DNA of 64,000 nt from Prosthecobacter sp. (GTDB lineage: Bacteria; Verrucomicrobiota; Verrucomicrobiia; Verrucomicrobiales; Verrucomicrobiaceae): positions 62,001 through 126,000 of the forward strand of contig JABARQ010000011.1 in NCBI GenBank assembly GCA_019186985.1, given 5' to 3'. Shown in pieces: positions 1 through 64,000 of this stretch (position 1 is its first letter; each line of letters starts with the position of its first letter). The notes under the pieces were generated by a model that worked only from the letters and a program-made list of their open reading frames with translations, ran no database searches and had not been told where the DNA came from. The position numbers were made by a program, and so were the translations under genes.

Positions 1-731
1 AGGTCGGCCTGCTGTCCGGTGACCGCCCCAAGGTCGGTTGACCATCCTTTTCGATAGGCGATGAGCTGGTCACGGTACCAGGCCAGGCCTGCCTCGCGCG
101 GCAGCTCCCTGTCCCATCGTGTGGGCATGATGCCTCCCGCCGGACCGCCATTGCCCTCGCCCTGCATCCAGTAGAGCGCCTCGATGCGGAATACCTCTCC
201 GGCGGCCCCTGCCTGCTGAACCGCCCGTCGTGCGTCATCCAGGCTGGTCCGGTAGTGGCCGCCGCCGTGCCTTCTTGAAACCGGGGTGCGTTCATCCGTG
301 GAAAGGTCAGCGCTGGAGAGCTCCTGAATCTGCCTGCCGCCCTGGCCCGCGCAGGCCACGAGGAAGCGCTGGGATGCGTCAGCAGCCGGAGTTCGGCTGA
401 AGTTCATCCTGGCTGCCCTCCAGTGATCCGCCATGCCATTGGCCGCCGTCTCGCCAAGACCGCCGTTCACCTGGGCGTGAAGCGGCACCCTTCGAAAGGA
501 TTCATCGGCGCGTTTCTCAGGTGATGCCGGATGATCCTGGGGCAGCCAGGTTCGGACACCGCGCCGAAACATGAGATTGCCCCAGCCTGTGTCTGTGGGC
601 GTCACCAAAGGCAGGGACTCGGAGCCATCACACAAAGACTGCCCCATCATCCAGATGCCGGAGACGGTGGAAGCCGGCTCTGAGGCGAGGAGCGGGATGG
701 CAATGATGAGGGCCCAGATGCGGCGGTTCAT
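1..731 (-). CDS. Sialate O-acetylesterase-like SGNH hydrolase, partial (C-terminus off left edge)
   Basis: The reverse strand reads open from an ATG at 731 to the window edge, about 243 residues. The product starts MNRRIWALIIAIPLL, a signal peptide, so it should be exported. Residues near 30 read WMMGQSLCDG, which fits the GQS nucleophile block of SGNH esterases. Further blocks NGGLGET and YWMQGEGN match the Gly and Gln-Gly-Glu blocks of sialate O-acetylesterase-type carbohydrate esterases. The catalytic Asp/His block would lie beyond the edge. It lies 59 bases downstream of the carboxypeptidase-esterase gene on the same strand and could share its transcript. It probably removes acyl groups from a polysaccharide; the substrate is not evident. 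Confidence 0.75.
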   Translation of the reverse strand, partial: MNRRIWALIIAIPLLASEPASTVSGIWMMGQSLCDGSESLPLVTPTDTGWGNLMFRRGVRTWLPQDHPASPEKRADESFRRVPLHAQVNGGLGETAANGMADHWRAARMNFSRTPAADASQRFLVACAGQGGRQIQELSSADLSTDERTPVSRRHGGGHYRTSLDDARRAVQQAGAAGEVFRIEALYWMQGEGNGGPAGGIMPTRWDRELPREAGLAWYRDQLIAYRKGWSTDLGAVTGQQAD

Positions 732-790
732 GTCAGGAGTTGGTCGGGAATGCTGCGGTCTTTGAGGGTGCTTTGGCTCAGGGTGGGCGA

Positions 791-3232
791 TCACGGACCG
801 AAGCTCATGACTGCTTGGAAGAGCTGTTCCTGAAGGGTCGTTGCCGGCCGGCCGTCGTGGGGGTGCCGCACCTCACACTTCACGCCGAGGGGCCTCAGGG
901 TCTCCTGGAGCATCAGGCCGAGCAGGGCGCTGTGCGTAGGATCCGGCTGAGGCTCGCCCTTCACCGGCGGCCTGTCCTCCTTGGTGGTGAGAATGAAGGC
1001 GGGAGGATCGTCGGCGCTGGCATGGGAGATGGGGGACCACTCGCGCAGGTCGGCGAGGTGGCGGTCACGGCTGGCAAGGAAGGGGGCGAAGGCCTCCCTG
1101 CGTGTCCGGCCTGCATAACCAAAGGCATGTCCGCCGTATTCGCTGTTCGGGATCCATTCGACGAGCTGTCGTGGATCCAGCGAAGGCTGGGGCGCCTTGG
1201 TGACGGTGTGGCGGACGCGGGTGGACTCACGGGCCACCGGATCCCCCGACTTCGGGTCGGCCATGTCATCGTGCATGGCCAGCCAGAGACTGGAGCAGCC
1301 GCCGGCGCTGACGCCACAGGCGGCGATGCGTGTCTTGTCGAGGTTCCATTCGACGGCCCTGGAGCGCAGGAACTGCAAAGCGCGGGCGGCATCCTGCAGA
1401 GGCCATTGCAGGGGTGGTGAGACGCCGGCGGCATTAGCATCGGCCAGGAAGCGGTAGTTGATGGAGGCCACGGAGACGCCCGCATCGAGAAATGCGCGCA
1501 CGTCCAGATGCTGGTGGATGTCGGTCTTGTCCTGCGCTCCCCAGCCGCCGCCGTGTATGTAGAACACAACGGGCGCGGGCTTGTCCGGGTCTGCCAGCCA
1601 CACGTCAAGCGTCTGGCGGAAGTGCGATCCATAGGGCACGTCCACATGAGTGGCGGGCGTGGCGTCGGCCCTGTCGCTGGCGCTGGCCTTGCGCACCTCC
1701 GCCGGGGGCATCCAGCCGTTCCGGCGCTGTTCGCCGGGCTCGTAGGCGCAGGTGATGAAGTACAATCCTTCAGGCTCAAGCTTTGAAGGCGGCACGTTCA
1801 CCTGAAGCTGGGTGAACCCGTCGGCGAACCAACTTTGATAACCATCTGCTCCGTCCTGCCGCAGCGGGGCGCCGTTGAGGCGCACGTCCAGCTTTGCCGG
1901 AGCCCGGTAGGGAAGCCGCATCCGGAAGCCGATGCCATGCGTGATCCTGGCATCCGTCGTCGGGGCAAGAAGCTGTTCATCGGTCTGGTCCATGGCGACC
2001 TTGATCTCGGGGCCGGCCTTGATGAAGGACTGGACGGCCCCGGGGAACCTCCTCCCGGCCACCGCCTTTTTCGCCGCTGCCGTGGCCGCCACGACGAAGC
2101 TCTCACGTCCGGCCGTCTGGGGGTAGAGGAAGCCGAGGGCGAAGTCAGCCTGCTGGTTCCAGAGTTCGACACGACTGGCGCGCCGCTCCCTGGCGTTGCG
2201 CCCGCAGGCCGTGACGAAATGACCGACGAAGTGACGCATGCGGTTCACGGGATAGCCAACTGTGCATTCATCCTGCCAGACGCCGTTGCCGATCTTCATC
2301 AGGCCCTTCATGCGTGCCACCAGGCTCTGCTCCCAGGCCACCTCCTGGGTGATGATCATGCTGTGAAACCTGGCGTAACCATAATGGGCGGAATAGAACA
2401 GCGGCATGCCATGCCAGAGCTTCCGGCCCAGCGGGGCCAGCTCCGGCCCCCAGAAGGTGCGCTGCGCGTCCGCCTCGAACCGGTCTGATGGAAATCCCGC
2501 CTCCCTGCCCGCGTCGATCATGGCCTCGGTCACACGCCAGTCCCAGGGCCGCAGGGCGTAGTTCGAATAAGCGCCGCCTGTCACCTCCGTCATGATCTGG
2601 CCCTGGTACATGCGGCGCGAGCCGAGCTGGTCCGGCGCATACTCCTGCAGGCCGGTGCCATGCAGGTCCACATGCACCTCCGGCTGGTGTTCATCGATCA
2701 CGGACAGCACGGCGGCCAGCTCCGGCGCCTCCTCGGGCTTGGTCAGCCTGAGCGTCTTCACATCCCACAGCTTGCCGATGCGGGCGGAGCCTGTGTAGGG
2801 GTCGACGCCGTGTTCGTTGCGGAAGCGGTCGGTGTAGAACATGGCGAGCGGATTCACGCAGGGCATGATGAGCAGGATCTGCCTGCGCCGGGTTTCGACC
2901 GCCAGTGGGTCATCGCCCAGGCACCATTCTGCAAAGGCCATGGCGCCGGAGGTTCCTGTGCGTTCAGGACCGCTGTGAAGGGTCGTCACCAGGCAGACCT
3001 GCTTGTCATCACTGCTCACGGATGCGTCGGTGATCTTCAGCAGGTAGACAGGCATGTTCCGGCCGCTCATGCCGCGTGACTCCAGCGTCACCAGCCCGGG
3101 ATGGGCCTTGCGCCAGTGAACCAGGGTTCCCGAATACTCCTCCCAGGTCAGACGGTGCAAAGGAGGATGCATTTCCTGGGCGGCTGCCATAAGCGGGGCC
3201 AGGATGAGGAGGCAGGCGAAGATCCGGTTCAT
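791..3232 (-). CDS. Exported M14-type metallocarboxypeptidase fused to an alpha/beta-hydrolase esterase
   Basis: About 813 residues in two parts. After the signal peptide MNRIFACLLILAPLMAAAQ, residues about 25-330 form an M14 zinc carboxypeptidase-like domain with LHSGPERTG (zinc His and Glu), VDLHG (third zinc His) and a later TQEVAWE that may supply the catalytic Glu. Residues about 525-813 form an alpha/beta hydrolase with the oxyanion motif HGGGWG and nucleophile elbow GVSAGG. A beta-rich linker lies between them. The esterase half resembles the separate hydrolase at 26854 (both contain EWNLDK). The start is placed at 3232 because the signal peptide begins there; an ATG at 3244 is the alternative. 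M14 proteins cleave peptides or amino-acid amides and the second half suggests ester hydrolysis, so an ester- and amide-linked substrate is possible (inference). Confidence 0.8.
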   Translation of the reverse strand: MNRIFACLLILAPLMAAAQEMHPPLHRLTWEEYSGTLVHWRKAHPGLVTLESRGMSGRNMPVYLLKITDASVSSDDKQVCLVTTLHSGPERTGTSGAMAFAEWCLGDDPLAVETRRRQILLIMPCVNPLAMFYTDRFRNEHGVDPYTGSARIGKLWDVKTLRLTKPEEAPELAAVLSVIDEHQPEVHVDLHGTGLQEYAPDQLGSRRMYQGQIMTEVTGGAYSNYALRPWDWRVTEAMIDAGREAGFPSDRFEADAQRTFWGPELAPLGRKLWHGMPLFYSAHYGYARFHSMIITQEVAWEQSLVARMKGLMKIGNGVWQDECTVGYPVNRMRHFVGHFVTACGRNARERRASRVELWNQQADFALGFLYPQTAGRESFVVAATAAAKKAVAGRRFPGAVQSFIKAGPEIKVAMDQTDEQLLAPTTDARITHGIGFRMRLPYRAPAKLDVRLNGAPLRQDGADGYQSWFADGFTQLQVNVPPSKLEPEGLYFITCAYEPGEQRRNGWMPPAEVRKASASDRADATPATHVDVPYGSHFRQTLDVWLADPDKPAPVVFYIHGGGWGAQDKTDIHQHLDVRAFLDAGVSVASINYRFLADANAAGVSPPLQWPLQDAARALQFLRSRAVEWNLDKTRIAACGVSAGGCSSLWLAMHDDMADPKSGDPVARESTRVRHTVTKAPQPSLDPRQLVEWIPNSEYGGHAFGYAGRTRREAFAPFLASRDRHLADLREWSPISHASADDPPAFILTTKEDRPPVKGEPQPDPTHSALLGLMLQETLRPLGVKCEVRHPHDGRPATTLQEQLFQAVMSFGP

Positions 3233-3313
3233 GCAGGAAGGCATGTCCCAGTCAACGCCGGCATCCCTGGTGATGATGCTGGTTTAACAAAAAGACCAGA
3301 ATCGAGCGCCGCC

Positions 3314-3826
3314 TCAAAGTCCGGGCGGATGCCTGGCCACATAGCCCTTGATGGGCCTGGAGCGTGTGGACCACTTCGGTCCTTCGTTTTCACCGTTGTA
3401 GCCGGTGTCGAGGCGCAGTCCGGCCACGACGATGAAGGCGTGGCCGCTTTTTGCATAAACAGTGATGTACCTGCCGGCTCCACGGCTTCCATAGCTGCGC
3501 AGGCCGCCGGAGGTGGCGGGCGACTTGATGAGCCCGGCGCCGTGCAGGGCGTAGGAGACCGTTCCCGAGCAGTCGTAGCCGCTGTCATGAAAGCTGCGGT
3601 GTCCGCCGCCATATTTGTAGGGCTTGCCAGCGATTCGGTTGCCGGCGCTGATGACCTCCATGACCTGCCTGGGAAGGCCCGCCGGAGGAACCGCCCTGCC
3701 ATTGACGATGACCGCCGTCCTGCCGCGATGATACTCGTATTCCCAGCGCCCCGGCGAGGAGCAGGAGGCGAGCAGAACAAGAAAAAGCGGGGTCAGCAGG
3801 CCGGACAGTCTGCGGGGGGAGGGCAT
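3314..3826 (-). CDS. NlpC/P60-like lipoprotein, putative peptidoglycan hydrolase
   Basis: About 170 residues. The N-terminus has a short signal peptide ending in the lipobox LLASC, predicting an outer- or inner-membrane lipoprotein. The C-terminal domain carries YDCSGTVSYAL, the catalytic Cys block of NlpC/P60 cysteine peptidases, and SGHAFIVV, which fits the catalytic His strand. Family members cut peptide cross-links in murein. The start at 3826 is preferred because it opens the signal peptide; the frame stays open to 4039, but that extension overlaps purT and lacks protein character. It is divergent from purT, with about 97 bases between the starts. Confidence 0.8.
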   Translation of the reverse strand: MPSPRRLSGLLTPLFLVLLASCSSPGRWEYEYHRGRTAVIVNGRAVPPAGLPRQVMEVISAGNRIAGKPYKYGGGHRSFHDSGYDCSGTVSYALHGAGLIKSPATSGGLRSYGSRGAGRYITVYAKSGHAFIVVAGLRLDTGYNGENEGPKWSTRSRPIKGYVARHPPGL

Positions 3827-3923
3827 GACGGATGCTATGCGGATGACCGGACCGGGTTCAAGGGCGGTTTTGACCCGTTGAAGCGGCGTTGACGCGTCCC
3901 CTCCGCACGCTAGATGCATGGGC

Positions 3924-5105
3924 ATGTCCCTCATCGGCACCCCGCTTTCCTCCTCCGCCACCAAAGTCATGCTGCTCGGCTCCGGCGAGCTTGGGAAGGA
4001 GGTGGTGATCGAACTCCAGCGCCTCGGCTGCGAGGTCATCGCCGTGGACCGTTACGCGAACGCGCCCGCCATGCAGGTGGCGCACCGCAGCCATGTCATC
4101 ACCATGCTCGACGGCGACGCGCTGCGCCGCATCATCGAGGCGGAGAAGCCGAACTACATTGTGCCTGAGATCGAGGCGATCGCGACCGACACCCTGATCG
4201 AGCTGGAGCAGGAAGGCTACACCGTGGTGCCGACGGCGCGGGCCGCCAAGCTGACCATGAACCGCGAAGGCATCCGTCGTCTGGCGGCCGAGGAGCTGGG
4301 GCTGAAGACCTCGCCCTACGTCTTTGCCAGCACCGAGGAGGAGTTTCGGGCGGCCGTCGCCAAAATTGGCATGCCCTGCGTCGTGAAGCCGATCATGTCC
4401 TCCAGCGGCAAGGGGCAGAGCGTGGTGAAGACGGAGGCCGACATCGCGTATTCCTGGCAGTACGCCCAGGAGGGGGGACGTGCGGGCAAGGGCAAGGTGA
4501 TCGTCGAGGGGTTCGTCGAGTTTGATTATGAGATCACCATGCTGACGGTCCGGCACATTGGCGGCACCAGCTTCTGCGCGCCGGTCGGCCACACCCAGAT
4601 CAAGGGCGACTACCGTGAGTCCTGGCAGCCGCATCCGATGTCGCACAAGGCCTTGGAAGCCGCGCAGCACATGGCGGGTGCGATCACCGAGGCGCTGGGC
4701 GGGCGCGGCCTGTTTGGCGTGGAGTTATTCATCAAGGGCGACGACGTGATCTTCAGCGAGGTGTCGCCACGTCCGCATGACACGGGCCTGGTCACCCTGA
4801 TCTCGCAGGACCTCAGCGAATTCGCCCTGCATGTGCGCGCCATTCTCGGCCTGCCGATTCCGAACATCCACCAGCACGGTCCGAGCGCGAGCTGCGCGGT
4901 GCTGGTCGAGGGTGAGTCCAGCAGCGTTCAGTTTGGCTCGCTGGACCAGGTGCTTGCCGAGCCGGACACGCAGGTGCGCCTCTTCGGCAAGCCGACGGTC
5001 AGCGGCCAGCGGCGCATGGCGGTGACGCTGGCGCGGGCGGAAAACATCAACACGGCGCGTGCCAGGGCCCATCGTGCGGCCCAGGCGATGGAGATCAGGC
5101 TGTGA
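3924..5105 (+). CDS. purT: Formate-dependent phosphoribosylglycinamide formyltransferase
   Basis: This protein of about 393 residues catalyses the ATP- and formate-dependent formylation of GAR in purine synthesis. It matches E. coli PurT along its length: [13 protein letters not shown] at the N-terminus, [30 protein letters not shown], the ATP-grasp stretch [12 protein letters not shown], and [10 protein letters not shown] near the metal site. The start at 3924 aligns with the E. coli N-terminus; an ATG at 3918 would add two residues. The gene stands alone and ends 9 bases from the convergent isomerase gene. It is a cytoplasmic housekeeping enzyme. Confidence 0.97.
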
Positions 5106-5114
5106 CGTGGTCGG

Positions 5115-5996
5115 TCAGGCCGCGGAAGCACGGGCCTTGGTGACCATTTCCATGAACAGCTTCTTCTGTTCGGCCAGGGCCGCCACACGGTCACCCGGCT
5201 TCGTTCGGGCCTCCAGCAGCACCCATCCGGCATAATCCGCCTCGACCAGAAGGCGCGCGAGTTCAGGATAGGGATACTTGCCCTCGTTCACCTCGCGGAT
5301 GTGTGTGGTGGCTCCGAGATAAGGCTGCACCCTGGCGAAGTTTCCGGCGATGCCCACGCCCTCAAGATCCTGGTCGTTGGAGTTCCAGCAGACACGGACG
5401 TTGTCCCGTGCCGCCACCTCCATGATGGTGCGGATGTGGCCGAGGTCGCAGACGCCTCCGTGAACCTCCAGACGGATCTCCTGGCCGAAGCCCAGGGCGT
5501 GGTCGCCGAGGGCCGCGAGGGATCTGCCGATCTGCTCCAGCGTCTTCTCGACCGGCACTTCCTTGGGCAGGTTGTTAGGCTTCACCTTGACGCCGCTGCC
5601 GCCGATGTCGTGGCTGAGCTTGATGTAGTCCCTGGCGAGATCGAGCTGCTTCTTCACCTCGGCGGCATCGGCGCTGTGAAACTCGCAGTTGGTGCCCATG
5701 CCCAGCACTTCGACCGGGGAGTCTTCAAAGCGTTTCCTCACCTCGGCGCGTCCGGCATCGGACAGTCCGGTCTCCACCTTGTGGGCGTGTTCGATGCGAA
5801 GCTCGACGCCGAGCACGTCGGCGGTTTCGCAGTTCTTGATGAGCGTCGGCAGGTCCCAGTCGGCTCCCCACATGTAGGTCACGAGGCCGTAATGGATGTT
5901 TTCCCCCTTGTAGCTGAGCTTGGCCTCCTGGGCGATGAGCGGGGCGGTGAAGGCGGAACCCAGGGCGGTGGCGAGGAAGTGGCGGCGGTTGGACAT
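5115..5996 (-). CDS. Exported sugar phosphate isomerase/epimerase-like TIM-barrel protein
   Basis: About 293 residues. The N-terminus MSNRRHFLATALGSAFTAPLIAQ is a Tat-like signal (RRHFL), so the protein is probably exported folded. The rest is an AP-endonuclease-2 type TIM barrel (xylose isomerase-like) with metal-ligand candidates in LRIEHAH, EVHGG, and the C-terminal LLEARTKPGD. Family members isomerise or epimerise sugars, but the precise substrate cannot be read. The gene lies 64 bases downstream of the sialate O-acetylesterase gene on the same strand and probably forms a two-gene unit for glycan use. Confidence 0.8.
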   Translation of the reverse strand: MSNRRHFLATALGSAFTAPLIAQEAKLSYKGENIHYGLVTYMWGADWDLPTLIKNCETADVLGVELRIEHAHKVETGLSDAGRAEVRKRFEDSPVEVLGMGTNCEFHSADAAEVKKQLDLARDYIKLSHDIGGSGVKVKPNNLPKEVPVEKTLEQIGRSLAALGDHALGFGQEIRLEVHGGVCDLGHIRTIMEVAARDNVRVCWNSNDQDLEGVGIAGNFARVQPYLGATTHIREVNEGKYPYPELARLLVEADYAGWVLLEARTKPGDRVAALAEQKKLFMEMVTKARASAA

Positions 5997-6060
5997 GGCG
6001 GGAGAGAACGCAGGGAACCCCAGGTTCCATGCAGGAAGAAAACCAGGGGCTGGCCCCGGT

Positions 6061-7686
6061 TCAGCGCGCCTGCGCCTTCTGAACCTCCTGGAAGGGGGAG
6101 ACCACGCCGAGGGTGCTTGGGATGAACTCGTCCGTGCGGAAGCAGGTTGCCGGCAGGCCTTCGGCGTTGATCAGGTTGGCGCCTTCCGGCCAGGCGGCCC
6201 AGGCATAGCGGACGCCGACGGGATTCGGGACGGCGCTGCTGGAAACGACGACCTCGGAGCCTTCGATCTTCGCCTCCGCCCAGGTCCACTTCTGATCCTG
6301 GCCGGCGATCTGGAAATGCTTCAGATCGCCGCCGTCGCGGGTCTTCAGGCCGCCGCCGACATGATCGAACTGGACGCGAACCCGGGCGCCTTCAACGACG
6401 GCGTTCTTGAACATGGGCCCGCTGAACACGGTGTTGGTTCGGCCGTAGTCGTGGGCGAGGGCCCAGAGGGCCAGGCGGCGGCCGACCTCCTGCTTGTTCT
6501 TCGGATGGATGTCCCTCTCCTCGCCGATGTCGTTGGTGACGACGAGCCCGCAGCGTGGCAGGGTGATGGCGGTCAGGTACTGCGCCTCCTGAAGCTCTGC
6601 CCAGGTGTCTGGCAGGCCGGGCTCCTTCGCCACAGGCTGTCCGTTTCCAAAGCCGGCGAGCTGGACGATGTAGAAGCTGAACTCCGAGTTCCAGCGCGTG
6701 CGCCAGTCGTTGATCATGTTGGGCAGCAGCTCCTGGTACTGGAAGGCGCGCTTTTGGTTCGACTCGCCCTGATACCAGACGGCGCCCTGGATGGAATAGG
6801 GGATCAGCGGTGCGACCATGGCGTTGAACAGCACGGCGGGGTGATGCGGGGTCTTGCTGGGATCATCCGGCGGGCGCGGTGCGGGCGGCGGCTTCACCTG
6901 CTTGTCAGCGGGAAGGGTGGCGTTGTCCTTCCGGATCTTCTGGACCTGGGCCTGCCATTCGGCCTTGGCGACCTCATGCCTGGCGTTCTCGGCCGTGGCA
7001 TCCCAGCTCTGACGGATGCCGTCCCAGTCGCTCAGCATCTGGGCGGCGCAGGGGCGTTCCTCCAGGGATTCGCGGCTGGTCCAGGCCTCGACCCGGGTTC
7101 CGCCCCAGGAGGTGTTGATGAGGCCGACAGGCACCTTCAGCACCTGGTGCAGATGCCTGCCGAAGAAGTAGCCCACGGCGGAAAACTGGCCGACATTGCC
7201 GGGATTTGCCTCCTTCCAGGAGCCCTTGACATCATCGGCAGGGGACATCGCCGTGGCGCGTTCGACGTTGAACATGCGGATCTGGGGAAAGTTCGCCGCC
7301 TCGATCTCCTGCTGAGGGTTGGCCGCCTGGCTGACCGTCCACTGCATGTTCGACTGGCCGGAGCAGATCCACACCTCGCCGACAAGCAGGTTCTTCAGGG
7401 TGAGGCTGTTTTTGCCGCTCACCTTCATCTCCTGGGGGCTGGCATTGGCGGGAAGCGGATCCAGGATCACCCGCCATCTGCCGTCCAGGTCCGCACGGGC
7501 CGCGCGGGTCTGACCGGCAAACTGGACGCTGACATCCTCGTCCGGCGCCGCCCAGCCCCAGATGGGCAGGGGCTTGCCCTGCTGGAAGACGAGCCCGTCG
7601 CTGAACAGGGCTGGCAGCCTGACGTCCGCGCGGGCGGACGCGATGAACAGGATGATGGTTAGGCCAAGGAGGAGACGGGCATTCAT
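6061..7686 (-). CDS. Sialate O-acetylesterase family protein
   Basis: About 541 residues with signal peptide MNARLLLGLTIILFIASARA. The classic family blocks are all present: EVWICSGQSNMQW with the nucleophile Ser, VGLINTSWGGTRVEAW, AVWYQGESN, and DIGEERDIHPKNK carrying the Asp/His pair. An N-terminal beta domain (SDGLVFQQGKPLPIWGWA) and a C-terminal beta domain flank the catalytic part, as in bacterial members encoded in polysaccharide-use loci. It likely deacetylates sialic acid or acetylated polysaccharide outside the cytoplasm. The start at 7686 opens the signal peptide; the open frame extends to 7746 without added protein character. Confidence 0.92.
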   Translation of the reverse strand: MNARLLLGLTIILFIASARADVRLPALFSDGLVFQQGKPLPIWGWAAPDEDVSVQFAGQTRAARADLDGRWRVILDPLPANASPQEMKVSGKNSLTLKNLLVGEVWICSGQSNMQWTVSQAANPQQEIEAANFPQIRMFNVERATAMSPADDVKGSWKEANPGNVGQFSAVGYFFGRHLHQVLKVPVGLINTSWGGTRVEAWTSRESLEERPCAAQMLSDWDGIRQSWDATAENARHEVAKAEWQAQVQKIRKDNATLPADKQVKPPPAPRPPDDPSKTPHHPAVLFNAMVAPLIPYSIQGAVWYQGESNQKRAFQYQELLPNMINDWRTRWNSEFSFYIVQLAGFGNGQPVAKEPGLPDTWAELQEAQYLTAITLPRCGLVVTNDIGEERDIHPKNKQEVGRRLALWALAHDYGRTNTVFSGPMFKNAVVEGARVRVQFDHVGGGLKTRDGGDLKHFQIAGQDQKWTWAEAKIEGSEVVVSSSAVPNPVGVRYAWAAWPEGANLINAEGLPATCFRTDEFIPSTLGVVSPFQEVQKAQAR

Positions 7687-7879
7687 GTCACGGCGGGTTG
7701 AACAAGAAGTGATACAAGCTTTTCCGGCGATGCGCTCAAGCCGCATTCGTCACCCCGGAGCATTTTGCCCGCTGTTCTGATTCGCATTCGTGACAATGCC
7801 GGGGGCGGGGCGGGTGAGGTTTCCTTGCCGACTTCCCGCAGGAGAGCCGCCGATCGGCGCGTATCCAGCTTTTCCGCTC
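7687..7879. other. Divergent intergenic region with a spaced direct repeat
   Basis: This 193-base gap separates the divergent esterase and amidohydrolase genes and must hold both promoters. A nine-base direct repeat, cgcattcgt, occurs at 7742-7750 and 7783-7791, 41 bases apart, close to four helical turns, so a looping repressor site is conceivable. No confident sigma-70 hexamer pair was found. Nothing else stands out. Confidence 0.3.
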
Positions 7880-8806
7880 ATGAACCGCCGCCGCTTTCTC
7901 CAGGCCTCCGCCTCCCTGATTCCCGTCACATTTTCCGCCCAGGCCGCCCCGGCGGCGACGAGGGTCATCGACACGCACACGCATTTTTATGATCCCACAC
8001 GGCCGGAAGGCGTGCCCTGGCCGGGCAAGGGGACGAAGCTTTACCGGAAGGTCATGCCCGCCGACTGGCGAGCGCTGGCCGAACCGCATGGAGTGCGGGA
8101 GACGGTCATCGTCGAGGCCAGCCAGTGGGTCGAGGACAACCAGTGGATCCTTGACCTGGCGGCGCGGGAAAAATGCATCGTCGGCTTTGTCGGCAACCTG
8201 GACCCGACCTCCCCGGACTTTGCCAGGAACGTGAAGCGGTTCGCCGCTAATCCCGTGTTCCGAGGGGTGCGCTGGCGTGCCGACCTGGTTCGCATTGATG
8301 CCCACAAGGAGGCGGCGGTGGCGGGTGCCAGGGTGCTGGCTGAGCAGGGGCTTGAGCTTGACCTGAACGGTGGTCCGGAACTGCTGCCTCATGCCTCGAA
8401 GCTTGCGCAGGACGTGCCGGACCTGCGCATTGTCATCAATCACCTGGGCGGCAGCGGCGATCCTCAGGCACTGCGCCCCGGCTGGCGCGAAGGCGTCACG
8501 GAAATTGCACGCAGGAAGAATGTCTGGATGAAGGTTTCCGCGCTGGTTGAGCAGGTGAAGTGCGAGGAGGGCAAGGCACCCCGGGATGTGGGCTACTACC
8601 TGCCCATTCTGGATCATCTCTGGGAAAGCTTCGGCCCCGACCGCCTCATCTATGGCAGCAACTGGCCGGTCAGCGACCGCGGCGCGTCTTATGATGTCGT
8701 CTTCAACCTGGTGCGCGACTACTTCAACGGAAAGGGGGGCGACGCCTCCGAAAAGTACTTCTGGAAGAACTCCCGCGACGCCTACCAATGGATTGAGCGG
8801 AAGTGA
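7880..8806 (+). CDS. Exported amidohydrolase-2 family protein (lactonase-like)
   Basis: About 308 residues. MNRRRFLQASASLIPVTFSAQA is a Tat-type signal with RRRFLQ. The mature part begins with VIDTHTHFYD, the metal-binding HxH of the amidohydrolase superfamily, and ends with LIYGSNWPVSD, typical of amidohydrolase-2 members such as L-fuconolactonase and 2-pyrone-4,6-dicarboxylate lactonase. IVINHLGG in the middle contributes another His. Hydrolysis of a sugar lactone is the likely role and fits the carbohydrate-active neighbours, but the substrate is inferred. The start at 7880 opens the Tat signal; the frame is open from 7790. Confidence 0.85.
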   Translation: MNRRRFLQASASLIPVTFSAQAAPAATRVIDTHTHFYDPTRPEGVPWPGKGTKLYRKVMPADWRALAEPHGVRETVIVEASQWVEDNQWILDLAAREKCIVGFVGNLDPTSPDFARNVKRFAANPVFRGVRWRADLVRIDAHKEAAVAGARVLAEQGLELDLNGGPELLPHASKLAQDVPDLRIVINHLGGSGDPQALRPGWREGVTEIARRKNVWMKVSALVEQVKCEEGKAPRDVGYYLPILDHLWESFGPDRLIYGSNWPVSDRGASYDVVFNLVRDYFNGKGGDASEKYFWKNSRDAYQWIERK

Positions 8807-8824
8807 GTCCGTCCGGCCTGGGTG

Positions 8825-10255
8825 TCACGACACGGGCGGGGTGCGCTTCCGGTGCTTCCTGACCATGCCCATCTGCTTCAGCTTCCGCTGCAGGCTGCGG
8901 CGGCTCATGTTGAGCATTTCCGCGGCCTCGCTGCGGTTGTTTCCGGCGCGTTCGAGGGCCTCGATGATGAGCTGCTTCTCCACCTCGTGGATGTCGAGCG
9001 GGGCCTTTTCCGGCTGGGCGGCACCCGGTGAGGCGGGCTTGTCGGTCGCAGCGGTGGTCACCCGCCAGCCAAGCCCGCCGGGGCGTGTCAGGTAGCCGGG
9101 CAGGTGCTTTGCCGTCACGCGGCTGGTGTTGGACATGACCACGCCGTGCTCGATGGCGGCACGCAGTTCACGGACGTTGCCAGGCCAGTCGTAATTCATG
9201 AGCACGGGCAGGGCGTCCTCGCCCAGCGGCTTGTAGGTCTTGCCGTTGGCCGAGGAGAGCTCCTTGAGGAAGTGGTCGGCGAGCACGGGGATGTCGCCCT
9301 TGCGGGTCCGCAGCGGCGGCATGTGGATGGTGACCACGCGAAGGCGCCAGTAGAGATCCTCGCGGAACTTGCCTTCCTCGACCATTTTCGCCAGGTCCTT
9401 GTTGGTGGCCGCGATGACGCGTACGTCCACCTTGATCGGCTTGGCGCCCCCGACCCGTTCAATCGTTTGTTCGCCGAGGGCGCGCAGCAGCTTCACCTGG
9501 GTGTTGGCGTCGATCTCGCCGATCTCATCCAGGAAAAGCGTGCCGCCGTCGGCAAGTTCGAAGCGTCCGATGCGGCGCTCCTGGGCGCCGGTGAAGGCTC
9601 CCTTCTCATGGCCGAACAGCTCGCTTTCCAGGATCTGCGGAGACAGCGCGGCGCAGTGCACGGTCACCAGCCTGGCCTTGGGCCGGCCGCTCAGGTTGTG
9701 GATGGCACGGGCGACCAGTTCCTTGCCGGTGCCGCTTTCGCCTTCAATGAGGACGGTCGCCCGGGTCGGCGCCACCTGCTGGATGGTCTCCAGGATCGGC
9801 TTCAGGGCGTCAGCCTGGCCGAGGATGCCCTCGATGCTGAACTTCTGTTCGACCTGCTGCTTCAGCACCTTGTTTTCCTGCTCCAGGCTGCGGCTGCGCA
9901 GGGCGCGTTTCACCAGAAGCTCGACCTCGTCCAGGTTCAGCGGCTTGGTGACAAAGTGGTAGGCGCCGCGCCTCATGGCCTCGACGGCGGTGTCCACGCT
10001 GCCGTAGGCGGTCATCATGATGCAGACGGGCGGGCGCGGCATCGCCAGGGCCTGTTCGAGCAGCTTCATGCCGTCATCCTCGCCCAGGCGCAGGTCGGTC
10101 AGCATGACATCAACCGGATCGTTGCGCAGGTATTCCAGGGCTTCGGCGGCGTTGGAGGCGACATAGCAGTCGAACTCGTCCTCCAGCGACAGGCGCAGGC
10201 CGTCGCGGGTGTGCTTTTCGTCATCGACGATCAGAACGGTGGCTGGTTCGGTCAT
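8825..10255 (-). CDS. NtrC-family sigma-54-dependent response regulator
   Basis: About 476 residues. The N-terminal receiver (VLIVDDE, phospho-acceptor Asp in MLTDLRLG, later Lys in FVTKPLN) is followed by a central AAA+ domain with Walker A GESGTGKE, the sigma-54 contact loop GAFTGA and LFLDEIGEI, then a Fis-type HTH at the C-terminus ([20 protein letters not shown]). It activates RNA polymerase with sigma-54 when phosphorylated. No histidine kinase is adjacent, so it is an orphan in this window. The start at 10255 matches the usual N-terminus; an upstream frame to 10276 would run through a candidate promoter. Confidence 0.94.
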
Positions 10256-10267
10256 AGGTCCCAAGGT

Positions 10268-10283
10268 TGCGAACAAAATGCCA
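10268..10283 (-). promoter_or_regulatory. Candidate sigma-54 (-24/-12) promoter before the NtrC-type gene
   Basis: Read on the minus strand, the sixteen bases are TGGCATTTTGTTCGCA. GG and GC have the 12-base offset of the -24/-12 class, and TGGCA and GCA match the consensus ends; the second element has TC where TT is usual. The predicted start of transcription would fall only two or three bases before the ATG at 10255, so the leader would be almost absent. Self-activation would be logical, but this is a single-site match by eye. Confidence 0.3.
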
Positions 10284-10421
10284 ACTCGGCAGTTTGCAAA
10301 GTCTGAGCTTCAGTAAAAAATAGCCCTGTTGGCGCATTGGGCGATGTCTTCATGCCAGCATTGGCACAATCTCCCCGTGACAGCAGAGGCCATCTGCCTG
10401 CGTTCTTTCAGCCGTACAACC

Positions 10422-11327
10422 ATGCCCATCACCTTTCCTCCCATCTCCCGTCGCCAATGGCTCAAAGGCGGCCTTGCCGCCGCCTTCGCCCCCCGTCTGG
10501 CTTCCGCCCGTGGCGACACGGACGGTGAGCTTTGGGTGCTGTTTTCCGACACCCACATCGCCGCAGACATGAAGCTGGAGGCACGCGGGGCGGTCATGGC
10601 GGAGAACCTCAGCCGCTGCGTCAATCAGGTGCTTGGCATCGGCCAGAAGCCCTTTGGCGTGCTGGTGAACGGCGACTGCGCCTATCTCGACGGCCAGCAG
10701 ACGGACTACGACGCCTTTGTGAAGCTGATCGAGCCCCTGCGTGAGTCGGCGATCCAGGTTCACTGCACCCTGGGCAACCACGATGACCGGAAGCATTTCA
10801 TTGGCGCCATGACCAGCCCGCAGGATCCGCGTCCGGTCGAGGGCAGGCATGTGGAACTGCTCAGTTCCGCCACGATGAACTGGGTCCTGCTGGACACGCT
10901 TCAAGAGGTCAACAAGACCCCGGGTGAACTGGGCGATCTGCAGCGCGGCTGGCTGGACCGCACGCTGGCCTCCTGTCCGGAGCGGCCGACGGTGGTCATG
11001 GCTCATCACAATCCACAGGCCGCCCTGCCGGCTGGCGGCAAGCCCACGGGCATGATGGACAGCGACGCCATGTTTGAGGTGCTGGGCAGGCACAAGAAGG
11101 TCAAGGCCTTCGTCTACGGCCACACCCACAGCTGGGAGCACAAGGTGCACGAGGCCACGGGCATCCATCTGATCAACCTGCCGCCGGTGGCCTATGTGTT
11201 CTCCAAGGAGCGTCCCAACGGCTGGGTCTCCGCCCGCGCCACCCGGGAAAAGCTCATCCTGGAACTCCGCGCCCTGAACCCCGCCCATGACCAGCATGGT
11301 CAGAAGGTCGAGATTGTCTGGGGGTGA
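10422..11327 (+). CDS. Exported metallophosphoesterase
   Basis: About 301 residues with a Tat-like signal (ISRRQWLKGGLAAAFA). The calcineurin-like phosphoesterase motifs occur in order: FSDTHIAAD, NGDCAYLDG, LGNHDDRKHF, MAHHNP and YGHTHSWE, giving the full set of dinuclear metal ligands. The protein probably hydrolyses a phosphate mono- or diester in the periplasm; the substrate is not evident. The start at 10422 opens the signal; the frame is open from 10329. It is divergent from the sigma-54 regulator, with 166 bases between the starts, so joint control is possible. Confidence 0.88.
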   Translation: MPITFPPISRRQWLKGGLAAAFAPRLASARGDTDGELWVLFSDTHIAADMKLEARGAVMAENLSRCVNQVLGIGQKPFGVLVNGDCAYLDGQQTDYDAFVKLIEPLRESAIQVHCTLGNHDDRKHFIGAMTSPQDPRPVEGRHVELLSSATMNWVLLDTLQEVNKTPGELGDLQRGWLDRTLASCPERPTVVMAHHNPQAALPAGGKPTGMMDSDAMFEVLGRHKKVKAFVYGHTHSWEHKVHEATGIHLINLPPVAYVFSKERPNGWVSARATREKLILELRALNPAHDQHGQKVEIVWG

Positions 11328-11420
11328 GGGATGTGCTCAGCATAGGCACAAGCCAGGATCCACAGATGTCGCAGATGACACAAGACGGAAAGCCGTGTGC
11401 TGCGTGGATGAGATCCTGGC

Positions 11421-13433
11421 CTACCAGCCGCCGCGGACGTTCCATTTTTCCATGAGGTCGGGGGACAGTTCGGTGATGAAGCGGCTGGGCTTCATGAGGA
11501 TGTCGCCGTCGCGGGCCTGATGGTTGATAAGGGGATGGCAAAGATAGAGCTCGTCCTTGGCGCGGGTGACGGTGACGTAGAAGAGGCGGCGCTCCTCCTC
11601 GATGCCGAGGTCGCTTTCGTCCACGGCGCGGGCGTGCGGGAACATGCCGTCGGCCAGCCAGACGGCGAAGACAGTGTGCCATTCGAGACCCTTGGCCTGG
11701 TGGGCGGTGGTGAGGGTCACGGCCTCCTTGTCCTGCTGCGGGTCGGGATTGTCGCCGGTGTCCACGCCGCTGAGCAGGCTGAGCTGGCTGAGAAACTCGA
11801 GCGGGTCGGTGAAGCGGCTGGAGTAGTTGCTGAGCTGCTCCAGGTCCTGCTCGCGCTGGTCGGCGTTCTTGAACTTGGCGCGCATGTAGTCCTGGTAAAC
11901 GCCCTCGTAGATGCTGCGGATCATCTCCGGAGGCGTGGCGGTTTTGCCATCGACGATGAGTTCGTCGAGCGTGTAGGCCAGCTGGTCCCAGGTTTCGCGG
12001 GCCTTCTTGGGTACGCTCATGGGGATGAGCAGGTCGCTGAACTTTCCGGGCATCACCTCGGCCGAGGCCGCCTCGGTCTTCATCCAGGCATTCCATAGCT
12101 TGTTCGCGCTGGCGCCGCCGATGCCGGGGATGAGCTTGACCATGCGCATGAAGCTGACCTCGTCCCGCCGGTTGACGGCGAACTTCATGAAGGCGGCGAC
12201 GTCCTTCACATGGGTCTGCTCAAAGAAGCGCAGGCCGCTGGTGATCTGGAAGGGGATGCCGCGGCTGGTGAGCTCCATCTGCAGCTCCATGCTGTGGAAG
12301 TGCGCCCGGTAGAGGATGGCGACGTCGTTCAGGGACACGCCGTCCTCATCCTGAAGCTCTAGGATGCGCTGCGCAACAAAGGCGGCCTGGGCGCTGCCGC
12401 TGTCGAGAGGCACATAGGCGGGCAGCATGCCCTTGCCGGTGCGGGAGGCCTGGAGGTTTTTGCGGATCTGGGCGCGGTTGTGGCCGATGCTGGCGTTGGC
12501 GAGGTTCAGGACCTCGGGCACGCTGCGGTAGTTGACCTCGATCTTGAAGACCCGGGCCTTCGGCCAGTGCTCGTGGAAGTTCAGGATGTTGGAGACGTCC
12601 GCTCCGCGCCAGGAGTAGATGCTCTGGGCGTCGTCACCGACGACCATGAGGTTGCCGTCCGGACCGGTGAGCATCTCGATGAATTCACACTGGAGGCGGT
12701 TGGTGTCCTGGTATTCGTCGACGAGCACGAACTCGAACTGGCGCTGGTAGCGTTCGAGCAGGTCGGGCTGTTCCTTCAGCAGGCGGACGGACTGCGTCAG
12801 CAGGTCGTCGAAATCCATGCAGTTGGTCTCCACCTTCTTCTCCTGGTAGAGCTCGCGGATGCGGCGGACGGGTTCGATGATCTTGTCGAAATAGGGATGG
12901 CGGGTGTTGATGACCTCCTCGATGGACGTGCAGGTGTTGTCGGCCATCGAGAAGATGTCGCCCAGCACCTCGGCCTTGGGAAAGCGGAAGCCGGTGGTGT
13001 CGATGCCGCTGCCGGAGACAACAGTTTCGAGGAGGTCCTTCTGGTCCTCGCGGTCCATGATGGAGAAGCCCCTGCGGTAGCCGAGGCGCTCGGCGTTCCA
13101 GCGCAGGAACTTGTTGCCGATGCTGTGGAAGGTGCCGCCCCACAGGCGTGCGGTGTCGGATTCGACGAGCAGTCCGACGCGCTCCAGCATCTCCCGTGCG
13201 GCCTTGTTGGTGAAGGTCAGCAGCAGAATTTGTTCGGGCAGGACGCCGTTGTCGAGCAGCCAGGCCACCCGGTAGGTGAGCGTGCGGGTCTTGCCGGAGC
13301 CTGCCCCGGCGATGACGAGCGTCTGCCCCGGCGGGGCGGTGACGGCGGCATGCTGCTGCTCGTTCAGCTCCGCCTTGTAGTCGATGCGCGGGGCCGGGGC
13401 GTGGGCAGGATGCAGCTTGTATTCGCGGGGCAT
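11421..13433 (-). CDS. UvrD/PcrA-type superfamily 1 DNA helicase
   Basis: About 670 residues. The ATP-dependent 3'-5' helicase motifs are all visible: Q-motif region LNEQQHAAV, Walker A GAGSGKTRT, motif II VDEYQDTN, motif III GDDAQSIYSWRGA, motif IV NYRS, motif V TTAHQAKGLEW and motif VI EERRLFYVTVTRA. The length is slightly below E. coli UvrD, and the C-terminus stops soon after motif VI. It serves in DNA repair or recombination. The start at 13433 gives MPREYKL. The frame is open to 13520, but that extension covers a terminator hairpin, so it is not translated. Confidence 0.93.
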   Translation of the reverse strand: MPREYKLHPAHAPAPRIDYKAELNEQQHAAVTAPPGQTLVIAGAGSGKTRTLTYRVAWLLDNGVLPEQILLLTFTNKAAREMLERVGLLVESDTARLWGGTFHSIGNKFLRWNAERLGYRRGFSIMDREDQKDLLETVVSGSGIDTTGFRFPKAEVLGDIFSMADNTCTSIEEVINTRHPYFDKIIEPVRRIRELYQEKKVETNCMDFDDLLTQSVRLLKEQPDLLERYQRQFEFVLVDEYQDTNRLQCEFIEMLTGPDGNLMVVGDDAQSIYSWRGADVSNILNFHEHWPKARVFKIEVNYRSVPEVLNLANASIGHNRAQIRKNLQASRTGKGMLPAYVPLDSGSAQAAFVAQRILELQDEDGVSLNDVAILYRAHFHSMELQMELTSRGIPFQITSGLRFFEQTHVKDVAAFMKFAVNRRDEVSFMRMVKLIPGIGGASANKLWNAWMKTEAASAEVMPGKFSDLLIPMSVPKKARETWDQLAYTLDELIVDGKTATPPEMIRSIYEGVYQDYMRAKFKNADQREQDLEQLSNYSSRFTDPLEFLSQLSLLSGVDTGDNPDPQQDKEAVTLTTAHQAKGLEWHTVFAVWLADGMFPHARAVDESDLGIEEERRLFYVTVTRAKDELYLCHPLINHQARDGDILMKPSRFITELSPDLMEKWNVRGGW

Positions 13434-13479
13434 GGAAAGTGGAAGGTATGGGGCGGTGCGGGCGGCGGCTTTGACAATG

Positions 13480-13517
13480 AAAAAGGGCCAGGAGTGCGGC
13501 TGGCACGCTCCTGGCCC
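13480..13517 (-). terminator. Rho-independent terminator after the class V aminotransferase gene
   Basis: On the minus strand a perfect 10-base stem, GGGCCAGGAG with CTCCTGGCCC, and a 13-base loop are followed directly by a run of five T. It lies 35 bases beyond the aminotransferase stop and separates that gene from the UvrD-type helicase gene, which therefore needs its own promoter in 13434-13480. Confidence 0.85.
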
Positions 13518-13551
13518 CAAATCATTCCTGGAAGGCTGCCCGGCCTGCGGC

Positions 13552-14628
13552 TTACAGCTTTGCCAGGGCGTCGTCCAGCGCCGCGATGAGGGCGGTGATG
13601 CTGGCGTCGGACTCGTCGCCCATGTTGCTGACGCGGAAGGTCTTGCCCTTGAGCTTGCCGTAGCCGCCGTCGATGATGAGGCTGTGATCCTTCTTCAGGT
13701 TGGCGATGAAGGCGGCGACGTCGATGTTTTTGTTGTTCGCCACGCAGGTGAGCGACCTGGAGCGGTAGCCCTCGGGGGCGAAGAACTCGAAGCCGTTGCG
13801 GCGCACCCAGGCGTGAACCATGTCGTTGAGGCGGGCATGGCGGGCGTAGCGGTTTTCCAGGCCCTCGGCGAACATCTTCTTCAGCTGATGACGCAGGCCG
13901 TAGATCAGGCTGATGCAGGGCGTGGAGGGCGTCATGCTCTTCTCGCCGTTGGCCTTGAACTCGAGGAAGTCGAAGTAGTAGCCGCGGTCGTTGATGGTGG
14001 CGGCGCGGGCCATGGCGGCCTCGGAGGCAGTGAACAGGGCGAGGCCGGGAGGCAGGGCGAAGGCCTTCTGGGAGCCGGTCAGGAGCACGTCGAGGCCGAG
14101 TTCGTCAAAATTCACCGGCACGGTGGTGAAGCCGGAGACGCTGTCCGTGATGAACATGACATCGGGATACTTCTTCTTGAGGGCCGCGATTTCCGCGATG
14201 GGGCTGAGCACGCCCGTGGAGGTCTCGTTGTGGATGAAGGTGACGGCGTCGAACTCGCCGGTGGCGAGGCGCTTGTCGATTTCCTCGGCGAGGATGGGCT
14301 GGCCCCATTCGACCTGATAGGCCTCGGCTTCCTTGCCGCAGCGCCTGGAGACATCGAGCCACTTGTCCGAGAAGGCGCCGTTGCAGCAGTTGAGCACCTT
14401 TTTCTTCACGAGGTTGCGGATGGAGCCCTCCATGACACCCCAGGCGGAGGAGGTGCTGAGGAAGACCTGCTGCTTCGTGCCGAACAAGGTCTGCAGCATC
14501 GGCTGGATCTCCGCGTAGAGGTCCTGGAAGCCCTTGCCACGATGGCCGATCATCGGCTGGGTCATGGCTTGATAGGTGTCGGGGCTGACCTCGACGGGAC
14601 CGGGGATGTAGAGTTTGACGTGGCTCAT
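13552..14628 (-). CDS. PLP-dependent class V aminotransferase (serine/alanine-glyoxylate type)
   Basis: About 358 residues, the usual size for this family. The N-terminus LYIPGPVEVSP is typical of serine-pyruvate, serine-glyoxylate or alanine-glyoxylate transaminases. TDSVSGFTTVPVNFD supplies the cofactor Asp, and LTGSQKAFALPPGLA holds the PLP-binding Lys. A role in serine or glycine metabolism, perhaps replacing SerC, is likely but not proven. The start at 14628 gives MSHVKLYIPG. It lies 82 bases downstream of the metal transporter permease gene and ends at a strong terminator. Confidence 0.88.
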   Translation of the reverse strand: MSHVKLYIPGPVEVSPDTYQAMTQPMIGHRGKGFQDLYAEIQPMLQTLFGTKQQVFLSTSSAWGVMEGSIRNLVKKKVLNCCNGAFSDKWLDVSRRCGKEAEAYQVEWGQPILAEEIDKRLATGEFDAVTFIHNETSTGVLSPIAEIAALKKKYPDVMFITDSVSGFTTVPVNFDELGLDVLLTGSQKAFALPPGLALFTASEAAMARAATINDRGYYFDFLEFKANGEKSMTPSTPCISLIYGLRHQLKKMFAEGLENRYARHARLNDMVHAWVRRNGFEFFAPEGYRSRSLTCVANNKNIDVAAFIANLKKDHSLIIDGGYGKLKGKTFRVSNMGDESDASITALIAALDDALAKL

Positions 14629-14710
14629 TGGGGGTGAAAGGGAGGCGGAGATTAGGGGAAGAATACGCTCTGGCAAGGGCGCAGGCTGCCTTTCCTGGAG
14701 CTTCGGGGGG

Positions 14711-15568
14711 TCAGGCCTTGGCGCGGCGGCTGAAGAGGCCGTAGCGGGGGCTGAAGATGTAGGCCAGCAGAAACAGGCTGCCGAGGACCAGGATGATGGT
14801 CGAGCTGACCGACCAGCCGAGCGGGTAGCTGATGAAGAAGGCCGCGACTGAGCCCAGGCCGCCGATGATGCCGCCACCCCAGAACAGGGTGCGTGCGTTG
14901 TTGGTCAGGAGATAGACCGTGGCGGCTGGGGCGACCATGAGGCCGACGCTGAGGATGCAGCCCACGGCTTGAAGCGAGGAGATGAGCACCAGGATGGTGA
15001 TGCCGAAGGTGGCATAGTTGAGGAAGCGCACCGGCACCCCCAGGCTGGCGGCGATGTTGGGTTCGAAAAGGTAGATCAGAAGCGGCCGCTGCAGTGCGGT
15101 CAGTGCCAGCACGGCCACCACGCTGATGCCAAAGGCGATCCACAGGTCGCTGTCGGCCATGCCGACGATGCTGCCAAAGAGCCACTCATCGAGCTTCTGG
15201 CGCACATTGAGCTGGGTCAGGATCAGATAGCCGCCGGCAAAGGCGGTCGTGTAGAGGATGCCCATCGACGTGTCCTGGTCCAGGCGGGAGGTGCGGGAGA
15301 GGAAGATGGAACCGAGGCCGACGATCATGGCGGCAAAGATGGCGCCGGCCAGGGCGCTCCATTGGGTCAGGCCGACCATCAGGACGGCCAGGGCGATGCC
15401 GGGCAGGAGGGCATGGGAGAGGGTGCCGATCTTCAAGGCCGATTTGCGCAGCACGACGAAGGCGCTGACGAAGCCGTTGGCGAAACCGATCATGAGGCAG
15501 GCCAGCAGGGCGCGCCTGGCGATGGGTTCGGCCAGGAAATCGGATAGGGAGGGGATGTCCTGGGGCAT
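14711..15568 (-). CDS. Metal ABC transporter permease (ZnuB/MntB/SitC family)
   Basis: About 285 residues with eight or nine hydrophobic segments. Family features include LRKSALKIGTLSHALLPGIALA near the N-terminus and a C-terminal hydrophobic half with VGLMVAPAATVYLL. The protein forms the membrane channel for import of zinc, manganese or iron. It lies 8 bases after the ATPase gene and is the third gene of a minus-strand operon. The metal cannot be decided from sequence alone. Confidence 0.9.
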   Translation of the reverse strand: MPQDIPSLSDFLAEPIARRALLACLMIGFANGFVSAFVVLRKSALKIGTLSHALLPGIALAVLMVGLTQWSALAGAIFAAMIVGLGSIFLSRTSRLDQDTSMGILYTTAFAGGYLILTQLNVRQKLDEWLFGSIVGMADSDLWIAFGISVVAVLALTALQRPLLIYLFEPNIAASLGVPVRFLNYATFGITILVLISSLQAVGCILSVGLMVAPAATVYLLTNNARTLFWGGGIIGGLGSVAAFFISYPLGWSVSSTIILVLGSLFLLAYIFSPRYGLFSRRAKA

Positions 15569-15576
15569 GGCGTGCG

Positions 15577-16341
15577 TCAGTTTCCGTAGGCGGCGTTGAG
15601 GTTCTCCGGGGTGAATTGGGTTTCCACGGGACCGAAGGCGATCTGGACTTTCTTGATCAGCAGGACGTCATCGTAAAAGCCTTTCACGGTTTGGAGATCA
15701 TGGTGGCTGGCGATGAGGAGCCGTCCTTCGGCGGTGAGTTCTTTAAACAGGCGGCTGAGGTTTTCCTGGGCGGGTTTGTCGAGGCCGGTGAAGGGTTCGT
15801 CCAGCAGCAGCACATGGGCTTCCTGGGCGAGGGCCCGGGCGATGAAGGTCCGCTGCTGCTGGCCACCGGAGAGGGCGCTGATCTGCCGGTCCTGGAGGTC
15901 GAGAAGATCCATGGCGGCGAGGGCCCGCTCGACAATCTCGGAGTCGTGCCGGGAGTAGGACCGCCACCAACCTAGGTTGGGGTAACGGCCCATTTCGACC
16001 AGGCCGCGGACCGTGATGGGGAACTGCCAGTCCACGTCGCCACGCTGTGGCAGGTAGGCGATTTCATGGCTGCTGCGGGTCAGGGGCTGGCCGCGCCAGA
16101 TCACGCTGCCCTGGTCGGCGGACAGCAGGTTGGCCAGGGACTTGAGCAGGGTGCTTTTGCCGGCCCCGTTTGGTCCGATCAGGGCGATGCTGCGGCCGCA
16201 TTCGGTGGCAAAGTGGATGCCGTCCAGGGCAAGCACCTCGCGGTAGCTCACCTTCAGGTCGCGGACCTCCAGGCGGTGATGATGACTGTGTTCGCAGCCA
16301 CCTCCCCAGCAGACGTGTTCTTTGGGATGAGGGGAGGACAT
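15577..16341 (-). CDS. Metal ABC transporter ATP-binding protein with His/Cys-rich N-terminus
   Basis: About 254 residues. Walker A GPNGAGKST, signature LSGGQQQR, Walker B LLLDEPF and the switch His in ASHHD are present, so this is an active ABC ATPase of the ZnuC/MntA class. It couples ATP hydrolysis to the permease encoded next. The first 23 residues carry an unusual extension, HVCWGGGC followed by EHSHHH, a plausible cytoplasmic metal-binding site that could sense or buffer the transported ion (inference). Its ATG overlaps the previous stop by one base (TAATG), which suggests translational coupling. Confidence 0.92.
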   Translation of the reverse strand: MSSPHPKEHVCWGGGCEHSHHHRLEVRDLKVSYREVLALDGIHFATECGRSIALIGPNGAGKSTLLKSLANLLSADQGSVIWRGQPLTRSSHEIAYLPQRGDVDWQFPITVRGLVEMGRYPNLGWWRSYSRHDSEIVERALAAMDLLDLQDRQISALSGGQQQRTFIARALAQEAHVLLLDEPFTGLDKPAQENLSRLFKELTAEGRLLIASHHDLQTVKGFYDDVLLIKKVQIAFGPVETQFTPENLNAAYGN

Positions 16342-16838
16342 TACCAGGAGAAGGTGAGGATTTCGTGAAGGGCGGCCTCGGTGGACCAGCGGGTTTCGGC
16401 CTGGGCATCCAGGCCTTCCGGCTCGATTTCCACAGTGAGGGCGGTGTCTGGGGTGCCCGGCGGCCAGGCGGCCTCCAGATTGAATTCGTTGCCGTCATGG
16501 GAAACCTCGATTTCCGCACTGACCTCCACCGGACTGGTGTTCAGGTCCAGCTTGGGCAGAAGCTCCGTTCCTTCGGCTTTTAGGCTTACAGACAAGGGAC
16601 GATGGGCATAGCGCACCCGGATCAGGGCGGGTACTTCGACATGCTTGTGCTCGCCTTCGGGGTGCTCGGACGTACCTTTGACGACCTGGGATTCGCCAGC
16701 GTGGGCGGAAGATGTGGAAGCCCCGTTACGCTCCTCAGCAGAGCGGGGGGCTTGTCCTGTCAGGTGGGCCAGCGGGACCGCCAGCAGGCCAAAAATCAGC
16801 CCGAGAACAAAGATCTGGAGGGGAGGGAAACCGCGCAT
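16341..16838 (-). CDS. Single-pass membrane protein of unknown function leading the metal ABC operon
   Basis: About 165 residues. One hydrophobic segment (IFVLGLIFGLLAVPLAHL) near the N-terminus anchors the protein; the rest is probably periplasmic. A short linker contains SEHPEGEHKHVEVP, rich in His and Glu, then a beta-rich domain ending in EILTFSW. I do not recognise a family. Its position as first gene of the metal transport operon, with TAATG coupling to the ATPase, suggests a role in metal capture or assembly. No conventional solute-binding protein is present here. The start at 16838 opens the membrane segment. Confidence 0.65.
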   Translation of the reverse strand: MRGFPPLQIFVLGLIFGLLAVPLAHLTGQAPRSAEERNGASTSSAHAGESQVVKGTSEHPEGEHKHVEVPALIRVRYAHRPLSVSLKAEGTELLPKLDLNTSPVEVSAEIEVSHDGNEFNLEAAWPPGTPDTALTVEIEPEGLDAQAETRWSTEAALHEILTFSW

Positions 16839-16993
16839 TGTTTGCAATAAGTCAGGGAGACAGGCGCTGTCGTCAACAGCGGTTGCAAGCACCTGCGGTG
16901 GCTTTGAAAAAAAGGCGGCTTCAGCTAAAACGGCCCTTGCCTCGCAGCGTATGGTTTGGGTATTCTTGTCAAAAGGACTCTTTTTAGCCGCTC
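16839..16993. promoter_or_regulatory. Divergent promoter region of the metal ABC operon and the cyclase-like gene
   Basis: The 155-base gap must hold both promoters. I looked for Zur, Fur or MntR palindromes and saw no convincing one. An A/T-rich stretch, tgaaaaaaagg, lies near the middle. No specific hexamer pair is claimed. Confidence 0.3.
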
Positions 16994-19147
16994 ATGGACC
17001 CCCAGCAGACACCTTCTGACCCGTCAACGCCTCCTCCAGCTCCGGATCAAGTTCCGCCAACACCAGGAGGCATGACCCAGCCGATGGGCTACCCCCCTGG
17101 GTATCCGATGCAGCCGGGCATGGTGCCGCCGGGGTATCCTCAGGGCTATCCGCAGCCGATGGGCTATCCCCCGGGGTATCCGATGCAGCCGGGCATGATG
17201 CCGCCAGGGTATCCTCAGGGTTACCCGCAGCCGATGGGCTACCCCCCTGGGTATCCGATGCAGCCGGGCATGGTGCCGCCGGGGTATCCCCAGGGTTACC
17301 CGCAGCCGATGGGTTATCCCCCGGGGTATCCGATGCCCATGCCCCCCACAGGGGTGCCCGCTCCGGGTGCTCCCACGGAGGCTCCCGCCGTTGTCCCCGT
17401 TCCTGCTCCGGCTGCCGCCCCGGCTCCAACGCCCGCCCCGGTGCCTGCCGTGGCCGCCATTCCCGTTCCTTCTGCCGCCGAGGCCACCCCTGCCGTGGCG
17501 GTTGCGGTTGTTCCTGCGGACAGCGACGAGGCGGAGGCAGTGGCCGTGGCGGAGGAAATTCATGAGGAGGGCCACGTTTACCACCCTGCTGCGGTGCATC
17601 ATTTCGAGTCCAAGCCGGTGAATCCGCTGGTGAGGATGTGGCGCAAGGTGGGTGGCGGATCGCTGACGCTGAGCCTGGCGATTCATGCCGGGATCCTGAT
17701 CGTGGGCGGGGCCATCGTGGTGAGTTCGCAGCTGATCCAGAAGCAGGTGGACTTCCTGCCGGGCGGCGGCACGCAGCAGGGGGCGCAGGCCAGCGCCGAG
17801 ATGAAGCACAAGGTGAATCAGAACAAGCGGAAGTCGTTGAACAAGACGATGCCGATGAAGAAGATCGTGAGCACGAGCAGCAACTCGGCGATCACGCTTC
17901 CGGACGCACCGCCGGACCTGCTGGACGTGCCGGACGTGAGTTCGATGATCGGCGGAGGCTCAATGGGCAGCGGAGGCTTTGGCAAGGCGGGAGCGGGTGG
18001 TGGCTTTGGCACGGGGATGGGCATGGGCTCCATGCAGGGATTTGTCAGCCTGCCGCCCTCCATGCGCAGCCGCTGCTCGCCGCAGGAACGTCTGAAGAAA
18101 CTCGCGGACAGCGGTGGGTCGCCGGAGTGCGAGCGCGCGGTTTCGAACTCGTTGGAATGGCTGAAGACGAAGCAGAACCCGGACGGTTCCTGGCCTGGGC
18201 CTAACAAGGCGGCCATGACCGGCCTCGCCCTTCTGTGTTATCTGGGGCGCTGCGAGACGCCGGACTCCCCGTTTTATGGTGACACGGTGATGAAGGGCAT
18301 CATGTACCTGATCGAACTCTCCAAGAAGAACGAGTACGGTTACATCGGCGAGGAGATCAAGAGCGGCGGCTCCACCTATGCGCACGGCATCGCCACCTAT
18401 GCTCTGGGGGAGATGTACACTCTTGCCAGGCTTGGCAGCAAGGAGCTGCCGGGAATGAAGGACGCCTTCGTCAAGGGGGTGAAGCTGATCATTGAAAACC
18501 AGAACAAGCGCGGTTCCTGGACTTATGGCGGCGTTGAGGCGGGCAAGCCCTACGCCTACAACAAGGACAGCAATGGCGAGGACCTTTCGGTGGCAGGCTG
18601 GCAGTTCCAGGCCCTCAAGGCCGCCAAGAACAGCAGCCTGAAAATTGAGGGGCTGCACAGCGCCCTCGACAAGATGGTCGAGTATGTGATCGCCAAGCAG
18701 ACCAAGGACGGCGGCTTCGGCAATGCCAACCGCGACCAGCATTACAACCAGTGGAGCCTCACCGGTGCGGGTTCGCTCGCCCTGCAGACGGCCGCCAAGG
18801 GCAAGTCGGCCGCCACCAAGAAGGCGATCGATTTCCTGCACCGCTTCCTGGAGGCCGAGCCGCTCGACTGGAACAAGAACTGCAACCCCTACTGCTGGTA
18901 TTATTACACCCAGACCTTCTTCCAGGCGGGAGGCGAGGAGTGGAAGTTCTACAACCAGCAGTTCCTGCCGCAGATCCTTTCCGCCCAGCAGCCTGACGGC
19001 AGCTTCAAGAAGGGGCGCGCCAACTGGCCCGCAGGCGACACCCCCGACCCCGTTTATCGTCAGACTCTCTGCACACTCATGCTTGAGGTGTATTACCGCT
19101 ACCTGAAGGTGGCCGACCGTGACGAGGAAAGCTTCTTCGACCGTTGA
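16994..19147 (+). CDS. Membrane-anchored squalene-cyclase/prenyltransferase-repeat protein with Tyr-Pro-Gly-rich repeats
   Basis: About 717 residues in three parts. Residues 30-113 are three copies of a 25-residue Pro/Gly/Tyr/Met repeat plus a partial fourth (units such as PMGYPPGYPMQPGM). A Pro/Ala-rich linker follows. At about 224-246 there is one membrane segment (LTLSLAIHAGILIVGG) preceded by WRKVGGGS, as in TonB-like anchored proteins, so the repeats are probably cytoplasmic. The C-terminal 350 residues form an alpha-toroid of the squalene-hopene cyclase type, with repeats such as NPDGSWPG, TKDGGFG and QPDGSF. No DxDD cyclase motif is seen, so a binding rather than cyclising role is likely. 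Confidence 0.8.
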   Translation: MDPQQTPSDPSTPPPAPDQVPPTPGGMTQPMGYPPGYPMQPGMVPPGYPQGYPQPMGYPPGYPMQPGMMPPGYPQGYPQPMGYPPGYPMQPGMVPPGYPQGYPQPMGYPPGYPMPMPPTGVPAPGAPTEAPAVVPVPAPAAAPAPTPAPVPAVAAIPVPSAAEATPAVAVAVVPADSDEAEAVAVAEEIHEEGHVYHPAAVHHFESKPVNPLVRMWRKVGGGSLTLSLAIHAGILIVGGAIVVSSQLIQKQVDFLPGGGTQQGAQASAEMKHKVNQNKRKSLNKTMPMKKIVSTSSNSAITLPDAPPDLLDVPDVSSMIGGGSMGSGGFGKAGAGGGFGTGMGMGSMQGFVSLPPSMRSRCSPQERLKKLADSGGSPECERAVSNSLEWLKTKQNPDGSWPGPNKAAMTGLALLCYLGRCETPDSPFYGDTVMKGIMYLIELSKKNEYGYIGEEIKSGGSTYAHGIATYALGEMYTLARLGSKELPGMKDAFVKGVKLIIENQNKRGSWTYGGVEAGKPYAYNKDSNGEDLSVAGWQFQALKAAKNSSLKIEGLHSALDKMVEYVIAKQTKDGGFGNANRDQHYNQWSLTGAGSLALQTAAKGKSAATKKAIDFLHRFLEAEPLDWNKNCNPYCWYYYTQTFFQAGGEEWKFYNQQFLPQILSAQQPDGSFKKGRANWPAGDTPDPVYRQTLCTLMLEVYYRYLKVADRDEESFFDR
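17081..17332 (+). repeat. 75-base in-frame tandem repeat, three copies plus part of a fourth
   Basis: Three 75-base units span 17081-17305 and a partial unit follows to about 17332. Each encodes the 25-residue Pro/Gly/Tyr/Met-rich unit of the cyclase-like protein. Units differ at a few silent positions and one Val/Met exchange, so they are recent but not identical duplications, and copy number may vary between strains. Confidence 0.95.
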
Positions 19148-19186
19148 TTCATTCGATTCAGGTTCAGTCATTTCAACCTAACAGGC

Positions 19187-19212
19187 AGGAGGCGCTCATT
19201 TGAGCGCCTCCT
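19187..19212. terminator. Bidirectional hairpin between convergent genes
   Basis: An 11-base perfect stem, aggaggcgctc with its complement, and a four-base loop lie between the cyclase-like gene and the convergent phosphodiesterase gene. The hairpin includes the stop codon and last codons of the latter. The T tract is weak, so termination is probable rather than certain. Confidence 0.6.
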
Positions 19213-20575
19213 TCAGTACACGGCCTTCGACGCCGGGAATGGTCACGCCCAGAAGCTCGGCCATGGTCGGGGCCACGTCACGGTTGTCGATCTTGTCGAT
19301 GGTGCCGCCCTTCCTGACACCGGCTCCGCTGATCACAAAGCAGCCATGCATGTCGGGGTGGGTCTGGAGATAACCGTGGGCGCCCTTGGGGACCTCCGTC
19401 CTGTTGATCACCTGCGTGTCCGCCAGGGAGTCGGTGAAGGTGTAGCCGTCCTTGGCCGAGAGGAAGAGATCAGGCTCGCGTTCATCCTGCTCGGCGAGCT
19501 GATGCCCGACCACGCGGGCGAAGTCCTTGCGTTCAATGACGCTTTCAACGCCTTCAATCGCCGCCAGCTTCGGCGTGATCTGCGCCAGGATGCTGTCACG
19601 GTTGGCCTGGTCAAAAACATAGACAAAGCAGGCGCCGCCTTCGGACATGGCGAACACCTTGGAGGACTTGTCCAGCGACTTGCCGAGGACAGTCTTCGTC
19701 AGCCCCTCCTGCTTCAGCACGACATTGGGGTTGATCATCTTGTCATAGGTGATGAAGCCGTGGTCGGTGGTGATCACGAACGTGGTCCTGTCACGGATGC
19801 CCGCCTCCTCCGTGGCGCGGACGAGGTCGGCAATGCGGTTGTCCGAATCATTCGCGGCCCAGTAGGCTTCCGGAACCTGGCGGCCGTGGGCGTGCTCAAA
19901 GCTGTCCAGGCTGACCAGATGCAGGGCCAGGAAGTTCGGCTTCTTCGTGCGGATGATGTGCTGGGCAAGCTGGGAGTACATGTAGTCGCGCTGCGCCTTG
20001 CCGGGATTGCCCAGCTTGCACCACTCCATCTGTTTCTCGACGGGGATGCCCAGGGCCTTCGCCTCGGCGATGAGCTCCGGCGTGCCGTATTTTTCAAACA
20101 GCTCCTGCTCAAAAACGTCCGGCACCGTCCAGTCGAGGGTCTTGGCGCCACGCGAAGCCGGCCAGATGACGCCTGCGGTGGTCATGCCCGCCTGCTTCAC
20201 CACGTCATAAAGGGTGGGCGACTTCACGATCTCCTCCTTGTTGAAGATCGGGTCCGGAATCAGCGGGATCTTCTTCCACTCGCTGCGGCTCCAGTAGTCG
20301 TTGGAAAGCACGCCATGCTTCCCGGGGTTCACCCCGGTCACCAGGGTCGTGTGGTTGGTCCAGGTGACGGTGGGGAAGCTGCACTCCATGCGTTTCGCCC
20401 GTACGCCCTCGGCCGCCAGTTTCTTGATCGTCGGCATGTGGCAGCGCGGGTCCTCAAAGTAATGATGGGCCCAGCCGTCGATGCTGACCAGGATCACATG
20501 CTCCGCCGGGGCGGCAAAGGCGGAGGTGGTGGCCAGCAGGGCCAGAGCGGGCAGGAGCAGTCGGGGAAGTTTCAT
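19196..20575 (-). CDS. Exported alkaline phosphatase-family / type I phosphodiesterase
   Basis: About 459 residues with signal peptide MKLPRLLLPALALLATTSAFA. It matches the nucleotide pyrophosphatase/phosphodiesterase class: ILVSIDGW (metal Asp), FPTVTWTNHTTLVTG (nucleophile Thr and the conserved NH), HLVSLDSFEHAHG (metal Asp/His), TTDHGF (metal Asp-His) and GAHGY (metal His). The enzyme probably hydrolyses phosphodiester or pyrophosphate bonds outside the cytoplasm. It stands alone, divergent from gltX. Confidence 0.92.
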   Translation of the reverse strand: MKLPRLLLPALALLATTSAFAAPAEHVILVSIDGWAHHYFEDPRCHMPTIKKLAAEGVRAKRMECSFPTVTWTNHTTLVTGVNPGKHGVLSNDYWSRSEWKKIPLIPDPIFNKEEIVKSPTLYDVVKQAGMTTAGVIWPASRGAKTLDWTVPDVFEQELFEKYGTPELIAEAKALGIPVEKQMEWCKLGNPGKAQRDYMYSQLAQHIIRTKKPNFLALHLVSLDSFEHAHGRQVPEAYWAANDSDNRIADLVRATEEAGIRDRTTFVITTDHGFITYDKMINPNVVLKQEGLTKTVLGKSLDKSSKVFAMSEGGACFVYVFDQANRDSILAQITPKLAAIEGVESVIERKDFARVVGHQLAEQDEREPDLFLSAKDGYTFTDSLADTQVINRTEVPKGAHGYLQTHPDMHGCFVISGAGVRKGGTIDKIDNRDVAPTMAELLGVTIPGVEGRVLKEALK

Positions 20576-20777
20576 GATGAGGTCCGATCATACGCCGCAG
20601 GAAGGATGTATTGTTCAAGCCGCACCGTCGCTGCGACCGGGCATCCCCTGAGTTCGTTTTCCAAATCAAGACATGACTGCCCGCTGGCATTTCTGGAAAC
20701 GCCCTCTACTCTCCGCGCCCCCGGCGGTCCGGACTTGGCGGCCGGGTCTGTTATCCGACCTTTTCCATTCCTCATCC

Positions 20778-22091
20778 ATGATCCGAGTTCGATTCGCTCC
20801 CTCCCCCACAGGTGACCTGCACGTTGGCGGCGGCCGTACGGCCCTGTTCAACTGGCTGTTCGCCCGCAAAAACGGCGGCACCTTCATCCTGAGGATCGAG
20901 GACACCGACGGTGCGCGGAACACCGAGGAGGCCCAGCGCGGCATCGTCAAGGGGCTGCGCTGGCTGGGCCTGGACTGGGATGAAGGACCTGAGGCCGGCG
21001 GTCCGCACGGCCCGTATTTTCAAAGCCAGCGCAAGGCCATTTATGACGCCTACCTGGCGAGGCTGGAGGCCGATGGACGCGTCTACACCGAGGAAAACGG
21101 AGCGGTGCGCTTCAAGTTCAGCCGCACGGCCATCACCGTGCATGACCTGGTCTGCGGCGATGTCACCTTTGCCCCGACCGAGGAGCCTGACATGACGATC
21201 CGGCGTCCCGACGGCAGCTACATCTTCCACTTCGTCAATGTCGTGGACGACATCGAGATGAAGATGACCCATGTCTTCCGCGGCGAGGACCATCTGTCGA
21301 ACACCTGGAAGCACATCGACCTCTTCAACGCCTTCGGCGCCACGCCGCCGACCTACGCCCACATCCCGCTGATCCTGAACCCGGACGGGTCCAAGATGAG
21401 CAAGCGCGACGCCGGCAGCGCCATCGAGCACAGTTACATCAACGAAGGCTTCCTGCCCGACGCGGTTTTCAACTACCTGGCGATGCTGGGCTGGACACCG
21501 CGTGCGGACAAGGAAGTGCTGACGCGTCAGGAGCTGGTGCAGCTTTTTGATCCTTCGGAAATCCACAGTGCCAACGCCCGGTTCGACATGCACAAGTGCC
21601 AGTGGTTCAACGCCCAGTTCCTGCGGGCCATGACACCCGAGGCCCTGCTGGACGCCGCCCGGCCGTTCATGGAATCCCAGGGACTTGTCATTGCGGATGA
21701 CGCCATGGCCGCCGCCGCCGTCTTCAGCGTGAAGGAAAAGGTCAGCCTGCTCACCGAGATCCCGGCCTGGGTTCACTACTTCTTCCGGGAGGATTATCCC
21801 TTTGAGGCCGATGTCAGTGACAAGCTCAAGGCCAAGCCTGAAAATTCCGGCCTTCTGCGTGCCGTGGCCGGCGTCTTCGCCGGTCTTAAGGAATGGACTG
21901 AAGCCTCGGTCCATGCCGCCATCGAGGAGGCAGCCAAGGGGGCGTCGGTGAAGCCGGGCGCCCTGATGCCGCTGCTGCGTGCCGCGTTGAGCGGCCAGTC
22001 CAGGGGCCCCGGGGTCAGCACGATCGCCCATTTGGTTGGCCGGGAGAGCACCCTGCGTCGCATCGACCGGGCGCTTGCCGAGGTTTGCTGA
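20778..22091 (+). CDS. gltX: Glutamyl-tRNA synthetase
   Basis: About 437 residues. It charges tRNA-Glu (and perhaps tRNA-Gln in a non-discriminating form). Class I signatures are clear: RFAPSPTGDLHVGGGRTALFN holds the HIGH-like motif, ILRIEDTD follows, and DGSKMSKRDAG is the KMSKR loop. The length is short compared with the usual 460-500 residues, mainly in the anticodon-binding C-terminal part. The start at 20778 aligns with the family N-terminus; the longer frame from 20673 adds no family-like sequence. Confidence 0.96.
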   Translation: MIRVRFAPSPTGDLHVGGGRTALFNWLFARKNGGTFILRIEDTDGARNTEEAQRGIVKGLRWLGLDWDEGPEAGGPHGPYFQSQRKAIYDAYLARLEADGRVYTEENGAVRFKFSRTAITVHDLVCGDVTFAPTEEPDMTIRRPDGSYIFHFVNVVDDIEMKMTHVFRGEDHLSNTWKHIDLFNAFGATPPTYAHIPLILNPDGSKMSKRDAGSAIEHSYINEGFLPDAVFNYLAMLGWTPRADKEVLTRQELVQLFDPSEIHSANARFDMHKCQWFNAQFLRAMTPEALLDAARPFMESQGLVIADDAMAAAAVFSVKEKVSLLTEIPAWVHYFFREDYPFEADVSDKLKAKPENSGLLRAVAGVFAGLKEWTEASVHAAIEEAAKGASVKPGALMPLLRAALSGQSRGPGVSTIAHLVGRESTLRRIDRALAEVC

Positions 22092-22226
22092 ACACGGTTC
22101 CAGGCATCTGGGTCGAACAACAGTCGTAATCCTTTTGGCAAGGAGTGAGGTTGCATTACTCCCGCACAGCTTCTAGGTTTTCATCATTCAAACCCCTTCG
22201 CGGCCCGTCCGCGAACCTTCATATCC
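22092..22226 (+). promoter_or_regulatory. clpC leader with candidate promoter and small hairpin
   Basis: A possible sigma-70 promoter is ttgcat at 22151-22156 and taggtt at 22174-22179 with a 17-base spacer. A 7-base perfect hairpin, ttcgcgg with its complement and a five-base loop, occupies 22197-22215, 11 bases before the clpC ATG. No Shine-Dalgarno sequence is visible. CtsR- or CIRCE-like operators were looked for and not found. Confidence 0.35.
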
Positions 22227-24767
<2,541 letters not shown>

Positions 24768-24809
24768 CCCCTTGTCCGCCTTGCCTGACGAGGCTTGCGC
24801 TTGCGGGCT

Positions 24810-24839
24810 GCATCGACGGCGGCTAGAAGCCGTCGATGC
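24810..24839 (+). promoter_or_regulatory. Hairpin enclosing the rnhB start codon
   Basis: A perfect 11-base stem, gcatcgacggc with its complement, encloses an eight-base loop ending with the rnhB ATG (24836-24838) inside the 3' arm. No T tract follows, so it is not a terminator. It would hide the start codon unless unfolded and may limit RNase HII synthesis. Confidence 0.55.
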
Positions 24840-25450
24840 CCTCGCTTGATCATGAAAACGCCCTGCGCGCCGCCGGCTACCGGATTGTCGTGGGCATTGA
24901 TGAAGCCGGGCGCGGGCCGCTGGCCGGGCCGGTGAGCGTGGCCGCCGTGATCCTGCCGCCGGACTTTGATCATGACCTGCTCAACGATTCCAAGCAGCTC
25001 ACGGAAAAGAGGCGTGAACGGCTTTATGAGGAGATCACCATGCGCGAGGACATCCTCTGGCACGCCGAGATGGTGGGAGTTGAGGAGATCGACCGGATCA
25101 ACATCCTCCAGGCCACCTGGCTGGGCATGCGCCGCTGCGCCCAGGCCTTGAAACCGAGGCCGGACGCCGCCTTGATCGACGGCAGGCCGGTGAGGAACTT
25201 TCCCATTCATCAGGTGGCGCTGGTCAAGGGTGACAGCCTCAGCCACAGCATCGCGGCGGCCAGCATCATCGCCAAGGTCAGGCGTGACCGGCTGATGGTG
25301 AAGCTGGCGGACAGGTATCCAGGCTACGGCTTTGAAGTTCACAAGGGCTATCCCACCCCCGCTCATCAGGCGGCGCTGAAACGTCTCGGCCCCTGTCCGG
25401 AGCATCGGCGCAGCTTTGCTCCCGTGGCGCAGATGGAGCTTGGGCTCTGA
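24836..25450 (+). CDS. rnhB: Ribonuclease HII
   Basis: About 204 residues. The enzyme cuts RNA in RNA-DNA hybrids and removes misincorporated ribonucleotides. The family motif GIDEAGRGPLAGP with the first catalytic Asp-Glu is near residue 22, DSKQLTEKRRE follows, AALIDGRPV carries another acid residue and HSIAAASIIAKVRRD is the conserved helix. The start at 24836 is the only ATG after an in-frame stop at 24824-24826. It follows clpC by 68 bases. Confidence 0.95.
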   Translation: MPSLDHENALRAAGYRIVVGIDEAGRGPLAGPVSVAAVILPPDFDHDLLNDSKQLTEKRRERLYEEITMREDILWHAEMVGVEEIDRINILQATWLGMRRCAQALKPRPDAALIDGRPVRNFPIHQVALVKGDSLSHSIAAASIIAKVRRDRLMVKLADRYPGYGFEVHKGYPTPAHQAALKRLGPCPEHRRSFAPVAQMELGL

Positions 25451-25465
25451 GCCTGCGAGATGATG

Positions 25466-26728
25466 TCATGCCACCTCAAGCCCGGCCATTTCACCGGTGC
25501 TGGTGGCAAAGCTTTCGTCCTGAAGCCCCAGGCGGTGAAGGGCGCTCAGATAAAGGTTGGGCAGCGGATGGTTGTCCTTCTGGTCGAAGGCCAGGTGACT
25601 TCCATGACGGAAGCCGCCGCCGGCGAAAAGGACGGGCATGTTCTTGTTGTCGTGGCTGCTGGCGTTTCCGAGGTTGGAGGTGAGCAGCACCATGGTTTCA
25701 TTCAGAAGCTTGTCGGCCTTCAGCCTGCGGACAAAGCCGCCCCACTCCCGGACCATGCCCTCCTCGACGATGGCAAGCTGGGCGAGCTTTTCCTCATCCA
25801 TGCCGTGGTGGCTGAGGTTGTGGTAGCTTTCGTCCACGCCTTCGATGCCCTGCACGTTGTTGCCGGTGACATGCAGCGTGATGAAACGGGTGCTGTCCGT
25901 GGCCAGCGCCATGTGGATGATGTCCAGGAAGATGCGCTCGACGGCGACCTCGTTGTCCCTTGGAATCCGTGCAGGCGGAGCCATCTTCACCCGGGGCTTC
26001 GGCCGGTGCGTCCAGGCCTCGTTGGCGGCCAGGCGCTGCTCAAGCTCGCGCACGCTGGTGAGCCAGGCGTCAAGCTTGTCGCGATCGCCCGCGCCCAGCT
26101 CGCGCTGCAGGGCCTTCGCCTCGGCCCCGACCACATCCATGACGCTGCGTCCCTGGCGGATCAGCTCGGCCTGGCGCTCCTGCTCAGCCGGGCTGTCATC
26201 GACAAACAGCCGGGTGAAGAGGCGCATCGCGCTGTTCTCCGCAGGAATCATCGAGCCGTTTTCCGTGTAGCTCGGGCTCGACTGGGAGTTCGTGTTGAGG
26301 ACCAGGGAGGGGAAGCGGGTTTCGTGGCCGAGATGCTTCGCCATCAGCTGGTCGAGCGAGATCGTGTTGCGGGTCGTGGAGCCGCGGGCGTTCGGGCAGG
26401 CTGAAAAGATGCTGCCCTCGGCCGTGTGGCCGCCGGTGACCCCGGGATGCGAGGAGCCCGAAACCACGGTGAAATCCTCACGGATGTCCTGGATGCCCGC
26501 GAGGTAGCGCGAGGGCTTGTAATCCCGGCCCTCGCCCTCGGGCACCAGGTTGGGATTGTGCAGGCCTAGGGCCAGGCTCACGCCGACAAAGCGCCTTGCC
26601 TGGCGGGCGTCGGGGGCGGCGGCAAAGGCCGGTACCATCGCCTCCAGCATCGGCAGGGCGAGGGTGACGCCCGCGCCCCGGAGCATGGCGCGGCGGGAGA
26701 GGTGTTTCTGAAGGCTGATGAAGCTCAT
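25466..26728 (-). CDS. Exported DUF1552 family protein
   Basis: About 420 residues. The N-terminus has a Tat-like signal (LSRRAMLRGAGVTLALPMLEA), typical of DUF1552. The body contains the family's GHTAEGSIFSACPN and TRNTISLDQLMAKHLG, and ends near the conserved LTSNLGNASSHDNKNMPVLFAGGG. Function is unknown; in related bacteria such genes often sit beside DUF1592/DUF1588 cytochrome-like genes, absent here. The start at 26728 opens the signal. It is divergent from the EF-hand esterase gene and convergent with rnhB. Confidence 0.85.
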   Translation of the reverse strand: MSFISLQKHLSRRAMLRGAGVTLALPMLEAMVPAFAAAPDARQARRFVGVSLALGLHNPNLVPEGEGRDYKPSRYLAGIQDIREDFTVVSGSSHPGVTGGHTAEGSIFSACPNARGSTTRNTISLDQLMAKHLGHETRFPSLVLNTNSQSSPSYTENGSMIPAENSAMRLFTRLFVDDSPAEQERQAELIRQGRSVMDVVGAEAKALQRELGAGDRDKLDAWLTSVRELEQRLAANEAWTHRPKPRVKMAPPARIPRDNEVAVERIFLDIIHMALATDSTRFITLHVTGNNVQGIEGVDESYHNLSHHGMDEEKLAQLAIVEEGMVREWGGFVRRLKADKLLNETMVLLTSNLGNASSHDNKNMPVLFAGGGFRHGSHLAFDQKDNHPLPNLYLSALHRLGLQDESFATSTGEMAGLEVA

Positions 26729-26853
26729 GGGGGGACTGGCACAACGAACCTTGTGACAAGGTCTTTCGCCCGGCTTCACCCGCCTGCTGGAAAGATGCCG
26801 CCCGAAGCATTGAAACCTTGTCCTTGCGGCGGCGTTCAAGGCATTCTGACGCC

Positions 26854-27906
26854 ATGAAGCAAAGTTTGTTCTGCCTCCTCCTTCTCCTGCCGCCGTCCGT
26901 CCAGGCCCAGATCACCTCGCAAACCGACGAACGGCTGAAGGCGGGGCTGAAAAAGTTTCCCGAGGCGGATGCCGACAAGGACGGCGTCCTGACGCTTCCC
27001 GAGGCCATGGCCCACCTGGCGAAGCGCAAAAAGAAAAGCACACCGGATACAGCCGTGGCCGGAGGCCTGCAGCCGGACGTCAGGGACGTGGCCTATGGGG
27101 CGCATGAACGCTGCAGGCTGGACCTTTACCTCGCCAAGGAGGCCGCCCGGCCGACTCCGCTGGTGGTGATGATTCACGGCGGCGGATTCCGCAATGGTGA
27201 CAAGGGCAGGTGGGCCGCCGACAAGACCACCCGGGAGCTGGTTGCCAGGGGCGTCTCCTGCGCGGCGGTGAACTATCCCTTCCTCGACCACATGCCCGTC
27301 CAGGACATCCTGAGGCAGTGCGCCAGGGCCGTGCAGTTTCTGCGTCACCGGGCAGGCGAATGGAATCTCGACAAGGCACGCTTTGCCGCGATGGGTGGTT
27401 CGGCCGGTGCCGGCACATCGCTCTGGCTGGCGACCCGTGACGATCTCCGCGACCCGGCTGCCGCCGATCCCGTGCTTCGTGAATCCACCCGGCTGAGCTG
27501 CGCCGTCTGCAATTCCACTCAGGCCACCTATGACGTGTCACGCTGGGAGTCCTTCCTGGGCAGGCCGGGCCCCGAGGTGCGCACCAGCGAGGCTGAGGCG
27601 GCGCTCTTCTATCATCTGCCCTCCATCGAGGCCTTTGCGACCGATGCGGGCAGGGCCATCCTGAAGGAGTGTGACATGCTCTCGTGGATCACCAGGGATG
27701 ATCCGCCGCTGTATGTCAGCAACCCCCAGGTGGTCGATTCACCCTCCAACCGCGGCGAGTGGCTGCATTGCATCCATCATGCGCGTGAAGTCGGCCGCGA
27801 ATGCAAGGCCGACGGCGTCGAGTGCATCGTGTTTCAGGACCAGCCTGAGCCGAGGCCCGGCGTGGTGGAGTTTCTCTCGAAGCATCTGCTGGAAGCCGCC
27901 CGCTGA
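26854..27906 (+). CDS. Exported alpha/beta-hydrolase with an EF-hand
   Basis: About 350 residues with signal peptide MKQSLFCLLLLLPPSVQAQ. A single EF-hand-like calcium loop, DADKDGVLTLPE, lies at about residues 34-45. The alpha/beta hydrolase then shows the oxyanion motif MIHGGGFRNGD and the nucleophile elbow GGSAGAG. Its sequence around EWNLDKARFAA resembles the second half of the fusion protein at 791-3232, so the two share ancestry. It probably de-esterifies a polymer. The start at 26854 opens the signal peptide. The PSD1 gene follows after 37 bases and may be co-transcribed. Confidence 0.85.
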   Translation: MKQSLFCLLLLLPPSVQAQITSQTDERLKAGLKKFPEADADKDGVLTLPEAMAHLAKRKKKSTPDTAVAGGLQPDVRDVAYGAHERCRLDLYLAKEAARPTPLVVMIHGGGFRNGDKGRWAADKTTRELVARGVSCAAVNYPFLDHMPVQDILRQCARAVQFLRHRAGEWNLDKARFAAMGGSAGAGTSLWLATRDDLRDPAAADPVLRESTRLSCAVCNSTQATYDVSRWESFLGRPGPEVRTSEAEAALFYHLPSIEAFATDAGRAILKECDMLSWITRDDPPLYVSNPQVVDSPSNRGEWLHCIHHAREVGRECKADGVECIVFQDQPEPRPGVVEFLSKHLLEAAR

Positions 27907-27943
27907 AAGAGCGCGTGCAGCCCTGCCGTTTGCGTTTCGCCCC

Positions 27944-30793
27944 ATGAGAAAAGCCCTTCTGATCACCGGTCTCCTGCTCGTTCCGATGCTGGAGCCGGCC
28001 TTCACGGCCAGCGCCGAGAAGGAGGCGTTTTTTGAAAAGCGCATCCGCCCGCTGCTGGTGGAGCACTGCATGGAATGTCACGGGCCTGACAAGCAGAAAG
28101 GCAGCCTGCGCCTGGATCATCAGGCCGGCTGGAAGGCGGGCGGGGACTCCGGCCCGGCCATCCTTCCCGGCAGTCTGGAGGAAAGCCTGCTCTGGCGTGC
28201 GGTGAGCTACGAAGACCGTGACTTGAAGATGCCGCCCAGGAAGCGCCTTTCGGATGCCGAGCTGGCCGATCTGCGGGAATGGATTGCGTCAGGGGCGCAT
28301 GATCCGCGGCTTGAGGCAGGCGGAGGTGCGGGCAAGGGGTCCCAGCCGAAGGTGGACGGCAGCTTCTGGTCCTTCCAGCCACCCGTCATCAAGCCGCACC
28401 CTTCTGTCAAAAACGCCTCCTGGGTGGTGAACCCGGTTGACCGTCACATCCTGGCCCGGCTGGAGGCCGAGGGCATGAAGCCGGCGCCTGATGCCGAACC
28501 CACAGTGCTGCGGAGGCGGCTCGCCTTTGACCTCACGGGCATGCCTCCGGCCCCGGATGCCCTGAAGGACGGCGACATCGCCGCCTATGTGGACGGGCTG
28601 CTTGCCTCGCCCGCGTTCGCCGAGCGCTGGGCCTCCCACTTCATGGACATGACGCGCTTTGCCGAATCCTCGGGCGGCGGCAGGTCCCTGCCGTTCAAGG
28701 ACGCCTGGCGCTTCCGCGACTATCTGATCGAGTCCATCCGTGACAACATCCCGCTCGACCGCATGATCACCGAGATGATCGCGGGCGACGTGCTGCCCCA
28801 TGCCGACGCCGCCCAGCGACGGCGGCAGGTCACGGCCACGGGCTTCCTGGCGCTTGGCCCAACGAATTATGAGGAGCAGGACAAGGGCATGCTGCGCATG
28901 GACATCGTGGACGAGCAGCTTGAGACCATCGGCCGGTCCTTCCTGGGCATGACCCTCGGCTGCGCCCGCTGCCACGACCACAAGTTTGACCCCATCCCGA
29001 CGCGAGACTACTACGCCCTGGCCGGGATCCTGAGGAGCACGAAGACGCTGAAGAACTACACTGACAACGTCGCGCACTGGATTGACACGCCTCTGCCGTT
29101 TGACGGGGCCGAGGAGGCCCGGCTGGTGGAGCTGGAGAAGGCGACCGCCGCCGTGGAAAAGGAGGTCGCGCTGCTGAAGGACCAGCTTCGGGACGCGGGC
29201 AGCGTGGCGCTGCGGAGGAAGAAGCAGCTGGCCGCCGGCGACCTGCCGGGCGTCGTGGTGGATGATGTGGATGCGCAGAAGGTCGGGGACTGGAAGTCCT
29301 CCAGCCGCTACCCTCCGTTCATTGGCGGCGGCTACCTGCATGATGACAATCAGGGCAGGGGGGAGAAGACCCTCACCTTTTCACCGAAGCTGCCCGTGGC
29401 GGGGCGTTATGAGGTGCGCGTGGCCTTCAGCGGAGGGCCCGGGCGTGCCGAGCGGGTGCCTGCGACCGTGCTGCATGCCGACGGCGAGGACCTTGTCTAT
29501 TTCAAGCAGGCGACGGAGGCGCTGGACGGGCTGCAGTTTGCCACGATCGGCACCTGGCGGTTCGAGTCTGGCGGACAGAACTTTGTCATGATTTCCAACG
29601 CCGGGGCGGAGGGTTATGTGACCGTGGACGCCGTGCAGTTCCTGCCTGCCGAGGCAGGCATGCCCGACATGCCGGCGCAGAAGGTCAGCGAGGAGGAGAG
29701 GGGCCTGCGCAGCCGCCTGGCCGAGCTGGAAAAGAAGCTGAAGGAGATCCGCGGGGCGGGTGGGCCGTCACGCCCCGAAGTCATGAGCGTCGCGGAGGAC
29801 GAGAAGCCCGAGGACGCCCGCATTCACATCCGCGGCAGCATCAGGAACCTGGGTGCCGTGGTTCCGCGCGGATTCATCCAGGTGGCTTCGCGGGGGAGGA
29901 TGCCGGAGATTTCAAGCGGGCAGAGCGGCCGGCTGCAGCTCGCGCAGTGGATCACCTCGCGCGACAATCCGCTGACGGCGCGCGTGCTTGTGAACCGCGT
30001 CTGGCACTGGCTTTTCGGAGCCGGGCTGGTGCGCACCACGGACAACTTTGGAAGCACGGGCGAGATGCCTTCGCATCCTGAGCTGCTTGATGAACTTGCG
30101 GTCAGGTTCATGGAGGACGGCTGGAACCTCAAGCGTCTGGTCAGGGAGCTGGTGCTGAGCCGCGCCTACCGCCAGGACAGCCAGGGAGCCGGCAGGCATG
30201 ACAAGGACCCCGACAACCGGCTGCTGTCACGCATGAACCGCAAGAGGCTGGACGCCGAATGCATCCGTGATGCCATGCTTGCCGCCGCAGGCACGATGGA
30301 CGCCAGCTTCGGCGGGCCGAACGTTGGCGGCGCCACGAAGGTGGACTCGAACGACCAGAAGGTGCAGAACCTTGAATACGCCTTCACCTTTGATGACACG
30401 AGGCGCAGCGTCTACACGGCGGCCTTCCGCAACGTGCGGCATCCGCTTTTTGAAGTCTTCGACTTCGCGGACATCAACCAGCCGATCAGCCAGCGCACCA
30501 CCAGCACCGTTGCCACCCAGGCCCTGTTCCTGATGAATCATCCGAAGGTGATCGAGCAGGCGCGGGCGGCCGCCGGCCGTGTGCTGCGGGAGACTGGCGC
30601 CATGTCTGAGCGCATCCAGAACGCCTACCAGCATTCGCTGGGCCGGAAACCAAGCGCGCAGGAGGCAGGCATTGCCGCCGACTACCTGGAGGCCACGATT
30701 TCCGGAAATGCCGATGCTTCGGAGATTCGCGATGCCTGGGCCAGGTTCATCCAGACCCTGTGGGCGACGCCGGAATTCCGGTTCGTACGCTGA
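27944..30793 (+). CDS. Exported PSCyt1-PSCyt2-PSD1 (DUF1549/DUF1553) protein with golvesin-like domain
   Basis: About 949 residues with a signal peptide. Residues about 25-120 form a Planctomycete cytochrome C domain with CMECH at 42-46. The DUF1549 part follows and includes a second heme-type site, CARCH, at 340-344. Around residues 440-568 a beta domain (YPPFIGGGYLHDD, VAGRYEVRVAFSG, GYVTVDAVQF) resembles the golvesin C-terminal/xanthan-lyase fold and may bind carbohydrate. DUF1553 (SRDNPLTARVLVNRVWHWLFG to the C-terminus) ends the protein. These proteins are thought to be periplasmic and redox-linked, but no reaction is established. The start at 27944 opens the signal. Confidence 0.88.
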   Translation: MRKALLITGLLLVPMLEPAFTASAEKEAFFEKRIRPLLVEHCMECHGPDKQKGSLRLDHQAGWKAGGDSGPAILPGSLEESLLWRAVSYEDRDLKMPPRKRLSDAELADLREWIASGAHDPRLEAGGGAGKGSQPKVDGSFWSFQPPVIKPHPSVKNASWVVNPVDRHILARLEAEGMKPAPDAEPTVLRRRLAFDLTGMPPAPDALKDGDIAAYVDGLLASPAFAERWASHFMDMTRFAESSGGGRSLPFKDAWRFRDYLIESIRDNIPLDRMITEMIAGDVLPHADAAQRRRQVTATGFLALGPTNYEEQDKGMLRMDIVDEQLETIGRSFLGMTLGCARCHDHKFDPIPTRDYYALAGILRSTKTLKNYTDNVAHWIDTPLPFDGAEEARLVELEKATAAVEKEVALLKDQLRDAGSVALRRKKQLAAGDLPGVVVDDVDAQKVGDWKSSSRYPPFIGGGYLHDDNQGRGEKTLTFSPKLPVAGRYEVRVAFSGGPGRAERVPATVLHADGEDLVYFKQATEALDGLQFATIGTWRFESGGQNFVMISNAGAEGYVTVDAVQFLPAEAGMPDMPAQKVSEEERGLRSRLAELEKKLKEIRGAGGPSRPEVMSVAEDEKPEDARIHIRGSIRNLGAVVPRGFIQVASRGRMPEISSGQSGRLQLAQWITSRDNPLTARVLVNRVWHWLFGAGLVRTTDNFGSTGEMPSHPELLDELAVRFMEDGWNLKRLVRELVLSRAYRQDSQGAGRHDKDPDNRLLSRMNRKRLDAECIRDAMLAAAGTMDASFGGPNVGGATKVDSNDQKVQNLEYAFTFDDTRRSVYTAAFRNVRHPLFEVFDFADINQPISQRTTSTVATQALFLMNHPKVIEQARAAAGRVLRETGAMSERIQNAYQHSLGRKPSAQEAGIAADYLEATISGNADASEIRDAWARFIQTLWATPEFRFVR

Positions 30794-30808
30794 ACGCCGG
30801 TGCTGTGA

Positions 30809-31885
30809 TCAGCGCTGAACCTTGGCGTCTCCACCTTCGGCAAGCTTCTGCACCTCAGGAAGCGTGGCCATGCTGGTGTCGCCGGGCGTGGTCATCGCGA
30901 GGGCGCCGTGGGCGGCCCCGAGGTCGACTGCCCTCTGGGGATTCCTTTCCACCAGAAGTCCATGGACGAGGCCGGCCACAAAGCTGTCGCCAGCGCCGAT
31001 CCGGTCGAGGATGTCAAAGCGTGGGTAATTGCGGCTGCGGTAGAAGCGGCCTTCGTGCCAGCAGAGCGCGCCCCAGTCGTTGACCGAGGCGGTGTGGACC
31101 CGCCTGAGAGTTGCGGCCACGGTTTTCAGATTGGGGAATTCGGCCACCAGTTTTTCAATCATCGGGCGCAGCCTGGCATCTTCAGCAGAGAAGATGTCGT
31201 CCGGATTTTCAGCGACGGCGCTGGCGGCCGGCGGGTCGTCGCAAAGCACGCCGATCATGACGTCCACATAAGGGGCAAGGCGGCGGTTGAGCGCCTGGGC
31301 GGCGGGGAATCCACCACGTTCCTGCCAGAGGGAGGGGCGGTAGTTCAGGTCGTAGCTTACCGTCACGCCATGACGCTTGGCGGCTTCACAGGCCTGAACC
31401 GTCAGTTCGGCAGTGGATTCGGAAAGGCCGGCAAAGATGCCGCCTGTGTGAAGCCAGCGGCACCCGAGCGTGCCGAAAAGATGGTCGAAGTCAAAATCAC
31501 CCGGCTTGAGCTGGGAGGCTGCGCTCCAGCCTCGGTCCACGCTGCCCTTGGCTCCGCGGACACCGAAGCCGCGTTCGGTGAAGTTGATCGGGTTGCGGAC
31601 CCTTTTGCCCATGCCGTCGTAGGGCACCCAGCGGATCAGGGAGGCGTCGACTCCGCCCTGCAGGATTAGGTCCTCCACCAGGCGGCCGATTTCATTGTCG
31701 GCAAAGGCGGTGAGGATGCCTGAACGCAGGCCGAAGCAGCGGCGGGCGCCCCGGGCCACGTTGTATTCGCCGCCGCCCTCCCAGGCGGTGAACTGGCGGG
31801 AGGTTCTCACGCGTCCTTCGCCGGGATCGAGGCGCAGCAGGACTTCACCGAGGGAAAGCAGGTCGTAATGAGGCTGGGCAGGCAT
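30809..31885 (-). CDS. PfkB-family sugar kinase, 2-keto-3-deoxygluconate kinase type
   Basis: About 358 residues. The N-terminus LLSLGEVLLRLDPGEGR and the EGGGEYNVARG stretch match KDG kinases of the PfkB family. RIGAGDSFVAGLVHGLL is the C-terminal PfkB motif with the catalytic Asp. The enzyme is expected to phosphorylate 2-keto-3-deoxygluconate in uronate or polysaccharide breakdown, feeding a KDPG aldolase. The exact sugar acid is inferred. It is convergent with the PSD1 gene, 15 bases apart, and fits a region for plant or algal glycan use. Confidence 0.82.
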   Translation of the reverse strand: MPAQPHYDLLSLGEVLLRLDPGEGRVRTSRQFTAWEGGGEYNVARGARRCFGLRSGILTAFADNEIGRLVEDLILQGGVDASLIRWVPYDGMGKRVRNPINFTERGFGVRGAKGSVDRGWSAASQLKPGDFDFDHLFGTLGCRWLHTGGIFAGLSESTAELTVQACEAAKRHGVTVSYDLNYRPSLWQERGGFPAAQALNRRLAPYVDVMIGVLCDDPPAASAVAENPDDIFSAEDARLRPMIEKLVAEFPNLKTVAATLRRVHTASVNDWGALCWHEGRFYRSRNYPRFDILDRIGAGDSFVAGLVHGLLVERNPQRAVDLGAAHGALAMTTPGDTSMATLPEVQKLAEGGDAKVQR

Positions 31886-31948
31886 GATGGGCCGGGAGGT
31901 ATGGAGAATGCCGGCCCGGATGCAAGGCGTGGTTTGACGCCTGGCGGC

Positions 31949-32371
31949 TCAGGAGCCGACGCGCCGGTCCTTTTTCATGGGCACGATCACGCCTGCCTTG
32001 CCCTCGGGCCAGTCGGCGCCCTGCTTGATCCAGTCATAGATGAGGTTGACCTCGCGGTCGGTGACCCGGTGTCCAGCCGGCGGCATGGCCTTGGGGTTCT
32101 TGGGTGGCATCTTCAGCACCAGGTAGAGGGCGCTGCTGTCAGGCCTGCCAGGCACGATCACGGGCCCGTTCACCCTCTTCTTGAAGGCCATCGCCCTGTT
32201 CTCAAGGCTCAGCTGGCCGAACATCGACCCCGAGTGGTGGCAGTTGATGCAGCGGCTGGTGAGGAGCGGTTTGACATGGGGGACGAAATCGACGCGGGGC
32301 TCGGCCGCCCTGGCAGGTTCAGTGGACGTAAGGGCAAGCGTCGTCAGGAGGAGGAGCAGGGCTGTTTTCAT
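31949..32371 (-). CDS. Small exported Planctomycete-cytochrome-like c protein
   Basis: About 140 residues with signal peptide MKTALLLLLTTLALTSTEPARA. A single c-type heme site, CINCH, is at residues 41-45. MPPKNPKAMPPAG later supplies a Met that could be the distal ligand. It resembles a free-standing PSCyt1 domain and may be an electron carrier for the PSD1 proteins, although no partner is coded beside it on this strand. It lies 63 bases upstream of the kinase gene and could share its transcript. The gap between them has weak GC-rich inverted repeats only. Confidence 0.78.
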   Translation of the reverse strand: MKTALLLLLTTLALTSTEPARAAEPRVDFVPHVKPLLTSRCINCHHSGSMFGQLSLENRAMAFKKRVNGPVIVPGRPDSSALYLVLKMPPKNPKAMPPAGHRVTDREVNLIYDWIKQGADWPEGKAGVIVPMKKDRRVGS

Positions 32372-32517
32372 GAGAAGCTGGATTTCACTCCAAGCATCCC
32401 TGAGTTGTCCAGCGAAAGCCTGCCGAAGATTGCTTTTGCCTGTGTTGATCTTGAGTCGCCATTCTTGGTCAGGTGCTTGTTTTGAGCCGCTTCAGGCGTT
32501 TCCTCCTCCTCATCATC

Positions 32518-33693
32518 ATGAACCGTCGACACCTTCTCGCCACGCTGCCAGCCGCCCTTGCCTCCATGCCCGCCCTTGCCTCCGGGAAAAAGTGGCGGGT
32601 GGGTGTGATCGGACACACCGGACGCGGCAATTACGGTCACGGACTGGACACCATGTGGCTGCGGATTCCGGAGGCTGAGATCGCCGCCGTGGCGGATGCC
32701 GACGCCGGCGGCCTTGAGGCGGCCCGTAAGAAGCTCGGTGCCGGGGCCGGTTATGATGACTACCGCCGGATGCTGGAGGAGGCCAGGCCGGAGATCGTGG
32801 CCATCGGCCCGCGTCACATCGACCAGCACCATGAGATGACGCTGGCCTGCGTGAACGCGGGGGTGAGGGGCATCTACATGGAGAAGCCGTTCTGCCGCAC
32901 GCTCCAGGAGGCGGACGAGATGGTGGCCGCCTGTGACAGGGCGGGCGTGAAGCTAGCCCTGGCGCATCGCAACCGTCAGCATCCGGTGATGCAGGTGGTG
33001 GCAAAATTGGTCCGGGAAGGCCTGGTTGGACGCGTGCTGGAGATGCGCGGACGTGGCAAGGAGGACGCCCGGGGCGGTGCGCTGGACCTCTGGGTTCTGG
33101 GATCCCACGTGCTCAACATGGCCGCCTATTTCGGCGGCGATCCTGTGGCCTGCGACGCTGTGGTGAAGCAGGACGGCAGGCTGGTGGCCAGGGCGGATGT
33201 GAAGGAGGGGGACGAGGGCATCGGCCCCCTGGCCGGCAACGAGGTGCATGCCCGTTTTGAATTCGCCGACGGGCTCATGTTCTACTTTGATTCGATCAAG
33301 GATGCCGGTGTGCGCGAGGCGGGCTTCGGACTTCAGATCATCGGCACCAAGGGTGTCATTGACTTTCGGGCGGACAAGGAGCCTCTGGTGCACCTGCTGC
33401 CAGGCAGTCCGTTCCAGCCCGCTGCACAGCCGCGCCAATGGGTTCCCATCAGCAGCGGTGGAGTCGGCAAACCCGAGCCCGTCGCCGACCTGGCCCGGCT
33501 TCTGTCGAGCCACGAACTCGCCGGCCGAGACCTCATGGCGTCCATCGAGCAGAACCGCCCACCGCTCTGCGATGCGGTGCAGGGACGTCAGACGGTGGAG
33601 ATGATCAGCGCGGTTTTTGAGTCGCACCGTCTTGGCGGACAGCGGGTGGAGTTTCCTCTCAAGACGCGGGTGAATCCGCTGACACTGCTTTGA
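32518..33693 (+). CDS. Exported Gfo/Idh/MocA family oxidoreductase
   Basis: About 391 residues. The N-terminus MNRRHLLATLPAALASMPALA is a signal of Tat type. The NAD(P)-binding Rossmann fold begins WRVGVIGHTGRGNYG, and YMEKPFCRT contains the catalytic Lys of the EKP motif. The C-terminal domain has the family's beta sheet. Substrates in this superfamily are sugars, amino sugars or inositols; exported members are frequent in Verrucomicrobiota and their cofactor source is uncertain. The start at 32518 opens the signal. Confidence 0.86.
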   Translation: MNRRHLLATLPAALASMPALASGKKWRVGVIGHTGRGNYGHGLDTMWLRIPEAEIAAVADADAGGLEAARKKLGAGAGYDDYRRMLEEARPEIVAIGPRHIDQHHEMTLACVNAGVRGIYMEKPFCRTLQEADEMVAACDRAGVKLALAHRNRQHPVMQVVAKLVREGLVGRVLEMRGRGKEDARGGALDLWVLGSHVLNMAAYFGGDPVACDAVVKQDGRLVARADVKEGDEGIGPLAGNEVHARFEFADGLMFYFDSIKDAGVREAGFGLQIIGTKGVIDFRADKEPLVHLLPGSPFQPAAQPRQWVPISSGGVGKPEPVADLARLLSSHELAGRDLMASIEQNRPPLCDAVQGRQTVEMISAVFESHRLGGQRVEFPLKTRVNPLTLL

Positions 33694-33701
33694 GGCAGGC
33701 G

Positions 33702-35693
33702 TCAGCGCAGCCTCAGCGTCTGGCCGCCGGGAATGAGGGCCTTGGCGTGCTCGATCAGGGCGAGGGTCTGCTTGTCATCGGGCTGGATGGCGGCGGACTG
33801 CCTCAGGTGGTCGAGGGCCAGGTGGGCAAGCCCTTTCCGGTAATAGACCAGCCCGGCGGCCTTGAGCACCTGGGCATCCTTGGGATTGACGGCCAGCATG
33901 TTCTTGAAGATTTCCAGCGCCTCATCGTGGCGTCCGACGCCGGTGAGGCCGAGCCCCAGGGTGTAGGCCACGGGCAGCTTGCGGGCGTTGTTCTGATCGA
34001 GGTCAATGAGCTTCAGGGTGACTTCCAGGGACTCCTGGGGCCTGTTGAGGCGCAGCAGGGAGTTGGACAGGTTGAAGATGCCGTTTTGAAAGTTTGGCTC
34101 GATTTTCAGGGCGGTGCGAAAGCATTCGACCGCCTTCTCCTCCTTGCCTGCGGAGGAGTAGGCCACGCCCAGGTTCCCCCAGGTTCGGAACTTGCCCGGG
34201 CTCTTGGCCGCCGTGTCCTTCCAGAGGCTTTCATCCGTGCTCCAGACCAGGTTGCGCTGGCAGGTCCTCCAGGAAAGCAGGCCGAGGACCAGGGCGACTG
34301 CGGCGGGTGCGACGGCCCTTGTCCAGGGGCGGAGCGCGGGCAGGTGGCAGCGGGCGAGGTCCAGCAGGCAGGCAAAGATGACGAAGATGCCGATGGAGGG
34401 CAGGTAGCTGCGATGCTCCGCCACCATGTCGGGCAGGGGCACGAGGCCCGAGGAGATCGAGATGGTGGCAAAATACCAGACGACGCAGACGAAGACCAGG
34501 GCGGGCCTTGCTTCATCACGGTGGCGGCGCATCCACCAGCCGGTGGAGGCTAGGAGAGCCAGGATGCCTGCCTGCGCGGCCATGACTGGCGCCTGGAGCA
34601 GCGACTGGTAGCGCGGCCATTCCGGGTCGAGGTTGAGTCCGAACGGCCAGAACATCAGGCGGATGTAATGCATCACCACGGTGAGCTGGGTGGCGATGTA
34701 ATGCAGGTGGTCGAGCGGGGCGTCCCGGGAGTTGACGATGTTGAACGACTCACGCAGGTCGAACTGGCCGTTGTTCATGATGCTGGATGTCAGCAGCACC
34801 AGCATGGGGATGATCGGTGAAAGCGCGAGAAGGAAGACAGACCTGCGCAGGGCCTTGAAGAAGGCGGTGCCGAGCAGCAGCCAGTCAAGAAGCACGGCCA
34901 TGAAGGGGGCGGCAAAGCTGCATTCCTTGGTCTGCATGGCCAGCAGCATCGAGATCACGGCCGCAGCCTCCAGGAGGAAGGCGGCCCAGCCGCGCCGGCC
35001 GGGCTTCAGGGAGGAAAAGTGCAGCCAGAGGGAAAGCAGGACAAACAGGGTGGCCAGGGAGGTGAAGCGCTGGATGATGTAGGTCACCGACTCGATGGCG
35101 AGCGGATGCACGGCGAAGATGAGGGCCGCGACCGCCGGGATGAAGAGGCGGGATCCTTCGCCGATCCTCAGCGATGAGCCGCGCAGCAGCGTGCCGAACA
35201 GGGCGCAGACCAGGGCGCTGTTGAAGCCGTGGATCACGATGTTCACGGCGCGGAACCAGCGCGGCGTGAATCCGTCGAGCGCCTCGTTGATGGCGAAGGT
35301 CGCATAGGCGACGGGACGGAGGACGAAGTTGACCGCATAATCCGGGTCGACCCCGATGCTGGCGGGGCGGAGCACGAACTCCTTGAACTGCAGCAGGTAG
35401 GAGAACTTGCCTGGATCCCTGAAGACAGGGTTGTCGACCAGGTAGGTGTAGTCGTCGAAGACCATCGGGAAGTCGAGCGTCCACGCATAGAGCGCAAGGC
35501 TGGCAAGGAGGGCGGAGGCGGCGGACAGGCCGGGGACCCACTTCCAGGGCCGGCTGCGGGCGGGTGCCGGCGCTTCGACGGGGACCTCGCTGACGGCGGC
35601 GGCCGGGGCGGCGTCGGCGCAGGAAGGGCGGTCATGGGCTGCGTCAGCGGGCTGAGCGTGACGCCGGGCGGGCTTGCGGCGGTGCTTGGACAT
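33702..35693 (-). CDS. TMTC-like GT-C membrane protein with C-terminal TPR repeats
   Basis: About 663 residues. After a charged Ala/Pro-rich N-terminus, around ten membrane segments extend to about residue 460. The first extracytoplasmic loop contains MVFDDYTYLVDNPVF, a diacidic motif like that of GT-C glycosyltransferases, especially the eukaryotic TMTC O-mannosyltransferases. VAEHRSYLPSIG later matches their conserved loop. The last 190 residues are TPR units (KFRTWGNLGVAYSSAGKEEKA, NFQNGIFNLSNSLLRLNRP, DAQVLKAAGLVYYRKG). Such proteins use polyprenyl-phosphate sugars. It lies 96 bases after the response regulator stop, so it may be the last gene of the glycan operon. The transferase role is inference. 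Confidence 0.75.
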   Translation of the reverse strand: MSKHRRKPARRHAQPADAAHDRPSCADAAPAAAVSEVPVEAPAPARSRPWKWVPGLSAASALLASLALYAWTLDFPMVFDDYTYLVDNPVFRDPGKFSYLLQFKEFVLRPASIGVDPDYAVNFVLRPVAYATFAINEALDGFTPRWFRAVNIVIHGFNSALVCALFGTLLRGSSLRIGEGSRLFIPAVAALIFAVHPLAIESVTYIIQRFTSLATLFVLLSLWLHFSSLKPGRRGWAAFLLEAAAVISMLLAMQTKECSFAAPFMAVLLDWLLLGTAFFKALRRSVFLLALSPIIPMLVLLTSSIMNNGQFDLRESFNIVNSRDAPLDHLHYIATQLTVVMHYIRLMFWPFGLNLDPEWPRYQSLLQAPVMAAQAGILALLASTGWWMRRHRDEARPALVFVCVVWYFATISISSGLVPLPDMVAEHRSYLPSIGIFVIFACLLDLARCHLPALRPWTRAVAPAAVALVLGLLSWRTCQRNLVWSTDESLWKDTAAKSPGKFRTWGNLGVAYSSAGKEEKAVECFRTALKIEPNFQNGIFNLSNSLLRLNRPQESLEVTLKLIDLDQNNARKLPVAYTLGLGLTGVGRHDEALEIFKNMLAVNPKDAQVLKAAGLVYYRKGLAHLALDHLRQSAAIQPDDKQTLALIEHAKALIPGGQTLRLR

Positions 35694-35789
35694 GGCGTTT
35701 CGGTGTTTTTGGTTATTCCTATCCTGCCATCCTCCCGGACTTTTGTGAAATGACAGGCCTCGTCACGGGCACCGCCACAACACGGGGCC

Positions 35790-36467
35790 TCACGAGCCGT
35801 GGTCGCGCACCCACTGGCCGGCGCGCAGGTAAAGCTCGGCGGCGCTGCGCAGGTTGAGCTTTTCCTTGATCCGGGCGCGGTAGGTTTCGACCGTGGATTC
35901 GCCAAGGCCGAGCGAATGCGCGATCTCGCGGGTGCTCTTGCCGCGTCCGAGCATCTGGAAGACCTCCAGCTCGCGGTCGGCCAGGGTTTCCATGCCCGCG
36001 ATCTCGGTGGCGGCGCGCTTCTTCGAGAAGCGTTCCAGGAGCTTCGTGGTCATCTTCCGGCTGGCATAGACCTCGCCGTTCATCACGCCGCGAACGGCCC
36101 TGACCACCTCGGCGGAGGCCTCGTTCTTGGTGATGTAGCCCTTGGCGCCGGCCCTGAGGGCACGCTCGGCGTACAGCTCCTCGTCATGCATGGAGAGCAC
36201 CAGCACGTTGACGCTGAGGCCCATGGCCTTGATGTCCTTGATGAGTTCAAGCCCGCTGGATCCGCGCAGGGTGATGTCCACGATGGCGATGTCAGGGTTC
36301 GTCTCGTGGATCAGCCGCATGGCGTCGCGGATGTTGTCCGCCTCGCCGCAGACCGACATGCCAAGCTCGCGGTTGATGAGCAGTCCGAGATGTTCCCGGA
36401 ACATGGGATGATCCTCGACCAGAAGCACCTTGCAGTGGCCGGCCGGTTTTTTTTCAGTGTTGTTCAT
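35790..36467 (-). CDS. NarL/FixJ-family response regulator
   Basis: About 225 residues. The receiver has VLLVEDHPMF, the phospho-acceptor Asp in IAIVDITLRG and KGYITKNE at the C-terminal end. The LuxR-type HTH contains the conserved RELEVFQMLGRG and GESTVETYRARIKEKLNL. It overlaps the kinase gene by 14 bases, so the pair is a co-translated two-component system. It is the sixth of six overlapping genes and likely controls their own transcription or envelope genes. Confidence 0.94.
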   Translation of the reverse strand: MNNTEKKPAGHCKVLLVEDHPMFREHLGLLINRELGMSVCGEADNIRDAMRLIHETNPDIAIVDITLRGSSGLELIKDIKAMGLSVNVLVLSMHDEELYAERALRAGAKGYITKNEASAEVVRAVRGVMNGEVYASRKMTTKLLERFSKKRAATEIAGMETLADRELEVFQMLGRGKSTREIAHSLGLGESTVETYRARIKEKLNLRSAAELYLRAGQWVRDHGS

Positions 36468-37545
36468 GGTGTTCGTCGGTGTTTCTGGCGAGGGGAAGAC
36501 GGCAGCAGACCGAAGTGCCCCCGCCGGGCCTGTTCTGGATGCTCATGTCGGCTCCGAGCATCTGGGCGCGGTAGCGCATGGTGCGCAGTCCCATGCCTGC
36601 CGGGGAGGCGTTGGAGGGCATGCCGGAGCCGTTGTCCTCGATCCGCATCTCCAGCACGGTTTCACCCAGGTGAAGGCCGATGATGATCTCGCGGGCCGCC
36701 CCGTGCCTGACGGCGTTTGCCACCGCCTCCTGGGCGATGCGGTAGAGGTGCATGGCGGCTTCGGGATCCTCCAGATGCACTTCGGCGGTCTCCTCCATCC
36801 GGATGCGCACGCCGGTCAGGCGGCTGGTGCTTCGGGCGAGGTCGGAGAGGGCGGCTGAAAGTCCGTTGCGGTCCACATGCACGGGAAAGATGCCGTGGGC
36901 GAGGTTGCGGGCCTCCAGCACGGCCTGCTGGATGGACTCCTCGATCATGATGGCGTCGTGCGCCTCGGGAATGGAGCGGGCCTGCAGCTCCTCCGCCAGC
37001 ACCCTGGCGGCGCAGCCGATGGCCGCGAGATGCTGGCAGAGGCCGTCGTGCAGGTCGCGCCCGATGCGCTGCTGCTCATGTTCGCTGACGCTGACGATGT
37101 CGGCCTCCAGCTGGCGGCGTTCCTCGAGCATCTGAATCCTCGCCGCATCCGCATCCTGCTTCTTGCGGGCGGCCATGATGGCAAAGACCACCACGCCGAA
37201 GTAGAACTCGCGGTTGAACAGCGCCCAGGTGTAGCCAAGCTGGGTTTCATAGGGGTGGGTGTCACGGTTGGCGAACCACCAGACGGCCCCGGCCAGGCCG
37301 GTGACGATGAGGCCGGCGGCGATCCCGTCCCACCAGACGGCGATCACGATGGGGACGGCGTAGAAGATGAAGAGGCTCACCTCCCAGCCGGTGACATCAT
37401 CCATCCACCCCATGATGAGCGTGATGAACAGGGGCGGCAGGATGGAAAGCCAGCGGGGCTGCCTGCGCATGAATGTTGTCAGTTCGGACCAGGTGTGCCA
37501 GACGGAGCGTTCGGCGCCTGGGGGGCTTGGGGCGGGGGGAGTCAT
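36454..37545 (-). CDS. Membrane sensor histidine kinase (HisKA_3 / NarX class)
   Basis: About 363 residues. Three or four hydrophobic segments in residues 30-130 form an integral-membrane sensor (ILPPLFITLIMGWM, VSLFIFYAVPIVIAVWW, FYFGVVVFAIMAA) with very short loops, so it may sense a membrane-embedded signal. EEERRQLEADIVSVSEHEQQRIGRDLHDGLCQHL contains the phospho-acceptor His of the HisKA_3 class. The ATPase has AVANAVRHG (N box) and MRIEDNGSGM (G1). The start ATG overlaps the ketoisomerase stop by four bases (ATGA). Confidence 0.93.
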   Translation of the reverse strand: MTPPAPSPPGAERSVWHTWSELTTFMRRQPRWLSILPPLFITLIMGWMDDVTGWEVSLFIFYAVPIVIAVWWDGIAAGLIVTGLAGAVWWFANRDTHPYETQLGYTWALFNREFYFGVVVFAIMAARKKQDADAARIQMLEERRQLEADIVSVSEHEQQRIGRDLHDGLCQHLAAIGCAARVLAEELQARSIPEAHDAIMIEESIQQAVLEARNLAHGIFPVHVDRNGLSAALSDLARSTSRLTGVRIRMEETAEVHLEDPEAAMHLYRIAQEAVANAVRHGAAREIIIGLHLGETVLEMRIEDNGSGMPSNASPAGMGLRTMRYRAQMLGADMSIQNRPGGGTSVCCRLPLARNTDEHHEQH

Positions 37546-38009
37546 GCTTGGGAGGTCTGAAGTTCTTCCGTGGACGCCAGGGTCAGAAAGCGCCGGTAGT
37601 CATGAATGTAATCCCTGGCTTCATACGGATGGGAGGCAAGCACGAGCAACGCTGAATCCGCAGTCCGGTGATGCACCCGCGTCCAGGTCAGCGGAGGAAT
37701 CAGCAGCCCGAGCGTCGGGCGGTCGAGGTGAAACACGTCCTGATGCAGGCCGTCGTCCAGGCTGACATCACAGCAGCCGCTGACGCAGACGACGAACTGG
37801 GAGCAGCAGAGATGCGCATGATCCCCCCGCACCTGGCTGGCCGGAATGGCGTAGGTGATGAAGTAACGGCAGGGGATGAAGGGCAGGTCGTCGCTGAACT
37901 CCGCCATGGTCAGGTTGCCGCGGACCGGATCCGCCACATGACGCATTTCAAACCTGCGCACCCCCCTGACGAGGCTCTGGCCGGCGACGGGCTGGAGATC
38001 CCGGATCAT
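37542..38009 (-). CDS. FdtA/QdtA-type (WxcM-like) sugar 3,4-ketoisomerase
   Basis: About 155 residues with a cupin fold. The family marks are RGDHAHLCCSQFVVCVSG, with the active-site His pair, and the C-terminal LVLASHPYEARDYIHDYRRFL, typical of FdtA and QdtA. These enzymes convert dTDP-4-keto-6-deoxyglucose to the 3-keto isomer, the substrate for a DegT-type 3-aminotransferase, and such an enzyme is encoded in the same operon. No dTDP-glucose synthase or dehydratase gene is seen in this window. Both flanking junctions are 4-base overlaps. Confidence 0.85.
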   Translation of the reverse strand: MIRDLQPVAGQSLVRGVRRFEMRHVADPVRGNLTMAEFSDDLPFIPCRYFITYAIPASQVRGDHAHLCCSQFVVCVSGCCDVSLDDGLHQDVFHLDRPTLGLLIPPLTWTRVHHRTADSALLVLASHPYEARDYIHDYRRFLTLASTEELQTSQA

Positions 38010-38974
38010 GCCGCAGCCCCTCCTTGCACGGGATGATGTTCAACGCTTCTCACAAACGACTGCGGCTTGCCCGAGATGGTGAGGAAGGCGCGGCCGACAT
38101 ATTCGCCGATGATGCCGAGCATGAGGAGCTGGGCGCCGCTGAAGACCGTCAGCGCCCCCATCAGGGACGCCCACCCGGCCTGCTGCCTGCCCAGCAGCGC
38201 CATTTCCAGCACGACCTCGGCCATGATCGCCAGCCCCAGCAGGCAGAGCAGCACGCCAAGCACGCTGGCGATGCGCAGGGGCATGACGCTGAAGTCACAG
38301 AGCACGGTCAGGGCCAGCCGGACGAGCTTGCGCGGAGTATAACCACTTTTGCCGGAAGCCCTTCCGGCGTGGGCGACCTTGAGCCGGGTGATCCGGTTGG
38401 TGGCGCCCAGGATCATCCCGTCGATGTAAGGATAGGGTCCCCGGTAGCCGGTGATGCGCTCCAGCAGCTCACGCCGCATGGCGCGGAAGCTCGACAGGTA
38501 GAGGTCCTGCGGCTTGTTCAGCAGGTACGAGGCGCAGGCGTTGACAACACGGCTGCCCAGGTTGCGGAACCAGTGATGCTTCTTCTCCTCATAGTACGAG
38601 TAGGCCACGTCGGCACCGCTGGACATGAGGTGTTCCGCCAGCCGAAGGGCCTCGGCGGGAGGGTTCTGCAGGTCGTCGTCGAGGCAGACGACGTGCTTTC
38701 CGGAGCTTCGCCGGCAGCCTTCCAGGACGGCGGCGTGTTCGCCATAGTTCCTGGCCAGCCGCACGCAGGTGATGGGGGCGGGAAAGTCCGATGGCAGATG
38801 GTTCAGGCGGACGGATGTGTCATCCGTGCTGCCGTCGTCGACCAGCACCAGCTCCCACGCATGGGCGCAGTTCAGCGCACGGAACGCATCAAGCAGGAGT
38901 GAAAGCGTCGGACCGGTGTTGTAGAGGGCGACAACGAAGGACAGTTCAATGGTGGCTGGCGCGTGATGGTTCAC
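38006..38974 (-). CDS. Family 2 glycosyltransferase, polyprenyl-phosphate (ArnC/DPM1-like)
   Basis: About 322 residues. The GT2 domain shows VVALYNTGPTLSLLL, LVLVDDGSTDDT and CLDDDLQNPPAEAL, as in undecaprenyl-phosphate and dolichol-phosphate glycosyltransferases. Two C-terminal hydrophobic segments (VLGVLLCLLGLAIMAEVVLEM and LMGALTVFSGAQLLMLGII) anchor it, and GEYVGRAFL is typical of this subgroup. It probably loads the modified sugar on undecaprenyl phosphate. The start is a GTG at 38974: an AAGGAGG sequence lies about seven bases upstream and the GTGA overlap matches the neighbouring junctions. The frame extends upstream without protein character. Confidence 0.88.
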   Translation of the reverse strand: MNHHAPATIELSFVVALYNTGPTLSLLLDAFRALNCAHAWELVLVDDGSTDDTSVRLNHLPSDFPAPITCVRLARNYGEHAAVLEGCRRSSGKHVVCLDDDLQNPPAEALRLAEHLMSSGADVAYSYYEEKKHHWFRNLGSRVVNACASYLLNKPQDLYLSSFRAMRRELLERITGYRGPYPYIDGMILGATNRITRLKVAHAGRASGKSGYTPRKLVRLALTVLCDFSVMPLRIASVLGVLLCLLGLAIMAEVVLEMALLGRQQAGWASLMGALTVFSGAQLLMLGIIGEYVGRAFLTISGKPQSFVRSVEHHPVQGGAAA

Positions 38975-39738
38975 AGGCGTCCTCCTTTCCCTGGCGTCCC
39001 GGCTTTTCTGGCGACGGCAAAGACGGAGGAGCCGAAGGGAATGTGCAGGCTGCGGCAGGCCTGCACGTCCATCACGCCAATGCCGTAGAGCAGGTTTGCC
39101 AGCCAGGCGGGCTGCAAGGTGAGGTCTGACTTCAATTCCTGCTGCGGATGCCGCTGGTTCCGGCTGACCTGACGCCAGAGCAGCATCGGCAGGAAGGGCC
39201 AGGCGTTCCAGTAATGCGAGCACACCCCTTCAAATCCGTGATGTGCGAGCTTCGCCCCGATCTCGCCGGCCTGGTAGCGCCGCGCGCCCTGGACGGCGTC
39301 GTCGTGTGATCCCCGCAGGCAGTTGAAGGCAGGCAGGTTGACCACCAGCCAGCCTCCGTTCTTCAGGACACGGTTCATTTCCGCCAGGGCCCTGGATTCC
39401 TCGACGGCTTGATGGTAAAGGACGTCCAGGCTCAGGACCATGTCGAAGAACCCGGCCTCGAAGGGCATGTCGTGCAGCGAGCCCTCGACCGCGGGAACTC
39501 CCCGTTCATGGCAATGCCTGACGGCGGCCTGCGAATGGTCCAGGCCGCTGAGAGCCAGGCCCGAGGCGTGCTTTTGCAGATGCCTGAGCATGCCTCCCGT
39601 GCCGCAGCCGGCGTCCAGCAGGCGGCCGCATCCCCTCAGCTTTTCTTCGACCACCCGCATGACCTGTCCACGCAGAAGGCGGTACCACCAGTGGTGGTCC
39701 TCGACGCTTCTGAGCAGGTCATATTCAGCGGCATTCAT
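38971..39738 (-). CDS. Class I SAM-dependent methyltransferase
   Basis: About 255 residues. The SAM-binding motif LLDAGCGTGGMLRHL is at about 40-54, followed by ALSGLDHSQ, MVLSLDVLYH and an NGGWLVVNLPAF strand. The fold is that of general class I methyltransferases. In amino-deoxysugar clusters such enzymes N- or C-methylate the 3-amino sugar, so that role is possible here. The C-terminus (SLHIPFGSSVFAVARK) is also seen in envelope glycan methyltransferases. It overlaps both neighbours by four bases. Confidence 0.82.
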   Translation of the reverse strand: MNAAEYDLLRSVEDHHWWYRLLRGQVMRVVEEKLRGCGRLLDAGCGTGGMLRHLQKHASGLALSGLDHSQAAVRHCHERGVPAVEGSLHDMPFEAGFFDMVLSLDVLYHQAVEESRALAEMNRVLKNGGWLVVNLPAFNCLRGSHDDAVQGARRYQAGEIGAKLAHHGFEGVCSHYWNAWPFLPMLLWRQVSRNQRHPQQELKSDLTLQPAWLANLLYGIGVMDVQACRSLHIPFGSSVFAVARKAGTPGKGGRL

Positions 39739-40853
39739 GACAGGGTGAATTCAATGACATCGCAGACGCCATGAACCGCCTCATCGGAAAGATGAGGGTG
39801 CAGGGGCAGGGAAAGGACTTCGCGCACGGCTTCTTCCGAACATGGGAAATGCCTGTCCTGGGCAAAGGCAGGCTGGCGGTGAAGGGGCACGGGATAATGA
39901 ACCGCCACCGGCACTCCGGCGGCCTTCAGCGGCGTCAGCAGCCGGTCCCGGTTGGTGCAGCGCACCACATATTGATGGTAGACATGCTCACAACCGGGCC
40001 TCACCACCGGGGTGGCGATGCCGAGGAGGCCGCCCAGTCTGGCATCGTAAACCGCCGCCAGCTGCCTGCGCCGAAGGGTCGCTGCATCCAGCCTGGCGAG
40101 CTTGACCCTGAGCATGGCGGCCTGCAGCTCATCCAGGCGGCTGTTGATCCCATCCTCCCCACTGATGTGCCGTTCCTTCCAGCCATACTGCCGGAGTCTG
40201 GAAAAGCGCTCGGCGAGCCCGGCGTCATCCGTGGCCACCGCACCGGCATCACCCAGCGCGGCCAGGTTCTTGGTGGGGTAAAAGCTGAACACCGAGGCCC
40301 GGCCCAGCGTGCCGGTCATCCTGCCCTGCCAGAGGGCGGCATGGGATTGGGAGGCATCTTCGAGCAGCATGGCCCCATGGTTTCGGGCCAGTTCCAGCAA
40401 GGCTCCCAGTTCGGCCGGATGACCATAGAGATGAACGGCCAGCACGGCCCTGACCCGGCCTGGCCGTTGCTGTTTCAGCACCTCGGCGACGGACTCGGGA
40501 CAAAGCGTGAAGGTGTTTTGATCGATGTCGGCGAAAACAGGCTCGGCACCGGCCCGACGAACCCCGGCGGCCACGGCCGACGGGGCATGCGCAGGCAGCA
40601 GGACGGCGCTGCCTGCCCGTATGTCCAGGGCGCGCAGCATGAGCTCGATGCCGTCCGTGCCGTTGGCGGTGCCGGTCACATGCCCGATGCCGAGGTAGCG
40701 GGCGAACTCTTGTTCGAAGGCCTTCGTCTCATTTCCAAGGATGTAATGACCGCTTTCCAGCACCCGTTGGGCCGCCTCAAAAAGCTCGCCGCCACAGCTC
40801 CGCTGATCCGCGAGGGGATAGGGCGGAAACAGGTGGTGCAGGCTGCGGCTCAT
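39735..40853 (-). CDS. DegT/DnrJ/EryC1 family sugar aminotransferase
   Basis: About 372 residues. The PLP-dependent fold shows HVTGTANGTDGIELMLRAL, AVHLYGHPAE, LLEDASQSHAALW and SFYPTKNLAALGDAGA, where the Lys binds PLP. Members place an amino group on a keto-sugar nucleotide; beside an FdtA/QdtA-type isomerase the likely product is a 3-amino-3,6-dideoxyhexose (inference). The start at 40853 gives MSRSLHHLFPPYPL and leaves the inverted-repeat cluster at 40871-40903 upstream; in-frame starts at 40874 and 40898 are possible. It is the first gene of the operon. Confidence 0.87.
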   Translation of the reverse strand: MSRSLHHLFPPYPLADQRSCGGELFEAAQRVLESGHYILGNETKAFEQEFARYLGIGHVTGTANGTDGIELMLRALDIRAGSAVLLPAHAPSAVAAGVRRAGAEPVFADIDQNTFTLCPESVAEVLKQQRPGRVRAVLAVHLYGHPAELGALLELARNHGAMLLEDASQSHAALWQGRMTGTLGRASVFSFYPTKNLAALGDAGAVATDDAGLAERFSRLRQYGWKERHISGEDGINSRLDELQAAMLRVKLARLDAATLRRRQLAAVYDARLGGLLGIATPVVRPGCEHVYHQYVVRCTNRDRLLTPLKAAGVPVAVHYPVPLHRQPAFAQDRHFPCSEEAVREVLSLPLHPHLSDEAVHGVCDVIEFTLS

Positions 40854-40870
40854 GGGGCATTCTGAACGCC

Positions 40871-40903
40871 TCATTTCATGTGGCAAATGACGCCACATGT
40901 GGC
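40871..40903. promoter_or_regulatory. Nested inverted-repeat operator candidate before the glycan operon
   Basis: Three overlapping symmetric elements occur. The half-site catgtggc at 40877-40884 is inverted as gccacatg at 40892-40899; tcattt at 40871-40876 is inverted as aaatga at 40885-40890; and gccacatgtggc at 40892-40903 is a perfect 12-base palindrome. The cluster ends 18 bases before the DegT start. It looks like a dimeric regulator site, perhaps for the operon's own response regulator. Confidence 0.5.
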
Positions 40904-41106
40904 GGTTTCCACTACCCGGTAAAAACAGAGGTACACTGGCTGATTGAACGGGTTTTCTGGCTGGGCTTCAGGACAACCCGTCGTTCTCAGCCCTGAGCCT
41001 GGCGTTCTTGCCAGTCTGGAAATTCCGCTGGATTTCCCCCTGCCTCCGTTCACACTCGCTGCCCCCGTTTATTCGAAATAACTCCGCCCCAACCAGCAAC
41101 ACCTCC

Positions 41107-41634
41107 ATGTCTGACAAAGCCTGCTCCTCCCACTGCTGCCCGCGCTTCGACCTTGCCGCCGCCAACCTTGTCACCCGTCTCTGGGTCGGCCTGCGTCTTT
41201 TCATGGCTGGTCTGGACAAGTTCCGTGCGGGTGATGGTGCCGCCGCCACCTTCAACATGGCCAATTACGACACCAAGACCGGCCTCATCGCCAAGCTGAT
41301 GTCCGAAAACAGCTTCCTTCCCTCGGTGCTGCCCGCCTCCGCCATCGACGCCTACGCCCACAGCATCGGCTTCGTGCTTCTCATCGTCGGCATCTGGGTC
41401 GCCGTGGGCCTTTTCAGCGAACTCTCCCTTCTGGCCGCCGGCCTGACCTTCCTCTCACTCGGTTTCGGCCTCGCCGCCCTGCCTGACGACACCGAGCTCG
41501 GCGTCAACATCGGCATCGGCGTCATGATCGTCTTCCTGGCCCTCAGCACCGTGAAGCATGGCTACCTCTCCCTCGACGGCCTGCTTCGCCGCAAAAAGTG
41601 CGGTGCCTCCGCTGAAAAAAGCGCTGAAGCCTGA
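41107..41634 (+). CDS. DoxX-like integral membrane protein
   Basis: About 175 residues with four hydrophobic segments, including LVTRLWVGLRLFMAGLDKF at the start and HSIGFVLLIVGIWVAVGLFSE in the middle. The pattern (Leu-rich helix one followed by Gly-Leu-Asp-Lys-Phe) fits DoxX/DoxD-like proteins. An N-terminal Cys pair lies before the first helix (CSSHCCPR). The function is unknown; related proteins act near respiratory or redox chains. The start at 41107 is the ATG just before the Cys motif. It may be co-transcribed with the oxidoreductase gene 32 bases downstream. Confidence 0.72.
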   Translation: MSDKACSSHCCPRFDLAAANLVTRLWVGLRLFMAGLDKFRAGDGAAATFNMANYDTKTGLIAKLMSENSFLPSVLPASAIDAYAHSIGFVLLIVGIWVAVGLFSELSLLAAGLTFLSLGFGLAALPDDTELGVNIGIGVMIVFLALSTVKHGYLSLDGLLRRKKCGASAEKSAEA

Positions 41635-41666
41635 AGTTAGACAGATCGTACAGCTCCCTTGAAGCT

Positions 41667-43154
41667 ATGAGCCAAGACCTTCCTTCCTCAAAGCCCGTCA
41701 GCGGGCTCGCCAAGTTCATGGACCGCCGTGGATTCCTGCGCAGCAGCGCGGTGGCAGGCGGCAGCCTCTACCTTGCCACAGCCAAGGCCGCCGTCGCCCA
41801 GGGCGAGGCCGCCGGTCGCACCATCAAGTGCGCCCTCGTCGGCTGCGGCGCCCAGGGTGACCGGCTCCGTGTCGCCGCCTCCAAGATCCCCAGCGGCATC
41901 CAGTGGGTGGCCGTCTGTGACATCTGGAAGTACAACCGCACTCCGGTGGCACGCCGCATGGCCTTCGAAAACAAGCACCAGGTCAACGGCCCGGTCGCTG
42001 AATACGAAACCATCGAGGAGATGCTCGAGAAACAGCCTGACATCGAGGCCGTCTTCATCGCCACCCCCGACCATCTGCACGCTCCGTTCTCCCGCCTCTG
42101 CCTGGAAAAGGGCAAGGCCGTGTATTGCGAGAAGATGATGTCCAACACCATCGACGGTGCCAAGGACATGGTCCGCGCCTGGAAACAGACTGGCGGCATC
42201 TTCCAGATCGGTCACCAGCGCCACTCCAACCCCCGTTACATCCACCTTCGCGAGAAGATCATCAAGAAGGGCCTGCTCGGCCGGGTGACGCACTGCTACG
42301 GCCAGTGGAACCGCGGTGTCGCCGCCTCCCAGCCCCTCGGCGTGCCGAAGAACCAGGAAATCCCCTCTGAAATGCTCGCGAAGTACGGCTTCGACAGCAT
42401 GGAGCAGTTCCGCAACTGGCGCTGGTTCGCCAAGTACGGCGGCGGTCCGATCTCCGACCTCGGCGCTCACCAGATCGACATGTTCAACTGGATGTATGAA
42501 ACCACCCCGGTGTCCCTCTTCGCCACCGGCGGCGTTGATTACTATGACGGCACGGCCGGCCCCGACGGCGCGCCCAAGGCCAAGTTTGAACTGCCTGACA
42601 ACGTGATGTGCCTCTATGAGTACAAGACCAAGGACGGCGTGATGCGTGCCTATTACCAGGTGCTCACCACCACCGGCTCCCAGGGCTACTACGAGAAGCA
42701 CATGGGCGTGTCCGGCTCCGCCATCATTTCGGAAAGCCCGACCTACAATCAGGTCTATGCCGAGCCCTCCAACGACTGGAGCCAGTATGCCGCCGGAGAC
42801 AACCCGGTCCTGGTGAAGGCCCCGGATGCCGTGAAGAACAAGTTCTGGGAGCACACCCGCTCCTGGGCCAAGCCGCCGCCCAAGTCCTACAACGTGTCCG
42901 GCACCGCCAAGGCCGTGGCCGACGCGCGTGAATCCAAGGCGCTCGACCCCTGGGAAATTCCGGTCATCCTCGATGTCTATCCCCACACCCCGCATGTGGC
43001 GAACTTCATCGAGGCAGTTCAGAAAAAGAGCCATGACCACCTCACCTGCAACGTCGTCGAGGCCTTCAAGTCCTGCGTCACGGTGCTCACCGCCTACGAG
43101 TGCCTGAAGACCGGCCAGAAGCACATCTTCACCCCGGCTGACTTCGAGGTCTGA
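41667..43154 (+). CDS. Exported Gfo/Idh/MocA family oxidoreductase, long form
   Basis: About 495 residues. FMDRRGFLRSSAVAGGSLYLATAKA is a Tat signal. The Rossmann motif is CALVGCGAQGDRLRV, and the conserved catalytic region is YCEKMMSNTIDGAKDM, where Met replaces the usual Pro of EKP. The 495-residue length with an extended C-terminal half is common among secreted verrucomicrobial members. The substrate is probably a sugar or polyol. Codon use is strongly C-ending, suggesting high expression (impression only). Confidence 0.88.
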   Translation: MSQDLPSSKPVSGLAKFMDRRGFLRSSAVAGGSLYLATAKAAVAQGEAAGRTIKCALVGCGAQGDRLRVAASKIPSGIQWVAVCDIWKYNRTPVARRMAFENKHQVNGPVAEYETIEEMLEKQPDIEAVFIATPDHLHAPFSRLCLEKGKAVYCEKMMSNTIDGAKDMVRAWKQTGGIFQIGHQRHSNPRYIHLREKIIKKGLLGRVTHCYGQWNRGVAASQPLGVPKNQEIPSEMLAKYGFDSMEQFRNWRWFAKYGGGPISDLGAHQIDMFNWMYETTPVSLFATGGVDYYDGTAGPDGAPKAKFELPDNVMCLYEYKTKDGVMRAYYQVLTTTGSQGYYEKHMGVSGSAIISESPTYNQVYAEPSNDWSQYAAGDNPVLVKAPDAVKNKFWEHTRSWAKPPPKSYNVSGTAKAVADARESKALDPWEIPVILDVYPHTPHVANFIEAVQKKSHDHLTCNVVEAFKSCVTVLTAYECLKTGQKHIFTPADFEV

Positions 43155-43183
43155 CCCCCTTCTATCACGGATTCAAAGCGCAG

Positions 43184-43228
43184 ACTGAGAACCTGAAAAA
43201 CCTGCCCCGGCATTTTTCAGTTCTCAGT
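43184..43228 (+). other. Long intercistronic hairpin before the discoidin lipoprotein
   Basis: Two eight-base stems separated by one bulged C (at 43192) pair actgagaa and ctgaaaaa with tttttcag and ttctcagt around a 12-base loop. It lies 29 bases after the oxidoreductase stop and 51 bases before the lipoprotein start. It could be a terminator or a processing or stabilising element. No smooth T tract follows directly. Confidence 0.5.
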
Positions 43229-43279
43229 TTGCAGTTTTCTGCCCGCTTTCCATCATCCGCCCCTCGCTTGATCTCCCCC

Positions 43280-44017
43280 ATGAAATACACCACACCCGCC
43301 CTCCTCCTCTCGCTGGCCCTCGTGTCCTGCGGAGAAAAGAAAGACGCCGCCGCCCCTGCGGCCGACGCCGCCAAGGCTCCCGCCGCTGCCGCTGCACCGG
43401 CCGCTGCGCCTGCTGGCGACCAGGAAGAAGTCAAAATCGACTTCCCGAAGCCCATGTTCATCGGCACGCCCGTCCCCGCCCAGCTGCCCAACCTGGAAAA
43501 GCCTGATCCCAGCAAGATCATCAAGACCTTCATGGCTCCCAAGGGCACCGTGAACCTGGCCAAGGGCAAGACCGTGACCTCCAGCGACCCCGCCCCGATC
43601 ATCGGCGACCTTCCCCTCGTCACCGACGGCGACGCTGACGGTTCCGACGGCTGCTTCGTCGAACTCGCCCCCGGGCCTCAGTGGGTGCAGATCGACCTTG
43701 GCGCCGCCACCACCCTCAGCAAGGTCGCCATGTGGCACTATCACAAGCAGGCCCAGGCTTATGTCGACGTCGTCGTCCAGCTTTCCGACGATCCTGAGTT
43801 CAAGAACGGTGTCACCACCATCTGGAACTCCGACCACGACGACACCCTCAAGCTCGGCGCCGGTTCCGACCCCGCCTACATTGAGACCAACCACGGCCGC
43901 GTGATCGACGCCAAGGGCACCAAGGCCCGCTACGTCCGCCTGACCAGCAATGGCAACACCTCCAACGAGATGAACCATTACTGCGAAGTGCAGGTGTTCG
44001 GCGTTCCCGGCAAGTAA
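43280..44017 (+). CDS. Discoidin (F5/8 type C)-domain lipoprotein
   Basis: About 245 residues. The signal peptide ends in LALVSCGEKK, a lipobox, followed by an Ala-rich flexible linker. The C-terminal domain (residues about 90-243) has a discoidin jelly-roll pattern: VNLAKGKTVTSSDPAP, GPQWVQIDLGAATTLSKVAMWHYHKQ and KARYVRLTSNG. It probably binds carbohydrate or a surface polymer in the periplasm or outer membrane. It may be co-regulated with the oxidoreductase upstream. A terminator lies just beyond the stop. Confidence 0.82.
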   Translation: MKYTTPALLLSLALVSCGEKKDAAAPAADAAKAPAAAAAPAAAPAGDQEEVKIDFPKPMFIGTPVPAQLPNLEKPDPSKIIKTFMAPKGTVNLAKGKTVTSSDPAPIIGDLPLVTDGDADGSDGCFVELAPGPQWVQIDLGAATTLSKVAMWHYHKQAQAYVDVVVQLSDDPEFKNGVTTIWNSDHDDTLKLGAGSDPAYIETNHGRVIDAKGTKARYVRLTSNGNTSNEMNHYCEVQVFGVPGK

Positions 44018-44025
44018 CCCGCCGG

Positions 44026-45531
44026 TCAGCGTCTGCGTTGTTTCTGCCGCCGCGAAGTTTTCTTCGCGGCGGTTTTTTGTGTCCTGGGGCTGACCTTGGC
44101 CTTGGAGGTCGCAAGCCTGTCGCGGATCTGCTTCAGCACATAGAGGCAGGCCATGAGGGCTGAGATCATCTGGACGATGACCGTTGAGAGCGCGATGCCC
44201 GCGGTGCCCAGCGGACGCATTAGCACCCAGTTCAGCAGGGCGTTGCCCACCAGGCCGACCGTGGAAAGCAGCATGATGAAACGGGTCGCCTGCATGGCCA
44301 CCACCACGCGCGAAGCCAGGCTGCCGATGATGTAAAAGGGAATCTGCAGGGCGGCAAAACGCAGTACGGCAGCCACACGCGCCGTGTCCTCCGGGGTGAA
44401 GGAGCCGCGCTCGAAGAGCAGCCAGATCACCCAGGGAGCCAGCGCACAGAGCAGCAGCGCTGCCGGCAACGCAACGCTTAGGATCATCACCGCACTGGTG
44501 AAAAGCTGCTGCCGAACGCCCAGCCAGTCACGTCGCGCCACCTTGTCGGCGAAGTAAGGAAACAGCACATCGCAGCTCGGCCCCGCCGTGACCGCCAGGA
44601 TGATGCCGCAGACCTTGTCCGTGTAGCTGAGCACCGTCACGCTCCCGGCTTCCAGCCAGGATGCCATCGTCTGATCCACCACCACCGCGCTGCTGAAGAT
44701 GCCGCCGGCAAACAGGAAGGGCAGGGAATTCTGCACCACTTTCTTCAGCTCTGGCTCAGCCCGGCTCAGGCACCCCACCACGAAGCCTGCCGACAGGGCT
44801 TCCTTTCTCCACAGGACCAGGATCAGGACCAGCAGATGCAGCAGGGCGCCCGCGACCGTGCCGGAGACGAGAAGCTGCACATCGGGCTGGGTCCGGCCCG
44901 CCACCAGCCAGCCCAGGATCGCCAGAGGCACCAGCATCGGGGCCGCCGTGGCCGCCAGGAACTGTTTGTCGGCCCGCAGCCAGGTGCCCAGCTGGTAGCT
45001 CAGGCCGAACGACAGCATGAAGGGCAGCAGGTCGCGCAGCAGCCTGCTCGACAGCTCCTGCTTTTCCGGTGAGAAACCGCGTGTGGTCCAGGCCACGATG
45101 GAGGGGGCCAGCAGGTAGATGACCAGGCCCACCGCCAGCAGGCTGAGTCCATGCACCAGGCTGCTTTGCACCGCCAGACGCCTTGCCCGCAGGGCATCCT
45201 TCTGATGGGTGACCTCGGCAAACTGCGGCAGGAAGGCCTCCGGCAGCCCGCCACCGATCAGCGCTGCGACAAAGGTCAGCAGCCCGAAGGAGAACATGAA
45301 GGCGTCCAGCTCATCGCTGATGCCGAACTGCCTTGCCACCGCCGCGTCCTTGAGGAAGGAAACCGCCTTGGAAGCCACGGTCAGCACCGCCACCAGGACA
45401 AACCCCGACACCATGCGCGACCCCAGCGCCTTTTGGAGCAACGGCCGCAGCCGGGTGGTCAGTTGGGAGAAGACGGGATGCAAAACATCGGAAACATAGG
45501 AGCCGCAGCCTGACGCGGCAAGGGTTAGCAT
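44026..45531 (-). CDS. murJ: MurJ-family lipid II flippase (MviN)
   Basis: About 501 residues with 12-14 hydrophobic segments. The protein belongs to the MurJ/MviN group of the MOP exporters: KAVSFLKDAAVARQFGISDELDAFMFSF near the N-terminus and the SLPFLFAGGIFSS and GPSCDVLFPYFAD segments are family-like. It moves lipid-linked precursors across the membrane; a role for another lipid-linked glycan is possible, since the glycan operon ends about 3 kb away. The basic C-terminus (KKTSRRQKQRRR) is coded by a sequence that also forms a strong terminator for the opposite strand. The start at 45531 is an ATG. Confidence 0.86.
   Translation of the reverse strand: MLTLAASGCGSYVSDVLHPVFSQLTTRLRPLLQKALGSRMVSGFVLVAVLTVASKAVSFLKDAAVARQFGISDELDAFMFSFGLLTFVAALIGGGLPEAFLPQFAEVTHQKDALRARRLAVQSSLVHGLSLLAVGLVIYLLAPSIVAWTTRGFSPEKQELSSRLLRDLLPFMLSFGLSYQLGTWLRADKQFLAATAAPMLVPLAILGWLVAGRTQPDVQLLVSGTVAGALLHLLVLILVLWRKEALSAGFVVGCLSRAEPELKKVVQNSLPFLFAGGIFSSAVVVDQTMASWLEAGSVTVLSYTDKVCGIILAVTAGPSCDVLFPYFADKVARRDWLGVRQQLFTSAVMILSVALPAALLLCALAPWVIWLLFERGSFTPEDTARVAAVLRFAALQIPFYIIGSLASRVVVAMQATRFIMLLSTVGLVGNALLNWVLMRPLGTAGIALSTVIVQMISALMACLYVLKQIRDRLATSKAKVSPRTQKTAAKKTSRRQKQRRR
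44047..44078 (+). terminator. Rho-independent terminator for the discoidin lipoprotein, inside murJ
   Basis: A perfect 11-base stem, ccgccgcgaag with its complement, has a four-T loop and is followed by six T on the plus strand. It lies 29 bases past the lipoprotein stop but entirely within the last codons of the convergent murJ gene. Confidence 0.88.
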
Positions 45532-45563
45532 GAGGGCAGGGCCGCAGGCTCAAGACTTTCCTC

Positions 45564-45645
45564 ATGATCAGGAGAGAACGAGGAAGCCGCCGGATCGACA
45601 ACCCGGAAGTGCTTCGCCTCACCGGCCTGGACCGAAGCACGCTAA
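45564..45645 (+). pseudogene. AlpA-like (excisionase-type HTH) remnant, tentative
   Basis: A short open frame encodes about 27 residues, including DNPEVLRLTGLDRSTL, close to the HTH start of AlpA-family phage regulators and MerR-like excisionases. After that the frame loses similarity, and the rest of the helix-turn-helix is missing. It could be a scar of an integrated element near a change in composition. Similarity is short and judged by eye. Confidence 0.3.
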
Positions 45646-45839
45646 TGACCTGCGCCTGCCTTGCCTGGCGTGCCCCATCCTTGTTGCGCAATGAGCAGCC
45701 CCGCGGGGAAAGGTCACAAAGCTCACGGAAAGCGAGCAGAAGAGCACCCTGATCAGCCCCTTTCATTGTTCGGCTTCCACGTCTGGCTCCGCCAAGCCTC
45801 CCGTTGAAGGCGATTTGCTGGCGAAGCCAATGTTTTGGA

Positions 45840-45884
45840 AAAGTGTCGACAGTATTGTCCGTAATTGTAAAGTGTCGACACTTT
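45840..45884 (+). promoter_or_regulatory. Two TGTCGACA operator copies before the GntR gene
   Basis: A perfect 16-base palindrome, aaagtgtcgacacttt, lies at 45869-45884. A second copy of its left part, aaagtgtcgaca, starts at 45840, 29 bases upstream (nearly three helical turns). The palindrome ends 14 bases before the start of a GntR/FCD-family regulator gene, so autoregulation of that gene and of the downstream operon is very likely. Confidence 0.75.
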
Positions 45885-45898
45885 AACATTGCTGATCC

Positions 45899-46654
45899 AT
45901 GGCCCGATGCCCTTCTGAACCCCGGCGTAATCTCGCTCATGAGATCGCCTCCAAAATGCGTCGCGGCATCATTTCAGGCACGTTCAAGCCGGGTGAGGCG
46001 CTTGCGGAGCCGGCGCTGGCCGGGCGCTTCGGGGTTAGCCGAGCGCCTGTGCGTGAGGCGATGATCGAGTTGGAAAGAGCCGGGCTGGTTCAATTTGAGA
46101 TCACCGGCAGAACTCGCGTCAGGATGCTGGAGGAAAAAGACGTTGTTGAAATCGTCGAGGCGCGAATCGCGCTGGAGTCGATGGGGGCGCGGCTGGCGGC
46201 CGTCCGTTGGACCGATGAAGACACGCGATGGATCGAAAGAAGCATCACCGCCCAGCAGAAGGCGGCTTCGGGTGTGAAGTTCAGCGCCTTGGACATCGCC
46301 ATGCATGAATACATCATGAATCGCGGTGGCAATGATCGCCTGTTCACCCTATGGCAGTTCGTCCGCTGGCAGTTTGAGATGGCGCTGACACACATTCACA
46401 GCCTTCAGGAAACACAGGCCCCAGACCTCCGTTGCTTCAGCGTGACAGGGCACAGAAAGGTGCTGAAGGCCCTGGTTGAGCGCCAGCCTGAGATGGCCGC
46501 CAAAGTGATGTCCAGGCACATCAAAGACTCCATTGAATGGTATCCTGGCAAACGTCGGGGGCCATCTCGGCAATCGCGAGCCAGGATTGCGCTTCCCTGC
46601 AAAACGCGTGGGCACGCTGTGCCGGTGAACGTTCTCAACCCATTTTCGCAGTGA
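45899..46654 (+). CDS. GntR family transcriptional regulator, FCD (FadR) subfamily
   Basis: About 251 residues. The N-terminal winged HTH shows GIISGTFKPGEALAEPALAGRFGVSRAPVREAMIELERAGLV. The C-terminal FCD domain includes VVEIVEARIALESMGARLAA, ALDIAMHEYIMN and a late MSRHI, which supply the Asp/His residues that bind metal in this class. Ligands are often sugar acids or other carboxylates. The last 35 residues, basic and proline-rich, extend past the typical domain. The stop overlaps the GTG of the next gene (GTGA), so the regulator and the PSD1 gene are translationally coupled. Confidence 0.92.
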   Translation: MARCPSEPRRNLAHEIASKMRRGIISGTFKPGEALAEPALAGRFGVSRAPVREAMIELERAGLVQFEITGRTRVRMLEEKDVVEIVEARIALESMGARLAAVRWTDEDTRWIERSITAQQKAASGVKFSALDIAMHEYIMNRGGNDRLFTLWQFVRWQFEMALTHIHSLQETQAPDLRCFSVTGHRKVLKALVERQPEMAAKVMSRHIKDSIEWYPGKRRGPSRQSRARIALPCKTRGHAVPVNVLNPFSQ

Positions 46655-49600
46655 CCCGGGCACGTTTGACTCTTCTGCTTCTCTGGATGGGCGCAACAAC
46701 CATCGTGGCGGCGGACGCTGACGCCCGGCGTGCGGCGCTGAGTTTCTTCGAGAAAGAGGTGCGGCCCGTGCTGGTGAAGCGGTGCTATGATTGCCACGGC
46801 AACACGAAACAGAAGGGCGGGCTGCGTGTGGATCACATAGGCTACCTGAAATCGGGTGGAGACACCGGTCCGGCGCTGGTGCCGGGGAAGCCGGATGAGT
46901 CGGCGCTCATCGAGGCGGTGCGGTATGGGAACGCGGACCTCCAGATGCCGCCGAAGAAGAAGCTGCCGGAGGCGGAGATCGCGATCCTGGAGAAGTGGGT
47001 CAAATTGGGCGCTCCGTGGCCGGAGGATGCGGCGATGAAGGTCGTGGTGACGGAGGGCGGCTTCACCGAGCAGCAGCGGAAGTTTTGGGCTTTCCAGCCG
47101 GTGAAGAAAGTGTCGCCGCCTGATGCGGGAGGCTCATGGGTGCGCAACGACGTGGATCGCTTCATCGCGCAGAAGCAGGCAGAGATGAAACTCACTCCCG
47201 CGCCGGAAGCGGGTCGACATGAGCTGGTGCGCCGGGTGTATTTTGATCTGCACGGCCTGCCACCGTCGAAGGCTCAAATCGATGCCTTTGTGAACAACAA
47301 GGACCCGCGCGCCTATGAAAGGCTGATCGATGAGCTGCTGGCGAGCCCGCGCTACGGCGAACGCTGGGCGCAGCACTGGCTGGATCTCGTGCGCTACTCG
47401 GAGAGCGACGGCTACAACCAGGACGCCTATCGCCCCCATGCCTGGCCTTACCGCGACTATGTCATCAAGTCGTTCAACGACGACAAGCCCTACGACCGGT
47501 TCGTGCGCGAACAGCTCGCGGGCGACGAAACCGCGCCGGATGATCCCAATGTGCTCATCGCCACCGCCTTCATGCGCCATCCGGTGTATGAATACAATCT
47601 GCGCGATGTTCGCGGTCAATGGGACCTGATTGTCACGGACATGACCGACACGGCGGGGGAGCTTTTCCTCGGCCTGAGCATGGGCTGCGCTCGCTGTCAC
47701 AACCACAAGTTCGATCCCATCCTCCAAAGGGACTACTACCGCCTGCGCGCCTTCTTCACACCCGTGCATTGGCGCGATGATTTGAAGCTGGTGACTCCGG
47801 AGCAGAAGAAGGCTTTTGATGAGCAGGAGGCGAAGTGGCTGGCCGCCACGGCTGAAGTCCGCGCCAAGATGGAGATGCTCACGAAGCCGGCCATCGATTC
47901 GCGGGTGAAAACATGGCTTGTGAGTTTCCCCGAGGACTTGCAGGCGATGACGCTCAAGCCTGCCAGTCAGCGTGACTCACTGGAGAAGCAGCTTGCTGGA
48001 CTCTGCGAACGCCAGTTGGAATTCGCACGCGGGTCGTTTGACCCGATGAAGGACATCAATAATGAAAATGCCAGGGCGGAATACAAGGCGCTCCGTGATG
48101 AGCTGAACAAGTTCGATCACTTGAAGCCGAAGCCGCTGCCAGAGGCCTTCGTGGTCACGGATGCAGGGCCGGAAGCGCCTGCCAACAAGCTGCAAACACG
48201 CAGGGGTGATCTGGAGGTCGAGCCGGGCTTCCCTGCCATCGTGAACCCGGCCCCGCCAAAGATAACGCCGACTCAAACCTCCACCGGACGCCGCACAGCG
48301 CTCGCTGAATGGATCACGCGGGCGGACAACCCGCTCTCCACACGCGTCATCGTGAATCGTGTCTGGCAGTATCACTTCGGGCGCGGCATCGTCAGCTCTG
48401 CCAGTGAGTTTGGCGCGCTGGGCGAGCTGCCGACGCATCCCGAGCTGCTCGATCATCTCACAGCGAAGTTTGTCGGGGGAGGCTGGCGTTTCAAAGCGCT
48501 GCATCGCGAGATCATGCTTTCCGCGACTTATCGACAGACAGCACGCCGCGAGCCTGATGAGGCGGTGGCGAAGATTGATCCGGCAAACCGCTATCTGTGG
48601 CGCTTCCATCCGCGTCGGCTGGATGCGGAGCAGGTGCGCGATGCCATGCTGGCAGTCAGCGGCGAACTCGATCTCACCGCCGGAGGACCGGCCAGCGATG
48701 GCTATGGCACGCGCCGCTCGATCTACACCCGGAAGAAGCGCAACAGCCCGAACGACCTGCTCCTCGCTCTCGACATGCCCGCTGGTTTCACCAGCATCGC
48801 CGAGCGGCAAAGCACAACGACGCCCACCCAGGCGCTGCAATTGCTCAATGGCGACTGGTTGCGTGCCCGTGCGCGTCATCTCGCTTCACGCAGCAAAGGC
48901 ATCGAAGACGCCTGGCTGGCGGTGTTGGGCCGTCAGGCCACGGAGCAGGAGCGGGCCACGGCGGATGCCTTTCTCAAGACCCAAATGGCTCGGGTCAAAC
49001 AAGCCCAGCCCAAGGACGAAATCGCCGCCAATGACCAAGGATTCAAACTCAACAGCCCGCATGAACGCCTGCTCGTGAGTGTGAATGACAAGGAGGGCGA
49101 CGAGTTCACCGTCGAGTCCATCGTGAAGCTCGATAGCGTGGATAAGAACGCCGAGTTGCGCACCCTGATCTCTCACTGGGATGGCGGAAAAGCCAGCCTG
49201 GAGTCCTTTGGCTGGAGCATTGATGTCACGGGTCAAAAGTCGCGTTACAAGCCGCGCAACATCCTCATGCAACTCGTGGGCGAGGATGAGAACGCGAACA
49301 TCGGCTATCAGGTGGTGGCCTCCGACATTCACATCGAGGTGGGCCGTCGCCATCACCTCGTCGTGCAGGTTTCCAGCGCCCGGCACAGCATCACCTTCAC
49401 CGTGCGCGATCTCGATACGCCCGGTGCCGCCGCGCAATCCGCCGTGGTGCCGATGGATCGTCTCTCGAAGCTCAGCCAGGGCGCTTCACCGATCTGCCTC
49501 GGCGGTCTGGGCAAACGCAATCCAACGCGGCAATGGGACGGCCAGATCGAGGCCCTGCGCATCGTGTCGGGCACACCTGCGGACCACATGCTCAGCACCG

Positions 49601-49779
49601 ATCCCGAAAAGTGGAACGCTGGCCTCTTCATCTGGCGTGCCGCTGATCCGCTGCGCCCGCAGTTCACCTGGAGTGGTGCGGATTCCCAGGCAACCCCGGA
49701 TGACGATCCTCTTCTTCGGGCGATGACCAGTCTCTGCCAGGTGCTGCTGACCACGAACCAGTTCTTCTATCTCCACTGA
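46651..49779 (+). CDS. Exported PSCyt1-PSCyt2-PSD1 protein with LamG domain inserted near the C-terminus
   Basis: About 1,042 residues. The start is a GTG at 46651, overlapping the regulator stop; it gives a signal peptide (LTLLLLWMGATTIVAA). PSCyt1 carries CYDCH at residues 45-49, DUF1549 has the second site CARCH at 346-350, and DUF1553 begins ALAEWITRADNPLSTRVIVNRVWQYHFG. A LamG/concanavalin-type domain (residues about 806-990, with GDEFTVESIVKL and WDGQIEALRIV) is inserted before the family's usual C-terminus (MTSLCQVLLTTNQFFYLH). A periplasmic redox or binding role on a glycan is inferred. The DUF1501 gene follows after two bases. Confidence 0.9.
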   Translation: MTRARLTLLLLWMGATTIVAADADARRAALSFFEKEVRPVLVKRCYDCHGNTKQKGGLRVDHIGYLKSGGDTGPALVPGKPDESALIEAVRYGNADLQMPPKKKLPEAEIAILEKWVKLGAPWPEDAAMKVVVTEGGFTEQQRKFWAFQPVKKVSPPDAGGSWVRNDVDRFIAQKQAEMKLTPAPEAGRHELVRRVYFDLHGLPPSKAQIDAFVNNKDPRAYERLIDELLASPRYGERWAQHWLDLVRYSESDGYNQDAYRPHAWPYRDYVIKSFNDDKPYDRFVREQLAGDETAPDDPNVLIATAFMRHPVYEYNLRDVRGQWDLIVTDMTDTAGELFLGLSMGCARCHNHKFDPILQRDYYRLRAFFTPVHWRDDLKLVTPEQKKAFDEQEAKWLAATAEVRAKMEMLTKPAIDSRVKTWLVSFPEDLQAMTLKPASQRDSLEKQLAGLCERQLEFARGSFDPMKDINNENARAEYKALRDELNKFDHLKPKPLPEAFVVTDAGPEAPANKLQTRRGDLEVEPGFPAIVNPAPPKITPTQTSTGRRTALAEWITRADNPLSTRVIVNRVWQYHFGRGIVSSASEFGALGELPTHPELLDHLTAKFVGGGWRFKALHREIMLSATYRQTARREPDEAVAKIDPANRYLWRFHPRRLDAEQVRDAMLAVSGELDLTAGGPASDGYGTRRSIYTRKKRNSPNDLLLALDMPAGFTSIAERQSTTTPTQALQLLNGDWLRARARHLASRSKGIEDAWLAVLGRQATEQERATADAFLKTQMARVKQAQPKDEIAANDQGFKLNSPHERLLVSVNDKEGDEFTVESIVKLDSVDKNAELRTLISHWDGGKASLESFGWSIDVTGQKSRYKPRNILMQLVGEDENANIGYQVVASDIHIEVGRRHHLVVQVSSARHSITFTVRDLDTPGAAAQSAVVPMDRLSKLSQGASPICLGGLGKRNPTRQWDGQIEALRIVSGTPADHMLSTDPEKWNAGLFIWRAADPLRPQFTWSGADSQATPDDDPLLRAMTSLCQVLLTTNQFFYLH

Positions 49780-49781
49780 TC

Positions 49782-51182
49782 ATGCACTGCCATCGCTACG
49801 ATCTCCCAACCTCCCGCCGAGACTTCCTGCAAACGGCCGGATGCGGCTTCGGCGCGGTCGCGCTTGAGGCGATGATGGGCGGCCAAGCCCGTGCCGCAGC
49901 GCAGCAGCTCCCGCAACGCATGGCAAGGGCGAAGAGCGTCATCTTCCTCTTCATGGAAGGCGGCCCCAGTCACCTGGACACCTTTGACCGCAAGCCGCTG
50001 CTGAACGAGCTGGCCGGGCAATCCCTGCCCGCGAGTTTCAAGACTCCGCTCACGGCGGCGGGTGAGGGAAAGTCGCCGTTGCTCGAATGCAAACGCACCT
50101 GGAAGCAGCACGGCCAGGGCGGCTTGTGGATCTCCGATTGGTTCACTCATGTCGCGCGTCATGCCGATGACCTCGCGGTGATTCATTCCTGCGCCTCCAG
50201 CGGCATCAATCACGCGGGCGGTGTGTGCTCCATGAATACCGGCTCGCTCTTTGGTGGCCGCCCATCACTCGGCGCCTGGGCCTCTTTCGGGCTCGGCACG
50301 GAGAACAAGAACCTGCCCGCCTTTGTCGTCATCAAAGACAGCGAGTCCTCGGTCGTGAACGGTGTGCGCAACTGGGGCGCTGGCTTCATGCCCGCCGTGT
50401 ATCAGGGAGTCGAGTTTCACTCCGACGGCACGCCGATCAAATACCTGGACAACCCCAAAGGCGTGGATCGCCGCGAACAACGCGAGAAGCTCGATTTGCT
50501 CGGCAAGCTGGATCACGACTTCAATGCCAGCCGCACCAGCAACACCGAGCTGGAGGCTCGCATCCGGGGCTTCGAACTCGCCTACCAGATGCAGGCCGAG
50601 GCGCCAGGCACGGTGGATTTGAGCAAGGAAACGGCCACCACGAAAAAACTCTATGGCATGGACGACGCAGCCACCGCCACCTTTGGCCGCAACTGCCTGC
50701 TCGCCCGCCGTCTTGTCGAAAATGGCGTGCGCTTCGTTCAACTCTACAGCGGTGCTGGCAGCAAGTGGGACAGCCACGCCGGCATCGAGGCCAGGCACTC
50801 GCAGCTCTGCCATTCGGTGGACAAACCCATTGCCGGATTGCTGACGGATTTGAAGGCTCGCGGCCTGCTGGAGGAGACGCTCGTCATCTGGGGCGGCGAG
50901 TTTGGCCGCACGCCCATGAGTGAAAAAGGCGATGGTCGCGATCACAACCCCACCGGCTTCACCATGTGGATGGCCGGCGGCGGCGTGCAAGGCGGCCGCA
51001 CCCACGGCACCACCGACGAACTCGGCCTCCACGCCGTCGAAGACCGCCTCCACGTCCACGATCTCCACGCCACGATCCTGCATCTGCTGGGCATTGATCA
51101 CACCCGCCTCATCTACACCCACATGGGCCGGCCAGAGCGCATCGACCAAAACGAAGGCCGGCCTTACACCAGGCTGGTTTAA
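49782..51182 (+). CDS. Exported DUF1501 family protein
   Basis: About 466 residues with a Tat signal (TSRRDFLQTAGCGFGAVALEA). Typical DUF1501 motifs are FLFMEGGPSHLDTFDRKP, NHAGGVCSMNTGS, VIWGGEFGRTPMSEKGDGRDHNP and GGVQGGRTHGTTDELG. The fold is related to alkaline phosphatase/sulfatase, with metal ligands in these motifs, but no reaction is proven. Genes of this family nearly always follow a PSD1 gene, as here (two bases apart), suggesting that the two products act together outside the cytoplasm. Confidence 0.93.
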   Translation: MHCHRYDLPTSRRDFLQTAGCGFGAVALEAMMGGQARAAAQQLPQRMARAKSVIFLFMEGGPSHLDTFDRKPLLNELAGQSLPASFKTPLTAAGEGKSPLLECKRTWKQHGQGGLWISDWFTHVARHADDLAVIHSCASSGINHAGGVCSMNTGSLFGGRPSLGAWASFGLGTENKNLPAFVVIKDSESSVVNGVRNWGAGFMPAVYQGVEFHSDGTPIKYLDNPKGVDRREQREKLDLLGKLDHDFNASRTSNTELEARIRGFELAYQMQAEAPGTVDLSKETATTKKLYGMDDAATATFGRNCLLARRLVENGVRFVQLYSGAGSKWDSHAGIEARHSQLCHSVDKPIAGLLTDLKARGLLEETLVIWGGEFGRTPMSEKGDGRDHNPTGFTMWMAGGGVQGGRTHGTTDELGLHAVEDRLHVHDLHATILHLLGIDHTRLIYTHMGRPERIDQNEGRPYTRLV

Positions 51183-51183
51183 A

Positions 51184-51243
51184 TGGGCAGTAGGGTCATC
51201 TGATTATAAATTCCGTCTGCTTCTTCATTCTACTGCCTAATTC
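51184..51243 (+). repeat. Intergenic repeat copy A (inverted ends ggcagtag / ctactgcc)
   Basis: The 60-base gap between the DUF1501 and aldolase genes has eight-base inverted ends, ggcagtag at 51186-51193 and ctactgcc at 51230-51237. The 14-base segment ttctactgcctaat (51228-51241) recurs before the second DUF1501 gene (55733-55746). Degenerate similarity extends beyond it, so both look like copies of one small dispersed element. Confidence 0.5.
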
Positions 51244-51966
51244 ATGACCTCCGAATCCCCTCTTCAACTCGGCTCCTGGCTGCAAACAGGCTCTCCCATC
51301 ATCGCCGAACTTGCCGATGCCAGTGGCTTTGACTGGCTGCTCATCGACCTCGAACACGGCTGCGGCACCGAGGCAAATGTGCTCCCACAGATTCAGGTCA
51401 TTCGCCGTGCGTCGGCCATCGTTCGGGTCGGTGCGCCGCATCCGGAGCAGATCGCACGTTCGCTGGATTGGGGCGCGGCAGGCATCATGGTGCCGATGGT
51501 TTCCACCGCCGAGAAAGCCGATGCCTGCGTGCGTGCCATGCGCTATCCGCCGCGTGGTGATCGGGGGCTGGCGGGGATGGTGCGGGGTTTTCAATACGGG
51601 CTGCACAAGGACATGCCGACTCCTGTCTTCTACGCGCAGATTGAAACCATCGAAGGCGTGGAAAACGCACGCGCCATCGCCGCCGTTGATGGGGTGGATG
51701 TGCTTTTCGTCGGGCAGATGGATCTGAAACTCCAGCTTCAATCCTACCCCGAACGCACGCAGCTCGACTTTGCGGCTTGCATCAAGGAGGTCGCGGCTGC
51801 GGCCAAGGCAGCGGGCAAGGCTTGCGGGATGTTTTGTCGCCAAACCGATGACTTCGCCGAGTTGCAGGCGCTCGGTTTCACTCATCTCGCCATCGAGACG
51901 GACATCACGCTCCTGCGTGAGAGCTATCGCCATGTCATCCAACCTCTCCGCACCCAATCCGTATGA
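51244..51966 (+). CDS. HpcH/HpaI family aldolase (2-keto-3-deoxy sugar-acid type)
   Basis: About 240 residues. This cytoplasmic class II aldolase family cleaves 2-keto-3-deoxy acids to pyruvate and an aldehyde. Seen here are WLLIDLEHG (catalytic His region), GAAGIMVPMVSTAEKAD, FYAQIETIEGVEN with the metal Glu, and DVLFVGQMDL with the metal Asp; the usual GP before the Asp is GQM here. Substrates in the family include 2-keto-3-deoxy-L-rhamnonate, 2-keto-3-deoxyglucarate and hydroxyheptenedioate; the choice is open. It is the only clearly cytoplasmic enzyme of the operon and overlaps the next gene by four bases (ATGA). Confidence 0.88.
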   Translation: MTSESPLQLGSWLQTGSPIIAELADASGFDWLLIDLEHGCGTEANVLPQIQVIRRASAIVRVGAPHPEQIARSLDWGAAGIMVPMVSTAEKADACVRAMRYPPRGDRGLAGMVRGFQYGLHKDMPTPVFYAQIETIEGVENARAIAAVDGVDVLFVGQMDLKLQLQSYPERTQLDFAACIKEVAAAAKAAGKACGMFCRQTDDFAELQALGFTHLAIETDITLLRESYRHVIQPLRTQSV

Positions 51967-54900
51967 CTTTGAGAGCCGCATTCGCGCTGTCTGCCTTCTT
52001 CCATGGCCTGGGCCCTGGACTTTATGCCGATGATGCCAGGCCGGTGCTGCAACTGGATTTTGGTCAGGAAGAGTCGGCCCCCTTGATTGCGGTTGGCAAC
52101 GTGGTGCGCGATCAGGCGGGGCCGAGGCCGCCGGAGTTTCCGGACTTTGAGTCGAACAACACCGCGATTCAGTTGCAGGGCAAAGGCTCGCGATATGAGA
52201 TCAGGGACTCAGGTGCGCAGAGTCCGTTCGATTTCACGAATGGTGATGCCATCACGCTGGAGGCGTGGGTGAAGGTGGACAAGATCGGCCCGGGGCAGCC
52301 GGTGTATCTGATCGGCAAGGGCCGTACGAACTCGCCGCATTTCGCCCGCAACAATCAGAACTGGTCGCTGCGGGTCATCGGCGGCAGCGAGGGGCTGGCG
52401 CATCTGAGCTTTCTCTTTGCCAGTGCTCCAGCGCCCGGTGGGGGAAACACCTGGCATCTCTGGAACTCGACGGCGTCTCTTCAGATCAAGACAGGCTGGC
52501 ATCATGTGGCCGTGGCCTACAAGTTTGGCAGGCCGGAGACGATGCGCGGATGGATCGATGGGGTGGCCACCGACGGTGACTGGAGCGTGGACGGAGCCAC
52601 CACGAAGGCTCCCGTGGTGGATGATGACGATGTCTGGATCGGCTCGTCGCTGGGCGGCAGCGCTGGCAACAGCCTGACAGGACTTCTGGACGGCGTGGCG
52701 ATTCATCGGCGTGCGCTGAGCGATGCGGAGATCGCGAAACATTGTCGTCGCAGGGACGGTCCGCAGGTGGTCCTGCCCGAGGTCGCGAAGATGCCGGAGA
52801 TGGGGGTAATCGAAGAGGGCAAGGTGCTGGTGCAGTTCAACGAGGGCCACAGCGCCTCCCACCGCTGGCCGAACTCGCTGGAGATGCCGAAGGAGACGCT
52901 GCGCTGGTCAGGGGATGCCTTTTTGCTGCCGCGCATGCCGCTTCGATACGATGACTGGGGCATCCGCTCGGCGTGGGCGGCCCCTGTGCTGCTGCGCATG
53001 GCGGGTGATGTGAAAATGCCGTCAGGATCTCACCGCCTGCTGCTGCGGACTCGCGGTCTCGCACGCTTGTGGGTGGATGGCAAATTGATCGCTGAGACCC
53101 AACCCGCCGTGGGCAATGGCGAGAATGGTTTCGACCCGCTCACGCCGCTGGCCGAGCCACCGCATCCCGGTGTGCGGGTGAAGGGTTACAAGCAGCAGGA
53201 AGTCTTCGGAACGGTGACGACACCTCCGCAAAAGGCCTCTTCGCGAGTGGTGCTGGAGTTGATCGTCGGAGGCAAAAACATGCGCACGGACACGGGCGAA
53301 GTTTGTGCCGCCGTCGAATCAGCAGGGCGTGGTGCGTTCTCCATCCTGCGTGCCGCAGGCAGGCCAGAGCTGCGTTTGATAGATGCGCAGGTCGAGCCCG
53401 TCCTTGCTGAAATCGAAGCCTCCCTGGCTCGCCTGGATGACTTCAACCGGCGTGAAGCCGCGAAGTCCCGCGACTCGTTCTGGAAGAAGCGGCACGCCAT
53501 TGCCAGGGCCTGGGTGAAGCAGCATCCAGCGCCTCCGCCACCGCGTCAGGGACATCCGGTGGATGCCTTCATTGATGCGAAGATCGAGAAGGCACTGGCG
53601 ACGAGCGCGACCACTTCGACGGCGGCGAAAACCTTCCACGGAGAGGTGCTGCCGATCCTGCGCGAGCAGTGCTTCCGCTGCCACGGCGAGAAGGACAAGG
53701 GCGGGCTGAAATTGAACACCCGCGAGGCTGCGTTGCGGGCGGGTGATTCGGAGCTTCCCGCCATCATTCCCCATGATCCGGCCGCGAGTGAGCTGCTGAA
53801 GCGCATTCGCTCCGATGACGAAGACCATGTCATGCCGCCCACGGGCGATCGTTTGACCCAGGCGCAGATCGCGCGGCTTGAAGCGTGGGTTCGAGACGGC
53901 GCTCCATGGCCTTCACCGCCCGTGGATGCGTCAAAACTCGCCAAGACGCCCCTCGCCGCCGATGCGGCCTTTCTCCGTCGCCTTTATCTCGACATCATCG
54001 GTCTGCCTCCTTCCGCAGATGAAGTCGGCGACTTTCTCGCTGACTCGTCTCCTGACAAACGCACGAAGCTGATTGATCGTTTGCTGGCCGATGAACGCTG
54101 CGCGGATCATGCGATGAGCGAATGGCTGGATGCGCTGGCGGAGAACCCCACATTGATCAACGCCTCGCTGAACAGCACCGGCCCGTTTCGCTGGTTCCTG
54201 CTCGACTCCCTGCGCGACCACAAGCCGCTCGACCGCATGGTCACGGAACTGCTCATGATGCGTGGCGACGCCGCTCACGGAGGCAGCGCCGGGTTTGCCC
54301 AGGCCGGGGAAAACGATGCGCCATTCGCGACGAAGGGCCACATCATCGCCTCCGCGTTTCTCGGCGTGGAGCTGCAGTGCGCTCGCTGTCATGACTCGCC
54401 CTATCACTCCACTACGCAGCGCGATCTCTATTCCCTGGCAGCGATGCTGGAGCGAAAGACCGTCACGGTGCCGAAAACCAGCCGGGTGCCTGCCGCGTTC
54501 TTTGAGAAGAAGGCACGCGAGTCCTTGATCCGCGTGACGCTGAAGCCCGACGAGCCCGTGACGCCGGTCTGGCCCTTTGCCGCTGTGACTGGCGTGGAGG
54601 AAAACGCAGGTCTCGATGCGCTGCTCGAAGATCCGGAGGATACTCGTGAGCGCATCGCTGCCCTGGTCACATCGCCGGAGAATCGTCGCTTCCCCCGTGT
54701 CATCGTGAACCGCATCTGGAAGCGGCTCATGGGCGCGGGTTTCGTGGAGCCGATTCAGGATTGGGAAGGCCACGATGCGAGCCATCCGGGGCTGCTCGAC
54801 TGGCTCGCCAACGAACTGCTGTCCGCTGACTATGATGTCCGGCAGGTCATCCGGCTCATCGTAACCTCACAGGCTTACCAACGCGAGGCAGGCATTGAAA

Positions 54901-55673
54901 ACCTGGCTGCCGCTGGTCCTGAACAGCGCTTTTTCCACGCGCCGGCGCGGCGACGCCTTACCGCTGAGCAGATCGTGGACTCCTTGCACGCTGCCGCCGG
55001 AGCCGCCATCGATTCCGAGCCCATGACATTTGTTCACGACGGCTCGAAGACGCTGCAAAACCGCCAGGACCTCGGTCTTCCGCGTCGAGCGTGGATGTTC
55101 GCAAGCCTCAACAACGAACGTGACCGCCCCAGCCTCGCCCTGCCGCGCGCGCAGGCCGTAGTGAACGTGCTGGAGGCCTTCGGCTGGAATGGTGCCCGCC
55201 AAAAGCCGGTCTTTGTCCGTGAAAGCGAATCCAACGTCCTTCAGCCCGGCATTATGCAAAACGGCACGCTGACCCAAGCGCTGTCCCGTGCCTCCTGGAA
55301 GTCTAAATTGGCCGATCTGGCTGTGGAGGCCAAATCACCCGAGGCATTGTTGGAGCAGCTCTTCCTGCGCTTTCTCAGCCGCAAACCGCAACCTTCCGAG
55401 CGGGACTCGTTCCTGGCGGACCTGCGCTCAGGCTTTGAAAAACGACTCACCCCAAAAGACCAAATCGTAGAGCCCGCTGCGCCGGAGCCGCTCCGCCTCG
55501 TCACCTGGCTGAACCATGTGATTCCCGACGCCAACACCATCCAGCAGGAGATCGAAAACCGGGTGCAAAAAGGCCCTGCGCCCGATCCGCGACTGCGGCC
55601 CGAATGGCGCGAAGTTTACGAGGACATCGTCTGGAGTCTCATCACCCATCGCGACTTCGTCTGGGTGCCTTGA
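51963..55673 (+). CDS. Exported LamG-PSCyt1-PSCyt2-PSD1 protein
   Basis: About 1,236 residues, the largest protein in the window. After a signal peptide, residues about 25-255 form a LamG domain ([41 protein letters not shown]). A beta-rich stretch follows, with [11 protein letters not shown]. PSCyt1 carries CFRCH at 570-574, DUF1549 spans the next part with CARCH at 806-810, and DUF1553 extends to the C-terminus ([12 protein letters not shown]). It is the second PSD1 copy of the operon, here with LamG at the N-terminus. The ATGA overlap couples it to the aldolase gene. Confidence 0.9.
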
Positions 55674-55699
55674 AAGAGCGAGCAGCAGGATTGAAATCC

Positions 55700-55755
55700 A
55701 GAATTCAGAATCAGAAAATTCTACCGTCCCCGTTCTACTGCCTAATAATCCCCTT
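55700..55755 (+). repeat. Intergenic repeat copy B
   Basis: The gap before the second DUF1501 gene contains ttctactgcctaat at 55733-55746, identical to the element at 51228-51241, and a gaattc/cagaa-rich part resembling the other copy loosely. It may be a small mobile or regulatory repeat used between genes of this operon. Confidence 0.45.
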
Positions 55756-57021
55756 ATGAATCGCAGACACTTTCTCAACACCGGCACCTCCTTGGCCGGG
55801 AGCCTGGCCTTGCCGCACTCTCTCTTCGCGGACCAGATTCGCGGAAGGGCAGAGCATGTCATCTCCATCTGGCTTGGCGGCGGCATGGCGCAGGGGGACA
55901 CCTTTGACCCCAAACGCCTGGGTGACCCGAAGACCAGCAAACCCGGTTCCTACTACCCATCTATCGAAACGGCAGTGCCCGGCGTGCGGGTGTGCGAGCA
56001 TTTGTCCAAGCTGGCCCCGCTCATGGATCGTGTCACGGCGGTGCGCACCGTGAATCATGACGTCATCGACGAGCACGCTGCCGCCACCAACCGCATGCAC
56101 ACGGGGCGGCCCATCAGCGGCACGATCGGCTATCCTTCCATCGGCTCGATCATCGCTCACGAGCGCGGAGCCGCCGCCGAGGACGCGCCACCTTATGTGC
56201 TGATCGGCTATCCGAATGTCACGCGCGGTCCGGGATTCCTCGGCGCTCAATCCAGCTATCTTTACCTGACCGACACCGCTCGCGGACCAGCGGGACTTTC
56301 CCTGCCGCCTGGCATCGAGATGAAGCGTCAGGCTCGGCGTGAACGCTATCTCACCGCTCTCCAGGCCAGCGCGGGAGAGATCAACGACCGCCAGTTGCAG
56401 AGCTACGACGCCGCCATCGCGCAGAGTTTGAAACTCAGCGGGCCGGCCTTCAATCGCGCTTTCCAGCTCGACTCAGAACCCGCGAGCTTGCGCAATGAAT
56501 ATGGTGGTGAGTTTGGGCAGCGCTGCCTGCTCAGCCGCCGGCTGGTCGAGCGCGGTGTGCGCTTCATCGAAGTCTCGCACAACCTGAACTTCATCAATGG
56601 AGCCGGCTGGGATGCTCACAAGGAGGCCATTCTTCAGCAGCACGAGCTGATTCGCGAACTCGACACCGCCATGGCTGCCTTGATCCGCGATTTGGAAGCC
56701 AGGAAGCTGCTCGATAAAACACTCATCATCGTCACCACTGAATTCGGCAGGCCGCCGGAGTTCGACAGCGGCGGCGGGCGCGGCCATCAGGGCAGCGCCT
56801 TCACCTGCGTGCTTGCCGGAGGCGGCTTGAAGCACTGCGGTGCCTGGGGCGTAACCGATGAACTCGGCAAAAAGATCATCGCCAATCCCGTCAGCGTACC
56901 CGACTTCTTCGCCACCGCCTGTGCCGCCCTGGGCGTGGACTGCCGCAAGAACCTCTACGACGGCGACCGCCCCGTGCCGATCACTGATCAAGGGAGTCCC
57001 ATCGCTGCGCTCTTTGCATAA
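55756..57021 (+). CDS. Exported DUF1501 family protein, second copy
   Basis: About 421 residues. The N-terminus [25 protein letters not shown] is a Tat-type signal. The core has [62 protein letters not shown] and [20 protein letters not shown]. It differs clearly from the first DUF1501 copy, for example in its DTFDPKR and HxxDEH motifs, so the two are not recent duplicates. It pairs with the LamG-PSD1 gene upstream. It is the last gene of the GntR operon. Confidence 0.91.
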
Positions 57022-57178
57022 GATCACGGTGATAGGCGGTGGAATGAATCCGGGAATGAGGGCAGCTTTGCAGCTGTTCTGTTGGCCTCCATTGATGCGC
57101 TGCGCTTCCCTTCGGGCTCCCTACGGTCGTCTGTCTCACTTCGTTCGGCTCTGCTGCTGAGCGTCAGGGCCATCAGCT
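57022..57178. other. Convergent intergenic region
   Basis: This 157-base gap separates the DUF1501 gene and the convergent ceramidase-like gene. It contains a TTCGGGCTCC...TTCGTTCGGCTC pattern common in high-GC intergenic DNA. No clear terminator hairpin with a T tract was found. Confidence 0.3.
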
Positions 57179-58612
57179 CTACTCGCCTTTCTCCCACAGC
57201 TTGTTCAGACTCTTCACGGTCTGATCCACAAGCACCTGGCCTCCCTCGGGGCCGATGCGGCTGCTTTGGATGATGGCGCTGTAGCTTCCTCCGGCCACGG
57301 CTCGGGGCGTGGGGAGATAGCCGCCCGAGCCGGTGAGCTGGATGAGAAAGGTCTGCACGGCCGGACTGCGGGCCTTCATCTGCACACCGTAGTCGGTGAA
57401 GAGTTCAAACTCATTCGTGGCGATGGCGACATCGCCGAGTCGGAGAGCGTGGAGTTCCATTTGGAAGACGCCGGAGGTTCCGGCTTTTTCGGCTTCGTAG
57501 CGATCCACCACGCCTTTGTTCCAAAGATGCTTCCACTGCTCCCTGGGGTCGTCCTTGTATTGATCGACAGCCTTTTGGGCATCGGCGAATTCCTTCTCGG
57601 TCACCTTGCGCCAGGGCAGGTCGATCTTCCGCGTATGGTGTTGCAACACGGCGCCGCTCACAGGCTCCAGCTTGGCGCCTTCATAGGCCTCCTCCCAGCC
57701 GCGGACAACGCGGCGGGCGACTTCTTCGAGCCGTGTGAGGCCACGGAGACGGCGCATGCGCTCATCGGCGGCTTTGCCATACATCGGTCGCGGCACCTGG
57801 TCGCCGCCAGCGCCGGTCCACGCGAGAATGTGCAGATCCTTGCCATGACGCTCGCGCAACTGGCGGCGCACCGGGTCCCAGAAGTCGGCGTGGATCACCT
57901 TGAGGCCCTCGACTTCCTGGGAGGGGCAGGGGACGTTCACCGCCGTGGCGATAAGCTTGTCGGTTTGATTCCAAAAGAACAGCACGTCGAGATTGTGATC
58001 CTCATAGCCTTCGATGCCGCGAAACTCCGGCACATTCGTGGGGCCATACATCTTGGCGGTTCCGTCCGCATAGGTCGCACGGCGGTTCTGCGCGATCACC
58101 GCCTGTCCCTGGCCCCAGCCAGCTTTGGACGGCTTTCGGCTGCCCCAGCTCTGCGCCATGGCCTCCACGATTTTGTCCACCATGAACTCGGTATATTCCA
58201 TGGGCAGCATCACGTTCTTGCCGAGCAGGCTGTAGCGATCTCCCTTCATCGTCACCGGAGCGGTGTGCGTGTGCGTGGCGTTGAGAAAGAGCTTCTGGAG
58301 ATCAAAGCCGGGCAGCTTGTCCTTCGCCTTCTCACGCACCAGTTCGATAAGCCCTGCACGGATGCCCACGATGTCGCAGGAGACCATGATGGCCTGGTCC
58401 AGCACCATGTCGCTCTCGCGTGACTCCAGGGCAAGTGCGGTGGCATAGATCTGCGTCTCGGGTTTCTCGGAGATGCGCACATGCATCTGCCCGTCCAGCG
58501 CCACCGGGCGGTCCGGCGTGATGTCCACGGTGGCCGCGCCGACATGCAGGTCTGAGGCAGGGACGATGGAAGAAGAAGCGACAACGGAGATGAAGAGCGG
58601 GAGGAGGCGCAT
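57179..58612 (-). CDS. Neutral/alkaline ceramidase-like N-terminal domain protein, exported
   Basis: About 477 residues with signal peptide MRLLPLFISVVASSSIVPA. The N-terminal part, VGAATVDITPDRPVALDG, is the conserved start of neutral ceramidase-like proteins. LNATHTHTAPVTMKGD holds the zinc-binding His cluster. It lacks the C-terminal domain of true ceramidases, as do many planctomycete and verrucomicrobial members, so the substrate is unclear and an amide bond other than that of ceramide is possible. The start at 58612 opens the signal; the frame is open from 58678. Confidence 0.82.
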   Translation of the reverse strand: MRLLPLFISVVASSSIVPASDLHVGAATVDITPDRPVALDGQMHVRISEKPETQIYATALALESRESDMVLDQAIMVSCDIVGIRAGLIELVREKAKDKLPGFDLQKLFLNATHTHTAPVTMKGDRYSLLGKNVMLPMEYTEFMVDKIVEAMAQSWGSRKPSKAGWGQGQAVIAQNRRATYADGTAKMYGPTNVPEFRGIEGYEDHNLDVLFFWNQTDKLIATAVNVPCPSQEVEGLKVIHADFWDPVRRQLRERHGKDLHILAWTGAGGDQVPRPMYGKAADERMRRLRGLTRLEEVARRVVRGWEEAYEGAKLEPVSGAVLQHHTRKIDLPWRKVTEKEFADAQKAVDQYKDDPREQWKHLWNKGVVDRYEAEKAGTSGVFQMELHALRLGDVAIATNEFELFTDYGVQMKARSPAVQTFLIQLTGSGGYLPTPRAVAGGSYSAIIQSSRIGPEGGQVLVDQTVKSLNKLWEKGE

Positions 58613-58676
58613 TGTCGTAATACACCCCACCAAGGTGAGTCTTTTCAGTGTGGTGTAGTCCTCTGGGATGCTCCGC

Positions 58677-58739
58677 AAAGTGGCTTCGGCTTTAGCCGAA
58701 TCAGGGGGGCTTCGGTGCGGCTAAGGCCGCTGCCACTTT
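58677..58739. repeat. REP-like element with nested palindromes
   Basis: Outer inverted ends aaagtggc (58677-58684) and gccacttt (58732-58739) enclose two palindromes: ttcggct/agccgaa at 58685-58700 and gcggc/gccgc at 58717-58730. The design, two hairpins within one inverted frame, is that of a REP/BIME or small MITE. It lies between the ceramidase-like gene and the acetyltransferase relic. Confidence 0.65.
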
Positions 58740-59301
58740 ACCCATCCTCGGTCCCGCCAAAGAACTTCTCCAGCGTCACGCCAAGGCCCCGATCGAGCCA
58801 TGCCGGCACGGCACTCCGGGAATCGTGTCGTCTCCAGTCGCCGGTGGCGATGGCGACGCGCAGTCCTGCTGTTTGCAATTCTCGCAGCAGCGTCACGGCA
58901 CCCTCAACAGCCGGGAAGCATGGAAAGGCACAAGCTCGTGCAGGCAGAAGAGAATTCCCGTGGTGAGATGGAGGTCGGCGAAGATGAATGCCTCGGCTCG
59001 ATCCATGAGCGTGGACGTATGGCCCTTCCCTTGAAGCTAGGGCGGGGTGGGGAGTCCGCCAGCGGCACCGCACTTCACCGGCCCGCCATCCAGCTCCACC
59101 ATCAACTCTGTGAGCGCCACATGGCTCAGCAAGTGCTGTTCATCGTGCAGGAGCAGCCGCCAATGCACCGGGGCTTTTGCCAGCCCTTTCGCCACCGCAA
59201 CCTCGCCAAGGAATGCTGTTCCAGTGATTGATGAACTCCTCCTGGGCAGCGGTGACTTCGTTTCCTCTGATGATGTCGATGCAACCGTCGGGGCTATTCA
59301 T
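58738..59301 (-). pseudogene. Decayed GNAT acetyltransferase gene with a HAD-like tail
   Basis: Read on the minus strand, the family pattern continues through several frames. An ATG at 59301 begins MNSPDGCIDIIRGNEV, with TAAQEEFINHW following. A frameshift near 59215 leads to AFLGEVAVAKGLAKAPVHW and VALTELMVELDGGPVKCG; an in-frame TAG sits at 59037-59039; then LQGKGHTSTLMDRAEAFIF and GILFCLHELVPF follow to a TGA. A further frame contains LRELQTAGLRVAIATGD, which looks like a HAD phosphatase segment. Two disabling changes make it a pseudogene unless the sequence has errors. Its start overlaps the stop of the VOC gene by eight bases. Confidence 0.6.
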
Positions 59302-59695
59302 GACTGCTGGTGGAGGTGTGAGCGCCAAGGATGAGCGCCTCAATCCGGTAGCCATCAGGGTCGATGACAAAAGCGGCGAAGTAATCAGGGCCATGCTCGG
59401 GATGCAGTCCAGCGCCGCCATTGTCCGTGCCTCCGTGGGCAAGCGCGGCATCGTGAAAGCTCAAGACTGCCTCGCGAGATGGCGCGGTGAATGCAACGTG
59501 GAAGCCATCGCCGGGCACTCCGGCGTTCGCAGGACGCAGCTTGAGCGCGAAGATGTCTTCGCCGTCGTTCAAGCCGTAGCCGATGAATGTCGCGTCCTCC
59601 CACACGCGGCGATAGCCGAGTGGCGCAAGCACGGCATCGTAGAAGGCGGCGGATCGGGCGAGATCAGTGACGGCGAAGGAGAGATGGTGGATCAT
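59294..59695 (-). CDS. VOC family protein (glyoxalase-like)
   Basis: About 133 residues. It begins with MIHHLSFAVTDLARSAAFYDAVLAPLGYRRV, the typical first half of the vicinal oxygen chelate fold, and ends with YFAAFVIDPDGYRIEALI, which carries the metal Glu. The family includes glyoxalase, fosfomycin resistance and dioxygenase members; the substrate is open. The start at 59695 is chosen by fold; the frame is open from 59767. It follows the esterase gene by 20 bases and its stop overlaps the GNAT relic. Confidence 0.85.
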   Translation of the reverse strand: MIHHLSFAVTDLARSAAFYDAVLAPLGYRRVWEDATFIGYGLNDGEDIFALKLRPANAGVPGDGFHVAFTAPSREAVLSFHDAALAHGGTDNGGAGLHPEHGPDYFAAFVIDPDGYRIEALILGAHTSTSSHE

Positions 59696-59715
59696 GTTGA
59701 TGGAGTCATGGCATG

Positions 59716-60411
59716 TCAGGCCTTCGAAAGCCATCCGAGCGCCCGTGGCAGCTCTGCATCCCAGCACACGGGATCATGTCCGCCGTCGTATTCATGGAGG
59801 CGGACGTCGTGACCAGCATCGGTCATGCGTTTCGCCAGCCGGCGCACGGATGCCAGCTGGCTGGTCATTTGAATCAGCGGCGTGGGCGGATGCGAGGCTT
59901 CCTCCTGCAACTCTTGGTTGCCAACGCTGATCCAGAAGCGGCCACGAGAAGAGGGCAGCGTGCCCAGCGAAGACGCCAGCCGCTCGTCCTGCCACCAGGC
60001 GGATGGCGATTGTGCCAGCACGCCGGCAAAGACGCCAGGATGCTGCAAAGCGGTGAAGATCGCCTGAAGCGCACTCAGGCTGAGACCGCAGAGGAACAAC
60101 CGCTCGAAACGTCCCGCCTCCCGCTCGATCCAACGCGGCATCTCCAGCGTCAAAAACGACGCGAATCGTTCATGGCAGGTGTAAACCTCATGCCGGTCCG
60201 CCGCGCTGAGACTGGGAAGATAGACACAGGTGGCCGGCGGCAGTGATCCTGAAGCATGCGCCGCGGCGATGGCCTCCGGAGCCTTCACGCGGCCGGTGTA
60301 AAGCTCGCCGTCGAGGAAAAGCAGGCAGGTCTTCGCTTCCTCGACGTGATGAATCCATGCCTTGCGCGGCGCGGCCGGAAGGTCGCTGCTGATCTGATGC
60401 TCAGTGATCAT
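59716..60411 (-). CDS. Putative alpha/beta-hydrolase esterase (enterochelin esterase-like)
   Basis: About 231 residues without a signal peptide. The nucleophile elbow is LCGLSLSALQA, and the C-terminal His is in YDGGHDPVCW. A segment like AQSPSAWWQD is common in the esterase D/enterochelin esterase family. It probably hydrolyses carboxyl esters in the cytoplasm. Its start overlaps the acetyltransferase stop by four bases. Confidence 0.78.
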   Translation of the reverse strand: MITEHQISSDLPAAPRKAWIHHVEEAKTCLLFLDGELYTGRVKAPEAIAAAHASGSLPPATCVYLPSLSAADRHEVYTCHERFASFLTLEMPRWIEREAGRFERLFLCGLSLSALQAIFTALQHPGVFAGVLAQSPSAWWQDERLASSLGTLPSSRGRFWISVGNQELQEEASHPPTPLIQMTSQLASVRRLAKRMTDAGHDVRLHEYDGGHDPVCWDAELPRALGWLSKA

Positions 60412-60845
60412 GAGGAAATGTTTTCCTGAATGCGTTTGCCCATGCTCAAGCGTTGCTCAACGGCGTAGCCGGGAGATGCGTAGAAGGCGGCGACAGACTC
60501 GTTGCCAGCCACGATCTGGAGATTGATCTTCATGCATCCCCTCCCGGTCAATGCGCGCTCGGCCTGTGACACCAGCAGCGAGCCTGCTCCACGCTTTCGA
60601 TGCTCGGGATGCACCGCTGCGGAGTAGATCCAGCCGCGATGACCGTCGTAGCCGGCCATGATGGTGCCGACGACTTGGTTCGCGATGAGGGCGACAAAGA
60701 ACAACCCATCATCGGCAGCCAGCTTCTTGTCGATGACCAGCGTTGGCTCGTTGTGGGCCGACTCGTAGCCGAAGACGGCCTTCCACAATGCGATGACTTG
60801 ATCGCGATGAGATTGGCTGTCGAAGAGTGTGATCATGGGAGGCAT
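60408..60845 (-). CDS. GNAT family N-acetyltransferase (YpeA-like)
   Basis: About 145 residues. VGTIMAGYDGHRGWIYSAAVHPEHRKRGAGSLLVSQ is the GNAT core with the acetyl-CoA loop RKRGAG, and NESVAAFYASPGY is the usual C-terminal helix. It resembles YpeA-type acetyltransferases of unknown substrate. The start at 60845 is 3 bases after the previous stop; an ATG at 60836 would remove three residues. Confidence 0.86.
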   Translation of the reverse strand: MPPMITLFDSQSHRDQVIALWKAVFGYESAHNEPTLVIDKKLAADDGLFFVALIANQVVGTIMAGYDGHRGWIYSAAVHPEHRKRGAGSLLVSQAERALTGRGCMKINLQIVAGNESVAAFYASPGYAVEQRLSMGKRIQENISS

Positions 60846-60848
60846 AAG

Positions 60849-61304
60849 CTACATTTTCCAGGCGTCCCTCCACATGTCGGGATACCAACGCCCCTCGTCC
60901 ATCTCGATGAGGTCGAAGTCGGTGAACACCGTGCCGTTATCCGGCAGGCCGTAGTGCCTGATCATCGCGGGGATGAACTCATCTGTCTCGTCATCGTGCC
61001 AGCCGCGCTTGCTCATGAAACTGTTGTAAATGAGCACCTCCTCGTCGGTGAGCGGGCGGCCTTTGGCAAAGCACCAGTCGAGCACTTCGGCGTCGGCCTT
61101 GCCAGACAGCACTTTGGCCTTCACGTCATCGTAACTCACACCGAGGTAACGGCAAGTCCGCCCGTCAAAGCCCTGGCCGAGCATTTCGTGATACTCGGAC
61201 GGAAGGCGGCCTTCAGAATGCAGCCGTATCTTGGAGCACATCCGGGCAAAATAGAACAAGCCGCGAGTCTTCTCGAAGCATCCTTTGATTCCTTCAATCT
61301 TCAT
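60849..61304 (-). CDS. DUF5069 family protein
   Basis: About 151 residues, rich in charged and aromatic amino acids. It matches the DUF5069 pattern: FYFARMCSKIRLHSEGRLP, CRYLGVSYDDVKAKV and EVLDWCFAKGRPLTDEEV. No catalytic motif is known. It is common in Planctomycetota and Verrucomicrobiota. It overlaps the acetyltransferase gene upstream by four bases. Confidence 0.8.
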   Translation of the reverse strand: MKIEGIKGCFEKTRGLFYFARMCSKIRLHSEGRLPSEYHEMLGQGFDGRTCRYLGVSYDDVKAKVLSGKADAEVLDWCFAKGRPLTDEEVLIYNSFMSKRGWHDDETDEFIPAMIRHYGLPDNGTVFTDFDLIEMDEGRWYPDMWRDAWKM

Positions 61305-61840
61305 GGTGGTGGTTGCTTAGGGTTCTGGGTAGCACTTGTCTTGATTTCATAAATGCAGGTCGGCTTGTTCTTCCATTCCACTTCACGCTGGAGCTTCATG
61401 CCGATCTTCTCGGCGACACGGCGCGAAGGGAGGTTCAGAGGATTGATCAAAGAGACGAGGCGGTGGCAGCCGACAATGCCGAATCCATAGTCCAGGCAGC
61501 CCGGTGCTGCCTCCGTGGCCAGTCCCTGCCCCCAAAGGTCACGCCGAACGTGATAGCCCACTTCGACCTCCTGAATGCCCCCCACCTGCTGGCTTGCGAG
61601 GCCACAGTCACCGATCACCTCGCCCGTGGCTCGCAAGATCATCGCCCAAAGCCCATAGCCACGCGCTTCATAACTGCGCATGTTCCAATCGACCCATGCC
61701 CGCATCCGCGCCTCATCGAAAGCCGCCGGATAATATCGCATGGTTTCTGCATCGCCAAACACGGCCAGCAATGCCGGAACATCGCTGGGCGTCATTTGGC
61801 GTAGCGACAAGCGCTTGGTTTCAAATACGACGGCGTTCAT
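61301..61840 (-). CDS. GNAT family N-acetyltransferase (RimJ/RimL-like)
   Basis: About 179 residues. ETKRLSLRQMTPSDVPALLAVFGD is the typical start, VGYHVRRDLWGQGLATEAA is the acetyl-CoA loop and VSLINPLNLPSRRVAEKIGMKLQREV is the C-terminal helix. RimJ/RimL-type members acetylate protein N-termini or small amines; here the target is unknown. It overlaps both neighbouring genes by four bases. Confidence 0.88.
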   Translation of the reverse strand: MNAVVFETKRLSLRQMTPSDVPALLAVFGDAETMRYYPAAFDEARMRAWVDWNMRSYEARGYGLWAMILRATGEVIGDCGLASQQVGGIQEVEVGYHVRRDLWGQGLATEAAPGCLDYGFGIVGCHRLVSLINPLNLPSRRVAEKIGMKLQREVEWKNKPTCIYEIKTSATQNPKQPPP

Positions 61841-62226
61841 GACGTCAGTCGGCGAGCTTCAGAGTCGAGTGTCTTCTGGCCGGAAATGAACCGCGCTGAG
61901 ACGATCCTCCCTTCGCGAACCTCGTAAATCGCCACCAATTCGATCTTGCCCGTGCCTTCTGGGAACATGCGGTTCACTTCCTCGTGATCAATCACCACAT
62001 TTCCTATCGCCGCGCGATGAATGAGCCGCGCGTAGAGATGTGGATCGCTCAAACGTGCTGTCATACGCTCCCGCAGCTGCGCGGCGCCGCTGCACAGCAA
62101 GATGTCGGGATGCTCAAACTGCTGCAGGTCCTCCGCATACGCCGCCATCAGCGCATCTACGTCGCGGGCGTTGTAGGCATCGAGCTGGCGCTGGACGACG
62201 GCTTCTGGATCGAGCGGGGTATTCAT
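61837..62226 (-). CDS. SnoaL-like / NTF2-fold protein
   Basis: About 129 residues. VVQRQLDAYNARDVDALMAAYAED is the hallmark N-terminal helix of SnoaL-like proteins, and REGRIVSARFISGQK ends the sheet. The cone-shaped fold binds small hydrophobic molecules; members are isomerases, cyclases or stress proteins. It follows the kinase gene by 13 bases and overlaps the next acetyltransferase gene by four bases. Confidence 0.84.
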   Translation of the reverse strand: MNTPLDPEAVVQRQLDAYNARDVDALMAAYAEDLQQFEHPDILLCSGAAQLRERMTARLSDPHLYARLIHRAAIGNVVIDHEEVNRMFPEGTGKIELVAIYEVREGRIVSARFISGQKTLDSEARRLTS

Positions 62227-62239
62227 GGAAATAAGTTGG

Positions 62240-64000
62240 CTAGTTCTTCAACGCAGGCGCGGACGGGGGCGGGCGAGCGAGGATTTGAAGATCATCGAGC
62301 AGTGCCGCGCCTCCTGGACCGTGGGCACGAAGAGCCACCCACACGTCATGATCACTCAGGATTTCCCGCACGGGAAAGATGGGCTCTCCGAAATTGCGCG
62401 GGAGGAAGAATCCTATCTTGGGCCCGGCGTTGCCATGGCGGTCCATTTCACACACATTACCGCTGAGGCGGATCGTCTGCTCATCCAGGCGGGTGAAGAT
62501 GACGCTCAGACGATACCATTTGCCCTCCTCAGTGGTGAACTGGTTGGAAGACTCCCACGAACGTGGAGGGCCGAGGCTGGCCTGCTTGCTCTGAAACTCC
62601 AATCGCAAGGAGTCGCCCACGACCTTGAGCCGAAGACCCATGAATGGTGATCCGGGAACACCGCTCAGGACACCGTCGAGGCTCCCTGTCAGTCCCAGCG
62701 CGAGCGCCTGTGGGCCTGCGCCAATCTCGCTGCGCTGAAAACAACAGGATACTTCCAAAGAGGCGAGTTTGCTGAAGTCAAAGCTCTTCCTCCGATACAC
62801 AAGAGTGGCTTCGCTGGTCATGTTTCCCGCGGTCACAACACCATGCGTGTCAGCCAGGCCCAGGGGAGTGAGGCCGTAAGGACTCCTCCCGAACTGAATG
62901 TTCTCCTTGAAGGCGTCGGATAGATGGCCCAGGTCGAAGCTCACCCATTCCGCCCCAGGTGTGATCCTTTTGGGCTTACGCAAACCAAAGTGAGCGAGAA
63001 TTGCGACCGCGAGCGCGAGCAGAACCGCAAGCGACAGAAGGAGAGCCGTTTGCCGTCTCCGCCGTGAGGCTGTGCCGGTGGCTTTGACTGCAACGTCAGT
63101 GGCCAATGCCTCCACCGAATGACGCATGTCCGCTGCCGTGGCAAAACGCAGTTCGGGCATCTTTTCCAGTGCCCGCAGCACGATCTCATCAATGCGGATG
63201 TCCACCTGCACGCGCTTCGACGGCGGGGTGAAGTTCTCTTTGGGCCGCTCGCCGGTCAGCATCTCGTAGAGCACCACGCCGAGGCTGTAGATGTCGGCCC
63301 GGTGGTCGGCGGTGCCATTGACCTGCTCAGGAGCGGCGTAATCGGGAGTGCCTGGCTTCATGGCGCCATCCGTGCCGTCCGGCTCTCCCACGATCCTGGC
63401 GATGCCGAAGTCTGCGATCTTCACCGTGCCCGCCTTGTCGATGAGGAGGTTCTCCGGCTTGATGTCGCAGTGAACGATGTTGTTGTCGTGAGCGCATTGC
63501 AGCGCGTCACAGACCTGGGGCACGATGCCGAGGGCTTCTTTCGGCGTCAGCCGCTTGGTTTGAAGAAGCTGGCGGAGATTCACGCCATCGACGAACTCCA
63601 TGAGCAGGAAGTAAAAGCCACCCGCCTGCCCAAAGTCATAAACGCCGACGATATGCGAGTGATTCAGCGCCGCGAGCGCATGAGCCTCTTTTTCAAACCG
63701 TGCCGCGAACTGCGGATCATCCGCCCGCTCCGGGGCGAGCAGCTTCAACGCAACGAAGCGGTTCAGCGACTTCTGCCTAGCCCTGTAAACCACGCCCATG
63801 CCGCCGCGACCGAGGCATTCGAGGATTTCGAGCTGCGGAAAGTGCGGGGCGAGTTCCTCGGGGGTGAGGGTGGGGATGGGCGGTGCGGTTTCACCTGCTT
63901 GCGTGGGCTGCATGGCTCCCGCCATGAGGCAGCGTGGGCAGCAGCCATTCACGGCATCGACAGGCAGGGGCACACCGCAGAGCGGGCACTTGGAGTCGGC
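62240..64000 (-). CDS. Membrane Ser/Thr protein kinase with zinc ribbon and lectin-like domain, partial
   Basis: About 586 residues are seen; the true start lies beyond the right edge, since the frame stays open. The visible N-terminus reads CPLCG then CCPRC, a zinc ribbon. The kinase has LGRGGMGVVYRAR, VALKLL and IADFGIAR. Its catalytic loop is HCDIKPEN, with Cys instead of Arg (a non-RD kinase). A membrane segment (ALLLSLAVLLALAVAILAHFG) is followed by an extracytoplasmic domain of about 240 residues resembling a concanavalin-like lectin. A candidate sensor of extracellular carbohydrate, it heads a run of small genes. Confidence 0.88.
   Translation of the reverse strand, partial: ADSKCPLCGVPLPVDAVNGCCPRCLMAGAMQPTQAGETAPPIPTLTPEELAPHFPQLEILECLGRGGMGVVYRARQKSLNRFVALKLLAPERADDPQFAARFEKEAHALAALNHSHIVGVYDFGQAGGFYFLLMEFVDGVNLRQLLQTKRLTPKEALGIVPQVCDALQCAHDNNIVHCDIKPENLLIDKAGTVKIADFGIARIVGEPDGTDGAMKPGTPDYAAPEQVNGTADHRADIYSLGVVLYEMLTGERPKENFTPPSKRVQVDIRIDEIVLRALEKMPELRFATAADMRHSVEALATDVAVKATGTASRRRRQTALLLSLAVLLALAVAILAHFGLRKPKRITPGAEWVSFDLGHLSDAFKENIQFGRSPYGLTPLGLADTHGVVTAGNMTSEATLVYRRKSFDFSKLASLEVSCCFQRSEIGAGPQALALGLTGSLDGVLSGVPGSPFMGLRLKVVGDSLRLEFQSKQASLGPPRSWESSNQFTTEEGKWYRLSVIFTRLDEQTIRLSGNVCEMDRHGNAGPKIGFFLPRNFGEPIFPVREILSDHDVWVALRAHGPGGAALLDDLQILARPPPSAPALKN

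Follow-up and report, generated by a model that had tools for sequence, protein, structure and literature searches.

A seven-gene operon of Prosthecobacter sp. that may place a 3-amino-3,6-dideoxyhexose on an extracytoplasmic target under its own control

Can a single operon attach a 3-amino-3,6-dideoxyhexose to an extracytoplasmic target and also control itself? The question is raised by seven genes, all on the minus strand, at 33702-40853 of a 64,000-nucleotide stretch of Prosthecobacter sp. DNA (the window). The chances that this operon does both appear evenly balanced.

Gene order and the predicted sugar route

The layout given in the original prediction was correct. Open reading frames and junctions, read off the window sequence, yielded overlaps of 4, 4, 4, 4 and 14 bases at the five upstream junctions, in this order, and a gap of 96 bases between the regulator gene and the last gene. 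Pfam backed the claimed domain identities, the GT-C part of the last protein being without a Pfam match.

The first gene (39735-40853) encodes a DegT/DnrJ/EryC1 aminotransferase (Pfam, 333 bits), probably a nucleotide-sugar aminotransferase acting at C3. Among its solved relatives, 2oga (275 bits), QdtB (250 bits) and WbpE (234-237 bits), which we take to be 3-aminotransferases, outscore ArnB (116-121 bits) and perosamine synthetase; the top match, 7b0d, carries another name. The PLP lysine K195 is present in 26/26 sequences. An FdtA/QdtA-type 3,4-ketoisomerase is encoded at 37542-38009, with 139 bits for the Pfam FdtA domain (cut-off 23). Its RGxHAH motif is kept, H64 in 31/32 and H66 in 32/32 sequences, corresponding to the catalytic His49 and His51 of FdtA as given in an excerpt of PMC2943079. 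According to the same excerpt, inverting and retaining enzymes are distinguished by whether a His or an Arg occupies the position of His95. Neither occurs at the hand-mapped position, which is T110 here and holds T in 3/32 and A in 29/32 sequences. Genes for RmlA and RmlB adjoin each other elsewhere in the genome. The DegT relatives, both FdtA histidines and the RmlA and RmlB genes support the claimed 3-amino sugar route.

The second gene (38971-39738) encodes a class I SAM-dependent methyltransferase (Pfam Methyltransf_11). It belongs to the pathway by linkage, as it lies at exactly one of two places in 7/7 genomes with split loci. A role as sugar N-methyltransferase is not established: its 31 solved relatives are generic by name, leaving N- versus O-methylation undecided. 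The third gene (38006-38974, GTG start, Pfam Glycos_transf_2) encodes an ArnC/GtrB-like GT2, proposed to load undecaprenyl phosphate. The DDD motif at 99-101 is kept in 32/32 sequences. The ArnC-type assignment was borne out by ArnC chains at 137-143 bits; sll0501, presumably a GtrB, followed at 112 bits. With 158 bits against a curated cut-off of 529 for NCBIfam PRK10714, the ArnC equivalog, the enzyme is ArnC-like and not ArnC.

The proposed pathway would start with dTDP-4-keto-6-deoxyglucose, formed by the RmlA and RmlB encoded elsewhere. Solved relatives and conserved catalytic residues suggest that FdtA would turn this compound into its 3-keto isomer, which the DegT enzyme would aminate at C3. 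The methyltransferase may act on the aminated sugar, possibly methylating it. The GT2 would transfer the sugar to undecaprenyl phosphate, and a flippase, for which the operon holds no gene, would turn the lipid-linked sugar across the membrane. The TMTC-like enzyme could then transfer the sugar to an acceptor at the surface, most probably a protein, which its TPR part may bind or select.

Conserved synteny had been expected and was found in the Verrucomicrobiaceae. Among loci fetched around FdtA, the seven-gene order is intact in 15/20 of the same genus, and it is kept in the divergent locus L164, the enzymes of which are only 29-39% identical. Brevifollis gellanilyticus, a cultured member of the family, is among the loci (L151). 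In order-keeping relatives the mean identity of the operon proteins, the regulator excepted, is only 52-66%; since the arrangement persists at such distances, it exceeds chance. An FdtA-based scan of genome contigs gave 25 pattern matches, none of which was confirmed; a second scan used the regulator alignment as query.

Presence of FdtA and of the TMTC-like gene coincides. Among 35 same-genus genomes, 20 have both, 13 have neither, and one is discordant in each direction; 12 further genomes comprise seven with both and five with neither. In these seven, the sugar genes are located elsewhere, unlinked to the TMTC-like gene, and DegT was not seen adjoining GT2-FdtA in two of the seven unlinked cassettes. 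A close GT2 tracks FdtA and the TMTC-like gene across genomes. One genome (G002) retains the TMTC-like gene without an intact FdtA. The TMTC-like gene had been described as a follower downstream of the operon. Its position was right, while co-occurrence even without linkage makes it an integral member.

The TMTC-like protein and its acceptor

The last gene (33702-35693) encodes a TMTC-like GT-C glycosyltransferase with C-terminal TPR (Pfam TPR; AlphaFold2 model with a mean pLDDT of 89.8). A Foldseek search with the whole model returned mostly TPR and other helical-repeat proteins among the 50 matches listed. A second structural comparison matched the model to the Pmt1-Pmt2 chain 6p25_B (Z 19.7, rmsd 4.1, 356 aligned) and to STT3 8agb_A (Z 20.6, rmsd 4.9, 339 aligned). 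ArnT was absent among the 50 matches listed in this comparison, which does not exclude a kinship. The predicted PMT/STT3-like fold covers about residues 45-500 and the TPR about 500-660, in agreement with the claim of a GT-C-like fold followed by TPR. Residues 1-497 had no Pfam match up to E 5, DUF1736 included, nor did DUF1736 appear in the list of 25 families for 31 TMTC-like members.

Support for the GT-C character comes from this predicted structure and from a by-eye comparison with the TMTC motifs M1-M7, mannose contacts included, as they appear in an excerpt of PMC7801869. By this mapping, the 31 members keep DD (31), RP (31), K (30), E (31), D (29), R (31) and Y (30). SHKSY, a mannose contact, is not preserved, nor is the M3 Asp, the position of which holds T (27), A (2) or E (2).

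It is proposed, tentatively, that one bacterial branch of TMTC-type protein O-glycosyltransferases tags surface proteins with a methylated 3-amino-3,6-dideoxyhexose, and not mannose, from a dedicated undecaprenyl-phosphate-linked donor, under a co-translated two-component sensor of lipid-linked-sugar or acceptor flux in the membrane with one autoregulatory palindrome per genome. The same sugar and lipid loading might instead serve a non-protein acceptor, either lipid or polysaccharide (the LPS core, the O-antigen or an exopolysaccharide, as with ArnT and Gtr), the TPR assisting complex assembly; this appears rather doubtful. The pathways of ArnC and sll0501, the nearest relatives of the GT2, decorate glycolipids or polymers, and the loci read show no conserved acceptor protein beside the operon. 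Against such an acceptor, though not decisively, the fold neighbours of the TMTC-like protein include the protein-modifying PMT and STT3, and its TPR resemble those of human TMTCs.

The two-component pair and its candidate site

Transfer to a protein, as proposed above, would be controlled by the two remaining genes. A histidine kinase with a hydrophobic N-terminus (36454-37545; Pfam HisKA_3 and HATPase_c) has its phospho-acceptor H166 in 50/50 sequences. A NarL/LuxR-type response regulator (35790-36467; Pfam Response_reg and GerE) has D64 in 54/54. With its N-terminus, the co-translated kinase may sense a signal from the envelope or the lipid carrier. The regulator would bind a palindrome at the promoter and drive the operon, its own gene included.

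The candidate regulator site is a 22-base palindromic element, CGCYACNNGTRGCGTYATTTGC (here CGCCACATGTGGCGTCATTTGC), at 40883-40904 on the minus strand, with 0 mismatches. No match occurred in 100 shuffles of the window with up to 3 mismatches allowed. Sites with at most 1 mismatch were found once each in 16/56 genomes, and 16/16 stand at the head of this operon, even where the operon begins with the GT2 gene or, the sugar genes having been lost, with the kinase gene. The palindrome is dedicated to this operon, and the two-component system probably autoregulates through it. It is lacking in 8/24 same-genus genomes that have the regulator. A general role as sugar-gene site was rejected, as the unlinked cassettes L239-L246 have no copy with at most 1 mismatch directly ahead of DegT or the first gene. 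Compensatory changes did not support an RNA stem or a strict dyad; 4/14 copies lack symmetry at columns 12 and 19 of A3. In L240, the 14-base core recurs with 1 mismatch 300 bases ahead of DegT, within an upstream open reading frame.

The sole promoter-like site in a scan of 33500-41100 is TTGCCA-16-CAGAAT at 40859-40886 (minus strand), weak when taken alone, with 1.1 sites expected by chance. It would give a nearly leaderless transcript.

Tight coupling of FdtA and kinase, as originally predicted, holds in relatives, with an overlap of exactly 4 bases in 17/19 chosen loci. A strictly pathway-only regulator is ruled out: the pair occurs without FdtA in G002, G006, G013, G043 and G047, and 8/16 genomes searched have the pair with neither an intact FdtA nor the TMTC-like gene. 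Because of these cases the pair is not a dedicated regulator everywhere.

The pair could also be an older and broader envelope regulator that shares the transcript, with the sugar operon as one passenger, or another protein may bind the palindrome. Other genera have the pair on its own, it persists where the sugar genes have been deleted, distant pairs are without the palindrome, and the regulator is far more conserved (mean identity 80.4% over 16 loci) than the rest of the operon. This reading seems unlikely, given the operon-heading sites and kinase overlaps described above, and given that the four other palindrome matches in the own genome, all at 3 mismatches, are at control level. A chance neighbourhood of unrelated minus-strand genes is highly improbable, contradicted by kept order, overlaps and genome-level co-occurrence even of unlinked genes.

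Significance and known systems

In the open-access literature searched, no bacterial TMTC-like protein (GT-C and TPR) with an assigned donor or acceptor was found. For one defined family of such proteins, the operon may encode the pathway that makes the donor. Co-occurrence of FdtA and the TMTC-like gene despite unlinked genes is a natural experiment. The regulatory element, which has a single good site in each genome that carries it, is an addition of this analysis. As the gene set carries its own sensor and switch, reaction and control are both directly testable. The transferred group, the acceptor and the timing of the switch are accessible in a family with cultured members.

In Gtr systems (GtrA, GtrB, Gtr), a GT2 charges undecaprenyl phosphate with one sugar, which a polytopic transferase then hands over. 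The operon shares a polytopic transferase and a GT2 related to sll0501, but it lacks a GtrA-type flippase gene and includes sugar-synthesis and two-component genes. The S-layer glycan pathway uses FdtA/QdtA and FdtB/QdtB, ketoisomerase and 3-aminotransferase, on dTDP-4-keto-6-deoxyglucose to make dTDP-Fuc3NAc and dTDP-Qui3NAc (excerpt of PMC2943079). Here, a methyltransferase gene and no N-acyltransferase gene is found in the operon, and an ArnC-like GT2 and a TMTC-like enzyme take the place of a polysaccharide assembly system.

TMTC-type enzymes decorate cadherins in animals. The human O-mannosyltransferases TMTC1-4 share the order of GT-C and C-terminal TPR and, by eye, the DD, R-P, K-E, D and R/Y positions; here DUF1736 is unrecognised, and by the same mapping SHKSY and the M3 Asp are not preserved (excerpt of PMC7801869). 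A deoxyamino-sugar pathway is linked to the enzyme here, whereas dolichyl-phosphate mannose is the donor there.

The arn pathway includes an ArnC-type loading step. In pmrCAB, two-component genes share an operon with an envelope-modifying enzyme, with autoregulation reported in Acinetobacter baumannii (excerpt of PMC4244539). With in-operon regulators, envelope modification and ArnC-type loading, the lipid A modification system PmrA/PmrB, pmrCAB and arnBCADTEF is the nearest precedent for this operon. As this system was already known, the claim of an undescribed regulator coupling was too strong. The present operon differs from it in its predicted 3-amino-deoxyhexose route, NarL-type regulator and HisKA_3 kinase, TPR-bearing GT-C protein and one overlapping transcript.

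Operon layout and predicted sugar chemistry

As originally predicted from the sequence, seven minus-strand genes lie in one row from 40853 down to 33702 of the window (ORFs and Pfam; genome size 5.88 Mb). They encode a DegT-type aminotransferase, a class I methyltransferase, a GT2 enzyme, an FdtA-type ketoisomerase, a histidine kinase, a NarL-type regulator and a GT-C/TPR protein (TMTC-like). The first five junctions are overlaps of 4, 4, 4, 4 and 14 bases. A pattern scan found no terminator-like site in the 96-base gap before the TMTC-like gene. A MurJ-like flippase (44026-45531, minus strand; Pfam 191 bits) is encoded 3.1 kb upstream and scores below the NCBIfam equivalog cut-off (188 vs 235.55). 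MurJ-like pieces precede DegT also at L147:2365-3482, and in no other cassette locus compared. Two long ORFs with CxxCH motifs flank the region (27671-30793 and 46537-49779), resembling by eye the large cytochrome-like proteins known from planctomycetes and their relatives.

Every biochemical function assigned to the operon's proteins is a prediction. Among solved chains, the DegT protein scores 285 bits against 7b0d (named glutamine-scyllo-inositol transaminase), 275 against 2oga, which we take to be DesV, 250 against QdtB, 234-237 against WbpE, 135-138 against perosamine synthetases and 116-121 against ArnB. Given the specificities of these relatives, the higher scores for 2oga, QdtB and WbpE than for perosamine synthetases and ArnB favour an amination at C3. 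The nearest solved chains of the ketoisomerase are the WxcM-like 4zu4 (129 bits) and 4mzu (127), followed by 2pa7 (75). It retains both catalytic histidines, whose role is described in PMC2943079, together with a His/Arg rule that tells the C4 configuration in FdtA-type enzymes. The rule position is occupied by T in the window and A in 29 of 32 sequences, neither His nor Arg. RmlB (462 bits) and RmlA (406 bits), both above the cut-offs, are neighbours on another contig of this genome (C40). The GT2 protein matches the solved chains of ArnC (137-143 bits) and sll0501 (112), presumably a GtrB, and scores far under the ArnC equivalog cut-off. The methyltransferase has generic relatives only.

Conservation and co-occurrence in relatives

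FdtA relatives (E<=1e-10) are present in 25 of 56 genomes searched and in 21 of the 35 same-genus genomes, the own genome counted. The proposed check for conserved co-occurrence of the seven genes finds the full order in 15 of the 20 same-genus loci taken around FdtA (L027-L045, L047; DegT of L035 is cut by the contig end) and in the divergent locus L164, where DegT, methyltransferase, GT2, FdtA and TMTC-like proteins show 29-39% identity. Two of the 20 (L031, L047) agree up to their contig ends, and two are rearranged: L044 (TMTC-GT2-FdtA-kinase-regulator-TMTC) and L045 (DegT-methyltransferase-TMTC, one extra gene, GT2-FdtA-kinase-regulator). L037 is apparently decayed, with a kinase ORF of 144 aa and no TMTC-like gene. 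No kinase, regulator or TMTC-like gene is seen at the four FdtA loci from other families of the order (L046, L048-L050); DegT adjoins FdtA in three. Of the proteins compared, the regulator varies least (mean identity 80.4% over 16 loci), the others ranging from 51.6% (TMTC-like) to 65.9% (GT2); these means exclude eight loci, of which four are distant and the rest cut or decayed. In loci selected from a regulator scan, the GT2-FdtA and FdtA-kinase overlaps each measure exactly 4 bases in 17/19, using the start nearest the stop, which biases towards small overlaps. The kinase-regulator distance is <=20 bases in 16/18, and the gap ahead of the TMTC-like gene ranges from 0 to 187.

Of the 35 same-genus genomes, 20 contain FdtA together with the TMTC-like gene (E<=1e-60) and 13 contain neither; G021 and G002 are discordant, one each way (Fisher 1.3e-7, a statistic that takes no account of relatedness or of gaps in the assemblies). 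The regulator (E<=1e-60) occurs in all 21 same-genus FdtA genomes, three more of the genus and two of other genera. Further loci came from the best 80 of 86 matches in a regulator scan of named genomes. Among these, kinase-regulator-TMTC rows lack a local cassette (the sugar genes around GT2-FdtA) at L146, L150, L152, L160, L165 (which starts at the kinase), L167 and L185; kinase-regulator pairs without a TMTC-like gene also occur. Sixteen genomes from the scan were searched whole. All seven with cassette-free rows carry an intact FdtA and an adjoining close GT2 elsewhere. The eight without a TMTC-like gene (E<=1e-50) contain no intact FdtA (one remnant) and no close GT2 (one 31% relative). 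G068 has TMTC-like, DegT, methyltransferase and GT2 genes and, of FdtA, no more than a short stretch that resembles its C-terminus by eye. Four of the sixteen are assemblies G002, G013, G006 and G047; in the 12 new genomes, FdtA and the TMTC-like gene are both present in seven and both absent in five. These counts take related genomes as independent, and since completeness varies (52-100% in the FdtA survey, not stated for genomes reached via named loci), some absences may be gaps. DegT adjoins GT2-FdtA in five of seven unlinked cassettes and was not found there in L242 and L246. The methyltransferase lies ahead of the kinase and not beside the cassette in G059, G060 and G062, and beside the cassette and not ahead of the kinase in G056, G064, G066 and G067, adding an independent sign of unit membership. 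Because co-occurrence holds also without linkage and the methyltransferase takes one of two places, the sugar genes, the methyltransferase and the TMTC-like gene behave like a single functional unit even where they lie at separate places. Large hydrophobic ORFs upstream of unlinked cassettes (L240:1885-7427, L239:12147-13997) appear by eye to be further GT-C-type proteins.

The TMTC-like protein

An AlphaFold2 model built with 31 family members (mean pLDDT 89.8) supports the predicted GT-C-like protein with TPR repeats. Residues ~45-500 adopt a PMT/STT3-like fold in the model, aligning with the yeast Pmt1-Pmt2 chain 6p25_B (Z 19.7, rmsd 4.1, 356 aligned) and STT3 8agb_A (Z 20.6, rmsd 4.9, 339 aligned), and residues ~500-660 form C-terminal TPRs. 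Pfam DUF1736 was not recognised, hence the name TMTC-like rather than TMTC. PMC7801869 lists motifs M1-M7 of human TMTCs and assigns SHKSY of M2 to mannose. Mapped by eye on the 31 members, DD (31), R-P of M2 (31), K (30) and E (31) of M4, D of M5 (29), and R (31) and Y (30) of M7 are found at the corresponding positions; the SHKSY part is not retained and the M3 Asp position holds Thr (27), Ala (2) or Glu (2). This pattern would fit a GT-C enzyme whose donor is not mannose. Where a member's own locus has no cassette, the motifs are retained to the same degree, as expected if an unlinked cassette feeds them.

At L185:10700-19155, kinase and regulator are followed by four tandem TMTC-like paralogues, 45-50% identical to the window's protein, possibly diversified for different acceptors; the cassette of that genome lies elsewhere (L246). 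On the strand of the TMTC-like gene and directly 3' of it, L150:12894-18908 (2004 aa) and L152:12980-13833 (cut by the locus end) encode large proteins with Asp-rich repeats, thrombospondin type 3-like by eye, which are candidate acceptors.

Regulation and comparison with known systems

A conserved 22-base palindromic block, CGCYACNNGTRGCGTYATTTGC, precedes the first gene (40883-40904, minus strand). The window holds one match to its closest form (centre RT), and 100 shuffles gave none at <=3 mismatches. The other four matches in the genome, all with 3 mismatches, are at control level (three in the reversed control). The 56 genomes contain 16 sites at <=1 mismatch, one per genome, all heading this operon: 14 before DegT, one before GT2 (G028, where the order is rearranged) and one ~190 bases ahead of the kinase in G013, which has lost the sugar genes. 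The nine sites with 2 mismatches have no DegT, GT2 or kinase gene in the downstream stretch compared, which was 1.5 kb at most. All 16 element-bearing genomes possess the regulator, and eight other same-genus genomes have the regulator without the element. Several more distant operons lack it, as do the unlinked cassettes. Present in G013 and missing from unlinked cassettes, the element therefore tracks the kinase-regulator operon, not the sugar genes. Most simply, it would be an autoregulatory site to which the regulator binds. An adjoining promoter-like TTGCCA-16-CAGAAT is by itself no better than chance.

Since the kinase-regulator pair is also found where the pathway is absent and persists after it has been lost, it may have duties beyond the sugar pathway. 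The regulator is kept in 4/4 partial losses (L122, L123, L124 and L037). FdtA is reduced to a remnant in L122; L123 and L124 have lost the sugar genes and keep FdtA-like remnants ahead of the kinase. Four loci have a second, closely related kinase downstream of the operon (60-63% identity to that of the window): L033:13711-14841, L131:18118-19224, L136:19334-20440 and L140:14245-15351. No second regulator matched in the stretch compared.

The coupling of a lipid-linked sugar pathway to its own regulator had seemed undescribed. According to PMC4244539, enterobacteria raise the expression of pmrCAB and of the arn operon through PmrA/PmrB, and in Acinetobacter baumannii the pmrCAB promoter is reported to be autoregulated. 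That system likewise combines envelope modification with its own two-component genes, so the idea is preceded. What is new, as far as a search of open-access literature shows, is that a 3-amino-deoxyhexose route, an ArnC-like loading step, a TMTC-like transferase and a NarL-type system come together on a single overlapping transcript, that this combination is conserved within one bacterial family, and that it has a dedicated element.
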